Source of the DNA: Planctomycetota bacterium
GTDB lineage: Bacteria; Planctomycetota; Planctomycetia; Pirellulales; Pirellulaceae
Direction: 5' to 3'
Assembly: GCA_029979005.1 (NCBI GenBank)
Contig: JAPOIJ010000003.1
Span: forward strand, 1 to 64,000
Length of the DNA: 64,000 bases
The position numbers and the translations under genes are program-made. Below are positions 1 through 64,000 of this stretch, in pieces; positions within the stretch are counted from its first letter, which is position 1; every line of letters begins with the position of its first letter. The notes below the pieces were generated by a model. That model was not told where the DNA came from. It worked only from the letters and a program-made list of their open reading frames with translations, and did not search any database.

Positions 1-581
1 AGCCAGGCAATGGAGCGGGGTACGTTAGTCTTTTTCTCATCGTGGAATGAGTTGGCAATTAAATCCATTGCACCGTTTCCGTCCACATCAGCCGCTAATA
101 CACAGTGCGAACCAAGCATCTCGTCGTCGATGGTTCGATAAACCCAGGGTGTTTTTGAAAGCGGTTCGTTGGGACATTCGAGCCAGAATAGGGTCTGGTT
201 AGAGCCAATGAAATCGAGATCACCATCTTGATCGACATCGATTAAGCAACTGTGAATGCAAGCTTTACCGGGCTTGTTTCGGGAATTGGCAGGATCGAAT
301 GAGTGAATTTTGACGGGTTGCCAGTCGGTGCCGCGATGGAGAAAAACACCGCCCTGATAGGATGCAATTATGTCTAGCTTTCCGTCTCGATCAAAATCGT
401 TCGCGACTGCGGAGTTGATGGCGGTTTTTTGACGATCAACAATTATGTGTTTGATCCAATTTTGATTTTTATGTTTGTCTGGAGCCTGACAATATCCAAA
501 GTTTTTAGTCGATGCCAGCAGCATCAAGGACATGATTACGAGTAGACGCAGGTTTGCACCGGATTGAATATTTAAGTTCAT
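1..581 (-). CDS. FG-GAP/VCBS repeat secreted protein (3' part truncated by window edge)
   Basis: Minus-strand frame open from ATG at 581 to the window edge; signal-like N-terminus followed by repeats such as 'DFDRDGKLDIIAS', 'DVDQDGDLDFIGS', 'DVDGNGAMDLIAN'. Confidence 0.8.
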   Translation of the reverse strand, partial: MNLNIQSGANLRLLVIMSLMLLASTKNFGYCQAPDKHKNQNWIKHIIVDRQKTAINSAVANDFDRDGKLDIIASYQGGVFLHRGTDWQPVKIHSFDPANSRNKPGKACIHSCLIDVDQDGDLDFIGSNQTLFWLECPNEPLSKTPWVYRTIDDEMLGSHCVLAADVDGNGAMDLIANSFHDEKKTNVPRSIAW

Positions 582-647
582 GAATAATTCTACTGTGCTT
601 AATGGATTACTTGCGCAGAACGATAGACCTTGAATTGCCGGATCGAT

Positions 648-3182
648 TTATCGAGAACGGAAAATTTGGCTACACGCGACAGCTTTAACCAGATCTCGAA
701 ACCCATTTTCTGAGCTTTCGATCGATTCGGCAATTTGTTCAATTTCCTGGTGGTCTTGAAAAGAGACCGTCCGGCCAGTTCCAAAAACGAGTAATTTTTC
801 TACCAGCGTTTTGGTAAACTGTTTTTTTCTAGACATGAGTGACATTTTAAGTTCGAACTCATTGGTGAACGAATCACCGTCGGGGAAATTCCCGGTACCA
901 TCAATTGGTTTTCCTTTTCCCCTAAGTCCTTTGGCAGGGTAATTCGACCGAAAGGTTCCGATTGGATCGTAAAACTCCAGTGCAAATCCAAGGGGATCAA
1001 TTTTAGCATGGCAGTCGGCACACGCGGTGACATGTCGGTGTTTCAGCAATTGCTCACGGATGGTTGTTGTTCCGCGAGTGTCAGGTTCAATCGGTTCAAC
1101 GTCCGGCGGTGGCGGGGAGGGAGGTGAGCCTAGTAGATTCTCCAAAATCCAAACACCGCGGGTCACAGGTGAAGTTTCCACCCCGTTTGCTGTGACGGTT
1201 AAAACACTTGCTTGACCCAGAAGTCCGCCTCTGTGAAGCGACTCAGGGATTGTTACTTTTTGAAATTCTTCGCCAAACTTACCTTCGAAACCGTAGTGGG
1301 TCGCAAGGCTATCATTGATGAAGGTGTGTTGACTGTTAAGCAACTCCAAAACAGATCCGTTTTCGTTGAGTAAATCCTGTAGAAAGTGATAAGTCTCCTG
1401 TTTCATTGCCGATTCAAGTCGGTGCCGGTAGTACGTCTTAAACGTCTTGCTGTCGGGGGGCATGGAGCCAAGTTCACTCAATCGAAGCCATCCGTTCGCA
1501 AAGTTTTCTATAAACACGGCAGACTTTGGATCTTGAAGCATTCGTTCCACTTGTTCGCGAATGACACTCGGTTCATTGAGTCGATTCTCCCGGGCGAGTC
1601 GGAACAATTGGTCATCGGGCATTGAATTCCAAATGAAATAAGACAACCGAGACGCGAGTTCGAAAGATGAAAGTTCGGTGTCTGTATTTTCGTCACCTTC
1701 GTCGAGGTAAAGAAATCGCGGGGAAGTGAGAATTGCTGCTAATCCGAGCCTGATTGCTTCATCTGCAGGCTCTCCGTCGGTGATTTTTTGTTTCACAAAC
1801 TGAATGTAGTGTTCAAATTCTTCAGGCTTTAATTTTCGCCGGAATGCTCGTTGAGCGAATCGAGAAATCGTGGATTCGAGATTCAGGTCTTCCGGTCGCA
1901 TCACCTTTCCATAAAGTTTTTGATGACTTTCTGGCGGCCAGGATGTGTAATGCGGGCCTTCTATTTCCATCGAAAAAATGCGAACTCTTGGGCCGTCATA
2001 AACTTCCGAAAGAAGACGATTTTGAGCGTTTTGGGCGCGTTCTTTCAATTGCCGCTCTGCTTCGACTCCGCCATTCTTTGCCATGTCTTCGGCGTATTGT
2101 TTTGGCCGCATGACTTCCGGATGATACTTCTCTCCGACCTTCCGAATTGTTCCTTTCGAGCTAAAGCCGTTTACCCAATGAACAAAAGGAGTGCTGCCTT
2201 TAGTGAGCCAAACGGTTGCTGAATAAACTCTGGTTTCCTCGTCAACGAGATCAAAAATTTGAACCAATCGTCGACCTTCGGAAGCGCCTTTCACCAGTAA
2301 ATCCGGTGTAGGGGCAATCCACATCCCGAGCTTCATCGGCTGTCGAAAATCGTATTCAAAGTCTTTATTGGTGTAAGGGTGATCGAGTCGATTGATCGCC
2401 GCCGCGCTCACGCGAATATCGTAGTATCCGTCGTGAGGAACTCCGGTTTTACTAAACGCGTGGGGATAAGTTGCATGCCTTTCGACGGGTTGTCCGTGTC
2501 CGATGTCGAGGTATTTGTTGTCGACATTTAAGATCCACAGCACGGGGGCCCGGTCATATTTGTCCTTGTGGGACATCTGCTCGGGCATAAATTGAATGAG
2601 CTTGGAGTCGGGTTTTTCGTAGCCAAAATAAGACGCTTTTTCCAACACACTTTGGGCCGCTTTCATGTATTTTTTGAGTTGGAAATCCGAAAGAACTTGC
2701 GACTCTCCAATATTGGCGAATCCATCTTTTCTCGAATCATTTGGAAAGTCGGCCGTTGGATCAAAGGCGTTAGTATTGAAATCAAGTAGATCTCGAATGG
2801 TATTTCGATACTCATTCCGAGTCAGCCTTCGGAAAATAGTGGTGTTTCCAGCCGGATTAACCCGTTGATTTTTTAGTTCTTTTTCTACTGAAGCCACAAA
2901 CTTTCGCCGCTCAGCATCGGAAGGCTGAGGTGATTTTGCGGGAGGCATGTCACCACGATTGATGGCGTTGATCGCTTCCTCCAAAAGCGTTAAATCTTGC
3001 TCATTGAGTGAATTCAAATCAATGCCGTCAAACTGTCGATCCCCTTTTTGAACCGACCCCGAATGGCATTTAAAACAGAAGTCCTTAAAAAATGAGCCTG
3101 CTTTAAAGGTTGATTCCTGAGCCCATAAATCAGCGGACATGATAATTATCAAAACTGTGGCTAGTAGGTATCGGTGCATCAT
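648..3182 (-). CDS. Planctomycete cytochrome-type protein (DUF1587/DUF1592/DUF1588/DUF1585-like)
   Basis: 844-aa ORF, signal peptide, N-terminal CxxCH (FCFKCHSGS), 'RRLTRNEYRNTIRDLL', 'FRRKLKPEEF', C-terminal 'CADCHAKIDPLGFALEFYDPIG'. Confidence 0.9.
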   Translation of the reverse strand: MMHRYLLATVLIIIMSADLWAQESTFKAGSFFKDFCFKCHSGSVQKGDRQFDGIDLNSLNEQDLTLLEEAINAINRGDMPPAKSPQPSDAERRKFVASVEKELKNQRVNPAGNTTIFRRLTRNEYRNTIRDLLDFNTNAFDPTADFPNDSRKDGFANIGESQVLSDFQLKKYMKAAQSVLEKASYFGYEKPDSKLIQFMPEQMSHKDKYDRAPVLWILNVDNKYLDIGHGQPVERHATYPHAFSKTGVPHDGYYDIRVSAAAINRLDHPYTNKDFEYDFRQPMKLGMWIAPTPDLLVKGASEGRRLVQIFDLVDEETRVYSATVWLTKGSTPFVHWVNGFSSKGTIRKVGEKYHPEVMRPKQYAEDMAKNGGVEAERQLKERAQNAQNRLLSEVYDGPRVRIFSMEIEGPHYTSWPPESHQKLYGKVMRPEDLNLESTISRFAQRAFRRKLKPEEFEHYIQFVKQKITDGEPADEAIRLGLAAILTSPRFLYLDEGDENTDTELSSFELASRLSYFIWNSMPDDQLFRLARENRLNEPSVIREQVERMLQDPKSAVFIENFANGWLRLSELGSMPPDSKTFKTYYRHRLESAMKQETYHFLQDLLNENGSVLELLNSQHTFINDSLATHYGFEGKFGEEFQKVTIPESLHRGGLLGQASVLTVTANGVETSPVTRGVWILENLLGSPPSPPPPDVEPIEPDTRGTTTIREQLLKHRHVTACADCHAKIDPLGFALEFYDPIGTFRSNYPAKGLRGKGKPIDGTGNFPDGDSFTNEFELKMSLMSRKKQFTKTLVEKLLVFGTGRTVSFQDHQEIEQIAESIESSENGFRDLVKAVACSQIFRSR

Positions 3183-4471
3183 TGGGCCGACTCCAATCCG
3201 GAAAGGGTGCCGGTCGATTGACCAAATCGGTCAGTTTCCATCCCGAATTGTTGCAGCATGCTAACGAATAAATTTGATGCAGGGGGGCGATGGTTTTGAT
3301 TTTCAAAACTGATGTGGCTTCCGTGGCGAAACCCCCCGCCGGCGAGTATTAATGGAAGACGTTTATTGCTGTGGGAACTTGCATTTCCCATTCCGCTACC
3401 GAAAAGAGTGATCGTATTGTCGAGCAGTGTCTTTCCATTGGGCTCTTCGATTGAACTTAATGTCTCAAGAAATCCAGCGAATTTTTTAACGAGAAAGGAT
3501 TCGATGATAGAGAGTTCCGCTATGTAGCCGGGGACTTTACCGTGATGAGTTAGTTGATGGTAACCGCGAGTGACACCCAGCCCACCACCATCACTGCCAA
3601 TGTCACCGGTTCCGAATGTGATGACACGTGTCGAGTCGGTTTGAAGTGCCAATGCAATTAGGTCATAGTAAAGCGGAACCCGTTTTGAAAAATTAAGGTT
3701 GGCAGCCTCTTTCGGGAGTTGGTAATCCACGGTTGGTTTGGGATGGTCAATCCAAAGCCGCGTCTGGTCAAGCTGTTTTTCAACAGAGCGAATCGAGGAA
3801 AAGTATCGATCGAGTTTTTCCCGATCACTTTTTCCAACTTGTTTTGTTAAACGATCGGCATCTGATTTTACTAAATCAAGAATGCTCGTTTGGCTGTCTA
3901 GCTGGTGTTTGGCATTGCGTTTATTTGCAGGGCTGGATTTTTGAAAAAGGAGATCAAAAATTTGATTCAGATTTGTAATCGAAGGAAGCGCGACGCCAGC
4001 GTTAGACCAGGAAAGCTTGTTGTTTTTTGATTCAGAGGACGAGAATTGAAGAGACGAAAAGCGAGTTTTCGCTGAGTTTAATTCGGCAGCTTTTTGATCA
4101 ACAGAAATGTTCCTCTCTTTAAACCCCTTTGAGTTTTTTGACAGTATGCCCGAGAGGTAAGCGTGTATTCCGGAGTGTCCGCCCTGTCCGTTGGAACCGT
4201 GGTCTAAGTGAGAAAAGATAGTAAAGTCGGATTTGTGATCCTGAAGTGGCTTGAGGAGATCTGGTAAGTCGTATTGCTCTCCCGTTTTCTCGGGGAAAAA
4301 AAGTTGTGGAACGAAACCAAAGTTGTTACCAATACAGACCATTCGCTTAGGTACCGACGAGTCGATCGACTTCTTGGCATTGGTCGAAGCCATAGCATCA
4401 AGATGGGGAAGAAACAGGGCAGACCCACCAAGTCCTTTTAAAAAATGACGCCGCTGAAGTTTATGGTTCAT
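3179..4471 (-). CDS. DUF1552 domain protein
   Basis: 430 aa, 'RRHFLKGLGGSALFLPHLDAM' Tat-like N-terminus, 'FGTGDIGSDGGGLGVTRGYHQLTHHG', 'GSGMGNASSHSNKRLPLILAGG'; overlaps the downstream gene by ATGA. Confidence 0.88.
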   Translation of the reverse strand: MNHKLQRRHFLKGLGGSALFLPHLDAMASTNAKKSIDSSVPKRMVCIGNNFGFVPQLFFPEKTGEQYDLPDLLKPLQDHKSDFTIFSHLDHGSNGQGGHSGIHAYLSGILSKNSKGFKERNISVDQKAAELNSAKTRFSSLQFSSSESKNNKLSWSNAGVALPSITNLNQIFDLLFQKSSPANKRNAKHQLDSQTSILDLVKSDADRLTKQVGKSDREKLDRYFSSIRSVEKQLDQTRLWIDHPKPTVDYQLPKEAANLNFSKRVPLYYDLIALALQTDSTRVITFGTGDIGSDGGGLGVTRGYHQLTHHGKVPGYIAELSIIESFLVKKFAGFLETLSSIEEPNGKTLLDNTITLFGSGMGNASSHSNKRLPLILAGGGFRHGSHISFENQNHRPPASNLFVSMLQQFGMETDRFGQSTGTLSGLESAQ

Positions 4472-4638
4472 TGTCTATGCCAACCGAGAAAGTTTTGAAT
4501 TCATCCTGCTAACCAATCCTAACACTGTTACGTTTTAAAATAGAAGATAGGTTTGTTGAATGAAAGATTAAAAGAAATAGAGTTGCTGATTTATGATAAA
4601 TCGTGACCAATCGCAATAAATTTGAGAGAACTAGTTTT

Positions 4639-6231
4639 ATGCCCCCAGCCAACTTCGGACGTACACGCATTTTAAAGTTGAGCCTATTGCTGTTCGGTGT
4701 AGTAAGTTTCATCGTAGTTCGCCCAGCTGAGACTGTTGCCCAACAACCAAATATTTTGTTTATCTATACCGATGACCAGAGTCATCGAACAGTGAGTTGT
4801 TATGACGAGGCATATTCCTGGGTAAAGACTCCTAATATTGATTCCCTCGCAAAACGGGGCGCCCGATTCACCCATGCCTATATCGGATCTTGGTGCGCCG
4901 CCTCTCGTTTGTCAGTGTTGACCGGTCGTCAACAACATGCAATCGAGTCATTTCGGGCGACCGGTGAGTATCCGGGAAATGTCTATGATCCGGAACAGTG
5001 TCAGTTTTTTCCAAAACTACTTCGGCAACGGGGCTATTACACGGCACAGATTGGCAAGTGGCACACGGGTGATGATTCGGGGTTTGGCCGTGACTGGGAT
5101 CATCAAATAGTTTGGAACCGGATCAAATTCCCTAAAAATTCGCCTAATTATTACAACGATCAATTGATTGTGCGCGATGGCGGGGATCCTGTTTTGACAA
5201 AAGGCTATTCAACAGACAACTATACCAACTGGGCGATTGACTTTATTACGGGCAAAACCCGAGACCAGCAGAAGCCCTGGATGCTATGGCTATGTTACGG
5301 TGCGGTTCATGGACCGTTCACACCCGCGGATCGACATGAGAATGCCTATCCTAATGCCGATATTCCAGAGCCGTCGGATATTTATGGTCCCAGACCTGGA
5401 AAGCCAAAGTATGTTCAAGATGTTGGTTTTTGGGAAAAAAATGATGCGGGAATTCCAGTTGAAAAAAAAGTGCGAGACTTGCCTCCGGTAGCCATGGTTG
5501 ATATCCCGGGTAAGCCGCTTAAAGACTGGGTGCGGCAATACCAGCAGGGTGTGTTAGCCATCGACGAGGGGGTAGGGCGGCTGATAAAGGCTCTTGAAAC
5601 AACTGGCCAGTTAGACAATACCGTAATTGTTTTTACCTCGGATCAAGGATTTGCATGGGGTCAGCATGGATTCAAAAACAAAGTGGCTCCCTATGACGCT
5701 GCTATTCGCGGGCCATTGATCGTCGTTAAACCCGGTAGCCAGCCAACGGTGATTCGAACGCCGGTCACCGGTGTGGATTTAACCTCGACGATCATGGCTC
5801 AAGCAGACGCAAATCCACAGTGGAAAATGCATGGTCGTGACTTAACTCCACTGATCAACGGCAGAAAAAAATTGCCGGGTGATCAAGAAAGAATGCTGTT
5901 GACCCACACCGCTCGTAATTATGGAAAAAATACAGCAGTTATTCCGAAGCCGGGGGACAAGGCGTTAACTCACGGACCGGGCGTGCCGTGGTACGCAATT
6001 CTCTGTGAAGGAAAATATAAGTACGTTCGAACTCTTATAGAAGGCGAAGTCGAAGAGTTGTACGACGTTAATAATGACCCCGAAGAGTTGGATAATTTAG
6101 CGCTTAATCCAGCCTTTCAAAAAATTCTTGCGACTTATCGAGCTAACGCAAAAGCTGAATTGCGTCGCACGGAAGCGCCTTTCCTTGATGATTTGCCACC
6201 TGTAAAAAATGCGGCAAAACCAGGTGATTAG
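4639..6231 (+). CDS. Type I sulfatase (CAASR motif)
   Basis: ORF 4603..6231, likely start at 4639; 'NILFIYTDDQSHRTVSCY', 'WCAASRLSVLTGRQQHAI', 'GKWHTG', 'TVIVFTSDQGFAWGQHG'. Confidence 0.92.
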   Translation: MPPANFGRTRILKLSLLLFGVVSFIVVRPAETVAQQPNILFIYTDDQSHRTVSCYDEAYSWVKTPNIDSLAKRGARFTHAYIGSWCAASRLSVLTGRQQHAIESFRATGEYPGNVYDPEQCQFFPKLLRQRGYYTAQIGKWHTGDDSGFGRDWDHQIVWNRIKFPKNSPNYYNDQLIVRDGGDPVLTKGYSTDNYTNWAIDFITGKTRDQQKPWMLWLCYGAVHGPFTPADRHENAYPNADIPEPSDIYGPRPGKPKYVQDVGFWEKNDAGIPVEKKVRDLPPVAMVDIPGKPLKDWVRQYQQGVLAIDEGVGRLIKALETTGQLDNTVIVFTSDQGFAWGQHGFKNKVAPYDAAIRGPLIVVKPGSQPTVIRTPVTGVDLTSTIMAQADANPQWKMHGRDLTPLINGRKKLPGDQERMLLTHTARNYGKNTAVIPKPGDKALTHGPGVPWYAILCEGKYKYVRTLIEGEVEELYDVNNDPEELDNLALNPAFQKILATYRANAKAELRRTEAPFLDDLPPVKNAAKPGD

Positions 6232-6262
6232 ATCGGCAAGCTACTCATCGGATTGAGAAATT

Positions 6263-7762
6263 CTAATCTTCAAGCGTGACTGGAGATTCCGGAATATAAT
6301 TCAAAGTGTAATAACCGACGGGGTGCCAAAGTGGATTTCCTTCCGCACACCTTACACCGTCGAGGTGAAGTTCGTGTACATGGCCTTCGTGAAGTTGATC
6401 AACGGTAAGGCGAACCGTCAGCCCATCATCTGAAACGGATGCGGAGGTAATATTGCAGTCGACATGATCGACTTCAGGACTACCGTAGCTTTCCTGATAG
6501 ATATAGGTATAGGTTGGCATGGAGTAAGATTCAATTTTACTTGCCGTCTCGCGATCGACAGGTTTTGTGAATTGAAGTTCAAACCCGTCTGGCTTGGCAT
6601 TCATGCTGAGAACTTCAAACGGTGTTTTTCCTGTCCACTCCAATCGTTCCAGAGCAAAAGGGGATTTGCCACGAGAGCCCCATCCGCGGTTGGTTCCACC
6701 CACAAACATCATGCCGTTGGATGCCTGTTCAATTGCCAGATTTCCGGAACCGAAACCTTCGGTGAATGGGAAGCACGCACCTTGGTAATGTCCGTTGACC
6801 TTTTCAAGGTCGACTCGCATCACCCAGCTAAAAGTCTGGTCACAAACAAAGAGTTGTTCTTTAAACGGTCCAAATTTCCCGTTCGATTGATCGCAAACGA
6901 TTCCGGCAGCCGATTGTCCCATCTTTTTATAGGGGAAGAGAATCGCCGTTGGTTCCAACTCAGGAAGCTTTTTGGCTTCCGCCATAATTCTAGAACCGCT
7001 TTTGGGATCCTGAGGTCGGGGTCCGATTGCGTCGGTTTCTTTATACCACGAATTCCCTTGTGGATTACCCTGAAACGAACCGGGGCGAAGCCACTTCAAA
7101 CCGCACGTACCGTTCCACGGGCCCTGGTTGTCGGTATAAAAAACGTCACCTGATGCATTAAATCCAATGCCGCCAGGTGATCGGATGCCACTGCATGTAG
7201 GCGTAACTGTTCCATCCGATGAAATCCGCAGGCACCAGCCGCGGTACTTATTTTGACTGGTAAAGGAACCGGTCAAACAGAGAGTAACCCAGATATCACC
7301 GTTGGAATCGAACTCAGAACCAAAAGCGTATTCATGATAATCGCCATTGATACCCCATCCATCTGAAATCGTTTCACAGATGTCAGCTAGGCCATCGCCA
7401 TTTTGATCTTTGAGTCGTGTGATTTCTCCACGCTGGGTTGCGTATAAAGAACCATCGCGCTCGGCGAGGCCAAGGACTTCGTGGAGACCATCCATATATA
7501 AACTAGAAGTGATTTTCGAAGCATCCGTCTGAAGCGGGTTATGGAACATGTAGATATCGCCACGTCGGGAGGAAGCTGCAAGTCGACCGTCGGGCATAAA
7601 CTCAAAATCACCCACTTCGAGAACGACACCTTCAGGGGTTGGAACCTTGCTGATTTTGTAGTACTCGGCTTGATTAATCTGTCCAAATAAAAACACCGGG
7701 AAAGCAAGCGCGAAGATAAATGTAGTCGAAGAAAAACAAGAAGTAATATTTCGATGGATCAT
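6263..7762 (-). CDS. Secreted PQQ/sorbosone-dehydrogenase-like beta-propeller protein
   Basis: 499 aa, signal peptide, '[26 protein letters not shown]', '[24 protein letters not shown]', typical of planctomycete membrane-bound dehydrogenase-like proteins. Confidence 0.7.
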
Positions 7763-7864
7763 TGGTCAGGTTTCCGGTGGGAGAATATGAGTTCCGCAGG
7801 AATTTGAAGTGGCAAAATTATTTGATCGATGTTTGGGTTGTTTGCGATTGTTTCAATGGCAAAT

Positions 7865-10645
7865 TTACCAATCGTATTTTTGTTGAAAGACAGTTCGGCC
7901 TTTGGGCAAATCTATTTCCGCGACCACGTAACCGTTCTGGTCTTTCGATAATTCGATTTTCGTTGCCCCCGAAAATTGGGTGGTCCATCGATCGCCAAAG
8001 ACAATCGAATTCCCTTTAATCGTCGCCTGATCAGATCGTCCAACCAGATAGTAAAGCTTGCAGGGCTGTTCAGCTTCGATGGTAAATTTCCGAGAGATTA
8101 GTGGACGTTCATCTTCCAGAATTGGGATAGGCTGGTCTTCAATCGCGATGCCGTCCAATTGATAGTTAAAGATCGGCCGACGATTTTCATCGAAACGATA
8201 CCCTTTAAACAGCGGAGAATCGGGCCCTTTGGCTTTGTTCCACTGGCTGGGCTTAGAATTTTTAGAAAACACAATTGCTTCGGGTAGTTCAAGGAGGTTT
8301 TCTCCTAATGGAGCCTCGAAACCCTGACCGCGACCCGTCCAGTGTCGTGATGCATCGATAAAGTTTTCCTGCCAGAGAAGTGCCAACCGGCATAGTTCTG
8401 CATCAAAGGCGAGGTTGACCTCTTCCGGGTAGCCAACGCCGACCGCACGGGCGCCGGCTCCCTCAATAAAGTTTCGATAGATCTTTGGTGTATCACCTGG
8501 TGTTAATTCCATCTTGGAACGAACTAAGCCTTTTGGTTTAGCGGCTTTATCACCGTCCTCGAGGAATTTCCAAATCGAATCGATTTGCTGATGGGTATCG
8601 CCGTTAAGGATATCGGGATAGTACGATTTCCCGCCGGGCCAGGATTCAGGCATTCGTGTTCCGCGGCGAAAATTGGACGGTTTCAACATGTACATTTGGA
8701 ACCAATCTCGATTCAACCGCTTGGTCATGGTCGTTAAATCAATCGCTTGAACCCCGGTTGCGGGATATTTTCCAAAAGTATGACACTTGATGCAGGACAA
8801 GGCTTGATCGCCGGCGAAGAACCTACCGTGAGATTTAATTTTTCTTTCCGATTCCGATTGTGTTACAGGAGGGACATTTTTCAGTTTATCGAAAGCAACG
8901 AATTCATCCGCAAGGGTTCCGAGATTGTCAGCGCCGAATTTTGGCATGCGGGTTAACATGTAGGGGCGATCTTTGGCGCTCTCAAGGAGAACCTTGTCGA
9001 GCCATTTGCGATTTAGTTTTGCACCAATGGATTTCAACGCAGGTGGATGTTGTCCCTCGTCTCCCATTTCGGCCTGTGTTCCCGTGAACCATTTTTTTCG
9101 TCCATAGATTTCCAGAGAATCTCCCCGCATATCAACGACGCCACCTCGGATCGAGCGATCACTCATTTGGCGGTTGTGACATGCATAACAATTAAGCGTT
9201 ACCAGTTTTTCGTGGATGAGTTGTTCTGAATTTCTGGTTTGAGTCTTTGAGTTTTGCTCTGAATTGATTGCTTCGGCAATGCACTTGCGTTGGAATGCGC
9301 TGAGTCCAAACTCAACGGCGGATTGTGTGTCAGAAAGACAACCAACGAGCGGGTTCATTTTTGAAAATGGTGCGGGAGTCGGCAAAGTTGAATTGATAAC
9401 CTGAGCTTCGCCAAGATTGCTTTTAGGCAGTTTCATTTCGTGGCAGGATGCACAGCCGACCGACTGGAAGTAACTCTTGCCCAGTGCAGCTTTTTTTAAA
9501 TCCAGAACAAAAGGCTGGTTGTCTGGGTCAATTACGATTTCCCGAGTTGGCCGTAACAATGAGTCAAAACTGACTTCTTTTAATCCATTTCCATTGACGA
9601 TTAGGCGAATCTCTTCGCCGCCTTGAAACTCAAAAAACTCAACGCGAACTTCATGGATACCCGCGGGAATTGAAACTTCTTTTTCGACAGAATTCATTCC
9701 ATGGATTCCATCGTTATCAACAATGGTGTTCCCATCGATAATCAATCGTGAACCATCATCCGAAGTTAATTTAAATCGGTATTTGCCTTCGGCCGGGGTT
9801 TCCCAAAATCCGGTAAACACGATTCCGAAATGATCTTTCGCTTTCCCAAGCTGGACATCAAAGCCACTGGTAGTACCTCTTGAAACGGGTTTGAGCTGTT
9901 CGAAATCCGGTAATTTTTCCCATTTGCCTTCGTAGTAGGCGAAGTTGATTTTTGCTTCGACTACAGCATCGCGGATCAAGTACGCTGCAATGTTCTGAGC
10001 TTCGGCATCGGTGAGATTGAATTGAGGCATGCGCCCGGAGGGACGTGTGTGCAGAGGGTTTTTGATGAATTCTGCCAAACTCGTGAGTGAATATTTGTTT
10101 TCGAGTGAACCGAGTGGAATCGAAGTAGCAATTTTTACATCTTCATTCTGAGGGTTATGGCATGCGACACACCCAACTGAGTGGAACAGTTGCTCTCCAA
10201 GACTGACAGATTTTGAGTTGGAATTTTGTTTTGTGACCGTTCCCGTTGAGGCGAGAAAGTGCGCTAAAGATTCAGCAATGAGCTGTTGTTCAGTTTCACT
10301 TTTCCCTGCCAGCACATTCGGCATGGTGGTGCCGGGTTTTACGTGTTGGGGATTGAGCAAATAGGATTGAAAGTACTCCGGGAGGATTCGCCCGCCAACC
10401 TCTGACAGAACAGGAGCCTGCTTGGGCTGTACCGACCAATTTGATTTGGCTTTATGGCAGGACGCACAATTCAACTCGTTTATAAGTAGGTTTCCGCGTT
10501 CAACGTTGGTAATCGTTTCTGCATCTGTGAATCTTTCCACCCCTGGAATGATTGGATGCTTCTCATTGTTTTCTGAGAATGCGGGTTGAGCCAGAAAGCT
10601 CATCGCTGAAAAAATAGATAGAATGAATTTTGTTTTAACGGTCAT
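7865..10645 (-). CDS. Multiheme c-type cytochrome with embedded PA14 domain
   Basis: 926 aa, five CxxCH motifs (CASCH, CVACH, CASCH, CYACH, CIKCH); PA14-like 'FTGFWETPAEGKYRFKLTSDDGSRLIIDGNTIVDNDG'. Confidence 0.88.
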   Translation of the reverse strand: MTVKTKFILSIFSAMSFLAQPAFSENNEKHPIIPGVERFTDAETITNVERGNLLINELNCASCHKAKSNWSVQPKQAPVLSEVGGRILPEYFQSYLLNPQHVKPGTTMPNVLAGKSETEQQLIAESLAHFLASTGTVTKQNSNSKSVSLGEQLFHSVGCVACHNPQNEDVKIATSIPLGSLENKYSLTSLAEFIKNPLHTRPSGRMPQFNLTDAEAQNIAAYLIRDAVVEAKINFAYYEGKWEKLPDFEQLKPVSRGTTSGFDVQLGKAKDHFGIVFTGFWETPAEGKYRFKLTSDDGSRLIIDGNTIVDNDGIHGMNSVEKEVSIPAGIHEVRVEFFEFQGGEEIRLIVNGNGLKEVSFDSLLRPTREIVIDPDNQPFVLDLKKAALGKSYFQSVGCASCHEMKLPKSNLGEAQVINSTLPTPAPFSKMNPLVGCLSDTQSAVEFGLSAFQRKCIAEAINSEQNSKTQTRNSEQLIHEKLVTLNCYACHNRQMSDRSIRGGVVDMRGDSLEIYGRKKWFTGTQAEMGDEGQHPPALKSIGAKLNRKWLDKVLLESAKDRPYMLTRMPKFGADNLGTLADEFVAFDKLKNVPPVTQSESERKIKSHGRFFAGDQALSCIKCHTFGKYPATGVQAIDLTTMTKRLNRDWFQMYMLKPSNFRRGTRMPESWPGGKSYYPDILNGDTHQQIDSIWKFLEDGDKAAKPKGLVRSKMELTPGDTPKIYRNFIEGAGARAVGVGYPEEVNLAFDAELCRLALLWQENFIDASRHWTGRGQGFEAPLGENLLELPEAIVFSKNSKPSQWNKAKGPDSPLFKGYRFDENRRPIFNYQLDGIAIEDQPIPILEDERPLISRKFTIEAEQPCKLYYLVGRSDQATIKGNSIVFGDRWTTQFSGATKIELSKDQNGYVVAEIDLPKGRTVFQQKYDW

Positions 10646-10743
10646 AGCAGTAGTTGGCTAGATTCGAATTAGGTTGCGTGTTCGATGCGGTAAACTATAA
10701 ATCAACTAAGGGTTCGAAAGGAAGATCAGAGCCCGCGGCATGA

Positions 10744-12243
10744 CTAGCGTTTTGGTTTTTTCTTGTTGCTGAATGAAGGGTGTCGCGGACTGCTTCCAAA
10801 GTATTCCGATTGATCAAAAATTTGATCAGCATCTTCATCGGTTTCCCGTGGATCGTTGGTAGAGAGCAATTCAGCTTTTAAGGACTTAATCAGTTTGGAT
10901 TTGATCTTGAGGTATTTTTCTTCATCTGCAACGTTGACCAACTGTGCCGGGTCATGAATTAAATCATAAAGCTCCCACTCGGGACGCTTGGCGAATGCGA
11001 GTTTGTATTTAAGCTGATGCTCGGCGTCTTTGTTTTGGTTTTCAACCATGTAGGTTTTCGTCGGTCCATTATCACAATCACCGAGCCAACTGCCTGGTAG
11101 GTTTGCCAGTTGGTGGTTGGGTGTCCCGGATGGCCAGCGATCCGGTCGATAGTTGTGAATTAAGAGAAACTTGTCGGTCCGGACTGCGCGCATTGGCGTG
11201 CCGCCAGTATCGTCTCCTTCTTGGCAGGGGACGTGTCTTTCTTTTCCCGTAAACACACGATTTCGAGAGGCTTCTACTCGGCCGGACTTTTTAGATGTCA
11301 GAATATTGATCCAGCTTTTTCCAGTCATGCTACTTGGAATCGGAAGTCCAGCGGCATCTAGAAACGTTGGTGCTAAATCGGTTGTGCTAACGAAATCAGT
11401 GACCTGACGCCCCGGAGGAATTTTTTTGGGCCAGCGAACGGCCATTGGTACCCTTGCGCCGCTGTCATAAAGATTACTCTTGCAACGAGGGAACGGCATC
11501 CCATGATCGCCGGTCACAACGACAAGGGTCGAATCCAGTAGGTTGAGGGATTCGAGTTTAGATATTGCTCGGTTTACATCGCTGTCAAAACGTTGAACCT
11601 CAAAATAGTAATCGGCGACATCGGAGCGAATGACTTCGCTATCCGGGTAATGTTCAAACAACTTGATCTTACTCAAGTCCATGCCACTTTCACGTCCCGA
11701 GTTGAGCTTGTAACCACGATGAGGGTCGGAAGCGCCCAGCCAAAAACAGAAGGGTTGGTCTCGCGGCCACGCTTCGAGAAATTTATCAAAATTCGGGTAT
11801 CGCTTACCGGCAGGATGCCCTCCGGAAGTCTGAAGCCAGTTGTCGACTTTCCCCGGCCCCCAGCTTTTTCGCCAATGTCCGGTGAAGTATCCCGATTCAG
11901 CAAGAAGGTGTGGATAAGTTTGGTGGCGAGTATCCAAAATGCTGTGTAAATTTCCACCGTGCCCCAGTCGCCAATGATATTGCCCGGTAAGGATGGCGTT
12001 GCGAGATGGAGTGCAGGAGGGAGAGGAGATGTAAGCGTTTTCAAAAAGAACGCCTTCTTTTGCAATACGATCAAAGGCTGGTGTCTTCACCACGGGATCA
12101 CCATAGGCTCCAGCGTGAGGCCAGCCCCAATCGTCGGCGATGCAGAATAGGATATTTGGTCGGTCGTCGGCGAGAATGATATTCGCAGAGGAAGATGTGG
12201 CCAAGCCAAGTAAAAACAAAATCAAAACTGCCCTGTAATTCAT
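10744..12243 (-). CDS. Type I sulfatase (heparan N-sulfatase-like)
   Basis: ORF 10744..12267, likely start 12243; 'NILFCIADDWGWPHAGAYGDP', 'SCTPSRNAILTGQYHWRLGHG', 'VVTGDHGMPFPRCKSNLYDSG'. Confidence 0.92.
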   Translation of the reverse strand: MNYRAVLILFLLGLATSSSANIILADDRPNILFCIADDWGWPHAGAYGDPVVKTPAFDRIAKEGVLFENAYISSPSCTPSRNAILTGQYHWRLGHGGNLHSILDTRHQTYPHLLAESGYFTGHWRKSWGPGKVDNWLQTSGGHPAGKRYPNFDKFLEAWPRDQPFCFWLGASDPHRGYKLNSGRESGMDLSKIKLFEHYPDSEVIRSDVADYYFEVQRFDSDVNRAISKLESLNLLDSTLVVVTGDHGMPFPRCKSNLYDSGARVPMAVRWPKKIPPGRQVTDFVSTTDLAPTFLDAAGLPIPSSMTGKSWINILTSKKSGRVEASRNRVFTGKERHVPCQEGDDTGGTPMRAVRTDKFLLIHNYRPDRWPSGTPNHQLANLPGSWLGDCDNGPTKTYMVENQNKDAEHQLKYKLAFAKRPEWELYDLIHDPAQLVNVADEEKYLKIKSKLIKSLKAELLSTNDPRETDEDADQIFDQSEYFGSSPRHPSFSNKKKPKR

Positions 12244-12549
12244 CTTGCAAATTCCTTTTTGAGCCATTCACGGCAATACGATCTAACGCTTTGCAAAGAC
12301 ATTATGACAAGCGATTGAGGCTCAATCATCCAAATTTTGCAATTAAAGTTTGTTTTTATCGGTAAATCAAGACTCATCGTCACACGCAATCCACGCATTG
12401 TTGCGATGGTTATTGACAGTCGCGGCGGGAACAGTTTTCAAGAGATGCAAGAGTGAGCATCAATGCAGGATTTACTTGAAGAGGGTGGCACATCGTGTAA
12501 ACTTTGAATGACGTGGATCAACTAATGCCCTTAGCCTTGCAGATATCTA

Positions 12550-14187
12550 ATGAAAAAATTAATTTCGTCGTTGGCGTTTTCTATCGGGATGTTTACTGGC
12601 GTGCTCGTCATCTCAATGACGGTAGGAACGGCGTCAGCAGATAATTCAAATCCATTGTTATCTCCAGCATTAAAAAAGTCAGTGTCGGAGGTGAAGCCGA
12701 ATATTCTGTTTATTTTCACCGACGATCACGCCTATCAATCAATCAGTGCTTACGGTTCAAAAATAAACAAAACGCCAAACATAGATCGATTGGCACGTGA
12801 GGGTTTGAGGTTCGATCGATGTTATGTAACCAACAGTATTTGTGGTCCGATGCGTGCGGTCATTCAAACGGGAAAATATTCGCACATCAATGGGTTTTGT
12901 GTAAACGGAAATAAATTTGATGGAACTCAGCAAACGTTTCCAAAATTACTGCAGAAGGCTGGTTACCAAACAGCAGTCGTCGGTAAGTGGCACCTCGGCA
13001 CTCACATGGCACCTCAGGGATTTGATTATTCCGAGGTCTTGATTGGCCAAGGTCCTTACTACAATCCACCGATGTTGAAGAACGGGGAAAAGACGAAACA
13101 TATTGGCTATACGACGGATATCATTACCGACCTTGCGCTCAATTGGCTTACCAAAGAACGGGATCAAGAAAAGCCATTCATGCTGATGTACCAGCATAAG
13201 GCGCCTCACCGTAATTGGCAGCCCGGCCCTGACTATCTCAACATGTATGATGACGTGACAATTCCAGAACCGGAGACGTTATTTGATTCGTACGAAGGTC
13301 GAGGCAAGCCTGCACGCACGCAGGACATGTCGATTGAAAAAACGATGACGGCCAAGGATTTAAAGTTAGTAGCCCCCGGGAATTTAACGCCCGAACAACT
13401 GAAGGTTTGGAACGCTGCTTACGAGCCAAAGAACAAGCGATTCAGAGAAGCAAATCTAACGGGTAAGGAATTGATTCGCTGGAAATATCAGCGATACCTC
13501 AAAGATTATCTTCGCTGTATTGCGTCGGTTGACGATAACATTGGCCGCATGCTGGCGTACCTCGACAGCTCTGGCTTGGCAGACAATACGATGGTCATCT
13601 ATTGTTCAGATCAAGGGTTTTATCTGGGTGAGCACGGTTGGTTTGATAAACGCTGGATGTATGAAGAGTCATTACGGACGCCTTTTATTGTTCGTTGGCC
13701 CGGGCAGGTTGCTCCCGGTACGGTGAACAGCAGTGATATTGTTTCACCCATCGATTTCGCATCTACGTTTTGCGAAATTGCGGGTGTAAAGATACCGGAT
13801 GATCTTCAGGGACACAGTTTGGTTCCGATCTTGCGAGGTAAAACTCCTGAGGATTGGCGAACTGTGTTTTACTACCAGTATTATGAATATCCCGGCGCTC
13901 ACTCTGTTCGCCGGCACTACGGCGTAACCGACGGAAGGCACAAGTTAATTCGTTTTTACGAGCCGGACGTCGATGAATGGGAGATGTTTGATCTCGCGTC
14001 AGACCCAAACGAAATGACAAGCATTTATGGTGATCCTAAAGCCGCGGATGACCAAGCAAGAATGATGGCGGAATTAAATCGTTTACGAGCGGAGTTAAAA
14101 GTCACAGAAGAAGATCCACCTCAGTCGATCCGAAAGAAGCGACAACCTCGCAATAATGCTAAACCTCAAAAGAAGGGAAATGGCTAA
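12550..14187 (+). CDS. Type I sulfatase (CGPMR motif)
   Basis: 545 aa, '[19 protein letters not shown]', '[20 protein letters not shown]', 'GKWHLG', '[35 protein letters not shown]'. Confidence 0.92.
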
Positions 14188-14202
14188 GCCACGCCTTAGT
14201 CT

Positions 14203-15576
14203 TTAGCATTCGATTACGTTGACTGCTAAACCGCCTCGTGCGGTCTCTTTGTATTTGGTTTGCATATCTTTGCCGGTATCTCTCATCGTCTTAATGACTT
14301 TGTCGAGTGATACAAAATGGTTGCCGTCGCCACGAAGTGCAAGTCTTGCGGCATTGATAGCTTTGACGGCAGCCATTGCATTTCTTTCAATGCAGGGAAC
14401 TTGAACCAGTCCTCCAATCGGATCACAAGTTAAGCCAAGGTTGTGCTCCATACCGATTTCGGCCGCATTTTCTACTTGGGCAGGGGTTCCTCCGAGCACT
14501 TCAGCCAGGCCGGCGGCTGCCATTGAGCAGGCAGATCCAACTTCACCCTGGCAGCCCACCTCAGCACCTGAAATCGAGGCATTAATTTTAAAGAGCGTAC
14601 CAATGGCGGCTGCAGTCAGTAGAAACCGAACAATACCATCTTCGCTGGATCCTTTGCAAAATCGCCGATAGTAGTGCAGCACCGCTGGAATAATGCCGGC
14701 CGCCCCATTGGTTGGGGCAGTCACTACCCGCCCTCCTGCTGCATTCTCTTCATTGACAGCGAGAGCCCACAGATTTACCCAATCCATACGGCTGTTGAAA
14801 ATATCGTCGTTAGAAGAATCCGTTTGCAACTTGCGAAACATGTGCGCTGCTCGACGTTTGACTTTTAATCCGCCCGGAAGAATGCCTTCTTCCTGGCAAC
14901 CACGGGAAACACAGGCTTCCATGACCGACCAAATTTGCAGCAGCCTTGTTCGCGTCTCCTGTTCAGTTCGCCAAGCAGATTCGTTTTTCAGCATCAATGT
15001 GCTGATTGAAAACCCATTGTTTTCGCAGAGTTGAAGTAACTCGTTTCCCGTTTGAAAGGGATATGCAAGTTGAGTTGAATCCGGAACGATTCGATCAGTC
15101 GAAGATGCGGTTTCATCAATAACAAACCCTCCACCTACAGAATAGTAAATGCGGTGAAGTATTTCATTTCCAGTTGCGTCACGTGCTGTAAATCGAATGG
15201 CATTGGAATGGAAATCGAGCACTATTCCGGAAAAGAGAAGATTCTCTTTTATCCGAAAGGGAAGCTCTCGTTTTCCAAGAATCGATATGGACTCACGTTC
15301 TTCGACGTTGCGGAGCAACGACAGCATGGATTCGGGGTGGACGGATTCCGGCGCGTGTCCGGCGAGACCGGCGACTACGGCTTTGTCGCTGCCATGCCCT
15401 TTTCCCGTCGCCCCGAGGGATCCGCAAAGTTCAACGGTCAGTGAGTCGGTCTTTCGAAGCAGATTTTCAGAATCGAGTTGATTTGCAAACATCAACGCCG
15501 CGCGCATTGGGCCGACCGTATGCGAACTCGACGGTCCAATGCCTATTGAAAAAAGCTCGAAGGTACTGATTGCCAT
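14203..15576 (-). CDS. sdaA: L-serine ammonia-lyase (single-chain, iron-sulfur)
   Basis: ORF to 15633, likely start 15576 ([27 protein letters not shown]); '[21 protein letters not shown]', '[25 protein letters not shown]'. Confidence 0.95.
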
Positions 15577-15708
15577 TTTAATTGTCCGCTGTTTGGGGAT
15601 CGCTTTGAATGTGAATTCGCATGAACGCTGCAAATATGCGGGAGTTAGAATTAAGGAAAATCGGTACGAGCGTATATTGGGTATTGTTTGGATTAGATCG
15701 CGGACTTT

Positions 15709-16338
15709 TTAAATTCGAATAACCATGTCAGCGATCGGCCGCCGAACTTTTTGGTTATGCTGAGCCGAATCATCATCGGCTCGATAACCAATTGGAATGA
15801 CAAGCACTGCGTCGAGTTGATGTTGTCCTAGGTTTAATATTTCGTTGTATTCTTGTGGGATAAAACCCTCCATTGGACAGGCGTCGATTTCCAACGTTGC
15901 GCAGGCTGCCATGACAGTTCCCAAAGCGATGTACGCTTGTTTTGCTGCCCAATGGCTCAGGGATTCGGGAGACATGCGCGTCATGGAACCGATCATCACT
16001 TCACAGTATTCCTGCATTGTCCCTTCCGCCAGATTTCGCTGGGATTCCACCATGGAGACATATTCGCGAATGTAAGTCGCATCGACATCGGTTCGAGCTG
16101 CAATGATTAAAACGTGTGAGGCATCGGCAACCTGCCGTTGCCCGTAAGAGGAAGCGATAAGTTTATCCTGAAGTTCCTGGTTCTTTAGGACCACAAATTT
16201 GAAAGGTTGTAATCCGTAGGAAGTCGGAGTCAAGTTAGTTATTTCAAGTAACTCGTCGACGATTGTTTCGTCGACAAGTTTTTGGGGATCAAATTTTTTC
16301 GTAGCATATCGCCAGCGCATGGCGTCTGAAATTTTCAT
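15709..16338 (-). CDS. NAD(P)H-dependent nitroreductase family protein
   Basis: 'MRWRYATKKFDPQKLVDETIVDELLEITNLTPTSYGLQPFKFVVL', 'DACPMEGFIPQEYNEIL', 'VIPIGYRADDD'; likely start 16338. Confidence 0.9.
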   Translation of the reverse strand: MKISDAMRWRYATKKFDPQKLVDETIVDELLEITNLTPTSYGLQPFKFVVLKNQELQDKLIASSYGQRQVADASHVLIIAARTDVDATYIREYVSMVESQRNLAEGTMQEYCEVMIGSMTRMSPESLSHWAAKQAYIALGTVMAACATLEIDACPMEGFIPQEYNEILNLGQHQLDAVLVIPIGYRADDDSAQHNQKVRRPIADMVIRI

Positions 16339-16633
16339 GATAAAGCAGTGCAGATAAAGAGTAGGTCGAAGGAAATTAGTCTCATTCAAATAAGGCTTTT
16401 GAATTACCTGTTTATAATTTTACCAATCAATTGCGACAACCGATGCTTTGCAGTGTAGTCAATGGATTTGTTTGAGTTAGTGCGTAGAGCGAGGTAAAGT
16501 GTTGAGATGGGTTCAAAACAAACGCTAAATGATTGGAAAATAAATGCGTCTCTTAATTTAGCCCGGCTTGCATACGTGTGACTGGGTCTTATGGACGAAT
16601 TTTATTTCTTTCACTAACTGAAATGATTTCTAC

Positions 16634-18421
16634 ATGTTGGAACGATTCGTTGATTCATTGTTTGCAAGCCTGTTAGTAAGTTTGGCAATTGTGTTTGCAT
16701 CATGCGAGCTAATGGCGTTAGAGACTTTGAGGAGTGAGGATGAAGCGTCTCCGCCGAATGTACTTTTTATCTCACTCGATGATCTTAATGACTGGGTCGG
16801 CTGTCTCGGCGGTCACCCACAGGCACATACACCAAACTTAGATCGACTTGCGTCGACCGGCGTTTTGTTTACTAACGCGCATTGTCCGGCTCCCGCCTGC
16901 AACCCTTCTCGAACCGCCATCATGACGGGAATTCCACCGTACCAGTCCGGTTTGTATGACAACCGGCAAAAAATGAGGTTGGTTTTACCGGATGCGGAGT
17001 TGTTGCCAAGGTATCTTTCCCGGCATGGATACTGGTCGGCGGGTTCGGGGAAATTGCTGCACTACTTTATTGATGCAGAATCGTGGAATGAATACTTTCC
17101 GAATAAGGAAACTGAAAACCCTTTTCCGCGAACCCTAATGCCGGAGCAGCGTCCGGTGAGCCTTCCTCTTGGTGGAGATTGGCAATACCGCGAGACCGAT
17201 TGGGCGCCGTTAGATGCAACCAATGAGGAGTATGGTGGTGACTGGTTGGTTTCTGACTGGATCGGAAAGCAACTGAAGAAAAAACACGAAAAGCCATTTT
17301 TTCTCGCCTGCGGTATTTATCGACCACACGAGCCATGGTTCGTGCCCAAAAAATATTTTGATCAATTTCCAATTGAGACAATCCAGTTACCACCGGGTTA
17401 CCGAGCAGATGATCTTGAGGATTTGCCCGACGAAGGCAAGCGACGTGGCCCGAATCGTTATTTCGAACACATCCGAAAACACGATCAATGGAAACAAGGC
17501 GTGCAAGGCTACCTTGCTTCCATTGCTTTTGCAGATGAGATGGTTGGCCGCGTTCTTGATGCTTTGCAGGCGGGCCCCAACCGCGATAATACGATTGTCA
17601 TTTTATGGAGTGATCACGGTTGGCATCTCGGTGAAAAACAGCACTGGCAAAAGTATACCGCGTGGCGAGCGTGTACTCGGGTTCCTTTGATCGTTCGTGT
17701 TCCAGCCCAAACGCCTGGTCTCAAAGAAGGAACGCAGGCAGGTGGCGTTTGTGATCAACCGGTTAATTTGAGCAGCCTCTTTTCGACCGTTACCGAGCTG
17801 GTTGGGCACTCTCGGCAAGTGAATCCTGAGACGCCCAGTCTCGTGCCATTGCTCAGAAATCCGTCGTCTGACTGGGATCACGTTGCCGTGACTTGTTTAA
17901 GTGAACCGGGCAGTTATGGATTGAGTACTTCTGACTGGCGGTACATTCGTTACGCAAAAGGAGGGGAAGAGCTCTATCGGATATCAACCGACCCATACGA
18001 ATGGGATAATTTGGCGTCTGTTGCCGAGTATCAAAGTGTCATCAGACAATTAAACGGGAAAGCGCCTGTTCGGTTTGCACCTAAGCAAGAGTTTCAGGGT
18101 GCAGCTTTCAGCAAGGTAGTTTTACCCATGAAATTTTCCTCGCCTCCACCGTCTTCATCACCCATTGGCCGTAGGTTTCAAGTTGAGTTTGATAACCAAA
18201 CGGATGCTCCTGTGTTTCTGTATTGGCGAGATCAAAAAAATGGCGTAAAGCTTTATGGTAAGATAGACACGGGAGCTCAACGGCGGCAATATACCCGAAA
18301 GGGTGCTGTCTGGATGATTACAAAAAAGCAGATCAAACTTTCAGACGACCAGTGGCGTGAGTTGGGCCATTTTGTAATTGGCGATGGGTCGAGCCGAGCA
18401 GTTATTCGAAAAAATAAGTAG
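16634..18421 (+). CDS. Type I sulfatase (iduronate-2-sulfatase-like) with C-terminal pVHL beta-domain-like module
   Basis: 'NVLFISLDDLNDWVGCLGGHPQAHTPNLDRLA', 'CNPSRTAIMTGIPPYQSGLYD', 'LWSDHGWHLGEKQHWQKYTAW'; C-terminal 81 aa 'FQVEFDNQTDAPVFLYWRDQKNGVKLYGKIDTGAQRRQYTRKGAVWMITKK...'. Confidence 0.92.
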   Translation: MLERFVDSLFASLLVSLAIVFASCELMALETLRSEDEASPPNVLFISLDDLNDWVGCLGGHPQAHTPNLDRLASTGVLFTNAHCPAPACNPSRTAIMTGIPPYQSGLYDNRQKMRLVLPDAELLPRYLSRHGYWSAGSGKLLHYFIDAESWNEYFPNKETENPFPRTLMPEQRPVSLPLGGDWQYRETDWAPLDATNEEYGGDWLVSDWIGKQLKKKHEKPFFLACGIYRPHEPWFVPKKYFDQFPIETIQLPPGYRADDLEDLPDEGKRRGPNRYFEHIRKHDQWKQGVQGYLASIAFADEMVGRVLDALQAGPNRDNTIVILWSDHGWHLGEKQHWQKYTAWRACTRVPLIVRVPAQTPGLKEGTQAGGVCDQPVNLSSLFSTVTELVGHSRQVNPETPSLVPLLRNPSSDWDHVAVTCLSEPGSYGLSTSDWRYIRYAKGGEELYRISTDPYEWDNLASVAEYQSVIRQLNGKAPVRFAPKQEFQGAAFSKVVLPMKFSSPPPSSSPIGRRFQVEFDNQTDAPVFLYWRDQKNGVKLYGKIDTGAQRRQYTRKGAVWMITKKQIKLSDDQWRELGHFVIGDGSSRAVIRKNK

Positions 18422-18439
18422 CATGATATTAATCAGAGG

Positions 18440-19858
18440 GTGGCGATGCTAAAGCAAATTAGTTCCATAGTTCTCGTTCTTTTAACGGGACTTGCCAGTT
18501 CGAACGTCGCGTGTTCTGACGAAAGGCAGCCAAACATCATTCTTGTTATGGCTGACGATGTTAGCTGGGAAGCATTTGGGTCTTATGGGGGTGAAGATTA
18601 CAAAACGCCAAATTTAGATCAACTGGCTTCTCAGGGGATACGATTCTCGCATTGTTACTCGACGCCGATTTGCACGACGTCTCGAGTGAAAATCATGACT
18701 GGGAAATACAATTTTAGAAATTACACCCATTTTGGATATTTGAACCCAACCGAGAAAACGTTTGGAAATTTACTCCAGGCCGCGGGGTATAAAACGGCGA
18801 TTGCCGGAAAGTGGCAATTAAACGGGCTCTATAATTCGCTTCCCGGACATTTAGATGCGTCTCGGCCAATTGCTTCTGGATTTGATGAATATATGCTTTG
18901 GCAACTGACGACTCAAAAAGGAGGAAAAAATTCCAAGGGGGGGGAGCGATTTTGGAGTCCTCCCATTGAGCACAACGGCAAGTTTTTAACGAAAGAGATG
19001 AATCACGGTAAGTACGGGCCGGATTTGTTTTGCGATTTCATCTGTGATTTCATGGAACGAAATCAGTCGAAGCCTTTTTTCGTCTACTACCCAATGGTCT
19101 TGGTGCACGATCCATTTGTGCCAACTCCGGACACCCTCGGTGACCAACCGCTTGCCACGGCTAATAAAGCTCCAAAAGATAAAGCGAAACGCAAAGAGAA
19201 CTTTGTGGCGATGGTCAATTACATGGACAAAATTGTCGGACGGATTGTCGACAAAGTCGATGAAATTGGGCAATCAGAAAATACAATCATTCTGTTTACA
19301 GCGGACAATGGAACCAACACACAGATATCGTCGCGTTGGAATGGTCAGGAAATTAAAGGCGGCAAAGGTGGCATGAAGGATAACGGTACACACGTTCCGT
19401 TAATTGCTTATTGGAAAGGGCATACACCGTCCGGTTTGGTATCAAATGATCTGATTGATTTTACTGACTTCTACGCGACCTTTGCGCAGACTGCGGGAGT
19501 CAAGTTGGGTCAAAATGATCCGCGAGACGGAACAAGTTTTCTACCTCAATTAATGGGAAAACCGGGGACGCCGAGGGATTGGGTGTTTTGCCATTATGAG
19601 CCTTACTGGAACAAGATTTCTGGGCAGTTTGTACGGAATCAGGATTTCAAACTGTATCGAAGTGGAGATTTTTTTCAGGTGCCTACAGATTTGTCCGAGG
19701 CAAATAATCTAAAGGGAACCACTGATAAAGAGATCCAAAAAATTATGGCTCAACTTAGCGGTGTGGTGGCACAGTCTCCGCCTGCTCCTCAGGGAGTAAA
19801 GGCCGACAAGAATACCAAAGAGCGTCCGGTTTATCCTAATTGGAAGATGAAAAACTGA
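18440..19858 (+). CDS. Type I sulfatase (CTTSR motif)
   Basis: 472 aa, 'NIILVMADDVSWEAFGSYGGEDYKTPNLDQLA', 'ICTTSRVKIMTGKYNFRNY', 'GKWQLNG', 'LFTADNGTN'; 18 nt after the previous sulfatase. Confidence 0.9.
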   Translation: MAMLKQISSIVLVLLTGLASSNVACSDERQPNIILVMADDVSWEAFGSYGGEDYKTPNLDQLASQGIRFSHCYSTPICTTSRVKIMTGKYNFRNYTHFGYLNPTEKTFGNLLQAAGYKTAIAGKWQLNGLYNSLPGHLDASRPIASGFDEYMLWQLTTQKGGKNSKGGERFWSPPIEHNGKFLTKEMNHGKYGPDLFCDFICDFMERNQSKPFFVYYPMVLVHDPFVPTPDTLGDQPLATANKAPKDKAKRKENFVAMVNYMDKIVGRIVDKVDEIGQSENTIILFTADNGTNTQISSRWNGQEIKGGKGGMKDNGTHVPLIAYWKGHTPSGLVSNDLIDFTDFYATFAQTAGVKLGQNDPRDGTSFLPQLMGKPGTPRDWVFCHYEPYWNKISGQFVRNQDFKLYRSGDFFQVPTDLSEANNLKGTTDKEIQKIMAQLSGVVAQSPPAPQGVKADKNTKERPVYPNWKMKN

Positions 19859-19909
19859 GCGTGTCCGTTTTTCTGAATCCACTTCCTCGGTGGTGCCGGG
19901 GCAGGGGAG

Positions 19910-20995
19910 TCAGCGCGTGTGTTGTTTTAAACACGACGGGTCTGTTGTCGCCGGTGTTCCGGTTTCGTCAACCGGGTGGGTGAACAGGTATTGCCAGACA
20001 CTTTCGTGTTGGTAGCCGTTTGATTTTTTAAAGGCGCGCTTTCCGGGCAGGACGGCACCATGAGCGCGTTTCGCATCTCCATTAACATCGAAATCTGTCA
20101 CGAGCCGTCGAGTGTTATTAAATTTTGGCGTAATGGAATTCCGGTGCAAGCGATTCCATTGATCGACATTGACAATTTCTCCGTAGGAATGCAGGTCAAG
20201 CATTTCCCAGGATCGGCAATAGTGATCCCCAGACCATCCACTGTCGAGTGTGTGAGAAAATCCAAAATACCGATTGCTCGGAGTGGCAGATTTGAGAGCT
20301 TGCCATGTCTGAAACTGATCTCGCGGACCACAGAACATCACAACGCGGCCTACCTTTTGATGCTTGGCAAACCGGGCAGCCGTGGTGGAACCGTGTGAAC
20401 TGCCCGCGATGATGACGTCTTCCCATCGAACAGCGCTTTGATCGGGCGTCAAAAAATAATCCCATCCACCCTGAGGGTGATTGCGGTGAAGCCATTTTAT
20501 AAATTGGAGAGTCCGTTCCATCATTCCGTCGGGCTTAGGAATCGTAACATTGTCACTGAAATCCTCCCCGGTTGCAGCTTCGAGTCGAATGTCGCCTCGA
20601 CACGTTTCTCCAACTGGTTTTTCCTGACAACAGATAGAGAACCACTTGTTGGCGTAGTGAACGCGGATGGCGTGAATTCCGTAAGAATTCACGCGGTCAA
20701 ACAGCTCGCCATTGTGAGCCATTAGCCAAACCATTAATTTACCTCGAGGTGCGACACGTGTGTCGACGGAGGCGTGTTGAATATCCATTGGCTTGCCATC
20801 GGATTCTAACACAAAGTCAATTTCAGGATGCGATCGGACTCGGTCGTCGATGTCACGGGCCCGAGCTGTCAATCGGTGCAACTTGGGATTAGCATCTGAA
20901 AAACGAAGTTGTTCAAGTTGGTTGGTTTGGCTGTAGACGGCGGACTGAACTTGAATTATCAGCGAAAACAGAAAAACAATGTTTAGAATTTTCAT
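19910..20995 (-). CDS. Secreted alpha/beta-hydrolase-like protein
   Basis: 361 aa, signal peptide, nucleophile-elbow-like 'IAGSSHGSTTAARFA', 'PRDQFQTWQALKSATPSNRYFGFSHTLDSGWSG'. Confidence 0.6.
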   Translation of the reverse strand: MKILNIVFLFSLIIQVQSAVYSQTNQLEQLRFSDANPKLHRLTARARDIDDRVRSHPEIDFVLESDGKPMDIQHASVDTRVAPRGKLMVWLMAHNGELFDRVNSYGIHAIRVHYANKWFSICCQEKPVGETCRGDIRLEAATGEDFSDNVTIPKPDGMMERTLQFIKWLHRNHPQGGWDYFLTPDQSAVRWEDVIIAGSSHGSTTAARFAKHQKVGRVVMFCGPRDQFQTWQALKSATPSNRYFGFSHTLDSGWSGDHYCRSWEMLDLHSYGEIVNVDQWNRLHRNSITPKFNNTRRLVTDFDVNGDAKRAHGAVLPGKRAFKKSNGYQHESVWQYLFTHPVDETGTPATTDPSCLKQHTR

Positions 20996-21333
20996 TTCAA
21001 TGAATAGTTTGATTAGAAATTGACTTGCGATTCAACAATTCGAATTATCATTTAAGAGCTTAACTGATTCGAGATGATGGTAGGATCGTTATTTAATAAA
21101 ACCGCAATTTATTATTTTCTGTTGACGCACGTCACGATGGAGATTGATCCGGCTCTTTCAGCTTGTTTTGTAGTACTACTTATTTGGTGAGAAATGGAAG
21201 ATGTTTCCAACGACCTGTTCCATGAAGTAATCGAGAGCTTTAAATTAGGTGATCGAGATGTTTTTCATGTTGATTTTGCCTTTTAAGATTTAAAGGTTGG
21301 ATTTGCAAGCCAGGCCTATTTTTGATCGAGACG

Positions 21334-22773
21334 ATGGATTACCGCCCCAAAATATTGATTGTCGAAGATCAAGCTTCGATGCAACAATTACTCGAGGATT
21401 TTCTGGGGCCGGCCGGTTTCGAAATCACGTGCTGTGATTCAGCTACCGCAGCATGTGAATTACTTGGCATAGATGCCTCTCCTATCACATCTGATAATTT
21501 TGACTTTGGGACTTCACCCGAGGATCCGAATGCGTTTGGAGTAGCCGAAATTCCTGAGTTTGATTTGTTGCTGACAGACGTCAAGATGCCGGGAATGGAT
21601 GGTTTGGAATTTTGCCGACGGGTCAAAAAGCGATTTGCTCACTTACCTGTGATCGTCATGACGGCTTATGGGAGCCTGGAAACTGCGGTGGAGGCATTGC
21701 GGGCCGGCGCGTTCGACTTTGTTACTAAACCAGTCGAGCTCGCATTGTTGAAAGCGTCTTTGATTCGGGCTGCTGAATACAATCGACTGAGAAACAGGGT
21801 TCGCGTATTAGAGTCGCAAATTCAGGCGGAGACATTTGATACGCTAATTGGCCAAAGTGATGTAATGCTTCGCTTAAAAGAGCAACTGTCACGCGTAGTG
21901 GATTCGCCGGCAGCGGTCCTGCTGACGGGTGAGAGCGGTTCGGGTAAGGAAGTGGTTGCTCGAGCGCTTCATCAACAAAGTAGCCGGGCTGAACAGCCAT
22001 TTATCGCAGTCAATTGCGCGGCGTTGCCGGAATCGTTATTAGAAAGTGAGTTGTTTGGCCACGTGAAAGGTGCGTTTACTGACGCGAATACGGATCGAGT
22101 TGGGCTTTTCTTGCAAGCGAATGGAGGGACGTTGTTTCTAGATGAGATTGGTGAGATGCCGATCGAGATACAGCCCAAACTGCTGCGGGCTTTGGAACAA
22201 AAAACGGTGCGTCCGGTTGGAGGAAAATCAGAACAGCCCTTCGACGTTCATTTGATTACGGCAACCAATCGAGACTTGGAAGCGGCTATCGAAAAGAAAA
22301 CATTTCGTGAAGATCTGTACTACCGAATCAACGTGCTGGAACTCACCGTGCCACCGCTTCGTAGTCGCGGCACCGACGTCCTGTTGATTGCAAACTATTT
22401 TCTGCAGCAGTTTGCAGATTCGATGGATAAAAATGTGGAAGGGTTTGATGACGAAGTCCTCCATCAATTTCTTCAATATGATTGGCCTGGAAATGTTCGT
22501 GAATTGCGGAACATTGTCCAACGATCAATTGTATTGACACAACAGGCGACCATTAATTCAGATGTTTTACCGGCCAAAATTTCAAACTATCAGTCAAAAC
22601 AGCTTGTGATCGACGAGGGCGACAATCAGCCACTCGCTTCTCTTGAGGTAATTGAGCGACGATACATTCGATATGTGCTTGAGCGAACGGGCGGCAACAA
22701 AACGGAAGCAGCCAAAGTCCTTGGCTTAGATCGGAAAACCCTCTATCGCCGCCTTAAAGAAAAAGACGAGTAA
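21334..22773 (+). CDS. Sigma-54-dependent NtrC-family response regulator
   Basis: Receiver domain 'LLLTDVKMPGMDGLEFCRRVKK...MTAYGS', Walker A 'GESGSGKEVVARALHQQS', GAFTDA loop, 'LFLDEIGEMP', 'YDWPGNVRELRN', C-terminal Fis-type HTH 'NKTEAAKVLGLDRKTLYRRLKE'. Confidence 0.96.
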   Translation: MDYRPKILIVEDQASMQQLLEDFLGPAGFEITCCDSATAACELLGIDASPITSDNFDFGTSPEDPNAFGVAEIPEFDLLLTDVKMPGMDGLEFCRRVKKRFAHLPVIVMTAYGSLETAVEALRAGAFDFVTKPVELALLKASLIRAAEYNRLRNRVRVLESQIQAETFDTLIGQSDVMLRLKEQLSRVVDSPAAVLLTGESGSGKEVVARALHQQSSRAEQPFIAVNCAALPESLLESELFGHVKGAFTDANTDRVGLFLQANGGTLFLDEIGEMPIEIQPKLLRALEQKTVRPVGGKSEQPFDVHLITATNRDLEAAIEKKTFREDLYYRINVLELTVPPLRSRGTDVLLIANYFLQQFADSMDKNVEGFDDEVLHQFLQYDWPGNVRELRNIVQRSIVLTQQATINSDVLPAKISNYQSKQLVIDEGDNQPLASLEVIERRYIRYVLERTGGNKTEAAKVLGLDRKTLYRRLKEKDE

Positions 22774-24249
22774 TTATTCTATCTGAACATTGCCCGTGCT
22801 GTTGGTTTCAGCTTTTCCAGGCGACGCCTGATCGATCGGTATCCGAACGGTCATGGTTGTTCCTTTTTCCAGCTCGCTTTGACAATCGATACTGCCACCG
22901 TGTTCTTCGATAATTCCGTGAACAATCGATAGTCCCAGTCCTGTGCCTGAGCCAACTTCTTTGGTCGTAAAAAAGGGCTCAAATATGACGTCTGTTTGGT
23001 TTGGTTCAATGCCGGAACCTTGATCAGAGATCTCAATTGTCCATTGGCCATCTACGGGGTGAGCGTGGAGGCAAATACTTACTGTTTGGCCTGCTGAGGA
23101 AGCATCAACTGCATTGTCAATTAAATTCATGATGACTTGCTGGAGTTGATTGAAGTCAAAACTGGCTTCCGCCGGCGTCGCAGGGAGATTTGCCGTTAGT
23201 TTAATTTTCTGCTTGTCTGCGAGCGGCTGTATCAGATCGACGGAGTGGCGAATAATCTCACGCAAATCGTTTTTTGATTTTTGACTTGGGCTTCTCCGAG
23301 AGAAATGTAGTAATTTTTGGATGATCTTTGAAATTCGCTCGGACTCTGTCTTTACTGCGGTGGCATGTTTCGCAATCTGTTCGGGCGATCGGTTGGGATC
23401 ACTTAGGATCATTTCTGCGCGACCGGAAATAACATTTAAAGGCGTACCGACTTCATGGGCAAATCCTGCGGCGAGTTGACCGACCGTTTTTAATCGATCC
23501 GCATGGCGCAATTGCTCAATTGCGTCGATTCGCTGGTGCGTTTCTTTTTCGATCGTTTCCTGCTGTTGGCGAAGCTGATCACACATTTGATTTACAGCGC
23601 CGGCTAATTGCCCAAGCTCGTCATTGGCGTGGATCTTAAGATCGCTGGAGAAATCGCCTTTTCCAACTCGTTCCATTTTCTTTGTAAGTCCAGCTAACGG
23701 CGTAGCGATCCAACGCACGCCGGCAATCATGACCACTCCAATGCACATGAAACCGGTCGCAACAATAATGAAAATGGCAGTAAACCAATTGGATCGCGAT
23801 TGGGAGTCAAGGTCATTGAGAGGAGTCGCAATTTCGACCGCGCCTTGTCGACCCTCTAAGGTTACCGGAACATAGGTAAAATACTTTCGTTTGCCACCGC
23901 TGGCTGTATCAATAACAGACACGGGTTGCCCGTTAGCGTTTTGAATGATTGACGGATCAATGCGAACGACTATTGAATTTTGGATATCTGTTTCCAACCA
24001 GGTCCATCGAATACGAGTTCCATTATTGGCTATCGTTCGAATCAAATTTTCGAAATAGATATTCGCCCCGGTCTTGGCGGCGGTTTGAAAACCAGACGTT
24101 TTTTGATTTGCATTGACAGAAGATGCAATAGCGCGATGGCGTTTCTCGAGTCCAGCAAAAGATTGCATGCTGGCGAGTTGACTGGCCATAATCGTGACAG
24201 CCGAGACTGCAATTATGAACAACAAAATCAATTTAGCCGCAAGTTTCAT
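22774..24249 (-). CDS. Membrane sensor histidine kinase (HAMP-HisKA-HATPase)
   Basis: 491 aa; N-terminal TM, HAMP region 'IATPLAGLTKKMERVGKGDFSSDLKIHANDELGQLAGAVNQM', H-box 'FAHEVGTPLNVISGRAEMIL', N/G boxes 'LIDNAVDAS', 'ISDQGSGIEP', 'GSGTGLGLSIVHGIIEEHGGSI'. Confidence 0.95.
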   Translation of the reverse strand: MKLAAKLILLFIIAVSAVTIMASQLASMQSFAGLEKRHRAIASSVNANQKTSGFQTAAKTGANIYFENLIRTIANNGTRIRWTWLETDIQNSIVVRIDPSIIQNANGQPVSVIDTASGGKRKYFTYVPVTLEGRQGAVEIATPLNDLDSQSRSNWFTAIFIIVATGFMCIGVVMIAGVRWIATPLAGLTKKMERVGKGDFSSDLKIHANDELGQLAGAVNQMCDQLRQQQETIEKETHQRIDAIEQLRHADRLKTVGQLAAGFAHEVGTPLNVISGRAEMILSDPNRSPEQIAKHATAVKTESERISKIIQKLLHFSRRSPSQKSKNDLREIIRHSVDLIQPLADKQKIKLTANLPATPAEASFDFNQLQQVIMNLIDNAVDASSAGQTVSICLHAHPVDGQWTIEISDQGSGIEPNQTDVIFEPFFTTKEVGSGTGLGLSIVHGIIEEHGGSIDCQSELEKGTTMTVRIPIDQASPGKAETNSTGNVQIE

Positions 24250-24559
24250 TGTGTGGAATCGTTTCGTGCAGGCAGAGAGAAATTCAACGCCGGTGAGAAT
24301 GTGTGCTGGTCAATTGCGTTTTCTAAAATTGTCGTCGCAATGGACTTGAGTTTTATTCTACCCCGCAAACCGGCATTACAATCCAAATTTGAATAGGCGG
24401 CACGAAAATTCATTTCTATTGAATGTGGTGTAGCATTATGCAGCGCGCGGGGATTTAGGAAGCGCTGGGACGTTGGAAGCGGATTGCCGGATGGTCATTT
24501 GAGCCGATGTTTTACAGGGTTTATGTCGATGCTTGTACCCAGCGTCGATTTGGAACGGT

Positions 24560-24576
24560 TTGGCACGATGGTTGCT
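24560..24576 (+). promoter_or_regulatory. Sigma-54 (-24/-12) promoter
   Basis: TTGGCACGATGGTTGCT matches YTGGCACGRNNNTTGCW at every defined position; lies 39 nt upstream of the ATG at 24615, with AGGAGA Shine-Dalgarno at 24604-24609. Confidence 0.88.
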
Positions 24577-24614
24577 TTTCTTACGGACTAAGGGCAATTC
24601 AGTAGGAGAGCAAG

Positions 24615-26060
24615 ATGTTAGATTCAGGGAATAAGTCGCTAACCGGATCCTTTCGCCACCATCAAAGCGAAGTATTGTCTCATCAATGGGAGCCTGCGGA
24701 ATTTGCTCTGCCAGTCTTCGAATGTCGTCGCATCCCCGGAACTGGAAAGGGGATGGGTCACGCGACGATCATTACGAACAGGCAAATTCAATTTAAGTTT
24801 CCTCCTCAATCGACATCAACTCAATCTAAAAAGTCGAAACGGTCTCCTGAGAGATCAAAACAGGCGCAACCGCGACCTTCTTCTCGCAGCGCTGAATTTA
24901 ATCTCACCTCCAGTTCGCAACTTCTCGATCGGAATGAAGAACGACAACTAGCCACGCAAATCTTTCGTTACCGGCAAGCATTTCAGCGATTAGTTTTAAA
25001 GGAACCAAAAGTCCTCGGCCATTTGGTTGGTTTAATCCAAGATTGGAAATCCGGTTACTCGCGGGTCGACTCTATTTGCAACATGGGTTTGAGTGAATCA
25101 TCCAAGCGAAAAAAAGTTGAGCCAAAATTACGAGCAAGTATTCGAAAACTAGATAAGCTATCGGCCGAATTGCGAGCTGAAAGTTCCGAGACTAGGAAGC
25201 GGATACATCGTGAAGTGATTGAAGTCGTCGAAGCGTTGATGTTGCGTCCTAAGTGTTTCGAAACCGCTCCGTTTCAGGGCGAGCAGGCAAAAAAAATGCT
25301 TCGCGAGTATCAGGCGCTTTGCCAGAAAATGATGTTGGCGAATGGACGGTTGGTGAGCCAGGTGGCCCGGAGTCTATGTGGCAACTCCCAGATTCTTCCA
25401 GATATGATTCAGGAAGGTTATTGCGGCCTGATTCAAGCGGTCACAAAATTTGATCATCAATGTAACGTCCGATTTTCCACCTACGCGACCCCCTGGATTA
25501 AACAGGCGATTTTGGGAGCGATATCTAATTTTCAGCGAAACATAAGAGTGCCGGAGAATTTTCGAGCTTCACACCGGAAAGTCGCGAGAAAAATTGAGGA
25601 AATTAGAAAGCAGGGATTCGAGTTTGCCGGGCAAAATTCAGGAGCGGAAATTTCGTTAATTGCTGATCAAGTAAAGATGTCTGTCAAAGATGTCGAACGC
25701 CTATTTCAAGTTCAAAGAGATACCTGCTCACTCGATGCTTCGGGGAGACGCACGAGTGCCGACGCCACCGAGAGTTTCGTCGTTTCTGCTATCGCTGATC
25801 AAGCAAGTCCCGCCCCTGACCTATTGGCGATTGAAAAGGAAAAAGTTCAAAGGGTTCGTAAGATGATAGCCCAGTCTTTGACGTCTCGTGAACGGGAAGT
25901 TATCTCCCTTCGATTCGGATTCCACGATGGAAGTGCGAGATCTTTTTCGGAAGTTGGACGCGAGATGGGATTGACCCGTCAACGCGTGTGTCAGGTCGAG
26001 AAACAAGCTTTGGCGAAATTGGGGCAGGTGACTGAAAAGTGGGTCGCGGCAACCGCGTGA
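24615..26060 (+). CDS. RNA polymerase sigma-70 family (RpoD/group 2-3-like) sigma factor
   Basis: 481 aa; 'ANGRLVSQVARSLCGNSQILPDMIQEGYCGLIQAVTKFDHQCNVRFSTYATPWIKQAILGAI' (region 2), 'SLTSREREVISLRFGFHDG...SFSEVGREMGLTRQRVCQVEKQALAKL' (region 4). Confidence 0.95.
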   Translation: MLDSGNKSLTGSFRHHQSEVLSHQWEPAEFALPVFECRRIPGTGKGMGHATIITNRQIQFKFPPQSTSTQSKKSKRSPERSKQAQPRPSSRSAEFNLTSSSQLLDRNEERQLATQIFRYRQAFQRLVLKEPKVLGHLVGLIQDWKSGYSRVDSICNMGLSESSKRKKVEPKLRASIRKLDKLSAELRAESSETRKRIHREVIEVVEALMLRPKCFETAPFQGEQAKKMLREYQALCQKMMLANGRLVSQVARSLCGNSQILPDMIQEGYCGLIQAVTKFDHQCNVRFSTYATPWIKQAILGAISNFQRNIRVPENFRASHRKVARKIEEIRKQGFEFAGQNSGAEISLIADQVKMSVKDVERLFQVQRDTCSLDASGRRTSADATESFVVSAIADQASPAPDLLAIEKEKVQRVRKMIAQSLTSREREVISLRFGFHDGSARSFSEVGREMGLTRQRVCQVEKQALAKLGQVTEKWVAATA

Positions 26061-26167
26061 CGGGTGCGTCTTCGTCAAATGCGAACGTAGCCAGAAATTT
26101 GAGTTCGGTGGGAAACTGGGTTAGTATGCGAATGCTAATTCTAACTTGTCACACTGATAAAATTTCA

Positions 26168-27712
26168 ATGAATAGAATAGACCGCTGGATATTACCTGTC
26201 GCTTTTTTTTTACTTTTGTTAACAAAAAGTTTGTACGCGGAACATCCAAATATCATCGTTATTTATACCGACGATCAAGGGTTTGGCGATGCGAGTTGTT
26301 TGAATCCGGAGGCAAAGTTTTCGACTCCCAATTTGGATCGGTTAGCACGAGAGGGGATTTCGTTTACCAATGGTCATTCTAGCGATACGGTTTGCACACC
26401 TTCGCGATACGGCCTTTTGACAGGTCGGTATTGTTGGCGGACGTCGAAAAAGTCGGGTGTGATGCAGGCAGAAGGCGATTGCCTGATTGCTGATGGAAGG
26501 ATGACACTTCCTTCGATGCTTCGTGACCAAGGTTACGACACCGCCATGGTGGGCAAGTGGCATTTAGGCATGGACTTCCCCGGCACTGCGAAGGCACGCG
26601 ACTGGAGCCAACCGGTTCAGGATATGCCTCTCGATAAGGGGTTTAATTACTTTTACGGGATTCCAGCATCTTTGAACTACGGAGTGTTGGCCTGGTTTGA
26701 AGGCCGGTATGCTAAAGTTCCGCCGACAGTTTATACGGCAAAAAAACCGAACAAACGCCATATGGATTATCGGATCGCGCCGCCTTATCAAGCCACTCCC
26801 CGGGAAACACAGGCGGTGCTTGGAAAACCGGGGATGGAGGTTGCCCCCGACTTTATTGACAACCAGTGTTTAACGCGCTTTACAGACGTCGCAATTAGCT
26901 GGATGAAGTCAAAAAAAGAGAATTCAGAATCCAACAAGCCATTCTTTCTTTACCTCCCGTTTACCTCGCCGCATTATCCCGTTTGTCCACTTCCAAAATT
27001 CTGGGGGCAAGGAGAATGCGGAGGCTACGGTGAGTTTGTCATCGAAACAGATCACCATGTCGGCCGAATTTTATCATATCTAAAAACATCCGGTCTCGAT
27101 CAAAACACGATGGTAATTTTCACGAGTGATAATGGCCCGGAGAAGTCTTGGCAAAAACGAGTGACGGAATTCAATCATCGCAGCAATGGTAGATATCGTG
27201 GTGGTAAAAGAGATATTTACGAGGGCGGGCATCGTGTGCCGTTTTTTATACGCTGGCCCGAAGGCATTAAGAATCCAGGACGAGCAACGAATCATTTGGT
27301 AGGACAAGTTGACATTTTAGCAACGATTGCGGAGATAATTGGCGCTGAATTACCTGACGATGCAGGTGAAGATAGCCACAGTTTTGCACCGCTGTTGACC
27401 CAGTCGGAAACAGTTCGTCAACGCGTGCCACTCATCAACCATTCTGCGTCCGGGCGTTTTTCGATTACCGAAGGTGATTGGAAATTAATCCTGCCTGATC
27501 GAAAAAACAAACGGGAGCTTTATCAGTTGTCATTGGATCCAGGTGAGCAGAAGAATGTTCTGTTAGAGAATCCGTCGATCGCGCAGCGTCTTGAAAACAA
27601 GATTACAGAAATTGTATGTCAGGGTCGATCCACGCCCGGCTTGCGCCAATCGAACGATACAGGTTATTGGAATGATCTGAATTGGATTCAGCCAGAAAAA
27701 TATAACCAGTAA
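26168..27712 (+). CDS. Type I sulfatase (arylsulfatase)
   Basis: ORF 26039..27712, likely start 26168 (MNRIDRWILP); 'NIIVIYTDDQGFGDASCLNP', 'VCTPSRYGLLTGRYCWRT', 'GKWHLGMDFP', 'FTSDNGPE'. Confidence 0.93.
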   Translation: MNRIDRWILPVAFFLLLLTKSLYAEHPNIIVIYTDDQGFGDASCLNPEAKFSTPNLDRLAREGISFTNGHSSDTVCTPSRYGLLTGRYCWRTSKKSGVMQAEGDCLIADGRMTLPSMLRDQGYDTAMVGKWHLGMDFPGTAKARDWSQPVQDMPLDKGFNYFYGIPASLNYGVLAWFEGRYAKVPPTVYTAKKPNKRHMDYRIAPPYQATPRETQAVLGKPGMEVAPDFIDNQCLTRFTDVAISWMKSKKENSESNKPFFLYLPFTSPHYPVCPLPKFWGQGECGGYGEFVIETDHHVGRILSYLKTSGLDQNTMVIFTSDNGPEKSWQKRVTEFNHRSNGRYRGGKRDIYEGGHRVPFFIRWPEGIKNPGRATNHLVGQVDILATIAEIIGAELPDDAGEDSHSFAPLLTQSETVRQRVPLINHSASGRFSITEGDWKLILPDRKNKRELYQLSLDPGEQKNVLLENPSIAQRLENKITEIVCQGRSTPGLRQSNDTGYWNDLNWIQPEKYNQ

Positions 27713-27773
27713 AACTTTTGAACGAACGTTGGATTCTGCGCAATTCAAGAAATTTTAAATTGAGAATTTTGGT

Positions 27774-29321
27774 ATGTATCCAGCATTACTGCATCGTCAT
27801 TATTTATCCGACGGTAGCCTTCTAATCTTAAACCGATTTTTAATTGGGTTGGCTTTATTTGGGCTTGGTATTTCTACGGCTTCCGGGCAGACGAAGGCTA
27901 AATTGCGGGAAGGAAAACTGGGTGCTGGAACGACATGGGAAACCCGGTGGCACGTTTGGGAAACGGGAATTCCCGGTCCTACAGTGCTGATTGTTGGCGG
28001 CATTCACGGGAACGAACCGGCCGGGTTTCGCGCGGCTGATCAAATTCGTCATTGGCCGATTAAACGTGGCAAATTAATTGTGATTCCGCAGGTCAATCGT
28101 TTAGGTATAGAAGCGAATATCCGCTGGTCACCGGATCACCGCAATGATCGTCAGGCGAGAGATTTGAATCGAAATTTTGGGACGCTCGACCAGCCAAAAC
28201 CACGGACGGATCATTGTCTCGCGGTTTGGGAATTTATTGAATCTGAACGGCCGGAGTGGATTTTCGATTTACATGAAGGGTTTGATTTCCACCGTGTCAA
28301 TTCGAAGTCGGTTGGTTCAAGTGTGATTTCTTTTCCTGATCAGACAAAATTTGCGGCTAAGTTACAAGCGGCAGTGAATGAAGGAATCCCGCGGGAGTTG
28401 CAATTCGATTTATTAGATCGCTCAGGTCCGGTCGTCGGTAGTCTCGCACGCGCGGGACGAGAAAAGCTCGGAGCCAATAGTTTTATTTTGGAAACGACTT
28501 TTAAGAATCAACCTGTTTCCAAACGAGTTCGTCAGCATCGAATCATGGTATCGACCGCTCTGGTGGAATTGGGGATGCTCCAAGATTCTCAAGTCGATTG
28601 CTTGATGCCTAAGTCTGGTTCCGATTGTATCCGCGTGGGTGTGTTTGATGATGCAGGTGCGAGTGAGTTAAAGGTGATGAGGGTTTTAGATCCTACCGAG
28701 AATTTAGTTGCGACAGTTTTTGGCCCGGACGACATTAAAATGGAAGTTTTGTCGCATCTAGATGTGCTGATTTTTCCGGGTGGATCCGGCAGCGCTCAGG
28801 GAAAAGCAATTGGTTCGAAAGGGCGGGAAGTTATTCGTAACTATGTTAAATCCGGGGGAGGGGTCATAGGGATCTGTGCCGGAGCGTACCTTTGTTCGTC
28901 TCACTATCAATGGTCGTTGAATTTGATGAATGCGAAGGTATTTAATGTGATGGTGGATGTACCTGAAATTGGCCGAAAATCGATGTGGTACCGTGGAAAG
29001 GCGACCAATGTCGAAGTCGAAGTCAATGAGATTGGTAAGCCAGTTTTGGGTATTTCAGGAACACATTCGATTCGTTACCAGAACGGACCAATTCTTTCTC
29101 GAGGCGACCGCCCTGATCTTCCCGAGTACTCTATCCTTGCGCATTTTCGAACAGAAAATGGTATTTATGAAGCTCAAAAAAATACCATGGTTAATGCGCC
29201 AGCCGTGGTGGAGTCTTTGTTTGGAAAAGGGCGCGTGATCGCCATCAGTCCGCATTTTGAGTCAACTAAGAATTATGGCAAGGTGATACTCGATGCAGTC
29301 AATCATGTGAAGCGACGCTGA
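27774..29321 (+). CDS. M14 carboxypeptidase/succinylglutamate desuccinylase-like domain fused to BPL_N (GATase-like) domain
   Basis: 515 aa; N-half 'VGGIHGNEPAGFRAADQI', 'DLNRNFG', 'WIFDLHEGFDFH'; C-half 'RVGVFDDAGAS', 'LDVLIFPGGSGSAQGKAIGSKGREVIRNYVKSGGGVIGICAGAYLC'. Confidence 0.8.
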   Translation: MYPALLHRHYLSDGSLLILNRFLIGLALFGLGISTASGQTKAKLREGKLGAGTTWETRWHVWETGIPGPTVLIVGGIHGNEPAGFRAADQIRHWPIKRGKLIVIPQVNRLGIEANIRWSPDHRNDRQARDLNRNFGTLDQPKPRTDHCLAVWEFIESERPEWIFDLHEGFDFHRVNSKSVGSSVISFPDQTKFAAKLQAAVNEGIPRELQFDLLDRSGPVVGSLARAGREKLGANSFILETTFKNQPVSKRVRQHRIMVSTALVELGMLQDSQVDCLMPKSGSDCIRVGVFDDAGASELKVMRVLDPTENLVATVFGPDDIKMEVLSHLDVLIFPGGSGSAQGKAIGSKGREVIRNYVKSGGGVIGICAGAYLCSSHYQWSLNLMNAKVFNVMVDVPEIGRKSMWYRGKATNVEVEVNEIGKPVLGISGTHSIRYQNGPILSRGDRPDLPEYSILAHFRTENGIYEAQKNTMVNAPAVVESLFGKGRVIAISPHFESTKNYGKVILDAVNHVKRR

Positions 29322-29323
29322 GA

Positions 29324-30967
29324 TTACTTCAACTCACTTCGCTTTACCGTAAGCGAATGTGGTTTTTCGCCATTAATATTTACGATTTCGTAGGTTACTT
29401 GTGGGTCGTCGAGTGTCGTGTCAAAGGTGACCAATCCGAACGATTGCGGTTCGTTGTAGCTGAAAATCGCTCCTGCTTTTTCCATTCGCGGATGGATGTG
29501 TTGATTGGTCAGCCGCGAGGAATTGAATTCGTAGAGATCATAACCATTGGGGCGTTCAATTTTCCACGCATCGGACCGATGCCGATCAGCAGAGACTAAG
29601 ACAACTCCTTCGATTTTGTTGGACTCAATAAAGCTCAGCAATTCTTCGTGTTCCTGTTTATATCCATTCCACGTATCTTTGCTGTCTCCCTTGGTACGAA
29701 AATCGAATGGGACTGATGAACAAATGACTTTAAAAGTTCCTTTTGATTCCAGAAGCTGCTTCTTCAGCCACTTCTTTTGAACGTTACCAAGCATGGAGCG
29801 AGGCTTAATTTTTGGAGAGGTCCGGTAATAGCGACAATCGAGCATGATAAAATCGACGTCCGCGATGGAAAACGAGTACCAGCACCCTGGTTGTTGATCT
29901 CCACCACCATATCCAGGATTTGCCCAGTTCTGTCGAAAGATTGGAAACACCCAGTCCTTTTTCCAAAATGGGGTATCGATGTCGGCTCCCCCCCAGCTGT
30001 CGTTGGTACTGAAATCGTGGTCATCCCAGATTGTGAAAACAGGTGATCTGGCGGTCAGTTTTCTCCACTCGGGACGCGACTGGCGCCGTTGGTAAGTGTA
30101 TTGCTGCATGATGACGGATTCAGGATCATCGATATAAACATTATCGCCAAGTAAGAGAATTGCTTGTGGATCAAATTTGCCGATTGTATCCCACATGCGT
30201 TCATTTTCAGGTACATAACCTGCGCCGCCTCCGAAGGCGATCACGAATTTGGAAGCCTGCGTTTTGGGAGGTAACGTTCGAAACGAATATTGTTTCTTGC
30301 TGGGCTGGCCATCGATCAGAATGGAATACTGATATTCGTGATTCGGCTCTAAAGCCGATGCATTTACAACAGCAGTGAAATCTTCGCTCGCACTGGATGT
30401 AACATCTTCACTGTGACCAACTTTTTGGCCTGAATTTGGGTCGATAATCTGTACATTAACAGTTGACACTTTGCCCGTACGCACCCAAAACGCAGCGGTG
30501 GAGTCTGTGACATTTCCAACAAGCGGTCCATGGACCGGTTCGTGATCGTACTTGGTCGCTAGAGCTTTGATGAGTTCAGAGTTTGCGAGTGGCTTCAGCA
30601 TTTCCCGCGGTCCCGCAATAAGACGTCCCTCTGGAAGACCTGCTGCAATCGCTCGCTTCATATAGTTTTCTGACTTTGCTAATTCATTCCGCTGGCCGTG
30701 CAAGATTCCAAGCATGTACATCGTTTCCGCGTCACCCGGGTGGTCGGTCAAATATTGCTCCAGGAAGGTTTGTGTCTTGCCGATTTGATCTCGAAGAATA
30801 AGCCTTAACGACGATTGGTGGACACGCTTGTATTGGTTTTCTTTGCGAAAAGTGAGATCCGGCTTTGGTTTGCTTGCCCCGCCGAGATCATATTCGGGCA
30901 GAACCTGGCTAAATCCGGGTGTGGCGATGCCAAAGCAAAAAAAGAACAATAATAACTTGGAGTGCAT
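29324..30967 (-). CDS. PhoD-like alkaline phosphatase with N-terminal TPR-like segment
   Basis: ORF to 31006, likely start 30967; 'AETMYMLGILHGQRNELAKSENYMKRAI', 'GPLVGNVTDSTAAFWVRTGK', 'LLLGDNVYIDDPES', 'WDDHDFSTNDSWGGA', 'VVLVSADRHRSDAW'. Confidence 0.88.
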   Translation of the reverse strand: MHSKLLLFFFCFGIATPGFSQVLPEYDLGGASKPKPDLTFRKENQYKRVHQSSLRLILRDQIGKTQTFLEQYLTDHPGDAETMYMLGILHGQRNELAKSENYMKRAIAAGLPEGRLIAGPREMLKPLANSELIKALATKYDHEPVHGPLVGNVTDSTAAFWVRTGKVSTVNVQIIDPNSGQKVGHSEDVTSSASEDFTAVVNASALEPNHEYQYSILIDGQPSKKQYSFRTLPPKTQASKFVIAFGGGAGYVPENERMWDTIGKFDPQAILLLGDNVYIDDPESVIMQQYTYQRRQSRPEWRKLTARSPVFTIWDDHDFSTNDSWGGADIDTPFWKKDWVFPIFRQNWANPGYGGGDQQPGCWYSFSIADVDFIMLDCRYYRTSPKIKPRSMLGNVQKKWLKKQLLESKGTFKVICSSVPFDFRTKGDSKDTWNGYKQEHEELLSFIESNKIEGVVLVSADRHRSDAWKIERPNGYDLYEFNSSRLTNQHIHPRMEKAGAIFSYNEPQSFGLVTFDTTLDDPQVTYEIVNINGEKPHSLTVKRSELK

Positions 30968-31213
30968 GGTCGGCTCGTTAGTTTGTGTTGATTGGAATCG
31001 CCTCATTTTCCATTTTCCCTAAGCGAATGCAATGGAATAATTTGTGGGAGCATTCGTTAAGTCGCTGAAATAAAAATAAAAAGAGAAGACTTGATTGCAG
31101 AAATTCAATCGAGATTGGTTGAGAGGCAGTAACCAACCCAACTAAGATGGAGCAGCCCATCGGTTCGTGATTTGGATCAGGGAATGGGTTATCTGAAGTT
31201 GGAAATTAATTAA

Positions 31214-32335
31214 ATGTTGGATTTCAAAGATTACTGTCGCAATTTGCGAGCTTATTTTTTCGTCGGACTCGTCCTTGTTTCGTTCAGTTGCTGTGCGGCT
31301 GCGCAGGAATCAAGCGATCGAGGTCAAGTTTCCGCCACGCTTTTTTTTCCAAAAAGTGATTCGGATTGGAAGCGAGTGACCACTGCCGAAGTCAGCTGGA
31401 ACGAAGCAGCCTTAAACGACATGTTGCGATATGCAGGAGAACAGAAATCATCTGCTCTGGTCGTTTTGTGGCGCGGCCAGATCGTGGTGGAGCGGTATTG
31501 GGATGTAGCTGGTTCTCGAAAATATCAAGCAAAAGTCTATGGAAAAGATGATGATGGACACGCGTTGGAGGATGTGGCCTCGGTGCAAAAGAGCCTGGCC
31601 GCGATATTGCTGGGAATTGCCTTGGATAAAAATCTCGTCAAGCTCGACGAACCGGTTACAAAGTATCTGAATGAAGGCTGGTCCAATGCATCAGTGGCAG
31701 AAGAGTCGAGTGTTACTTTAAAGCACTTAATTTCGATGTCGTCGGGGTTGACGGACCAATTGAAATTTCAATCAAAGCCGGAGAGGCGGTGGAGATATAA
31801 TACTAATGCTTATTCGCAAATAATGAACGTGCTGGAGGCAGCTTCCGGCCTCGATCGAAACTTGCTCACCGAACAGTGGCTGTCCCCTCTACAGATGAAA
31901 AATTCGACCTGGAAAGTACGACGATTTGCAAAGACTGATCCAAAAACGAATCACCACGGCTGGGTTACCTCAGCACGGGATTTGGCAAGGCTGGGATTGT
32001 TGGTCCTCGCTAATGGCGACTGGGAGGGTCAGCCCGTGGTCAAGAATAAAAGTTACATGCGGGATATGTTGGAGTCGTCTCAACCATTGAATCCAGCCTA
32101 TGGTTACCTGTGGTGGCTAAATGGAAAGTCTCACGCCTTTCGGGCGGGGCGACGTCGTGAAGGTCAATTAAATCCCAATGCTCCCGAGGACATGGTAGCG
32201 GGCTTGGGTGCTTTAGGTCGAAAACTATATGTGGTGCCCAGTCGGCAGTTAGTGATGGTTCGTTTGGGTGATCAACCGGAAGTGGGATTTGACGCCAAGT
32301 TATGGGGCTATTTTAGTAAAGTCTGGGATCGCTAG
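31214..32335 (+). CDS. Serine hydrolase (beta-lactamase/PBP4-like class C)
   Basis: 373 aa; SxxK in 'VASVQKSLAAILLGIALDKNLVKLDEPVTKYL', YxN-like 'YNTNAYSQIMNVLEAASG'. Confidence 0.88.
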   Translation: MLDFKDYCRNLRAYFFVGLVLVSFSCCAAAQESSDRGQVSATLFFPKSDSDWKRVTTAEVSWNEAALNDMLRYAGEQKSSALVVLWRGQIVVERYWDVAGSRKYQAKVYGKDDDGHALEDVASVQKSLAAILLGIALDKNLVKLDEPVTKYLNEGWSNASVAEESSVTLKHLISMSSGLTDQLKFQSKPERRWRYNTNAYSQIMNVLEAASGLDRNLLTEQWLSPLQMKNSTWKVRRFAKTDPKTNHHGWVTSARDLARLGLLVLANGDWEGQPVVKNKSYMRDMLESSQPLNPAYGYLWWLNGKSHAFRAGRRREGQLNPNAPEDMVAGLGALGRKLYVVPSRQLVMVRLGDQPEVGFDAKLWGYFSKVWDR

Positions 32336-32489
32336 AAAATGTTTTCCTTGCCGCTCTCTGACTAAGAGCCGCGTTTGAGACTTGGAGTGAAGATCGAAGA
32401 AACAATTTGCAATTGGCTTCAACCGATGCCACATTGGTTGAGCCGAATTAGAATATTTAAATAAATTTAATTGTTAATCAGAGAGCAAA

Positions 32490-33401
32490 ATGGATCGTCG
32501 AAGAGTTTTAAAATTGGGTGTAGCTTCGGGTTTTGCATGGATTACTTCGCCGCGGGACCGAGTTCGCGGTAGGTTGTTAAATTTCCGGAACGTGGTCGAA
32601 GCTGATTGGTTGCAGTTGGCGGTGCAGCAGTATTCCTTTAACCGGCAGCTCCGTTCAGGCGAGATGAATATTCTTGATTTTCCCAAGACAGTGGTCGAGG
32701 GAACTGGAATCAAGGCACTGGAGTACTTTAATGGCCACATTGAAGACAAACTGAATGATACTGCTTTTTTTAAACAGCTTAGAAAGCGCAGTGATGATTT
32801 AGGCGCGGTCAATACGATGATGTTGTGTCGGAGCAAAAATGCCGTTGATTCACCGGACGAGCAAATTCGAAAATTAGCGATCGAGGGCTATCGCCCATGG
32901 CTGGAGGCTACCAGGATACTCGGTGGAAAATACATCCGGGTTGATACCCGGCATAAGGGTGATGCGGAAAAACAAAAGAGTTTTGCAGTCGCGGGTTTGC
33001 GATCACTTTGTAAAGTCGCGGATGAATATGAAATGGGAATCCTTGTTGAGAACCACGGGAACCATTCCGGAAATGGCGCTTGGCTTGCGGACGTAATGAA
33101 GAAAGTAAATTTGGCGAACTGTGGTACCTTGCCAGATTTCCAAAATTTTAAGGAATATGATCCGTATCAGGGAGTCACGGAGATGATGCCCTGGGCAAAA
33201 ATTCTTTGTGCTAAAGCCAAGTCGTTTGATGTAAACGGCGATGAGGAAAATGTTGACTACCGGAAGATGCTGAAAATTGCCAAGGCCGCTGGATTTCGAG
33301 GGTACATCGGAATCGAATTTGAAGGCCACGGAGTCGACCCGGTTCAGGGAATTAACGCGACTAAAAAATTGATTCAAAAAGTAATGCGAGAATTGGGTTA
33401 G
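32490..33401 (+). CDS. Sugar phosphate isomerase/epimerase-like TIM barrel with Tat-like N-terminus
   Basis: 303 aa; 'MDRRRVLKLGVASGFAW', 'EMGILVENHGNHSGNGAWLADVM', 'GFRGYIGIEFEGHGVDPVQGINATKKLI'. Confidence 0.85.
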   Translation: MDRRRVLKLGVASGFAWITSPRDRVRGRLLNFRNVVEADWLQLAVQQYSFNRQLRSGEMNILDFPKTVVEGTGIKALEYFNGHIEDKLNDTAFFKQLRKRSDDLGAVNTMMLCRSKNAVDSPDEQIRKLAIEGYRPWLEATRILGGKYIRVDTRHKGDAEKQKSFAVAGLRSLCKVADEYEMGILVENHGNHSGNGAWLADVMKKVNLANCGTLPDFQNFKEYDPYQGVTEMMPWAKILCAKAKSFDVNGDEENVDYRKMLKIAKAAGFRGYIGIEFEGHGVDPVQGINATKKLIQKVMRELG

Positions 33402-33502
33402 TTTCAGCTCAAGAGTCGTCAATTTTCTAAATAAGATGATCTAACAGGAATCACAGGCACCGTGCCAAAGGGTGAACGGGGTGGGTGATCTGTGTTATGA
33501 TT

Positions 33503-33542
33503 GCCGTCGCTGATTTTTGAATTTTCTCCTTCTGGCGACGGC
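33503..33542 (+). promoter_or_regulatory. Perfect 8-bp inverted repeat in the symporter 5' leader
   Basis: GCCGTCGC (33503-33510) ... GCGACGGC (33535-33542), 24-nt loop containing TTTTCTCCTT; ends 7 nt before the ATG at 33550. Confidence 0.45.
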
Positions 33543-33549
33543 TTGAGCT

Positions 33550-35211
33550 ATGACCATTATTACCTTCCTCTTTTTTACGACCCTTGTCATTGTTTTGACT
33601 TGGTGGATAACCCGCGACACGAATCTGGACACCGACGAAGGTTATTTTTTGGCCGGCCGAAGTCTTACCGGAATTTTTATTGCCGGCTCGCTATTGTTGA
33701 CGAACTTATCAACGGAGCAATTGATTGGGCTGAATGCAGGCTCATTCAATGAAGGACTTTCGGTCATGTGTTGGGAAGTCGTCGCCGGGATGTCGTTAGT
33801 GGTGCTCGCGCTGGTGTTTCTCCCAAGGTATCTTAAGTCCGGGATCGCGACCATTCCTCAGTTCCTTGAGGAACGTTATGGGTCTTCTGTCCGGGCGATT
33901 ACTGCGGGTATTTTTATCGTAGCTTACATGTTGATTTTATTACCATTCGTTTTGTATCTCGGAGCGAAGGGGCTCAACGGTATGCTGAGCCTCGAGACGA
34001 GATTCCAGCTTACCGAATTACAGACGATCTGGGCCGTAATCATTTTCATTGCCGTGCTTGGAGGAGGCTATGCAATTTGGGGTGGAATGCGTGCAATTGC
34101 CGTTTCGGATACTTTAAATGGAGCAGGGTTGCTGGTCGGTGGTTTGATGATCACCTATTTTTCTATCCAAGTGGTTGCAGGTGAGGAAGGTGGCTTCCTG
34201 GGGGCCTATGAAAAGATTAAGGCTGCTGACCCAGATGCCTTTCAATCTCTCGGGAAAAAGGATGAAGGTACACACTGGCCGACATTGTTTACGGGCGTGT
34301 TGTTGTTGAACTTTTTCTATTGGTGTACCAATCAGCAAATTATTCAACGGACGTTTGGAGCAAAAAATTTAGCCGAGGGCCAGAAGGGCGTTTTGTTAGC
34401 TGCATTTTTTAAGATTCTGGCACCACTGGTGCTTGTTTTACCCGGTATCATCGCTGCCTATTTGGTGATATCTGCTCAAGATCCCCAGATGATGGAGGCA
34501 GTCGGAACCAACGAAAAAGGCGATTGGGACGCTGATCGAGCCTACGGGGCATTGGTCACCCGGGTGCTCCCCGGGTGGTTACTGGGATTCTTTGCAGCTG
34601 TTGTTGTCGGGTCAATCCTGTCTACCTTTAACTCGGTTCTTAATTCTGCGGCGACTTTGTTTTCACTGGATGTCTATAAGCAGTATTTGAATCCTCAGGC
34701 ATCAACAAAAACTGTTGTTCGCTCGGGGCAAATTTGCAGTTTTATTGTGGCTGTCTTTGCAGTGGTTGCAGCGCCGGGGATTTTCTACCAACAGGAAAGT
34801 GTTTTTGGGTTTTTTCAAACGCTCAATGGCGTTTATTTTATTCCTCTGCTCGCCATTATTATGATTGGAATGTTCAATCGCTATGCTGATGAAAAATCAG
34901 CTTTGACTACGTTACTGGTCGGTTTGTTGCTTATGGTCCTCGGAACGTTCTTTACGGGAGAGGTGGTTGAAACGGGAACAAACGGATGGTTGAAAGACTA
35001 TTTTGTTTCTCCATTTCATTACATGGGCGGAGTTTTTGTTTTCTTACTCGTCCTGCAGCTCGTTCTGAGTAGTGGAGGAATGAGGCGCGCAGAGCCCTAC
35101 ATGCAGGTAGATGCGGGTCTTGTCGATTTGACACCGTGGAAGCCGGCACCTTATGTGGGGGCAGCGTTGATCACATTAGTAATTGGGATTTACATCTATT
35201 TTGCTATGTAA
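33550..35211 (+). CDS. Sodium:solute symporter (SSS family)
   Basis: 553 aa, multiple TM helices; 'DEGYFLAGRSLTGIFIAGSLLLTNLSTEQLIGLNAGSF', 'GGGYAIWGGMRAIAVSDTLNG', 'GSILSTFNSVLNSAATLFSLDVYKQYL'. Confidence 0.95.
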   Translation: MTIITFLFFTTLVIVLTWWITRDTNLDTDEGYFLAGRSLTGIFIAGSLLLTNLSTEQLIGLNAGSFNEGLSVMCWEVVAGMSLVVLALVFLPRYLKSGIATIPQFLEERYGSSVRAITAGIFIVAYMLILLPFVLYLGAKGLNGMLSLETRFQLTELQTIWAVIIFIAVLGGGYAIWGGMRAIAVSDTLNGAGLLVGGLMITYFSIQVVAGEEGGFLGAYEKIKAADPDAFQSLGKKDEGTHWPTLFTGVLLLNFFYWCTNQQIIQRTFGAKNLAEGQKGVLLAAFFKILAPLVLVLPGIIAAYLVISAQDPQMMEAVGTNEKGDWDADRAYGALVTRVLPGWLLGFFAAVVVGSILSTFNSVLNSAATLFSLDVYKQYLNPQASTKTVVRSGQICSFIVAVFAVVAAPGIFYQQESVFGFFQTLNGVYFIPLLAIIMIGMFNRYADEKSALTTLLVGLLLMVLGTFFTGEVVETGTNGWLKDYFVSPFHYMGGVFVFLLVLQLVLSSGGMRRAEPYMQVDAGLVDLTPWKPAPYVGAALITLVIGIYIYFAM

Positions 35212-35402
35212 CTTCGTTCGATGGTTGACTGAAAATCGTGCGCTATTCAATTCTCTCGCCGAAACTTCTTTCGTGCGCAACAGAGTTTTGAGAAATTGCA
35301 AAATTAATTACCACGAGCGTCTCGTCACAACTTCGATTGGGAGCATTTTGCCGTGCCGGCATTCCGATCGTTAATTGGAGCGAACTTTGAAAAAGTAATG
35401 AT

Positions 35403-36962
35403 TTAGTCCAGCGAGTTCGTTTGGTAGAGTCGCGATTGATCGTCAAGAGGAACAATCCAGACATTTCTAAATTTTACAGGGTTGTTGTGATCCTGAAGAA
35501 AAACAGGCCCCGTCATGGTCTGTTTCTGTTGCTTGCCGATTTTCTTGAGATAGCTCGTCACACCATGACGGTAGGGATGAAATGAAGAGCGAGCTTCTTC
35601 AAATTTAGTCTCGTCTTGAACTTTTTGGCCATTGAGAAACGCGGTGACCGAACCGGGTTTGGTGATGTTGCCCTTTTTATCTCGTCGCGGCGCTCGATAA
35701 CGAATGTCATACACCTGCCATTCGCCCGGGGGACGAGCGGCATTAACGAGAGCCTTGCTGAATCCATAGAGCGCACCCATGTCATTCATCGTAATTTTAT
35801 CTTTGTCGTGCGTATTGAGAATTTGAAGTTCGTAATTGCCATGGATGTAGATACCACTGTTTCCAGATCCTTTTTCGGGAAGCATAAATTCAACATGGAT
35901 ATCCGCGTCTCGAAAATGATATTGAGAAACGAGGTGGTTCATGTTGGATCCACCGTGTGTCGACGTCACCACACCATTTTCATTGGGCCAATTTGATTCA
36001 GTTCCTTCGCGACCGAGAAACAGGTTCTCGGTCGGGCTTAGGAGCACGACCGCATCTTTGGGAGGAGCCACGGGTAAGCTGGTTTGATCCGGTAAAAATG
36101 AAAAGTCATTTTTTGCACCTGCTAGAGCGCGATCAATTGCAAAATCTACGAGTGGTTGGCAATGAAAAAAACCTTGCCACAGATTGTGTCCTTGCCCTTC
36201 GACGACAATCAAATTGACTAATTTTCCTTGACCTAGCTTCTTATACCGATTGGCTAATTCAGCAGAATTTTCTTTGAGGGGTACAACCTTATCGATATCC
36301 CCATGAATAATAAAAACGGGGATGTCAGCTTTAGCAAGCTCATCAATTTTCGCAATTGGGTTGTGCTGATTTAACGCAGCATTCAATTCGGATTCGGTAA
36401 GGCCATAGGCAGGCGCAGCTCGTTTGAGACCTGGATAGGTGGTGAGATCAAATACAGGATAGATGCCGGCGAGCCCGGAAACTCGTTCTGGATGGCTGAT
36501 TGCCCAGCTGCTCGACCACAGTCCCCCGCGACTCCTTCCGAGAAGGCAGGTGCGTTGGGCGAAGCCCCGGTTTTCAGTAAGCTCTTTGTAGAGAGATGAA
36601 AAATATTTTTGGCCTTCAGGGCTTCCATAGGCTTCACCGATATCGATTCCAGCAACTGCTACGCCCGCGTTAAGGAATTGTTCGTGAATCCATTTTTCGT
36701 TTTGATCGGGATACCGTGGAAGTGTGGGCGAATACATAACCCAGGGTTGAGGAGTTTGGCGTTTCGATTCCTCGGGCCACATGATAAACGCGGGCCGTTG
36801 ATCGACAAGGAATGATTCTCCAGGGAGTATTAAGTTCTTGACGGGATCTGAAGGCGCCGACGCTTGTTTTGAATCCTGACCATAAAGGTTGGATGAATTA
36901 GCGAAAAGAAAGGCAAGGCAGCAGCTAAGCAATAACTTTGGCAAGTTTGATGTCAGAAACAT
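35403..36962 (-). CDS. Alpha/beta hydrolase (prolyl oligopeptidase-like) fused to DUF1080 (3-keto-disaccharide hydrolase-like) domain
   Basis: ORF to 36986, likely start 36962; 'LLGRSRGGLWSSSWAISHPERV', 'IPVFIIHGDIDKVVPLKENS'; C-term 'DADIHVEFMLPEKGSGNSGIYIHGNYELQILNTH...GPVFLQDHNNPVKFRNVWIVPL'. Confidence 0.88.
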   Translation of the reverse strand: MFLTSNLPKLLLSCCLAFLFANSSNLYGQDSKQASAPSDPVKNLILPGESFLVDQRPAFIMWPEESKRQTPQPWVMYSPTLPRYPDQNEKWIHEQFLNAGVAVAGIDIGEAYGSPEGQKYFSSLYKELTENRGFAQRTCLLGRSRGGLWSSSWAISHPERVSGLAGIYPVFDLTTYPGLKRAAPAYGLTESELNAALNQHNPIAKIDELAKADIPVFIIHGDIDKVVPLKENSAELANRYKKLGQGKLVNLIVVEGQGHNLWQGFFHCQPLVDFAIDRALAGAKNDFSFLPDQTSLPVAPPKDAVVLLSPTENLFLGREGTESNWPNENGVVTSTHGGSNMNHLVSQYHFRDADIHVEFMLPEKGSGNSGIYIHGNYELQILNTHDKDKITMNDMGALYGFSKALVNAARPPGEWQVYDIRYRAPRRDKKGNITKPGSVTAFLNGQKVQDETKFEEARSSFHPYRHGVTSYLKKIGKQQKQTMTGPVFLQDHNNPVKFRNVWIVPLDDQSRLYQTNSLD

Positions 36963-37033
36963 GGTGTCCAATTCCGAGAAATACAATGCTTCGAATAAGC
37001 GCGATTCAGCGATTACGTAAGCCAGTGATCTTA

Positions 37034-37057
37034 GTTTTAATTAATGTCAATTAAAAC
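37034..37057. promoter_or_regulatory. 9-bp perfect inverted repeat GTTTTAATT-aatgtc-AATTAAAAC
   Basis: Read directly; lies between the minus-strand genes 37106..38017 and 35403..36962. Confidence 0.5.
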
Positions 37058-37105
37058 AGCGAATTGGTTCGCGTTGGTTTTTAAACAAAACCCAACAACC
37101 CAGGT

Positions 37106-38017
37106 TTATCTACGAACAAGATTTTTTATTGTTGCTGGACCGCCAAGAATCGCAGCCTTTGCCAATTCTGACCAGTGATTAGCTTGCGGGCTGACAGGAT
37201 GCGGACGGAGCCCGATTCGACGCAGCATTCGATTCATTCGATAGACGCGGTCGCGGCGAATAGAACTTGGGGTGCGAAAATTAATGCTGACTGAAACGGA
37301 GATTTCGTCTAGTGTTCGTACCCAGTGAGGTGCGGTTACCGGGACATAAACACCATCCCCCGGATTCATCTCAAAAAGTTGGTACTGGTCGAACAGGGAT
37401 TCATCACAGTTCGTGATCCGTTGACCTTCGTTGTAAAATTTCTCCAACGCCTTCTCCGGAAGAATATTGCGGTCGTTCACATCGTAAATCGCCATCTGCT
37501 TCTTACCGCGAATTTGCATGAAGAAATTTTGTTCAGGATCATAGTGATAGGGAGTATAGGCTTGTGGAGGACTGACGAAAATAAAACTCTCACGCCCACT
37601 GATTTTGCCAGTCACCGGCTCGACAAATTGACTAAGCGAGTCGAGACATTCATTTACAAATTGTCCATAAACCGGATCGGATTCCACATTCCGAAGGACG
37701 ATTACAATGTTCTGGTGCTCAATTGCTCCGATCAATTCGTCTGTCGAAAGTTCATCGTTGTCAGCCGCATGTTTGTAGTGCTCAAGATCTTCGTGGGTTC
37801 CAAACTCCTGCTTACCAAATACGTATTCTCTCTGCTTGCGGGGAAGTCGTTTTGACAATTCAACAAGACTTTCCAGCTGAAACAGGGGGTGCTGTTGGAG
37901 TTTGTGCTGGATTGCAAATGGGTGGGTGTCAACCTGGCTTTCGAAAGTGGCCGGATCGATCTGTACCATGTCAGATTGAAACGTTGCTTCTCCGGGATTG
38001 GTTATCTTTTTGATCAT
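37106..38017 (-). CDS. Cupin-like (JmjC/cupin_8) oxygenase-like protein
   Basis: 303 aa; HxD in 'AYTPYHYDPEQNFFMQIRGKKQMAIYD', distal His in 'GDGVYVPVTAPHWVRTLDEISVSVSINFRTPSS'. Confidence 0.82.
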   Translation of the reverse strand: MIKKITNPGEATFQSDMVQIDPATFESQVDTHPFAIQHKLQQHPLFQLESLVELSKRLPRKQREYVFGKQEFGTHEDLEHYKHAADNDELSTDELIGAIEHQNIVIVLRNVESDPVYGQFVNECLDSLSQFVEPVTGKISGRESFIFVSPPQAYTPYHYDPEQNFFMQIRGKKQMAIYDVNDRNILPEKALEKFYNEGQRITNCDESLFDQYQLFEMNPGDGVYVPVTAPHWVRTLDEISVSVSINFRTPSSIRRDRVYRMNRMLRRIGLRPHPVSPQANHWSELAKAAILGGPATIKNLVRR

Positions 38018-38067
38018 GTTGTGAGTTCTATTGTGCGGAGGAAAGATGGTTTAGGTTAGAAGAGCGG

Positions 38068-39276
38068 CTATTTTTTTGATCGCATGTTTCTGATTTTATG
38101 CGCGACAGACTGAAGACTTGGCATGATTTGCGTGGCCCAGTTTGAGATGCCGGGTCGCAACCCCAGTACAAGACTTTGAAAATCAAGACGTTGCCCCCAA
38201 ATGCGATTGATCGTTGCATTGTCCGGAGCGGTGCAGGAGTCTGCTAACTGAATTCCACCTTGGTGCATCGATTCGATGTTGCCTATTTCAATTTGCAATC
38301 CGGGTGAAAATGAAGAGTAGTTTTCATCGAATGCTGTTTTAAAGGAATAAATGTTCTCCCCTAAACGCAGATCCGAAAGCATCGCAATTGGTTTGCCATC
38401 CAGTGTGAGTGATAAAAATCTGGCTTTTCCATCGGCGGCGGCCGACTGAATTAGTTCTCGATAAAATTTCCGTGTATCGGGTTGGCAGGCGAGCGCGGTG
38501 CCGGATTCGACTTTCCAACCCGAGGCTTCCATATCAAGAAATTGCTGGATCAGTTGATCATAATTCGAGAACTCATCGGATTCGGTTATCTGGACGTCTC
38601 CTAATTCAGCCAATCGCCTGCTGAGTCGACCATAATTTTTTTTGACACTTTTGGAAATAAATTGTTTTTTGTAATCCTCTAAAGGTAAGACTGGGCGAAA
38701 AGCAGCGCGAGAAAATTGATCGCGTTGAAATCGGGATCTTCCCGGACGTTGAATTACTCTGTCGATGACAGATTGGAATTCCGGTTCCATGGAAACGGTA
38801 TCGAGGCTGAGTAAGCCGAATTTTTCTTGCGATATAAAGTTTAACATCGCATCAAAAGTTTTTTCAGCGTGTTCTTTGCACAGCAGTGGAGTGTGATCGA
38901 AACTCTGGTCGTGAGACCAGATTTCCAGACATTTAACTGGCAAGTGGTAAAACGATTTTTTGACAAGAGGCATCAATCCAAAGATTCTCTTGGAGTTTTT
39001 TTCGGGCGGGTTACCAGGTTCTTCAGCAATCAAGACCTTGACGTTGGAGTTGCCAAAATATCGGATCGCTGAAATCAAAAAGCTTGGGTCAAAAGAAGCG
39101 TTGGTATACAGTGATCGCTCAGCAAGGCGGTTCCACGGTTGTTTCAGCGACTCCAGTTCTTCGATGGAATCAACCCAGCGCACCGTCAATTTGTCCGGCT
39201 GATTCGCTGGATGACGTGAGGCAATCGAACCGCTGTTTAGTGTTGCAAGTGAGGGTGGGGAGGACGTAGTCGGCAT
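38068..39276 (-). CDS. GNAT-family (BioF2/CelD-like) acyltransferase
   Basis: ORF to 39300, likely start 39276; 'VRWVDSIEELESLKQPWNRLAERS', 'SKSVKKNYGRLSRRLAELGDVQI', 'SLTLDGKPIAMLSDLRLGENIYSFKTAFDENYSSFSPGLQIEI'. Confidence 0.88.
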   Translation of the reverse strand: MPTTSSPPSLATLNSGSIASRHPANQPDKLTVRWVDSIEELESLKQPWNRLAERSLYTNASFDPSFLISAIRYFGNSNVKVLIAEEPGNPPEKNSKRIFGLMPLVKKSFYHLPVKCLEIWSHDQSFDHTPLLCKEHAEKTFDAMLNFISQEKFGLLSLDTVSMEPEFQSVIDRVIQRPGRSRFQRDQFSRAAFRPVLPLEDYKKQFISKSVKKNYGRLSRRLAELGDVQITESDEFSNYDQLIQQFLDMEASGWKVESGTALACQPDTRKFYRELIQSAAADGKARFLSLTLDGKPIAMLSDLRLGENIYSFKTAFDENYSSFSPGLQIEIGNIESMHQGGIQLADSCTAPDNATINRIWGQRLDFQSLVLGLRPGISNWATQIMPSLQSVAHKIRNMRSKK

Positions 39277-39497
39277 TTTAAAATTTCCTGAAAAAGGCAT
39301 GCTGAACCGTAGCTTATCCCTCGGAACTTGGGCATTTTTTCGAGTAAATCCGGGGAAATGAAATTTCTAACCGTGAGAGGGTGCGGGTGATGGCTCAAAT
39401 GATGCAAAATAACAACATCGAGCATTCCCGTAGCTGTGGTTTGATGAGTCGAGCCATGCACAAAATAGCTTAAGGCGGTCTGGTACATACAATTAAA

Positions 39498-39519
39498 AAT
39501 GGACGTTCAGATGTCCATT
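39498..39519. promoter_or_regulatory. 7-bp inverted repeat AATGGAC-gttcagat-GTCCATT upstream of the 39551 gene
   Basis: Read directly, about 30 nt upstream of the start codon. Confidence 0.35.
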
Positions 39520-39550
39520 CGATTTGGGAATTTAGAAAAGCGGATTGAAA

Positions 39551-40849
39551 ATGAGCTCAATAAGAATTTCAAGGAGGCAGGCGATCCAAGCCACGACAGC
39601 TATCTTATTGCCTAACCTGTCAGTCGACTCAAGTTTTGCGGTTCGTCAAAACAGAAGTAGTTATCCTCCCGTTCGCACGATTACTCACGGTCCTGCCCAT
39701 CATTGGTTCGGTTATTACGACAAACTTGAATTTGATCAATCCAACCGTTTTGTACTCTCCAATCAAGTCAGTTTTGAGCATCGAACACCAAGGGCGAACG
39801 ACGCAATTCAAGTAGGGATGGTGGATACAGCGGATGAGGACCGGTGGATTCGATTGGGAGAAAGTCGAGCATGGGGATGGCAGCAGGGGTGCATGCTTCA
39901 GTGGAGACCAAATTCAAAGTCTGAGGTTGTTTGGAATGATCGCGAAGGAGATCACCATGTTTGCCGAGTGATGGACGTTAGGACGAAAGATGTACGCACA
40001 TTGCCGCGGCCGATTTACTCATTAAGTCAGGATGGTCGCTGGGCGATCACAACTGATTTTTCCAGAATTCAGCGAATGCGAGCGGGGTATGGCTATGTGG
40101 GCTTGACCGATCCAACCGCACGAGAGCGTGCTCCGGAAGCATCGGGCGTCTGGCGAATGGATATGGACACCGGAGAGTCGGAACTTATTTTTTCACTTGC
40201 AGATGCAGCGAGAATTGAACATCAGGGAAAACCGCTGACAGACCATTGGAACTACTTCAATCACCTTTTGGTTAGCCCGGACAGTTCTCGGTTTATCGTG
40301 CTTCATCGGTGGAAAAAAGATAATGGCGATACAAAAAATCCACAGCCAACAGGAGGTTTTACAACTCGAATGTTCACCGTTGCGATGGATGGATCGGATC
40401 GCTGCAATCTTGATCCATCGGGGAACACTTCTCATTTTATTTGGAAGAATCCAGAGTTTGTTTGTGCTTGGACTCGCCCAAAAAACAAACCCGCTGGATT
40501 TTACCTCTTGCGGGATAAGACGACCGATAGTTCGTTGGTGGGCAAAGGAGTGATGACACAAAATGGCCACAATACGTACGTACCCAACACGGAGCAGGCG
40601 TGGATTTTAAACGATACGTACCCTAGTCGTGGCAAGCGTGAGCAAGTGCCCTATCTTTATCATGTTCCTTCAGGACGCCGGGTCGATTTAGGAGCATTTC
40701 ACTCTCCCGAAGAATATCAGGGAGAGTGGCGATGTGATACTCATCCCCGATGCAGCAACGACGGAAAGATCGTTGCCATTGATTCGCCTCACGCTGGCGG
40801 TGGGCGTCAAATTCATTTAATTGACATCAGCGAGATTATTGCCAGCTAG
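39551..40849 (+). CDS. Tat-exported PD40/TolB-like beta-propeller protein (oligogalacturonate lyase-like)
   Basis: 'ISRRQAIQATTAILLPNL', 'GYYDKLEFDQSNRFVLSNQV', 'MLQWRPNSKSEVVWNDREGDHHVCRVMDVRTKDVRTL', 'CDTHPRCSNDGKIVAIDSPHAGGGRQIHLIDI'. Confidence 0.65.
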   Translation: MSSIRISRRQAIQATTAILLPNLSVDSSFAVRQNRSSYPPVRTITHGPAHHWFGYYDKLEFDQSNRFVLSNQVSFEHRTPRANDAIQVGMVDTADEDRWIRLGESRAWGWQQGCMLQWRPNSKSEVVWNDREGDHHVCRVMDVRTKDVRTLPRPIYSLSQDGRWAITTDFSRIQRMRAGYGYVGLTDPTARERAPEASGVWRMDMDTGESELIFSLADAARIEHQGKPLTDHWNYFNHLLVSPDSSRFIVLHRWKKDNGDTKNPQPTGGFTTRMFTVAMDGSDRCNLDPSGNTSHFIWKNPEFVCAWTRPKNKPAGFYLLRDKTTDSSLVGKGVMTQNGHNTYVPNTEQAWILNDTYPSRGKREQVPYLYHVPSGRRVDLGAFHSPEEYQGEWRCDTHPRCSNDGKIVAIDSPHAGGGRQIHLIDISEIIAS

Positions 40850-41016
40850 GCTGGGTAACCTTCCTGCGGAGTTGCCTGTCCGTTCGATTAGGTCGGTTCG
40901 CTAGGGTTGATAATTCGTAGATTGATAATTCTGACGAGACGTGAGTGCGATTCTGGGTTATCATAATTCGAGACCTCACCAGACTGACCCTAGGAATCAT
41001 TTCAGGAACTAAAACT

Positions 41017-42030
41017 ATGAGATGTTGTTCGTGTTTTACAGCGATTGTGCTTTTGGTAGTTTTGACTTTACCGGCATCTTCTCAGGAAAAAGTCAAACCA
41101 GTTCGCATGGGCTGCGGCATGATGACTTTTGATACCGTTCCGGGATGGGGGTTGCGTCCTGATGGGAGTTCCGCATTGGGATCTACCCACGGTGGTGTGG
41201 TGATTGATAAGGCGGGGAACATTTATACTTCCGCGAAGAAAGGTGTGGTTGTTTTTTCACCTGATGGGAAAGTAATTCACTCTTATCTGGGCAAAGACTA
41301 TTCCAATCTACATGATATGGAAATTCGAGCTGAGGGAGAAAATGAATTTATCTATGGTGCGCGAAACAATGACGCAGAGGGGATCAAATTTAATGTGAAA
41401 ACCGGTGAAATAGTGATGCGTTTACCGTTCCCAGAGGCGTCAGGCTTGGGATTGAAACGATTCAGCCCGACAGCCATCACCGTGGCACCTAATGGAGATA
41501 TCTTTCTTTCCAACGGCTATGCCAGTAATCACATTTTCAAGTTCGATAAGAACGGAAAATACTTGATGCACTTTGGAGAGAAGGGTAATGGAATGAAGCA
41601 GTTCAACACCGCCCACGGAATGACACTCGATACTCGGTACGAACCGCCACGACTCCTAATTTGTGACCGGAATCATCAACCGAAAGGAAGGTTGCTCCAT
41701 TACGATCTTGATGGAAATTTTCTAGAGGAAGTGATTACCGGGCTTGGCATGCCGACTTCAGTTTCAATTCAGGGCGATTTTGTCTCGGTGCCTGATCTTC
41801 ACGGTAGGTTAGTTGTCCTCGACAAAAGCAACACGATTATGGCAGTGCTTGGTCACAACCCTGATCCTAAAACTCGTGTTAATTTTAATGTTCCACAAGA
41901 CAAATGGATTGAGGGTGTATTTAACGGAACCCATGGATCTTACTGGGATGCAGACGGGAATCTTTACGTTCAAGACTGGAACGTTGACGGTAGGATCATG
42001 AAATTGGTGCGTGTGAAAAATGCTGACTAG
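41017..42030 (+). CDS. NHL-repeat/six-bladed beta-propeller secreted protein
   Basis: ORF from 40945, likely start 41017 (MRCCSCFTAIVLLV signal); 'GVVIDKAGNIYTSAKKGVVVFSPDGKVIHSYLG', 'ITVAPNGDIFLSNGYASNHIFKFDKNGKYLMHFGEKG'. Confidence 0.82.
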   Translation: MRCCSCFTAIVLLVVLTLPASSQEKVKPVRMGCGMMTFDTVPGWGLRPDGSSALGSTHGGVVIDKAGNIYTSAKKGVVVFSPDGKVIHSYLGKDYSNLHDMEIRAEGENEFIYGARNNDAEGIKFNVKTGEIVMRLPFPEASGLGLKRFSPTAITVAPNGDIFLSNGYASNHIFKFDKNGKYLMHFGEKGNGMKQFNTAHGMTLDTRYEPPRLLICDRNHQPKGRLLHYDLDGNFLEEVITGLGMPTSVSIQGDFVSVPDLHGRLVVLDKSNTIMAVLGHNPDPKTRVNFNVPQDKWIEGVFNGTHGSYWDADGNLYVQDWNVDGRIMKLVRVKNAD

Positions 42031-42114
42031 TCAATTGAGACGCAGGTCGGCCCGCAGTTCGGTAGGTTAAAAGAATGATTGCGGTCGCCGTGTAATCAAC
42101 AGGCTTTACTGATG

Positions 42115-43620
42115 CTATGCCAGAACTTCGTTGACGACATGTCCATGGACATTCGTGAGTCGGCGTTCCAGCCCGTTGTGGTAAAAGGTGAGGCGTTCAT
42201 GATCGAGCCCCATTAAGTGCAACAGTGTCGCGTTGAAGTCATAAACGCTGGTTTTGTTGACGGCTGCTTTGAATCCAAACTCGTCACTCTCGCCGTAGCT
42301 GAACCCTTTTTTGACTCCGGCACCGGCCATGAAGCATGTGAACGCGCCTGGATTGTGATCTCGCCCCGAGCCATTTGCTTGAAGGAACGGCATGCGGCCG
42401 AATTCAGTGGCCCAGACGATCAAGGTATGTTCAAGCATTCCCCGCTGTTTTAGATCTGCGATGAGTGCCGCGGTCGGTTGATCCATGATTTCTGCCTGCA
42501 TGGCGTGTGTGTTGGCGATGTTGGCGTGAGAATCCCAATTGGTAATTCCATTGCCTCCAGCCGGATCACTTCCATTAAAAAGCTGGACAACCCGGACTCC
42601 TTTTTCCAAGAGCCGGCGGGCTAGAAGGCAATTTTTTGCGTATTCGCCCCTTAGCTGACTTCCTCCTTCGACGCCGTAGGCGTTCAGTGTTGCCTTTGTT
42701 TCGCCGGCAAGATCCATGACATCGGGTACGGATGTTTGCATTTTGCCCGCTAATTCATAGCTTGCAATTCTCCCCGCAAGATCGGCATCTCCTGGATATT
42801 TCTCGAGGTGACGAGCGTTCAATCGTTGGAGCAAATTAATCGTACCCGCATCAGCCTGTGCTGAGATGCCGGAAGGGCGCTGTAAATTATAGGGAGGGTT
42901 CTTGGCGGTGAAATCGGTGCCCTGAAATGCGGCTGGTAAAAATCCATTGCCGAAATTGTTTTTCCCACTGCGGGCAAGGCCGCGAGGATCATTGATGGCT
43001 ACGAAGGCGGGAAGCTCCTGATTCTCAGTGCCGAGTGCATAAGTAATCCACGCGCCGCAAGAAGGAAATCCCTCCATCGTAAAACCGGTATTCATAAAAT
43101 TCTCACCCTGAGGGTGAGCGCTGGTGTCGGTTGAAAGGGCGTGAAAAAAACAGAAGTCGTCGACTTGTTCGGCGAGGTTCGGAAGTAAATCAGAAACCAT
43201 TTTCCCAGTTTCACCGCGAGGTTTGAAGTCCCAGAAAGGTTTCGCAATGTTGCCGCTGGGTCCTTCGAAAGTAACCGCGGGAAGACCCGGGGGTTTTTGC
43301 CCGTGTAGTTTTGTTAGCGCCGGTTTGTAATCGAAAGTGTCGATATGGCTGACTGCGCCGGGACAGTAAATGACCAGCACTTGTTTCGCCGGCACCTCGA
43401 AGTGTGAGGCTCGCGCGGCGTACGGATTGTTGGGGTCGATTTTTGGACGAATCGGTGATTTTCCCCCAGCGGTAAGGGGTTTATCCTCGGCGAGTAACCC
43501 GTCAGCAGCCAGCATGCTGGTTAAAGCGATACCGGCCGTCGAAAGTCCTGCCGTATGAAGGAAGTTTCGACGATCAAGTAGCTTGCGACCTTGGAAAGAT
43601 AATTTTTCTGGGTGGCTCAT
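42115..43620 (-). CDS. DUF1501 domain protein (Tat signal)
   Basis: 501 aa; 'LDRRNFLHTAGLSTAGIALTSML', 'HFEVPAKQVLVIYCPGAVSHIDTFDYKP', 'LIVWATEFGRMPFLQANGSGRDHNPGAFTCFMAGAGVKKG'. Confidence 0.93.
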   Translation of the reverse strand: MSHPEKLSFQGRKLLDRRNFLHTAGLSTAGIALTSMLAADGLLAEDKPLTAGGKSPIRPKIDPNNPYAARASHFEVPAKQVLVIYCPGAVSHIDTFDYKPALTKLHGQKPPGLPAVTFEGPSGNIAKPFWDFKPRGETGKMVSDLLPNLAEQVDDFCFFHALSTDTSAHPQGENFMNTGFTMEGFPSCGAWITYALGTENQELPAFVAINDPRGLARSGKNNFGNGFLPAAFQGTDFTAKNPPYNLQRPSGISAQADAGTINLLQRLNARHLEKYPGDADLAGRIASYELAGKMQTSVPDVMDLAGETKATLNAYGVEGGSQLRGEYAKNCLLARRLLEKGVRVVQLFNGSDPAGGNGITNWDSHANIANTHAMQAEIMDQPTAALIADLKQRGMLEHTLIVWATEFGRMPFLQANGSGRDHNPGAFTCFMAGAGVKKGFSYGESDEFGFKAAVNKTSVYDFNATLLHLMGLDHERLTFYHNGLERRLTNVHGHVVNEVLA

Positions 43621-43684
43621 GATAGACCTGAGATTGGTGTTTCAGCGAAGGAAAAAATCAACCGGATAACGACGTAGATGTTAA

Positions 43685-46468
43685 TTACGGTAGAAAGGCA
43701 AACTCGTTCGAATTCAACAAGGCACGACAAACAAGTGCAAGACTCTGTTCTTCTGCAAGTGCCGTACATGCTGCCTTTTCTGTTGCGTCAGGGCTTCTAC
43801 CAAGTAGTAACTCGAAGCATCGGTTTACCGCTACCGCCATTTGATTGTTTGCATCCTTCAAAGCACGTTGGGCAATTAAATTGGATTGTTCGATGACAAA
43901 ATCGCTGTTCAAAAGATTGAGTGCCTGAAGTGGTGTCGTAGAAACAGGCCGTTTAGGACGAACCTGACCGCAGTCTGGAAAATCAAATGCTGTGAACATT
44001 CGATCATCGACGCGTCGCATGCGTTCCTGATAGATCATGCGGCGCCAGGTTTTTTCACTGTGGTTGTCAGTGACTTCCCATTGGGCGTAACGTTTTTTCA
44101 CGTTATGAATCCGGTAGCTCTTGCCACCGATAGACGGGTCGAGCGAACCGGAGGCTTGAACGATCGAATCTCGAATTGCCTCTGCAGTCATACGCCTTGG
44201 TGGAAATCGCCACAATAATGCTGAGCCGGCATCTCGGGACATTCCATCGGCTCGGGGAGCACTGGATTGCCGGAACGCGTCAGACATAACTAACAACCGA
44301 ATCATTCGTTTCATAGACCATGGTTTTTCCGAGGATTCATCCACTGGTTGGCCTGAAGAATTTACAGAGGGTTGAACCAATTCACTGGCGAGCCAGTCAA
44401 GTAGTGCCGGATGGGTTGGTTTCGCTCCCGCCGCTCCAAAGTCACTGGTGGTAGCGACGATGCCTGTGCCAAAAACATGATGCCAAATACGATTAACGGC
44501 TACGCGCGCAGACAGGGGATGGTCAGCCGAGGTAAGCCAATTCGCAAACGCCTGACGGCGTTGTTTACCTGTTGATTCCGGAGAGAGGTTTAGCTCGCCA
44601 TTGATTTCTGTCAAACCGGCTGCGAACACCTCATCACGCGGGTTTTCAGGGCTTCCACGAGAAAGCACAAAGGTCCTTGTGGGCTTGATAAGCTTCGCAA
44701 CAAAACTCGGTTTTGGCCCCTCATCGTTAAGCTCAAGTATAAGTTGCTTGATCCGATTTACGATTGCGAGATGGTTTTCGTCATTATCCAACTGTTTGAC
44801 TTTGTTGGCCATGTAAACTTTTACCCAATCCCCTTTCTCGTTGAGGATTTCTACATCAAAAGGGCTGACGTTAAATTTATTTATATTGATCAGATAGTCA
44901 GTCTGCATGAAGTCCTGTCGGTTGGAGCTAACTCGAACGCGATTCACAAACTGAGGTTTATCAAAAGTAAATTGGACCCAGGGCTTTTCCTTGCTCCCTT
45001 TTGGAGCTTTGGCTGCCCATCCCTCGGTGCCGTATTTTCCGTCGTTGATTTTCCAGAGTTCACCGCGAGGCTGTGCAAACTTTTCAGGGGCGTTTGCTTT
45101 GGTGCCAACCGAGGCCAATGCGAGATTTTTGTTCCATTCTACAGGGCCAAGGATTTCGAGTTCATCCAGTCTTGCCCCTCCCCAATGAAACGAAATCCGG
45201 ACAGATTGAGTTTTTGTCGACGGAAAATGCATTTCTCGATAACCAATCCAATCCTCTTCCCAGAACTTGGTTTCTTTGAGTTTTGCACGTTGTTCACGGA
45301 TTAGCTGATAGATTTCTTCACCCCGTTTTCGTCGTGGGTGATCCGAGCCAAGCTCGGGAAAACGGCTTCCGAATTCAATATCCTGAAATACCGCTGTCAT
45401 CGCGTAATAGTCAGTGATGGATATTGGATCGAACTTGTGGTTATGGCACCTCGCACAGCCAATCGTCATACCGAGTGCCGAGGCACCTACCGTTTGTAAA
45501 ATTTCATCCATGCGATCAGCACGAGCTTGGCGACGCGCCGATGGTTCCTGGCCGACGGTAGCGACGGGCACGTGAGGCCCGGAAACCAGGTATCCTGTGG
45601 CTTCACCTACGCCAAGAGTGTCACCGGCGATTTGTTCCCGGAGAAATTGATCGTACGGCTTGTTCTCATTGAAAGATCGAATTACGTAGTCGCGATAAAT
45701 CCACGCGTTCTTTCGATAGAGATTGCTTTCAGATCCATTCGTCTCTGCCCAGCGAATTACGTCAAGCCAGTGTTGTGCCCAGCGTTCTCCAAACTGGGGT
45801 GACGCTAACAATCGATCGACAAGTTTCTCGTAAGCCGCCTCAGCATCCGATTCAAATTCCACCTTAAAATCTGAGATTTGTTCCGGAGTAGGCGCGATAC
45901 CTGTCAGCACAATTGACACACGGCGAATTAAAGAGATGGCGTCAGTTGGTTGAGAAAATTCGAGATTCTCGTTGGCTAGTTTTTTTGCCAGAAAAGCGTC
46001 CACTGGATTTGTAAATTTGGTTTCCGGTACGGGCGGCCGGACGATTGTTTGAAATGACCAATGATCGGATTTGACGGCTTCCACCGCTTTCATCTGCCCC
46101 GGCCAATTCGCACCTTCTGTGATCCAGCGAGTTAGCAGCGCGATTTCTTCGGCCGGAATTTTATCTTCGTCCGGTGGCATTTCCATGCCCTCTTCGGTGT
46201 GGTTAATTACGTTAAGCAAATAGCTTTTTTCGGGCTTCCCCGGCACGATGGTAGGCTGGCCGTAATCTCCCCCTTTGAGCATCTGCCATCGACGGTCCAG
46301 TCTTAGACCAGACTCCTGTTCGTCTTCTCCGTGGCAATGGTTGCAGTGCTCTGCAAATATAGGGGCGATTTGTTTTTCAAAGTCGATTTCCTGACCATTG
46401 AGGTAGAGACTCCCCGGGAGGAGTGCGAGAAGGGCAAATGTTGTCGGTAAAATAAAAAACGATTTCAT
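43685..46468 (-). CDS. Planctomycete cytochrome C / DUF1549 / DUF1553 protein
   Basis: 927 aa; 'QIAPIFAEHCNHCHGEDEQESGLRLD', 'FGERWAQHWLDVIRWAETNG', 'GCARCHNHKFDPISITDYY', 'RVAVNRIWHHVFGTGIVATTSDFG', 'ALNLLNSDFVIEQSNLIAQR'. Confidence 0.94.
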   Translation of the reverse strand: MKSFFILPTTFALLALLPGSLYLNGQEIDFEKQIAPIFAEHCNHCHGEDEQESGLRLDRRWQMLKGGDYGQPTIVPGKPEKSYLLNVINHTEEGMEMPPDEDKIPAEEIALLTRWITEGANWPGQMKAVEAVKSDHWSFQTIVRPPVPETKFTNPVDAFLAKKLANENLEFSQPTDAISLIRRVSIVLTGIAPTPEQISDFKVEFESDAEAAYEKLVDRLLASPQFGERWAQHWLDVIRWAETNGSESNLYRKNAWIYRDYVIRSFNENKPYDQFLREQIAGDTLGVGEATGYLVSGPHVPVATVGQEPSARRQARADRMDEILQTVGASALGMTIGCARCHNHKFDPISITDYYAMTAVFQDIEFGSRFPELGSDHPRRKRGEEIYQLIREQRAKLKETKFWEEDWIGYREMHFPSTKTQSVRISFHWGGARLDELEILGPVEWNKNLALASVGTKANAPEKFAQPRGELWKINDGKYGTEGWAAKAPKGSKEKPWVQFTFDKPQFVNRVRVSSNRQDFMQTDYLININKFNVSPFDVEILNEKGDWVKVYMANKVKQLDNDENHLAIVNRIKQLILELNDEGPKPSFVAKLIKPTRTFVLSRGSPENPRDEVFAAGLTEINGELNLSPESTGKQRRQAFANWLTSADHPLSARVAVNRIWHHVFGTGIVATTSDFGAAGAKPTHPALLDWLASELVQPSVNSSGQPVDESSEKPWSMKRMIRLLVMSDAFRQSSAPRADGMSRDAGSALLWRFPPRRMTAEAIRDSIVQASGSLDPSIGGKSYRIHNVKKRYAQWEVTDNHSEKTWRRMIYQERMRRVDDRMFTAFDFPDCGQVRPKRPVSTTPLQALNLLNSDFVIEQSNLIAQRALKDANNQMAVAVNRCFELLLGRSPDATEKAACTALAEEQSLALVCRALLNSNEFAFLP

Positions 46469-46507
46469 GGGAATTCCAGGAAAGTTAAACGTTGGTTTGA
46501 TTACAGC

Positions 46508-49500
46508 TTATTCATTTCGATCGCTGTTTTCAGTTTCAATCTTATTTTTATGCACTTTGTATTCTTGCCAAGACAAAGTACCGTCACGGTTGGTATCGGC
46601 ATCAGGAAAACGTTCAAAGAACTTATTTTTCCAATACTCCCCGTCTCGCTCGGTGACCGATTTTTTTGATTGGGCAGGCAAAGTTCTGGTTGGCTGGTTT
46701 TCTGTGGGTGCCGGTTGGTTTGTCTTCGATGCCTCTTGTGGCGGTCCGATGAGTTGCTCGAGAATCTTCAGGCGGTTCATGTTATTGCCAGTTCGGGCAG
46801 GGTACATTTTTTGAGTCGCGGTGGTAACGGAATGAACGAATTCGGGGTAGGATCGCCCTGTCACATCAACGAAGCCGCATTGGTGGTTTTCACGATCTCT
46901 TCTTCCCGCAGCGGATTGGTCAATCCACTGAAACCAGTGAACTCCAACAAACCGAGGGTCGGCAAGTGCGGTGGAAAGATAATTGCTGAAGGCGAGTCCA
47001 CGCTGTCGTTGATTCCAAGCTGAGGCAAGCCCCGGGCTGGGCACACCGCGATCGACCGAGCCGATGTGAAATTCACCGGCAAGAATCGGCATGTCCACAT
47101 TTTCTGGAACCTGCCAGGCTCGAACCGTCGAGTCATAGACGTTAACAGAGAATACGTCAGCATGACCGGCGGCAGCACGTCCGAGAACATTCGGGCCTCG
47201 GTGGCAACGACAGCCCAGGAATAATTTGTTGGGCAACACTTCGTTAATTACTTTTTTAGATTTGGCAAAAAACGCATTAGCAAAATCAAAGTAGTAAGGT
47301 TCGATATCCTTTTTCGCGGCAGCTGGGATCTTACTTGCTTCAGATTTCAGAACAGTATTCCAATCCGAGTGATTTGTTTCCCAAACTTCATTGAGCTCGT
47401 CGAGGGAAGAATATTTTTTCTTCAGTTGTTGAAGCACCCACTGTTTCGTTGATTCATCATCCGGCATTTCAAAAATAATGGGAGTCAATCGATCTGGCCA
47501 TTCAAATTCATTGCCTAGAAACAGGCCAAGGCAGTACGGGTCGTCTTTTACAGAAGAGAATTTTTCAAGACATTTCCGCAAGTCGGATTCGTAATTATCC
47601 CGAAACGGTGATGGAAGTTTTTTTCCGGCCTGCCACCAGATGGATGCGATCAGAGTGTAGGGGGTCTTGGCGTCCTCTTGAAGCGGTTTACTGCTCCAGG
47701 AGCCAAGGGTGTTGATGCCCCATGCCCGCATGCGGTCATGGATTCCATCTCGACTGAGTTTCTTCCAGTTGGGGCCCAGGGCCCTTGCGTAATTCATGGC
47801 CGGAAAGTTAACAAAGTCCCGGCCTTGATTCTTTTTGAGGCCGGTCCAGCGGAGTTTATGATTGTCATCCGGCAGCCATTCGAAAAAGCCAGTCTCGCGC
47901 CGAGAGGGGGTAACGGGCGTAGCTGATTCGTCTCCCGCAAGACAGACGCCAACGGAAAAGAAAAGATAGCCTTCGGGGTCGACAAGCCACCAACGGCCAT
48001 CCACTTTTTCAGTCCGGAAATGACCTGTAGCTTCCCGCTTGGGCCCGTCTTTCCAGCCACCGAAACGAGTCCAGTTTTTAGAATTTGCTGTTAATTTGGC
48101 GTCTTCCAATTCTTTCGCGAGTGTGGCCTTGAGGTCTGATGTCTGTTTAATTTTACCCGGCCAGTCGAGAGAATTGACTTGTCCCAGTTCATCTAAATAA
48201 GGCATTGCATGGAGGGCTTCGTCCCGTTCTTCCGTGGCTTCCCAGCAAGCGACGGGATCATTAACGCGAAGGTTTATATTTCCTGTGGAGGATTGCATCT
48301 CCAGTTTTAAAGTTCTTACATCTGCCGGATAAAATTTTCGCCAATGCATTCTGTGTCCGTTTGGTTTGGACAGTTGGTCTCGGAACACAGCCGGACCTTG
48401 ATACGTAGACTCGTCTTGTGGAAACACAAATCCCAGCATCGATTCCTCTTGGGAAGGTGCTACGCCAAATCCTACGCAATGCCGGGACCAACCCGTCACA
48501 TTACTATTGTTTAGCTTACCATCGACGATCGTCACTCCAGGTTCGTGATTAAAGAGGGGAACGCCAACGAGTCGGAATTTTGACACATCCCACTTCTCTC
48601 CTTCGTCAGGAACAAATTCAATTGTCAGTGGGGATTTTCCCTGAACGATCCAACCGCCCCCATCTCGTTTGATGGTGCCTTTGAATTGATCGCTAATTTT
48701 GAGTTTTAGCGTTTGGATTGGTTGAAATAAATCGGCGGTGTGAACTTGATTGGCAGTAGACGTTAGCTCGGCGGCTGAATTCGTTGGCTCAAAAACAGAG
48801 GCCGCCAGTGGTTGAGTACTTCGTGTAGATTCTACAATCCGTTTTAGTTCTTTGCGCATTTGAACAACTCTGGCCTGCTGTTCTTCGTCATTCAGCAGGT
48901 CATTCGTTTCTTTTAAGTCAGAGGCCAGATTAAACAAATGAAGAGGCTTCTGCTCGCGAGACGTAATTAGTTTCCAGTCACCCATCCGAACCATTTTTGC
49001 CAGTTGCTGTCCATAGCGAGGTTCCGAGTTGGCCTGAACAAACATTGAATTTCGGGTGGAGTCATCGCGGTCACCATTGAGCACTGGGAGAAAAGATTCG
49101 CTATCGAGGCCTTGGTCGGGTTCGACGGCTTGACCTGTCAAATCAGCGAATGTCGCATAAATGTCCTGTAGTCCGACCAAGGCATCGGAACGAGTTCCCG
49201 GAGCGATGACTGATCCTGCTGGCGTGCCGTTGCCCCAGCGAACAATCATAGGAATGCGATGGCCTCCCTCCCAGATCGAAGCTTTGCTGCCACGAAGTCC
49301 GCCACATGAGTCGTGTCCAAGTTTTTGAGCCCCCGGTTTGCCTCGTGAAAGCCCACCGTTATCACTTACGAAAAGAATCAGGGTGTTGTCTAGTTCTCCG
49401 TGATGCCGGAGTCGCTCGATCATTTTCCCGAGCGTTACATCTGCTTCGAATAGCATATCGAGGTGAGCGTCTCCCGTTGCCCCTTTAATTTCTACGCCGT

Positions 49501-50350
49501 CCAGTTCCCGCGGAGGCGTATGCGGTTTGTGACAAGACTCGGTGCAATAGTGCATGAAGAATGGCTTGCGTTGACCGGTAGCTTGATTGTTGGAAATGTG
49601 ACGATCGATAAACTGAATTGCTTTGTCTGCCAGAATTGGACCAACTTGGGAAGAGTCCCAGTCGGGAGTTCCAAATCCGGTTTTTAATATGACGGAGTTA
49701 CCATGAGTTCCTTCATTCCAAATTTTTAATTCCCTGGATTTCCCAGCGAGAAGACCATTTTCAAAAGCGATATAAGGCGGCCCCTGAATTCCCTGTGGTA
49801 ATTCGTAGGCATAGTCGAACCCGAAACTGAATGGGCTGTCTTCAATCGGTCGGGAAAAATCAATATCTCGAAAATCGTACTTCCACGAGATAGGTTCACC
49901 TGTGGTCTTGCTGTACATTTGGCCGCCAAGATGTACCTTCCCTAAAAATGCGGTGTGGTAACCCGCTTTTTGCATCAAGTGTCCAAGGGTTCGCTGACCG
50001 TCAAGGACCTGGGAAGGCTGATGGAAGATCCATGTGCCGTTTTCCAGTCTGCCGCGATATGGGTAGTTACCCGTTAGAACGCTGTATCGGGTAGGCGCGC
50101 AAACGGATGAAGGAGAATGCGCATCGGTGAAGAGCATTCCGTCGGTGGCGAGTTGTTCGAGGTTGGGGAGAGCAACCTTGCTGTCTGCATTATAAGAGCG
50201 GCAATCACCGTACCCCATGTCGTCCATAAGAAATAAAATGACATTGGGAGGTTCATTGGCCGACACTGTCGACGTGATAAATCCGATGCTCAAAACAATC
50301 ATTGCCAGGCAAGCAGATGCGGTTGATGATTTTATTTTCAAAGGGTTCAT
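46508..50350 (-). CDS. Tri-modular protein: N-terminal type I sulfatase, central/C-terminal agarase-like (GH50-like, clan GH-A) glycoside hydrolase, C-terminal EF-hand
   Basis: 1280-aa uninterrupted ORF; 'NVILFLMDDMGYGDCRSYN', 'VCAPTRYSVLTGNYPYRGRLENG'; 'GHFRTEKVDGRWWLVDPEGYLFFSVGVCL', 'LGLFLGNEFEWPDRL', 'MPILAGEFHIGSVDRG'; EF-hand 'FPDADTNRDGTLSWQEYKVHK'. Confidence 0.85.
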   Translation of the reverse strand: MNPLKIKSSTASACLAMIVLSIGFITSTVSANEPPNVILFLMDDMGYGDCRSYNADSKVALPNLEQLATDGMLFTDAHSPSSVCAPTRYSVLTGNYPYRGRLENGTWIFHQPSQVLDGQRTLGHLMQKAGYHTAFLGKVHLGGQMYSKTTGEPISWKYDFRDIDFSRPIEDSPFSFGFDYAYELPQGIQGPPYIAFENGLLAGKSRELKIWNEGTHGNSVILKTGFGTPDWDSSQVGPILADKAIQFIDRHISNNQATGQRKPFFMHYCTESCHKPHTPPRELDGVEIKGATGDAHLDMLFEADVTLGKMIERLRHHGELDNTLILFVSDNGGLSRGKPGAQKLGHDSCGGLRGSKASIWEGGHRIPMIVRWGNGTPAGSVIAPGTRSDALVGLQDIYATFADLTGQAVEPDQGLDSESFLPVLNGDRDDSTRNSMFVQANSEPRYGQQLAKMVRMGDWKLITSREQKPLHLFNLASDLKETNDLLNDEEQQARVVQMRKELKRIVESTRSTQPLAASVFEPTNSAAELTSTANQVHTADLFQPIQTLKLKISDQFKGTIKRDGGGWIVQGKSPLTIEFVPDEGEKWDVSKFRLVGVPLFNHEPGVTIVDGKLNNSNVTGWSRHCVGFGVAPSQEESMLGFVFPQDESTYQGPAVFRDQLSKPNGHRMHWRKFYPADVRTLKLEMQSSTGNINLRVNDPVACWEATEERDEALHAMPYLDELGQVNSLDWPGKIKQTSDLKATLAKELEDAKLTANSKNWTRFGGWKDGPKREATGHFRTEKVDGRWWLVDPEGYLFFSVGVCLAGDESATPVTPSRRETGFFEWLPDDNHKLRWTGLKKNQGRDFVNFPAMNYARALGPNWKKLSRDGIHDRMRAWGINTLGSWSSKPLQEDAKTPYTLIASIWWQAGKKLPSPFRDNYESDLRKCLEKFSSVKDDPYCLGLFLGNEFEWPDRLTPIIFEMPDDESTKQWVLQQLKKKYSSLDELNEVWETNHSDWNTVLKSEASKIPAAAKKDIEPYYFDFANAFFAKSKKVINEVLPNKLFLGCRCHRGPNVLGRAAAGHADVFSVNVYDSTVRAWQVPENVDMPILAGEFHIGSVDRGVPSPGLASAWNQRQRGLAFSNYLSTALADPRFVGVHWFQWIDQSAAGRRDRENHQCGFVDVTGRSYPEFVHSVTTATQKMYPARTGNNMNRLKILEQLIGPPQEASKTNQPAPTENQPTRTLPAQSKKSVTERDGEYWKNKFFERFPDADTNRDGTLSWQEYKVHKNKIETENSDRNE

Positions 50351-50359
50351 AAAGAAAAG

Positions 50360-51973
50360 TCAGTCAGAATTTTGAGTGTTGATTTGAAGTTCAGGAACCA
50401 TTTCGTTCAAACGAGTTCGCATGGACCGCAGCATAGGTTGGTAATTTTTATGAGATGCAAGATTATCCCATTCGTAGGGATCTTTTTTGTGATCGTAGAG
50501 TTCTTCGTTTCCATTCCGGTACCGGATGTATCGCCAGTCCGTTGATCGGATAGACCAATTTTGATTTTTAAGATCGAACTTTTGAAGTTTGTCGAGTTTC
50601 AAATACTCGCCAACAAAGATCATCGAGAGAGCAGTGTCCGGCCCTTCCCACGCTCCATGTTTAGGGTTTTCAATTAGCGGGCGGATGCTGTGACCATCCA
50701 GTTTTGCCCCTTGGTTGTTTTTGCGTGTATCACCGTCGAGAGCACATAAATCAACAAGCGTCGGATATAGGTCGATCAATGAAATTGGCTTTTGACAGCG
50801 GACCCCTGTCTCTTTCAGTCCGGGCACTCGGATAATGAACGGGACACGGGTGCTCTCCTCCCACGGAGAATTTTTGAATAAGTAGTCCTTTTCACCCATG
50901 TTCCATCCGTGGTCACTCGTTACCACGATAATGGTATTGTTGCGAATAGAAGGATCGGGGGATGAATCAATCGCATCGACGATTTTTCCAATGCACTCAT
51001 CCACTGCAGCGACTCCGGCAAGATAGGCTTGAGTGAACGCTTTAAGAGCATCCTCTCGAGTGGGGTACGAGTCTAATAATGTTCGATAGTATCTCAAACC
51101 TTTTTGCTCGGGTGCATAGACGTCTGCGTAATAGGTGTCTTCGGCATCTCCGGAACGAATAACAGGTAGCTGGACATCCTCGATTGGAAATAGATCAAAA
51201 AACTTTTTGGGGACATGGATAGGTGTATGCGGACGGATTAATCCTATTCCTAAAAAGAATGGAGATTTGAATTCTGGATCTGAAAAATTACGAATTTGCT
51301 CAGCTGCCCATTTTGCGTTTCGTTCGTCAGGGGTCAGATCTCGATCGTTTTCTGAAACGTATCGAAACCGCTGCCGTTTTTTCCAATTGCCATAAATCCA
51401 TCCACTTTCGGGATTACCGTCATTGGCAAAAGGTACTCTTGAAAGCGGCGCGAATGAGCCGTCTACGGGTCCGATGGATCGGAATGGCATTGGTACGTCC
51501 GGGTGTGCGACTCGCTGAGTCCCATCAAAAATAGAGGGCCCATAATCCGCGCGATATTTGAAATCACTCCATTCGTCAGGCTTGCCATGGTGCATTAATT
51601 TACCGGATCCAGCGACGTGATAGCCATTATCTCGGAAATGCTCCATGATTGTTTTTGAGTTTTTCAGGACGGGGTTTTCAAACCATTTACCCCAGAACAA
51701 ATTGCCGGAAGTGTGTGGGTAAATGCCCGTTAAAAAACTCGAGCGTGAGGGCGCGCATACGGGATTGTTACTGTAAGCGCAATCGAAAGAGACACCGGAC
51801 TTGGCCAGTGCTTTCATAGAAGGTGTTTTGGCTTGAGGGTGTCCGTCAAAGCCTTCGACATAGTCGTTAAGGTCATCGCATACAATGAGGACGACGTTCG
51901 GGCGCTCATCGGCGGCAACCCATTGGCTAAACAAGCTGACGATTGCGAGCGTGCTAAGTAAGAACAGTTTCAT
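50360..51973 (-). CDS. Type I sulfatase (iduronate-2-sulfatase-like)
   Basis: 537 aa; 'NVVLIVCDDLNDYVEGFDGHPQAKTPSMKALA', 'VCAPSRSSFLTGIYPHTSGNLF', 'TSDHGWNMGEKDYLFKNSPWEESTRVPFIIRVPG'. Confidence 0.94.
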   Translation of the reverse strand: MKLFLLSTLAIVSLFSQWVAADERPNVVLIVCDDLNDYVEGFDGHPQAKTPSMKALAKSGVSFDCAYSNNPVCAPSRSSFLTGIYPHTSGNLFWGKWFENPVLKNSKTIMEHFRDNGYHVAGSGKLMHHGKPDEWSDFKYRADYGPSIFDGTQRVAHPDVPMPFRSIGPVDGSFAPLSRVPFANDGNPESGWIYGNWKKRQRFRYVSENDRDLTPDERNAKWAAEQIRNFSDPEFKSPFFLGIGLIRPHTPIHVPKKFFDLFPIEDVQLPVIRSGDAEDTYYADVYAPEQKGLRYYRTLLDSYPTREDALKAFTQAYLAGVAAVDECIGKIVDAIDSSPDPSIRNNTIIVVTSDHGWNMGEKDYLFKNSPWEESTRVPFIIRVPGLKETGVRCQKPISLIDLYPTLVDLCALDGDTRKNNQGAKLDGHSIRPLIENPKHGAWEGPDTALSMIFVGEYLKLDKLQKFDLKNQNWSIRSTDWRYIRYRNGNEELYDHKKDPYEWDNLASHKNYQPMLRSMRTRLNEMVPELQINTQNSD

Positions 51974-51975
51974 TT

Positions 51976-53412
51976 TTACCGACCCGCCTTTTCAGATGAT
52001 TTACGATCTTGTTTTTTCTGAAATGACGGCAAGTGGATTAGCCCCAGAAAAATCGGATCAATTAATTCTGCAGACCATTTTTCTCTCAACGTTTCCAGCT
52101 CAGCTAAAATGTCGGGCTCCCGAAGAGCTAGGTTTTTAGATTCGCCAACGTCGTTTTTCAAATTGTACAGTTGAGATTTACCTCCTTTAAAAGGTACGAC
52201 CTGCTTGTAGTCGCCACGCCGTACGGCATAGCGTTGTTGATCGAATTTTCGGAGGTAAATAGCGTGGTGGGGCGGTGTATTGATTTCCCCGCGGACGTAA
52301 GGCACGAGATTGACGCCATCGAGTGGGCGCTGCTCATCTAGGGTGGCACCGCTAAGCGAAGCGATGGTGGCAAAAATATCAAGGGAGCTGACGGGTAGAT
52401 CATAAACGATGCCTTGGGGAAATTTAGCAGGCCAGCGGGCGGCGAAGGGAACGCGAAACCCCCCTTCCCAGACATCTCCTTTGTTGCCGCGAAGCGGATT
52501 GTTTTGAGAGGCGTTTTTTGGCGTTGGTCCACCATTATCCGATAGAAAAAAGATGAGCGTGTCTTGTTCGAGGTTATTAGTTTTTAGCGTTTCGAGTAGC
52601 GTTCCAACGCCGTCGTCGACGGCGCTGACCATAGCAGCATAAGTTCTGCGTTTAGGATTCTTGATACCCTTAAATCGTTCCAAATATTTGGGGGTTGCCT
52701 GAAGAGGTAGATGCGGTGCGTTGTAAGATAAAAATAAAAAGAATGGTTGTTCTTTGTTTTTTTCTACGAACCGGACGGCAGCATCTGAAAATTCATCCGT
52801 TAAATACTTAGTCGTTTTGACCGGTGTGCGACCATTCAAAATCAAGGTTCGGTAACTCTCATTTTCATTACTGGCTGCGGCACTGTCCTCAAGCGTGAGT
52901 TCCTCCGGTAGGTAACGATGACCGCCACCGAGGTGCCCGAAAAACTCGTGAAATCCACGATTGAGTGGATGATGTTTTTGATTGGCACCAAGATGCCATT
53001 TACCAACGACTCCGCAACGATAACCGGTTTTGCTAAGCGCTTCAGCCATGGTGGTTTCGCTCAATGGGAGTCCCATATTGGGATCATTCGGTAAATATTG
53101 TGGATTGCGTTCGAATCCAAATCTCTGGGGGTATCGTCCAGTGATGAAACCGGCACGGCTGGGCCCACAAACCGAGTAAGAAACATAAGCGTTGGTGAAC
53201 TTCACCCCGGCGTTGGCGATCGAATCAATATGAGGCGTGGGAATGTCGGTGCACCCATTAAAGCCAACGTCGGCGTATCCAAGATCATCGGTCATTATCA
53301 CGATTAAGTTTGGCGCTGTTTGCATTTGGCCGTGCGCGCTCGCATCCGTAGAAGTTGCCAACAATAAATTGGCAAAGGAAAAGATGGCGATTAAAAACTG
53401 CATAGATTTCAT
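51976..53412 (-). CDS. Type I sulfatase
   Basis: 478 aa; 'NLIVIMTDDLGYADVGFNGCTDIPTPHIDSIA', 'VCGPSRAGFITGRYPQRFGFERNP', 'FFLSDNGGPT'. Confidence 0.94.
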   Translation of the reverse strand: MKSMQFLIAIFSFANLLLATSTDASAHGQMQTAPNLIVIMTDDLGYADVGFNGCTDIPTPHIDSIANAGVKFTNAYVSYSVCGPSRAGFITGRYPQRFGFERNPQYLPNDPNMGLPLSETTMAEALSKTGYRCGVVGKWHLGANQKHHPLNRGFHEFFGHLGGGHRYLPEELTLEDSAAASNENESYRTLILNGRTPVKTTKYLTDEFSDAAVRFVEKNKEQPFFLFLSYNAPHLPLQATPKYLERFKGIKNPKRRTYAAMVSAVDDGVGTLLETLKTNNLEQDTLIFFLSDNGGPTPKNASQNNPLRGNKGDVWEGGFRVPFAARWPAKFPQGIVYDLPVSSLDIFATIASLSGATLDEQRPLDGVNLVPYVRGEINTPPHHAIYLRKFDQQRYAVRRGDYKQVVPFKGGKSQLYNLKNDVGESKNLALREPDILAELETLREKWSAELIDPIFLGLIHLPSFQKKQDRKSSEKAGR

Positions 53413-53533
53413 TGGGTTTAGGATGGAGATTGTTTGGTGGTTGGGTCTCTTGAGAGATACAGTTGAATAAAAAGTCAGGGGCGTGAACCAATGATTTTCA
53501 ATTTGAGTGAACAGGTCGGTAACCCATTGGTAA

Positions 53534-55513
53534 TTATTTTTTATCCAGCTCGGCTTTAAACTTTTTATATTCGGGCCAGCTCAAATCACCATCGTGATTG
53601 GTATCAGCTTCAGGGTGAAGTTTGAAGAATTTGTCTTTCCATAGCAGATCCGACGTTTGTTTTTCTTGCTGAGAAGAATCTGATTTTTTATTTGTTGTTT
53701 TTGGTTTTTGAACGGTCATCTCCGGCTTGTGAGCGTTGCGTTCCGGCCAGGACAAGATCCCGTCTCCATTCGTATCAGCGTCTGGATGTTTTTTGAAGTA
53801 TTCGTCTTTCCAATATTCAGCGGTTTTCTTTTCAGATTCAGGATTTCCGTTGACCGGAGGCTTGGTTTGGGCTGGTTTCTTGGGTTTAAAGACAGGTTGA
53901 TTCGGAATCGAGTCTTTTTCCGTGGGAATCCGTTTGACCAGCTCGTTTCGAAGCGCGGTTAGAGGTCCGGCATGGCTTGGGTCAGCAACTAAATTATTCC
54001 ATTCATGCGGGTCGGCGATGGTTTGATAGAGTTCCTCCTTTCCGTTTTCATAGCGAATGTAACGGTAGTTTCCTGACCGGAGAGAATAATTCTCTTTGGC
54101 CGGATTGTACTTCATACGCCATTTATAAAGGGCGGTGAGCACGGACTCAGGTCCTTCCCAGGTTTGGGTTTGCGCGTTTTCTAAAAACGGTTTAAGACTG
54201 AATCCATCAAGTGACCGGCCTTTCGGGTTTTTCATGGTTTCACCCGTCAGTCCGCACAAATCAACTAATGTTGGATAGATATCTATGAGTGAAACGGGAT
54301 GTTCTGAAACAGTCCCTGGTTGTGCGACTCCAGGCGCGCGAATAACCAACGGGATTCGCGTACTTTCCTGCCATAGCGAGTTTTTGTAGAGGTAGTCTTT
54401 TTCTCCCATGCCCCAGCCGTGATCGCTGGTTACGATAACGATGGTGTTGTCTGCGAGAGCGGTTCGCTCAACGACATCCATAATATTTCCGATCAACTCG
54501 TCTACTGAGGCAACACTGGCGAGATACGCTTGAATGAATCGTTTGAGCGCTTCCTCTCGCGTGTCATAGGAGGCGACAAGGTCTTGATACAACCGGCTTC
54601 CCATGTCCATCGTTCGTTGTGAATTGGGTTCTTTCTCCGCTACGTTCCCACGAATTGAAAGAGCAAAAGTATCTTCGGCGTCTCCTTTCTTAATGTCTGG
54701 CAACTCAATGGTGTCGAGTGGAAATTGGTCAAAGAAACGTTGGGGAACAACGAGCGGAGTATGAGGCCGAATAAAACCAACACCCATGAAGAAAGGCTGA
54801 TCTCCGGGTTTTTCAGCGAACTCTTTTAAGTGATCGACCGCCCATTGTGCATTGAGTTCGTCGGCAGTGAGATCCCGGTTTTCTTGTGTAGTGATGTTAA
54901 GCGCGCGCGTCTTTGCCCAGCCACCGGTGAGCCACGAATAGGGAACACCGTCCTTGTTCGTTCGTCCGGAAATGTCAACCAAAGGGCCAAACGAACCGTC
55001 GACAGCTCCAATTTCCCGATACGGTGCAGGGACGTCCGGGTGGGCCACGCGATCACTGCCGGTCAGAGCAAACGGCCCGTAGTCAGCGGGATTACCATAC
55101 TTGTCCCATTCTTTGGGAACGAGGTGGTGCATTAACTTTCCGGTGCCAAGTGTGAGATATCCATTGGCCCTAAAGTGGTCCATCAATGTTCGGGAATTTT
55201 TCAGTACTTCGTACTCGTTCCATTTTGTAAATCCAAAGCAACTGGAGTGATGGGGGTAAATTCCAGTAAAAAGACTTGCCCGAGAGGGACCACAAATGGG
55301 GATGTTGCAATGAGCCTGAGTGAAAGTAACTCCCGCCTTACTCAAACGGGCTATGTTGGGTGTTTGAGTTTGGGGGTGTCCACCAAAGCCTTCAACATAG
55401 TCATTAAGGTCATCGCAGATGATCAAAATTACGTTAGGTTGTTGAACTGCCAGAGCATCATTCAGCGGTTGAAACGTAAAAGCTAAGCACAGAAGTAGTA
55501 ATTTAGTTTTCAT
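53534..55513 (-). CDS. Type I sulfatase (iduronate-2-sulfatase-like) with two C-terminal EF-hands
   Basis: 659 aa; 'NVILIICDDLNDYVEGFGGHPQTQTPNIARLS', 'ICGPSRASLFTGIYPHHSSCFG', 'TSDHGWGMGEKDYLYKNSLWQESTRIPLVIRAPG'; EF-hands 'DTNGDGILSWPE' and 'DTNHDGDLSWPE'. Confidence 0.94.
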   Translation of the reverse strand: MKTKLLLLCLAFTFQPLNDALAVQQPNVILIICDDLNDYVEGFGGHPQTQTPNIARLSKAGVTFTQAHCNIPICGPSRASLFTGIYPHHSSCFGFTKWNEYEVLKNSRTLMDHFRANGYLTLGTGKLMHHLVPKEWDKYGNPADYGPFALTGSDRVAHPDVPAPYREIGAVDGSFGPLVDISGRTNKDGVPYSWLTGGWAKTRALNITTQENRDLTADELNAQWAVDHLKEFAEKPGDQPFFMGVGFIRPHTPLVVPQRFFDQFPLDTIELPDIKKGDAEDTFALSIRGNVAEKEPNSQRTMDMGSRLYQDLVASYDTREEALKRFIQAYLASVASVDELIGNIMDVVERTALADNTIVIVTSDHGWGMGEKDYLYKNSLWQESTRIPLVIRAPGVAQPGTVSEHPVSLIDIYPTLVDLCGLTGETMKNPKGRSLDGFSLKPFLENAQTQTWEGPESVLTALYKWRMKYNPAKENYSLRSGNYRYIRYENGKEELYQTIADPHEWNNLVADPSHAGPLTALRNELVKRIPTEKDSIPNQPVFKPKKPAQTKPPVNGNPESEKKTAEYWKDEYFKKHPDADTNGDGILSWPERNAHKPEMTVQKPKTTNKKSDSSQQEKQTSDLLWKDKFFKLHPEADTNHDGDLSWPEYKKFKAELDKK

Positions 55514-55877
55514 ATCGGTGAGGTCAGCGGATAAGCGTTTAATGCGATTCGCACGAGGCGGACGCCTTTAAAAGCAAGTTGATAAAAAAGGAGAGAGTCA
55601 TTTACTGCTGAATGAAACACCAATCTGGGTGTCAGTCGAGCAGGGAGAGACTTGTCTAGAAAGGTTATTCCACAGAGACTTTGATTTTCGGTTGAATCAA
55701 AAATTTTACCAAATATTTATTTGATTATTTGCATAAACCGATTTTGAAGAACGCGATCCATGTGCTGACATCTACGTTTATATTGAGTTTCGCCGATAAA
55801 TTTTGGGTTTTGAAAAAAAAATATAAATTGCGGTAAAACTCCGGGTTTATGGAATGATAAATCAGAGGGCGTAAATA

Positions 55878-56444
55878 TTGGGCAAATCAAATTCACAGGA
55901 TGATCGGTATCAGCGATTCGTAGGGCTCCTTGCGCTCAATGATCAAGCGATTCGACGATTTATTCGTTCACTACTACCATCGACCCAGGGGGTAGATGAC
56001 GTGGTTCAAGAAACGGCGCTGGAGTGTTGGCGCAAATTTTCAGATTTTGAATTGGGTGATGCAGATCACCCGGATCAAACTCAAGGAAGCGATGAGTTTA
56101 TACGTTGGGCTTGTGTCATTGCGAGGTTCAAGGTCATGAGTTGTCAACGAGACTGGGCGCGTGACCGACTCGTATTTCGAGAGCATATTATTGAGCAATT
56201 TGCTGAAGATGCGTTTGAGCAAATTGAAAATCGTGACTTGGAACGGATGGCATTAGAAGATTGTCTGAGTCAGCTCGTCGTGGAATCGCGACGGCTCTTG
56301 TTGAGCGTTTATCGACCCGGGGATTCTGTGAAGCGGATTGCAAGAGAGAGCGGTGAAAAATCACGTCGGCTGTACCGAAAAATGAACGGGCTGCGAAAGC
56401 AATTGTTGAACTGTGTTGAACGTCGGTTGGCTGAGGAATCTTAA
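55878..56444 (+). CDS. ECF RNA polymerase sigma factor (planctomycete type), TTG start
   Basis: 188 aa; 'RFIRSLLPSTQGVDDVVQETALECWRKF', 'FIRWACVIARFKVMSCQRDWARDRLVF', 'LVVESRRLLLSVYRPGDSVKRIARESGEKSRRLYRKMNGLRKQLLNCVERRL'. Confidence 0.92.
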   Translation: MGKSNSQDDRYQRFVGLLALNDQAIRRFIRSLLPSTQGVDDVVQETALECWRKFSDFELGDADHPDQTQGSDEFIRWACVIARFKVMSCQRDWARDRLVFREHIIEQFAEDAFEQIENRDLERMALEDCLSQLVVESRRLLLSVYRPGDSVKRIARESGEKSRRLYRKMNGLRKQLLNCVERRLAEES

Positions 56445-58127
56445 ATGGATAAAGAGACTGAAAAATTAATATTCCGCGCGATTGACGGAGTGATTTCTCC
56501 GGGTGAATTTGAGCGTCTCCAAGATGTGTTGGAAGTCAACGAATTCGCGCGAGTGTTTTATTTGCGGATGCTATCTCTCGACCAATCTGTGGCGGAGCTG
56601 GCCGAGTCTGCGCGAGATGAGATTGTCGACCGACCGAAAGCTAATTGGAATTCATTCGCAAGCGGCAATGGAAAAACAAACACGTCGTTGCGAGGGCGTT
56701 GGCTGTCTTATATGTCGATTGCTGCAAGTGCAGTTGTTTTGACGACACTTGTATTTTACTTCGCGCGACCGTGGAGTGGGACCGAGATTGTGCAGGTTCG
56801 TGAGGTTGAGCCGGCCCCATCGATCCCAGGTAAAAAAGGTGTTGCTGAAGTTATTCAAAGAATTGACTGTGTTTTAGAAAATGAAAAATGGGGCATAGTT
56901 GATTCTTCTTTCGAGCCGGGGCAGTCCATCACCTTACTAGAAGGTGTGGTGGTGGTTGAGTTTCGAAAAGGAGCGAGAGTTACTTTGGAGGGGCCAGCTA
57001 ATCTTGAGTTTTTGTCTGACAATAGCGGATTTCTTCAGTCGGGAAAGTTGACGGCAGTGATTCCAGATTCGGCTACGGGATTTGAGATATTGACTCCAAG
57101 CAGCCGTTTGATTGATCACGGGACTGAGTTTGGAGTGAGTGTTGATGCAAACGGCAATACCGAAACCCATGTTTTTAAGGGTGAGGTTGAGTTGGTTTCA
57201 AGTCAATCTAAGAGTCAAGCGGCTAACTCAAATCCTGGTAGCCAGCGTTTGACAGACGCGATGGGGATTCGGATCAAGAGAGAAGGTGAAGTTGCGGCAG
57301 AGGTGATCGATGCCAATCCAAGTCAGTTCATCCGTACTTCCGTTGTAGATTCCCGGCGGTTTGAGAATCAAAATGAGGTGACTGAATTAGTTGATAAAGA
57401 GCATTTGGCAATGTGGTTTGAAGCAGGGCAGGGGGTTCAGCGAGACTCGAGCGGTCGGGTAATATCGTGGGAAAATCTCGCGCAAGGTTCATCGAATCGT
57501 AACCAGCCACCCCTGGAATCATCCGCTTGGCAAGTCAGCGCAAGTCGCCGCCCCGGTTGGTCTGAGAACGGGCTTGGCGGTTTTCCTGCCGTTCAATTCG
57601 GTGGGTACGATAAAAAAGAATTCCTGGCCACCACCCCTCTTCGTTTAAAAGCAGATGCGACGGCGTTGGTTGTTTGCCAATTTGATCCGGTGGAAGAGAT
57701 TGGCTATGGCCACCTTTTGGTTTTGGGAGGGCAGACTAAGTTTATTTTAGAGCGTCGAGAGAACAGTGAGACGGGTAGCTATACGCTATCCTGGCAAAAC
57801 AAGAAGGTGCCGCCATTTCAAATGGAGGCGCTCGAAAATGTAAAATCGGTTTCGTCTCATCAGCCGCAGGTTTGTGCAGTGCGGTACAGTGTCGACCAAG
57901 GTATTTTTGAACTGTCTGTCAATGGGAAAGTCGTGGCATCTGGAAATCCGATCGGGAGCCTGGCGGTCAATTCATCTCAAGTCATTGGGTGCGGGCATCG
58001 CCGGGATCGATTCTTTTTTAAAGGACAAATTTCGGAAATTGTCATGTACAACAGAGCATTGGAGCAAGAAAAGTTCGACGAAGTTACTGAATCTCTAATG
58101 CGAAAATATAAGATAGAAACTCAGTAA
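56445..58127 (+). CDS. FecR-like transmembrane protein with C-terminal LamG/concanavalin-like domain
   Basis: 560 aa, starts immediately after the ECF stop codon; TM 'YMSIAASAVVLTTLVFYFA', FecR core 'GVVVVEFRKGARVTLEGPANLEFLSDNSGFLQSGKLTAVIPDSATGFEILTPSSRLIDHGTEFGVSVDANGNTETHVFKGEVEL', LamG 'DATALVVCQF...GQISEIVMYNRALEQEKFDEVTESLMRKY'. Confidence 0.9.
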   Translation: MDKETEKLIFRAIDGVISPGEFERLQDVLEVNEFARVFYLRMLSLDQSVAELAESARDEIVDRPKANWNSFASGNGKTNTSLRGRWLSYMSIAASAVVLTTLVFYFARPWSGTEIVQVREVEPAPSIPGKKGVAEVIQRIDCVLENEKWGIVDSSFEPGQSITLLEGVVVVEFRKGARVTLEGPANLEFLSDNSGFLQSGKLTAVIPDSATGFEILTPSSRLIDHGTEFGVSVDANGNTETHVFKGEVELVSSQSKSQAANSNPGSQRLTDAMGIRIKREGEVAAEVIDANPSQFIRTSVVDSRRFENQNEVTELVDKEHLAMWFEAGQGVQRDSSGRVISWENLAQGSSNRNQPPLESSAWQVSASRRPGWSENGLGGFPAVQFGGYDKKEFLATTPLRLKADATALVVCQFDPVEEIGYGHLLVLGGQTKFILERRENSETGSYTLSWQNKKVPPFQMEALENVKSVSSHQPQVCAVRYSVDQGIFELSVNGKVVASGNPIGSLAVNSSQVIGCGHRRDRFFFKGQISEIVMYNRALEQEKFDEVTESLMRKYKIETQ

Positions 58128-58222
58128 AGTTCAGTTTTACCGAAAACCATTGGCGTCCCATAAGCATTCTCGGGTATGATTGTGGCTTCGTTCGACGTTT
58201 TGTATTCCAAGGATAAATTGTT

Positions 58223-59797
58223 GTGATTAGATTCTTTTTGACCTGTAGTTTGGTTTTGCTTTTCGTGCCTTACATCGGCTTGCAAGCCAATGACGATACA
58301 GTTCAACCTGTTCCTCCCGATGTTGTACCAGTCAAAATTAAAAACAAGAAACCTCGGAATGTTGTGTTCATTTTGAGCGATGACCATCGCTACGATGCGA
58401 TGAGTTTTTTAGGACATCAGTTCGCGGAAACACCACACATGGACGCGATGGCTGCCAACGGTGTTCATTTTGAGAACGCTTTGGTTACGACCTCGCTTTG
58501 CTCGCCGAGTCGGGCGTCGATTTTGACCGGGCTCTATACGTTTCGCCATCGCGTCATTGATAACAACCGAATGGTGCCGGAGGGAACCCTGTTTTTCCCT
58601 CAGTATTTACAAAAAGCCGGTTACTCAACCGGTTTTATAGGTAAGTGGCATATGGGAGGCCACCATGATCGACCGCGCCCCGGGTTTGATTACTGGGTGA
58701 GTTTCAAGGGGCAAGGGCATTATTTGGCACCGGGTCCGAACTACACATTGAATGTCAACGGAGAGAGAGTTAAACAAAAGGGATACATCACAACGGAATT
58801 AACCGACTATGCGCTGGAATTTTTGGAAGACCAAAAAGACAGTGATCAGCCGTTCTTTTTGTATCTTTCTCATAAAGCAGTTCACGCCAATTTTACTCCT
58901 GAAAAAAAGTACGATCAGAAGTTTGCCGACAAGCCATTTGCCCGACCGGCAAGCGAACAAAAACTGGACGACAATCAGAGAAATCTTCCCCGCTGGTTGC
59001 TCGACCAGCGCAATAGTTGGCACGGAGTCGACTTTCCTTATCACAGCGATCTGAATATTGAGCAATATTACAAACGCTATTGCGAATCGCTGTGCTCGGT
59101 TGATGACAGTGTCGGCGCGGTGATGGAGCAACTTAAAAAGATGGGGATTTATGATGAAACCCTTGTTATCTATATGGGTGACAACGGATTTATGTTTGGC
59201 GAGCACGGCTTGATTGACAAACGGGTTGCTTATGAGACGTCCATTCGGGTGCCCATGTTGATGCAATGCCCGGACCTCTTTAAAGGTCAAACGGTGATCG
59301 ACAAAATGGTAGCCAACATCGATATTGCTCCTACCGTGATGGAAGCGATGGGTCTCGAAAAGCCTGCTCATATGGATGGAGATAGCTTTATTCAATTGGC
59401 TCAGGGAAAAGCCGTGCCTTGGCGTGATTATTTCTTGTATGCCTATTACTGGGAAAAAAACTTTCCGCAATCGCCGACGGTGTTTTCATTACGTAGTGAT
59501 AAATATAAGTACACAACGTACTACGGACTGTGGGATACCGACGAGTTTTTTGACCTTCAAGCTGATCCAATGGAACAGAATAATCTGATCCGTGATCCAA
59601 GCGTTGGTAAGGAAGCCAAAGCAATGGAAAATCGGCTCTACAAAATGATGGCGGATCTAGGTGGCATGGATATTCCAATGAACCAACCAAGAGGAAGCTC
59701 TCAAAACAAACGATTAGAAACACGAGACGGAGATGGCGCCAGCGATTTCCCGAAAGCATTCGTCGTGCCTGAGCCACTGAATAAAAACGCTAAGTAA
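58223..59797 (+). CDS. Type I sulfatase (GTG start)
   Basis: 524 aa; 'NVVFILSDDHRYDAMSFLGHQFAETPHMDAMA', 'LCSPSRASILTGLYTFRHRVIDNN', 'GKWHMGGHHDRPRPGFDYWVSFKGQG', 'YMGDNGFMFGEHGLIDKR'. Confidence 0.94.
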   Translation: MIRFFLTCSLVLLFVPYIGLQANDDTVQPVPPDVVPVKIKNKKPRNVVFILSDDHRYDAMSFLGHQFAETPHMDAMAANGVHFENALVTTSLCSPSRASILTGLYTFRHRVIDNNRMVPEGTLFFPQYLQKAGYSTGFIGKWHMGGHHDRPRPGFDYWVSFKGQGHYLAPGPNYTLNVNGERVKQKGYITTELTDYALEFLEDQKDSDQPFFLYLSHKAVHANFTPEKKYDQKFADKPFARPASEQKLDDNQRNLPRWLLDQRNSWHGVDFPYHSDLNIEQYYKRYCESLCSVDDSVGAVMEQLKKMGIYDETLVIYMGDNGFMFGEHGLIDKRVAYETSIRVPMLMQCPDLFKGQTVIDKMVANIDIAPTVMEAMGLEKPAHMDGDSFIQLAQGKAVPWRDYFLYAYYWEKNFPQSPTVFSLRSDKYKYTTYYGLWDTDEFFDLQADPMEQNNLIRDPSVGKEAKAMENRLYKMMADLGGMDIPMNQPRGSSQNKRLETRDGDGASDFPKAFVVPEPLNKNAK

Positions 59798-59822
59798 GTT
59801 TTGCTTGCCGATTGGTTGATTG

Positions 59823-59849
59823 TTTTCGCCACGGAAATCGTGGCGAAAA
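59823..59849. terminator. Bidirectional hairpin terminator candidate
   Basis: TTTTCGCCACG-gaaat-CGTGGCGAAAA: perfect 11-bp stem, 5-nt loop, between convergent genes ending at 59797 (+) and 59894 (-). Confidence 0.82.
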
Positions 59850-59893
59850 GTTCTTGAGACTAACCAGCGTTAGAGCGGCGGTGAGACAAATAG

Positions 59894-60400
59894 TCAGTCT
59901 TGTTTTGTTGGGTGATCGAAGGTTGCGATAAATTTCGTTGCACGTTCAACCAGCGTTGGTGGTCCCGATAAAAAAATCGCCTCCGGAGTGTGAAGGGCTG
60001 TAATCGTTAGCTTACCTTGCCGGTTGGTTAGTAAAGGCTGTGCATTTCGAATGGCGGTTGCCACGTTTTCTGATAACTGGCGATGTAAGACCACTTTTTT
60101 GCTAATCACTGACGAAGGAGGTTGAGGCTTTATTCGATTGATAGCATTAATAGCTCGCTTAACGATCGCGATGTCCGCGGCGTTACCGATCAAGGTGATT
60201 TGATTGGTCTCACTATTAACAATGATCTTTACAGTCTCTTGAAGGGGTTGGTTGGTTTGCGGAGCATTAGTGTTCGAATTGATGCTGGTGGATTGGGCGG
60301 CAGCATAGTTGAACGGCCAGGTTAACGTCAAAAAAATTAAAAACCCGAAGCCGAGGCTAATTTTTAAAACTGAATACGGCATTGGTTTTTGAATCGTCAT
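59894..60400 (-). CDS. Short secreted protein resembling secretin N-terminal (Secretin_N/NolW-like) domains
   Basis: ORF to 60535, likely start 60400; 'VKIIVNSETNQITLIGNAADIAIVKRAINAINRI', 'GKLTITALHTPEAIFLSGPPTLVERATKFIATFD'. Confidence 0.6.
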   Translation of the reverse strand: MTIQKPMPYSVLKISLGFGFLIFLTLTWPFNYAAAQSTSINSNTNAPQTNQPLQETVKIIVNSETNQITLIGNAADIAIVKRAINAINRIKPQPPSSVISKKVVLHRQLSENVATAIRNAQPLLTNRQGKLTITALHTPEAIFLSGPPTLVERATKFIATFDHPTKQD

Positions 60401-60479
60401 TGGCAATCGATGAGAGCTGTTGATTTTTCTACTTTTTAATATTCCAAAGATAGTGCATACCCTGAGTGAGTGGCCTGAA

Positions 60480-62630
60480 TTATTGAATGCCGGGTATTTG
60501 CTTTGCTCTGTTTTTCTTTTGCCGTTGAGGTCCAATTGCGGGCTCTGCGTTGCTGACTGGAATTTGTTTTTTCAGTTGAGCGATTAGTGTCTCCATTTCC
60601 GACTGGTTGGCGATATTGTTCCATTCGTTCGGATCATTTCTAAGGTCATATAATTCTTCCGATCCGTCCCGATAGCGAATATATCGATGCGTATTGGTGC
60701 GGACGCTGTGATTGTTTTTTCCGTGTGTTGTTAATGCGGGGTGATGCCAATTTGCTTTCGGGTCTTTCAATAAGGGAACGAGGCTGTTTCCTTCAAGTTC
60801 GTCGCGTGGCGACAATCCGCAGAGCTCGATTAGCGTGGGATAAATAGAGAGTAGCTCAGCAGGCTGCGAGCAAACTTGCCCCTTTTTGCCACCAGGTGGG
60901 ACAATGATGAACGGAACCCGTGTTGCCCGCTCCCAAAGTGATTGTTTTGCCCATCGTTCTTTTTCGCCAAGAAAAAAGCCATGGTCAGAATATAGAATCA
61001 CGATCGTATTGTCTGCCAAGGGACCTTGATAAACCGTATCGAGTAGTCGACCAACCTGCTCGTCAGTAAATCGAATACAGGACAGGTAGGATTGAACCGC
61101 ACGGCGCCAATTAGATGACTTTACAAACCAGGCATGATCGGGCGCAGCCTGGGCAACCATTAATTCACTGGCGATGGCTGGTAGATCATTTCGGTCACCT
61201 GGCTTTACCAGAGGCAGTTCGATTTCATCGAGTGGAATTTGATCGAAAACTCGTTTCGGGGAATAGAAAGGTACATGGGGTCGATAAAAACCAATCGCCA
61301 TAAAAAATGGTTTAACGGTTTGGGGATTCGCATTTGTGCCCTTAGCGGATTCATGGGCTTTGATTTGTTCGATCGCCCAGCTCGCAGTTTGATGGTCTTG
61401 AAATGAACTTTCTTTGTAAGTCTGTGCCCCAAAATCCCAAAGGCCATTTGCTCCTTTCTTTTCAGGAGTGATTAGGCGTTTGTCAATTTTAAGCCTCTGC
61501 CCTGGTCGGGGCCCGATAACGTCAAAATCGCCATCCGGTAGTCCTGAAGTATGATAGATCTTGCCAGTCGTATAAGTTTTGTATCCGTGTGCCGCGAAAT
61601 GGCGAGAGAGTGTGACGTTCTTTTTTAAACTAGCGACGGTCCATGGTTTAGGAGCATTCATATAAACGCCGCTGGTGGAGGGTCTTAACCCGTACATGAT
61701 GCTGGTCCGAGAAGGATTGCAGATAGGAGCTTGGCAGTGGGCGTTGGTAAATAATGTGCCACGTTTAGCGAGACGGTCGATGTTGGGAGAGCTTGCTTGC
61801 GGATGACCGCCCATACAGCCAACCCAGTCATTGAGGTCGTCAATTGCAATCAATAAAACATTTGGCGACTTGTTGGGGGATGGAATTGAAACATCGGTTA
61901 GGTAGATGTCTTTGAATTCAACTTTCATCCCCGGGTCATGAACCTGCAGCCCGATTCCGCCCTGATTAAATTGCCCGTCTGTACGATTGTCAGTGAACTC
62001 AGAGGAGAGTTGGCCGTTGAGAAAAAATTTAAAGTGGTTTTTTCGAGCCACGATTCGAACCTGGTTCCATTGATCGGGCAAAACATCTTTATGCTCAACT
62101 GGAGAAACGAGTTCTGATCGGGTTGCCTCATCGCTCAAATTAATGACGAGGCTGGTACCCCGATCGCAGCGATGTTCTTTGCGATTGGTGAAATGAAAAT
62201 CCCACGCACCGAGAATGTGTTTGCCAATTCCGGGATGGCCTAAATCGGCATGGTAGCCGATCAGCGGACGCTTGCCGGAGGGGTCGGGTTGCGAGCGCAC
62301 TTCGATTCCTGTGTTCCCTTTTCCATGCAATCGGTAGCTAAGTGACAACTCGAAGTCCGTTAAATTCTGGTTTTTCCATGTCAGATAGGAAACGCGATTT
62401 TGAGTGCCCGTACCAACGATCACTCCGTTTTTGACTTTCCAATCCGCGGCGCAATCAGCCGGAACCGCTTGCCAGCCATTCAACGTTTCGCCATCAAAGA
62501 GTGCTGTTTTTGAGCGGCCGGAATTTAGAATTTGATCGGCAGCTGGGACATCGGCGACTGTGAGCGAACCCAAAACAATCAGGCCTACGCTCAGAAGAGA
62601 TAAAGTCACGGATTTGGTTAGGGGACGCAT
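60480..62630 (-). CDS. DUF1080 (3-keto-disaccharide hydrolase-like) + type I sulfatase fusion
   Basis: ORF to 62774, likely start 62630; N-term 'TALFDGETLNGWQAVPADCAADWKVKNGVIVGTG...EFKDIYLTDVSIP'; then 'NVLLIAIDDLNDWVGCMGGHPQASSPNIDRLA', 'ICNPSRTSIMYGLRPSTSGVY', 'LYSDHGFFLGEKERWAKQSLWERATRVPFI'. Confidence 0.93.
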   Translation of the reverse strand: MRPLTKSVTLSLLSVGLIVLGSLTVADVPAADQILNSGRSKTALFDGETLNGWQAVPADCAADWKVKNGVIVGTGTQNRVSYLTWKNQNLTDFELSLSYRLHGKGNTGIEVRSQPDPSGKRPLIGYHADLGHPGIGKHILGAWDFHFTNRKEHRCDRGTSLVINLSDEATRSELVSPVEHKDVLPDQWNQVRIVARKNHFKFFLNGQLSSEFTDNRTDGQFNQGGIGLQVHDPGMKVEFKDIYLTDVSIPSPNKSPNVLLIAIDDLNDWVGCMGGHPQASSPNIDRLAKRGTLFTNAHCQAPICNPSRTSIMYGLRPSTSGVYMNAPKPWTVASLKKNVTLSRHFAAHGYKTYTTGKIYHTSGLPDGDFDVIGPRPGQRLKIDKRLITPEKKGANGLWDFGAQTYKESSFQDHQTASWAIEQIKAHESAKGTNANPQTVKPFFMAIGFYRPHVPFYSPKRVFDQIPLDEIELPLVKPGDRNDLPAIASELMVAQAAPDHAWFVKSSNWRRAVQSYLSCIRFTDEQVGRLLDTVYQGPLADNTIVILYSDHGFFLGEKERWAKQSLWERATRVPFIIVPPGGKKGQVCSQPAELLSIYPTLIELCGLSPRDELEGNSLVPLLKDPKANWHHPALTTHGKNNHSVRTNTHRYIRYRDGSEELYDLRNDPNEWNNIANQSEMETLIAQLKKQIPVSNAEPAIGPQRQKKNRAKQIPGIQ

Positions 62631-62788
62631 GTTAATTCCCAAATGGATCATTGGTGTTAATGAGTTACGTTGGCGGATTCGATTATCGTATGAACCGGCA
62701 TATATATCAAAGCGATCAAGAGGACGGCTTAAATATTTGCTTGGTTCAATTTTGCAGTGACTAGATTGAACCAACCGTTTTTGGAGAT

Positions 62789-64000
62789 TTAGTTCTTTAA
62801 GTGGAAATAATCTCGGATCGTGCGCCAGACCAATTTAGAATGTTGCCGACCGGTCGCGTGTTTTTTTGTAGGATAGATCACATGCTTTTTCGGCGATTTG
62901 ATTCGATTTAGTGTGCAGAAAATAGTGGTCGGTGGACAGACGTTGTCTTGAAGCCCGACGCCGCTGAGTACAGGGCATTCGATTTTAGGTGCCAAAAACA
63001 TTACATCAAAGTAGCTCATCGTTTTTAACACTGAATTCCAATTTTGATCCTCTTTGGATTCGATCCACTGGTTCATCTCCGGCCAGCGAGTCAATTTAAA
63101 GTAATTATCCCAGTCCACCAAAAAAGGAATGTCTGCAACACAGTATGCCACCGCGGGATCGAATGCCGCGGTGGCGAGAGCTAAGCCACCCCCCTGACTT
63201 CCTCCCCAGACCGCGATTTTTTGAGGATCAATTTTGGAGTGGGTTTTTAAGAACTCCATGGCGCGAACGCAATCCATGTAGGCGCCGCGATAGAAATAGT
63301 CATCTTTATCTTCGAGTCCGCGAATCCAGAAGTTATTTGGTTTTCCCGGAATGTCTTTTTGACTGTTGCCGTGGCCCCGGATGTTAAATGAAAAAACGGC
63401 AAGATCGTCAAATTTATTGAGAGGCTTCATGTTTTGGCCGTAACCGGGTAACCGCATAACGCAGGGGTGGGGGCCAGGTGTGTTCGGGATTTCCAGCCAG
63501 CCACTGACGCGAACATTTTCGAAACTGCGAAATTCAACCTCAAAGAGCGTCAGTTTTTTATCTTTTGATTCAAGCTGTTTCGTAACGCGATAGTGCGGAT
63601 CGATCTTCCGGAGTTTGGCTTGGGTCTCCGTCCAGAATGTCTCAAAATCTAGTTCAGCGGTTCTGGCACTTTGAATTGCGGAGAGGTTGCTTCCAAATCG
63701 AAAAAGTTGGGATTGCTTTTGTTGACCTGAATTCAAAATGATTTTTGCGAAATAGAATCCCGCCTCCGGCGGGCTGAAGTCGTGTACGACGGAAACAACA
63801 GAACCCGCAGTTAGCTCGAGAGCTTCAGGGTGATCGATTTTGTTTAACGAATTCTGTTGGGCATCACAAAGCGACCATTGCAGGTTGCCCAAGAAGGGTT
63901 CCTTGGTTTCGTTTTTTATTTCTGCTTGAAATTTAATACTTGATTTCAACGTGGTCGTGCCGTCGATTGCTTCAGTTTTGAGATCAATTTTGAGCGGAGC
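62789..64000 (-). CDS. Acetylxylan esterase/cephalosporin-C deacetylase-like alpha/beta hydrolase (5' end beyond window)
   Basis: 'LRKIDPHYRVTKQL...FRSFENVRVSGWLEIP', 'AVWGGSQGGGLALATAAFDPAVAYCVADIPFLVDW', 'VGLQDNVCPPTTIFCTLNRI'; frame stays open to the window end. Confidence 0.88.
   Translation of the reverse strand, partial: APLKIDLKTEAIDGTTTLKSSIKFQAEIKNETKEPFLGNLQWSLCDAQQNSLNKIDHPEALELTAGSVVSVVHDFSPPEAGFYFAKIILNSGQQKQSQLFRFGSNLSAIQSARTAELDFETFWTETQAKLRKIDPHYRVTKQLESKDKKLTLFEVEFRSFENVRVSGWLEIPNTPGPHPCVMRLPGYGQNMKPLNKFDDLAVFSFNIRGHGNSQKDIPGKPNNFWIRGLEDKDDYFYRGAYMDCVRAMEFLKTHSKIDPQKIAVWGGSQGGGLALATAAFDPAVAYCVADIPFLVDWDNYFKLTRWPEMNQWIESKEDQNWNSVLKTMSYFDVMFLAPKIECPVLSGVGLQDNVCPPTTIFCTLNRIKSPKKHVIYPTKKHATGRQHSKLVWRTIRDYFHLKN

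Follow-up and report, generated by a model that had tools for sequence, protein, structure and literature searches.

Positions 46508–50350 of the window (the whole 64,000-nt stretch of planctomycete DNA that was analysed, part of a draft genome of 5.06 Mb) hold an open reading frame on the minus strand that opens with ATG and runs for 1280 codons. The encoded chain joins an S1 sulfatase to a GH50 module (Table 1). The preliminary description had read the locus as one uninterrupted frame, and the translation agrees with this, as does the same frame structure in orthologues. A joining of two genes through an assembly or frame error is rejected and has next to no probability, because other Mariniblastus and Verrucomicrobiota genomes, more than 20 in all, from independent projects and from two phyla, have the same structure. 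The N-terminal residues resemble an export signal, thus the fusion protein is predicted to be exported.

Table 1. Features of the sulfatase-GH50 locus and of the adjoining genes (window positions).
Feature	Position	Strand	Description	Basis
Fusion CDS	46508..50350	-	1280 aa, predicted secreted S1 sulfatase-GH50 fusion enzyme	Pfam, PDB matches, orthologues
Putative N-terminal export signal	50258..50350	-	aa 1-31, hydrophobic stretch then SANE	read from sequence
S1 sulfatase domain and C-terminal subdomain	48836..50248	-	aa 35-505, S1_15-like fold	Pfam, PDB, Foldseek
CAPTR	50087..50101	-	aa 84-88 (VCAPTR aa 83-88); Cys84 is the predicted formylglycine site	
Disordered hinge between modules	48752..48790	-	aa 521-533	pLDDT ~33 in 1165-residue model
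CBM-like N-terminal domain of GH50 module	48206..48751	-	aa 534-715, strand-rich	predicted fold, matched end to end with Aga50D
GH50 (beta/alpha)8 catalytic barrel	46781..48205	-	aa 716-1190	PDB, AlphaFold2, Foldseek
E948	47507..47509	-	predicted acid/base (Aga50D E534)	PDB alignment; PMC11079163
E1093	47072..47074	-	predicted nucleophile (Aga50D E695)	PDB alignment; PMC11079163
EF-hand loop motif	46556..46603	-	single motif, DTNRDGTLSWQE	sub-threshold Pfam; loop fits by eye
S1 sulfatase	50360..51973	-	9 nt upstream of fusion gene	Pfam; same order in other Mariniblastus
S1 sulfatase	51976..53412	-		Pfam
S1 sulfatase with two C-terminal EF-hand repeats	53534..55513	-	repeats of fusion-tail type; adjoins fusion in both phyla	
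PSCyt1-PSCyt2-PSD1 protein	43685..46468	-	DUF1549/DUF1553; next gene downstream of fusion	
DUF1501 protein	42115..43620	-		Pfam
ECF sigma factor	55878..56444	+	Rhodopirellula/Verrucomicrobium type (TIGR02989); divergent, upstream of cluster	
LamG-like protein	56445..58127	+	directly after sigma factor	weak PF13385 match

The N-terminal half is a complete S1 sulfatase, as had been claimed. Pfam places PF00884 at aa positions 35–406 (E-value = 1.1e-42) and the SGSH_C subdomain (PF16347) at aa positions 358–505. The maturation motif of the S1 family (C/S-x-P-x-R) is present, together with further residues of the metal and sulfate sites, i.e. D43, D44, R88, K138, H140, H274, D330, N331 and K356, so that all catalytic residues are kept. 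In the fused proteins of both phyla, none of the ten sulfatase residues checked varies in any sequence that covers its position. Sulfatases of the S1 family mature by formation of formylglycine, and the genome has genes for FGE-family proteins.

By sequence and by predicted fold the sulfatase module is closest to subfamily S1_15. Of the eight structures that best match the S1 domain by profile, six belong to S1_15, and a Foldseek search with the model of aa 31–1195 gives, after GH50 structures, eight S1_15 chains (1e-34 to 1e-32) and an S1_16 chain at 9e-27. Members of S1_15 recognise galactose-6-sulfate or GalNAc-6-sulfate via a D, R and H (PMC6994673, PMC10154612, PMC12549532), and it is O3/O4 of a sugar in the galacto configuration that this triad recognises (PMC6994673, PMC10154612). 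Alignments to the S1_15 structures, with the triad columns located by the DRVP and H-x-x-S/T motifs, show that the triad is absent from the fusion. The best-matching S1_15 sulfatases (BT1624, BT3109, BT3333, BT4631 and P. distincta S1_15A/B) have the D and R, whereas the fusion has Q189 and G190 of a GIQG motif in their place; the His (His216) is kept in some fused proteins only and is a Tyr in L037 and in the Verrucomicrobiota orthologues. The S1_15 specificity for galactose-6-sulfate was therefore rejected for the fusion sulfatase; this sulfate ester is a possible target but is not indicated by the sequence.

The GH50 module is not detected by Pfam alone and was found by way of PDB sequences. 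With the whole protein as a query, GH50 beta-agarases match over aa positions 813–1189 (5z6p, 1.3e-63; 4bq2, 7.5e-60; 6xj9, 3.2e-59); with the C-terminal half as a query they match at 1e-60 to 1e-64 and the alignment reaches N-terminally to about aa position 716. An AlphaFold2 model of aa 511–1195, made with 46 homologues, displays a GH-A barrel (pLDDT 86.8, pTM 0.88) that carries both candidate Glu residues. Foldseek aligns this model over its full length with Aga50D, PfGH50B and AgWH50C (1e-48 to 1e-44, query TM 0.66–0.72). The TIM-barrel named in the preliminary description is thus upheld, but its “central beta-rich linker” is not: given the full-length fold match to GH50 structures, this segment corresponds in the model to the CBM-like domain with which GH50 enzymes begin, and the true linker is a stretch of ~13 disordered residues at aa positions 521–533. 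The Pfam family for the CBM-like domain (PF17992) matches 9 of 46 relatives and gives no match in the fusion protein, where the domain is present in the predicted fold. Judged from sequence and model, aa positions 534–1190 look like a whole GH50 enzyme, a CBM-like domain followed by a GH-A barrel.

The two Glu residues proposed earlier, E948 and E1093, fall on the catalytic pair of GH50 in the alignments and do not vary among the fused proteins; the column of E948 is a Gln in the 4bq4 sequence. The pair and the equivalents of N533, F742, R752 and E757, active-site residues listed for Aga50D (PMC11079163), are invariant in both phyla wherever the column is present. The module therefore belongs to GH50 by sequence, by full-length fold, by its Glu pair and by the four listed residues. 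Several residues that the solved agarases and the remaining GH50s conserve have given way to others that are fixed in the fused clade: D is replaced by C803, FH by P1104-S1105, G by R1153 and Y by H1156. All except C803 are close, in sequence terms, to catalytic or listed active-site residues. These substitutions, and the long stem branch of the clade described below, would fit a GH50 module that has lost catalysis and survives only for binding or as a scaffold. This is very improbable in view of the six invariant residues and of dN/dS values of 0.04–0.06, which the more divergent pairs of Mariniblastus give for each of the two catalytic halves; the linker gives higher values. Both halves are under strong purifying selection.

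The whole-chain model (aa 31–1195) has a pLDDT of 89.2 and a pTM of only 0.60, thus the orientation of the domains is not fixed. The model describes two well-folded modules on a flexible hinge, with no fixed arrangement predicted between them, and channelling from one active site to the other therefore cannot be argued.

A C-terminal EF-hand had also been claimed. The loop motif is a good one, but it scores 13.6 bits, below the Pfam curated cut-off of 25.9 bits. Tails of this type are found in two proteins of the genome, both encoded in the cluster of the fusion gene, plus one weak match, and for this reason a dockerin/cellulosome reading was rejected.

The fusion gene lies within six genes of the same direction, in the order S1 with EF-hand tail, S1, S1, S1-GH50, PSCyt/PSD1 and DUF1501, and neighbouring genes are 2–121 nt apart; the genes of this cassette may well be co-transcribed. 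The S1 block is retained in other Mariniblastus. A DUF1553 gene and a DUF1501 gene are also close to the verrucomicrobial fusion, and in two of these genomes (L114 and L115) the DUF1553 gene, the DUF1501 gene, the S1 gene with EF-hand repeats and the fusion gene follow in succession. A cassette of S1-EF-hand, S1-GH50, S1, DUF1553 and DUF1501 is common to both phyla. The divergent ECF sigma factor is a likely regulator of the cluster, and the LamG-like protein is a candidate sensor.

The fusion is present in 10 of 28 Mariniblastus genomes, one copy being cut by a contig end. The same architecture also occurs elsewhere: a GH50 profile scan of ~85,000 species genomes found it in marine Verrucomicrobiota (L114–L120), with 57%–61% identity in the S1 half, ~55% in the GH50 half and ~57% for the fusion across phyla. 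Within a single marine family of Verrucomicrobiota, matches come from 16 of 42 genomes, and every one of them lies in a long frame. Judged by record title, several of the carriers are MAGs from plankton or single cells of uncultured marine bacteria. Other GH50s of Planctomycetota are mostly standalone proteins of ~700 aa. Longer GH50 open reading frames found elsewhere (~920–1530 aa) were considered as further S1 fusions and rejected, since none of those checked has an S1 match; in five scanned with Pfam the partner is porphyranase-like, a 3-keto-disaccharide hydrolase, a dockerin or without assignment.

In a quick tree of 130 GH50 rows, the fused proteins and one unfused protein (L113) form a single clade (100%). 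Its stem is long, and its sister group consists of standalone GH50s from Verrucomicrobiota (99%). The PDB rows of this tree are partial and were typed from printed alignments; within these bounds, the fused clade lies apart from 5z6p and 6xj9 and outside the gammaproteobacterial agarase clade (GH50_1). A careful tree of 24 rows keeps the fused clade at 100/100. The unfused member L113 has a GH50 without a sulfatase, and this GH50, as read from the sequence, begins right after a DUF1501-type gene; a close copy of the S1 half was not found in its genome. L113 may retain the unfused, ancestral form or have arisen by fission; a topology with every fused protein in one clade gives AU p = 0.27. A single origin of the fusion within Mariniblastus is neither established nor rejected by the 24-row tree (AU p = 0.076). 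The nearest unfused GH50s include genes that adjoin S1 genes (L124), and such neighbours are a plausible source of the fusion. Transfer of the fusion between the phyla, in one direction or the other, is likely.

Sulfation is thought to shield marine polysaccharides from breakdown, and enzymes of clan GH-A cleave by a retaining mechanism with two Glu residues. The reading preferred here, and a fairly likely one, is a secreted bifunctional enzyme in which desulfation and GH50 cleavage follow each other on one substrate. Cys84 of the S1 sulfatase would be matured to formylglycine, and the sulfatase would take a blocking sulfate ester off the terminus of a fragment of the sulfated polysaccharide. 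This would expose a beta-glycosidic bond, which the GH50 module, on its short flexible hinge, would then cut by the retaining mechanism with its two Glu residues. The products of the three same-strand sulfatase genes just upstream may assist this sequential action. We infer the shared substrate molecule, the order of the steps and the exo mode.

The modules could instead work independently on different substrates, with the fusion giving only co-secretion or shared anchoring. The disordered hinge and the low whole-chain pTM are consistent with this, as is L113, whose GH50 without a sulfatase indicates that a GH50 of this clade does not strictly have to be fused in order to function. Yet the fusion is maintained between phyla at ~57% identity, none of the 16 verrucomicrobial carriers has a standalone copy of the fused-type GH50, and the known S1-GH hybrids work sequentially (PMC8511951, PMC13063451), so that independent modules appear unlikely. 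By analogy with these hybrids, sequential action is the most likely mode for the fusion. The retention of the fusion by marine bacteria of two phyla makes it probable that the enzyme desulfates and cleaves a single sulfated polysaccharide of marine origin.

The preliminary description favoured a sulfated galactan (agar, porphyran or carrageenan) as the substrate, and this is not supported, in view of the mixed activities of GH50, the remote and altered clade and the missing S1_15 triad. GH50 holds beta-agarases, a beta-galactosidase and beta-1,3-glucanases (PMC11079163), and carrageenase is not named among GH50 activities in the cited literature. Family membership does not fix the substrate. 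With a red-algal galactan (porphyran, agar or funoran), the S1 module would take a 6-sulfate and the GH50 module would be an exo-beta-agarase giving neoagarobiose-type products. Most characterised GH50s are beta-agarases (PMC11079163), every active-site residue listed for Aga50D is kept, the nearest S1 structures are S1_15 galactose/GalNAc-6-sulfatases, and one S1 relative (L101) is fused to a GH43/GH117-like domain that weakly matches 3,6-anhydro-L-galactosidases. However, the fused clade is far from the agarases and differs from them at agarase-conserved positions, the D and R of the triad are replaced and its His is a Tyr in several orthologues, and in the genome GH50 is represented once and GH16 by just two matches. 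A red-seaweed substrate is also not obvious for carriers that are uncultured single cells and plankton MAGs. The red-algal reading is, on balance, doubtful. The substrate is expected to be a sulfated beta-galactan-like glycan and not simple agarose. Tentatively, the fusion may represent one new subfamily within GH50 and another within S1, which together would break down a sulfated polysaccharide from ocean plankton, other than agar, porphyran or carrageenan, with the cassette exchanged between marine Planctomycetota and Verrucomicrobiota.

Both phyla are rich in sulfatases, many with unknown targets. The hybrid pairs one sulfatase with one glycosidase; once the GH50 substrate is found, that molecule probably also carries the target of the sulfatase. 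The fusion also broadens GH50 past the known agarases, and the cassette of the two phyla can be tested as a unit.

Aga50D, AgWH50C and PfGH50B (PDB 4bq2, 5z6p and 6xj9) share with the fusion, as judged from its predicted fold and sequence, the two-domain GH50 structure, the catalytic pair and the active-site residues. Unlike the fusion they have no sulfatase, the identity is ~24% in structural alignment, and the fused GH50s form a separate clade with a conserved set of altered positions. Both catalytic domains of the fusion are intact in one open reading frame and are conserved in relatives, as in an S1-GH hybrid; an S1-GH50 hybrid was not found in the open-licence literature. S1-GH hybrids are already known, thus S1-GH50 is a new combination within this group, and one that is widespread in both phyla. 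P36 of Formosa agariphila joins an S1_25 sulfatase to a GH78 rhamnosidase in one chain, and the terminal sugar is desulfated before its cleavage (PMC8511951); it differs from the fusion in GH family and fold class, in S1 subfamily, in its host phylum (Bacteroidota) and in its substrate (ulvan). PbSulf1-GH195 of Polaribacter joins S1_51 to GH195, and its sequential action consists of two consecutive steps on a sulfated glycan of marine plankton (PMC13063451); it is likewise a single S1-GH chain, and differs from the fusion in its GH195 module, its alpha-mannan substrate and its T9SS secretion.

The EF-hand tail of the 1280-aa S1 sulfatase-GH50 fusion is similar to both repeats in the tail of the sulfatase encoded three genes upstream. 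Because of this similarity, and because the tail is absent from both the fusion orthologue L037 (60% identity) and the verrucomicrobial fusions, it looks like a copy passed between neighbouring genes. Sulfatases in the window are also adjoined by gene pairs, each a PSCyt/PSD gene together with a DUF1501/DUF1552 gene, and the verrucomicrobial fusion likewise has DUF1553/DUF1501 nearby.

Sulfatase-family matches number 131 in the 5.06-Mb draft genome, 12 of them inside the 64-kb window. A second hybrid in this genome is a 1412-aa frame consisting of a GH3 C-terminal part, an S1 sulfatase and a GH30-like domain; the frame extends past the contig start. The same genome displays a 1077-aa fusion of an S1 sulfatase with a GH33-type sialidase (BNR), truncated by the contig end, and a 1015-aa open reading frame with two S1 sulfatase domains.

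Proteins of 1461-1486 aa are found at four related Pirellulaceae loci (L038-L041), with a sulfatase gene next after them in three. The L039 protein, the one scanned, links GH50 to an agarase CBM and to a segment resembling porphyranase A (PF18040). At another locus, L122, two tandem GH50 modules form a single 1549-aa open reading frame, which an S1 gene overlaps. A relative of the S1 half of the fusion, in genome G179, is joined to a GH43/GH117-like domain that gives weak matches to anhydro-galactosidases.

Positions of the sequences discussed
Feature	Location	Positions
EF-hand tail, fusion	window	46547-46642
Tail repeats, upstream sulfatase	window	53558-53818
PSCyt/PSD plus DUF1501/DUF1552 pairs	window	42115-46468; 648-4471
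GH3-S1-GH30-like frame	L045 (contig C35)	3-4238
S1-GH33-type fusion	L046 (contig C245)	3-3233
Double S1 frame	L047 (contig C32)	3641-6685
Porphyranase-A-like/GH50 protein	L039	5055-9443
Tandem GH50 frame	L122	1416-6065
S1-GH43/GH117-like protein	L101	1438-3954
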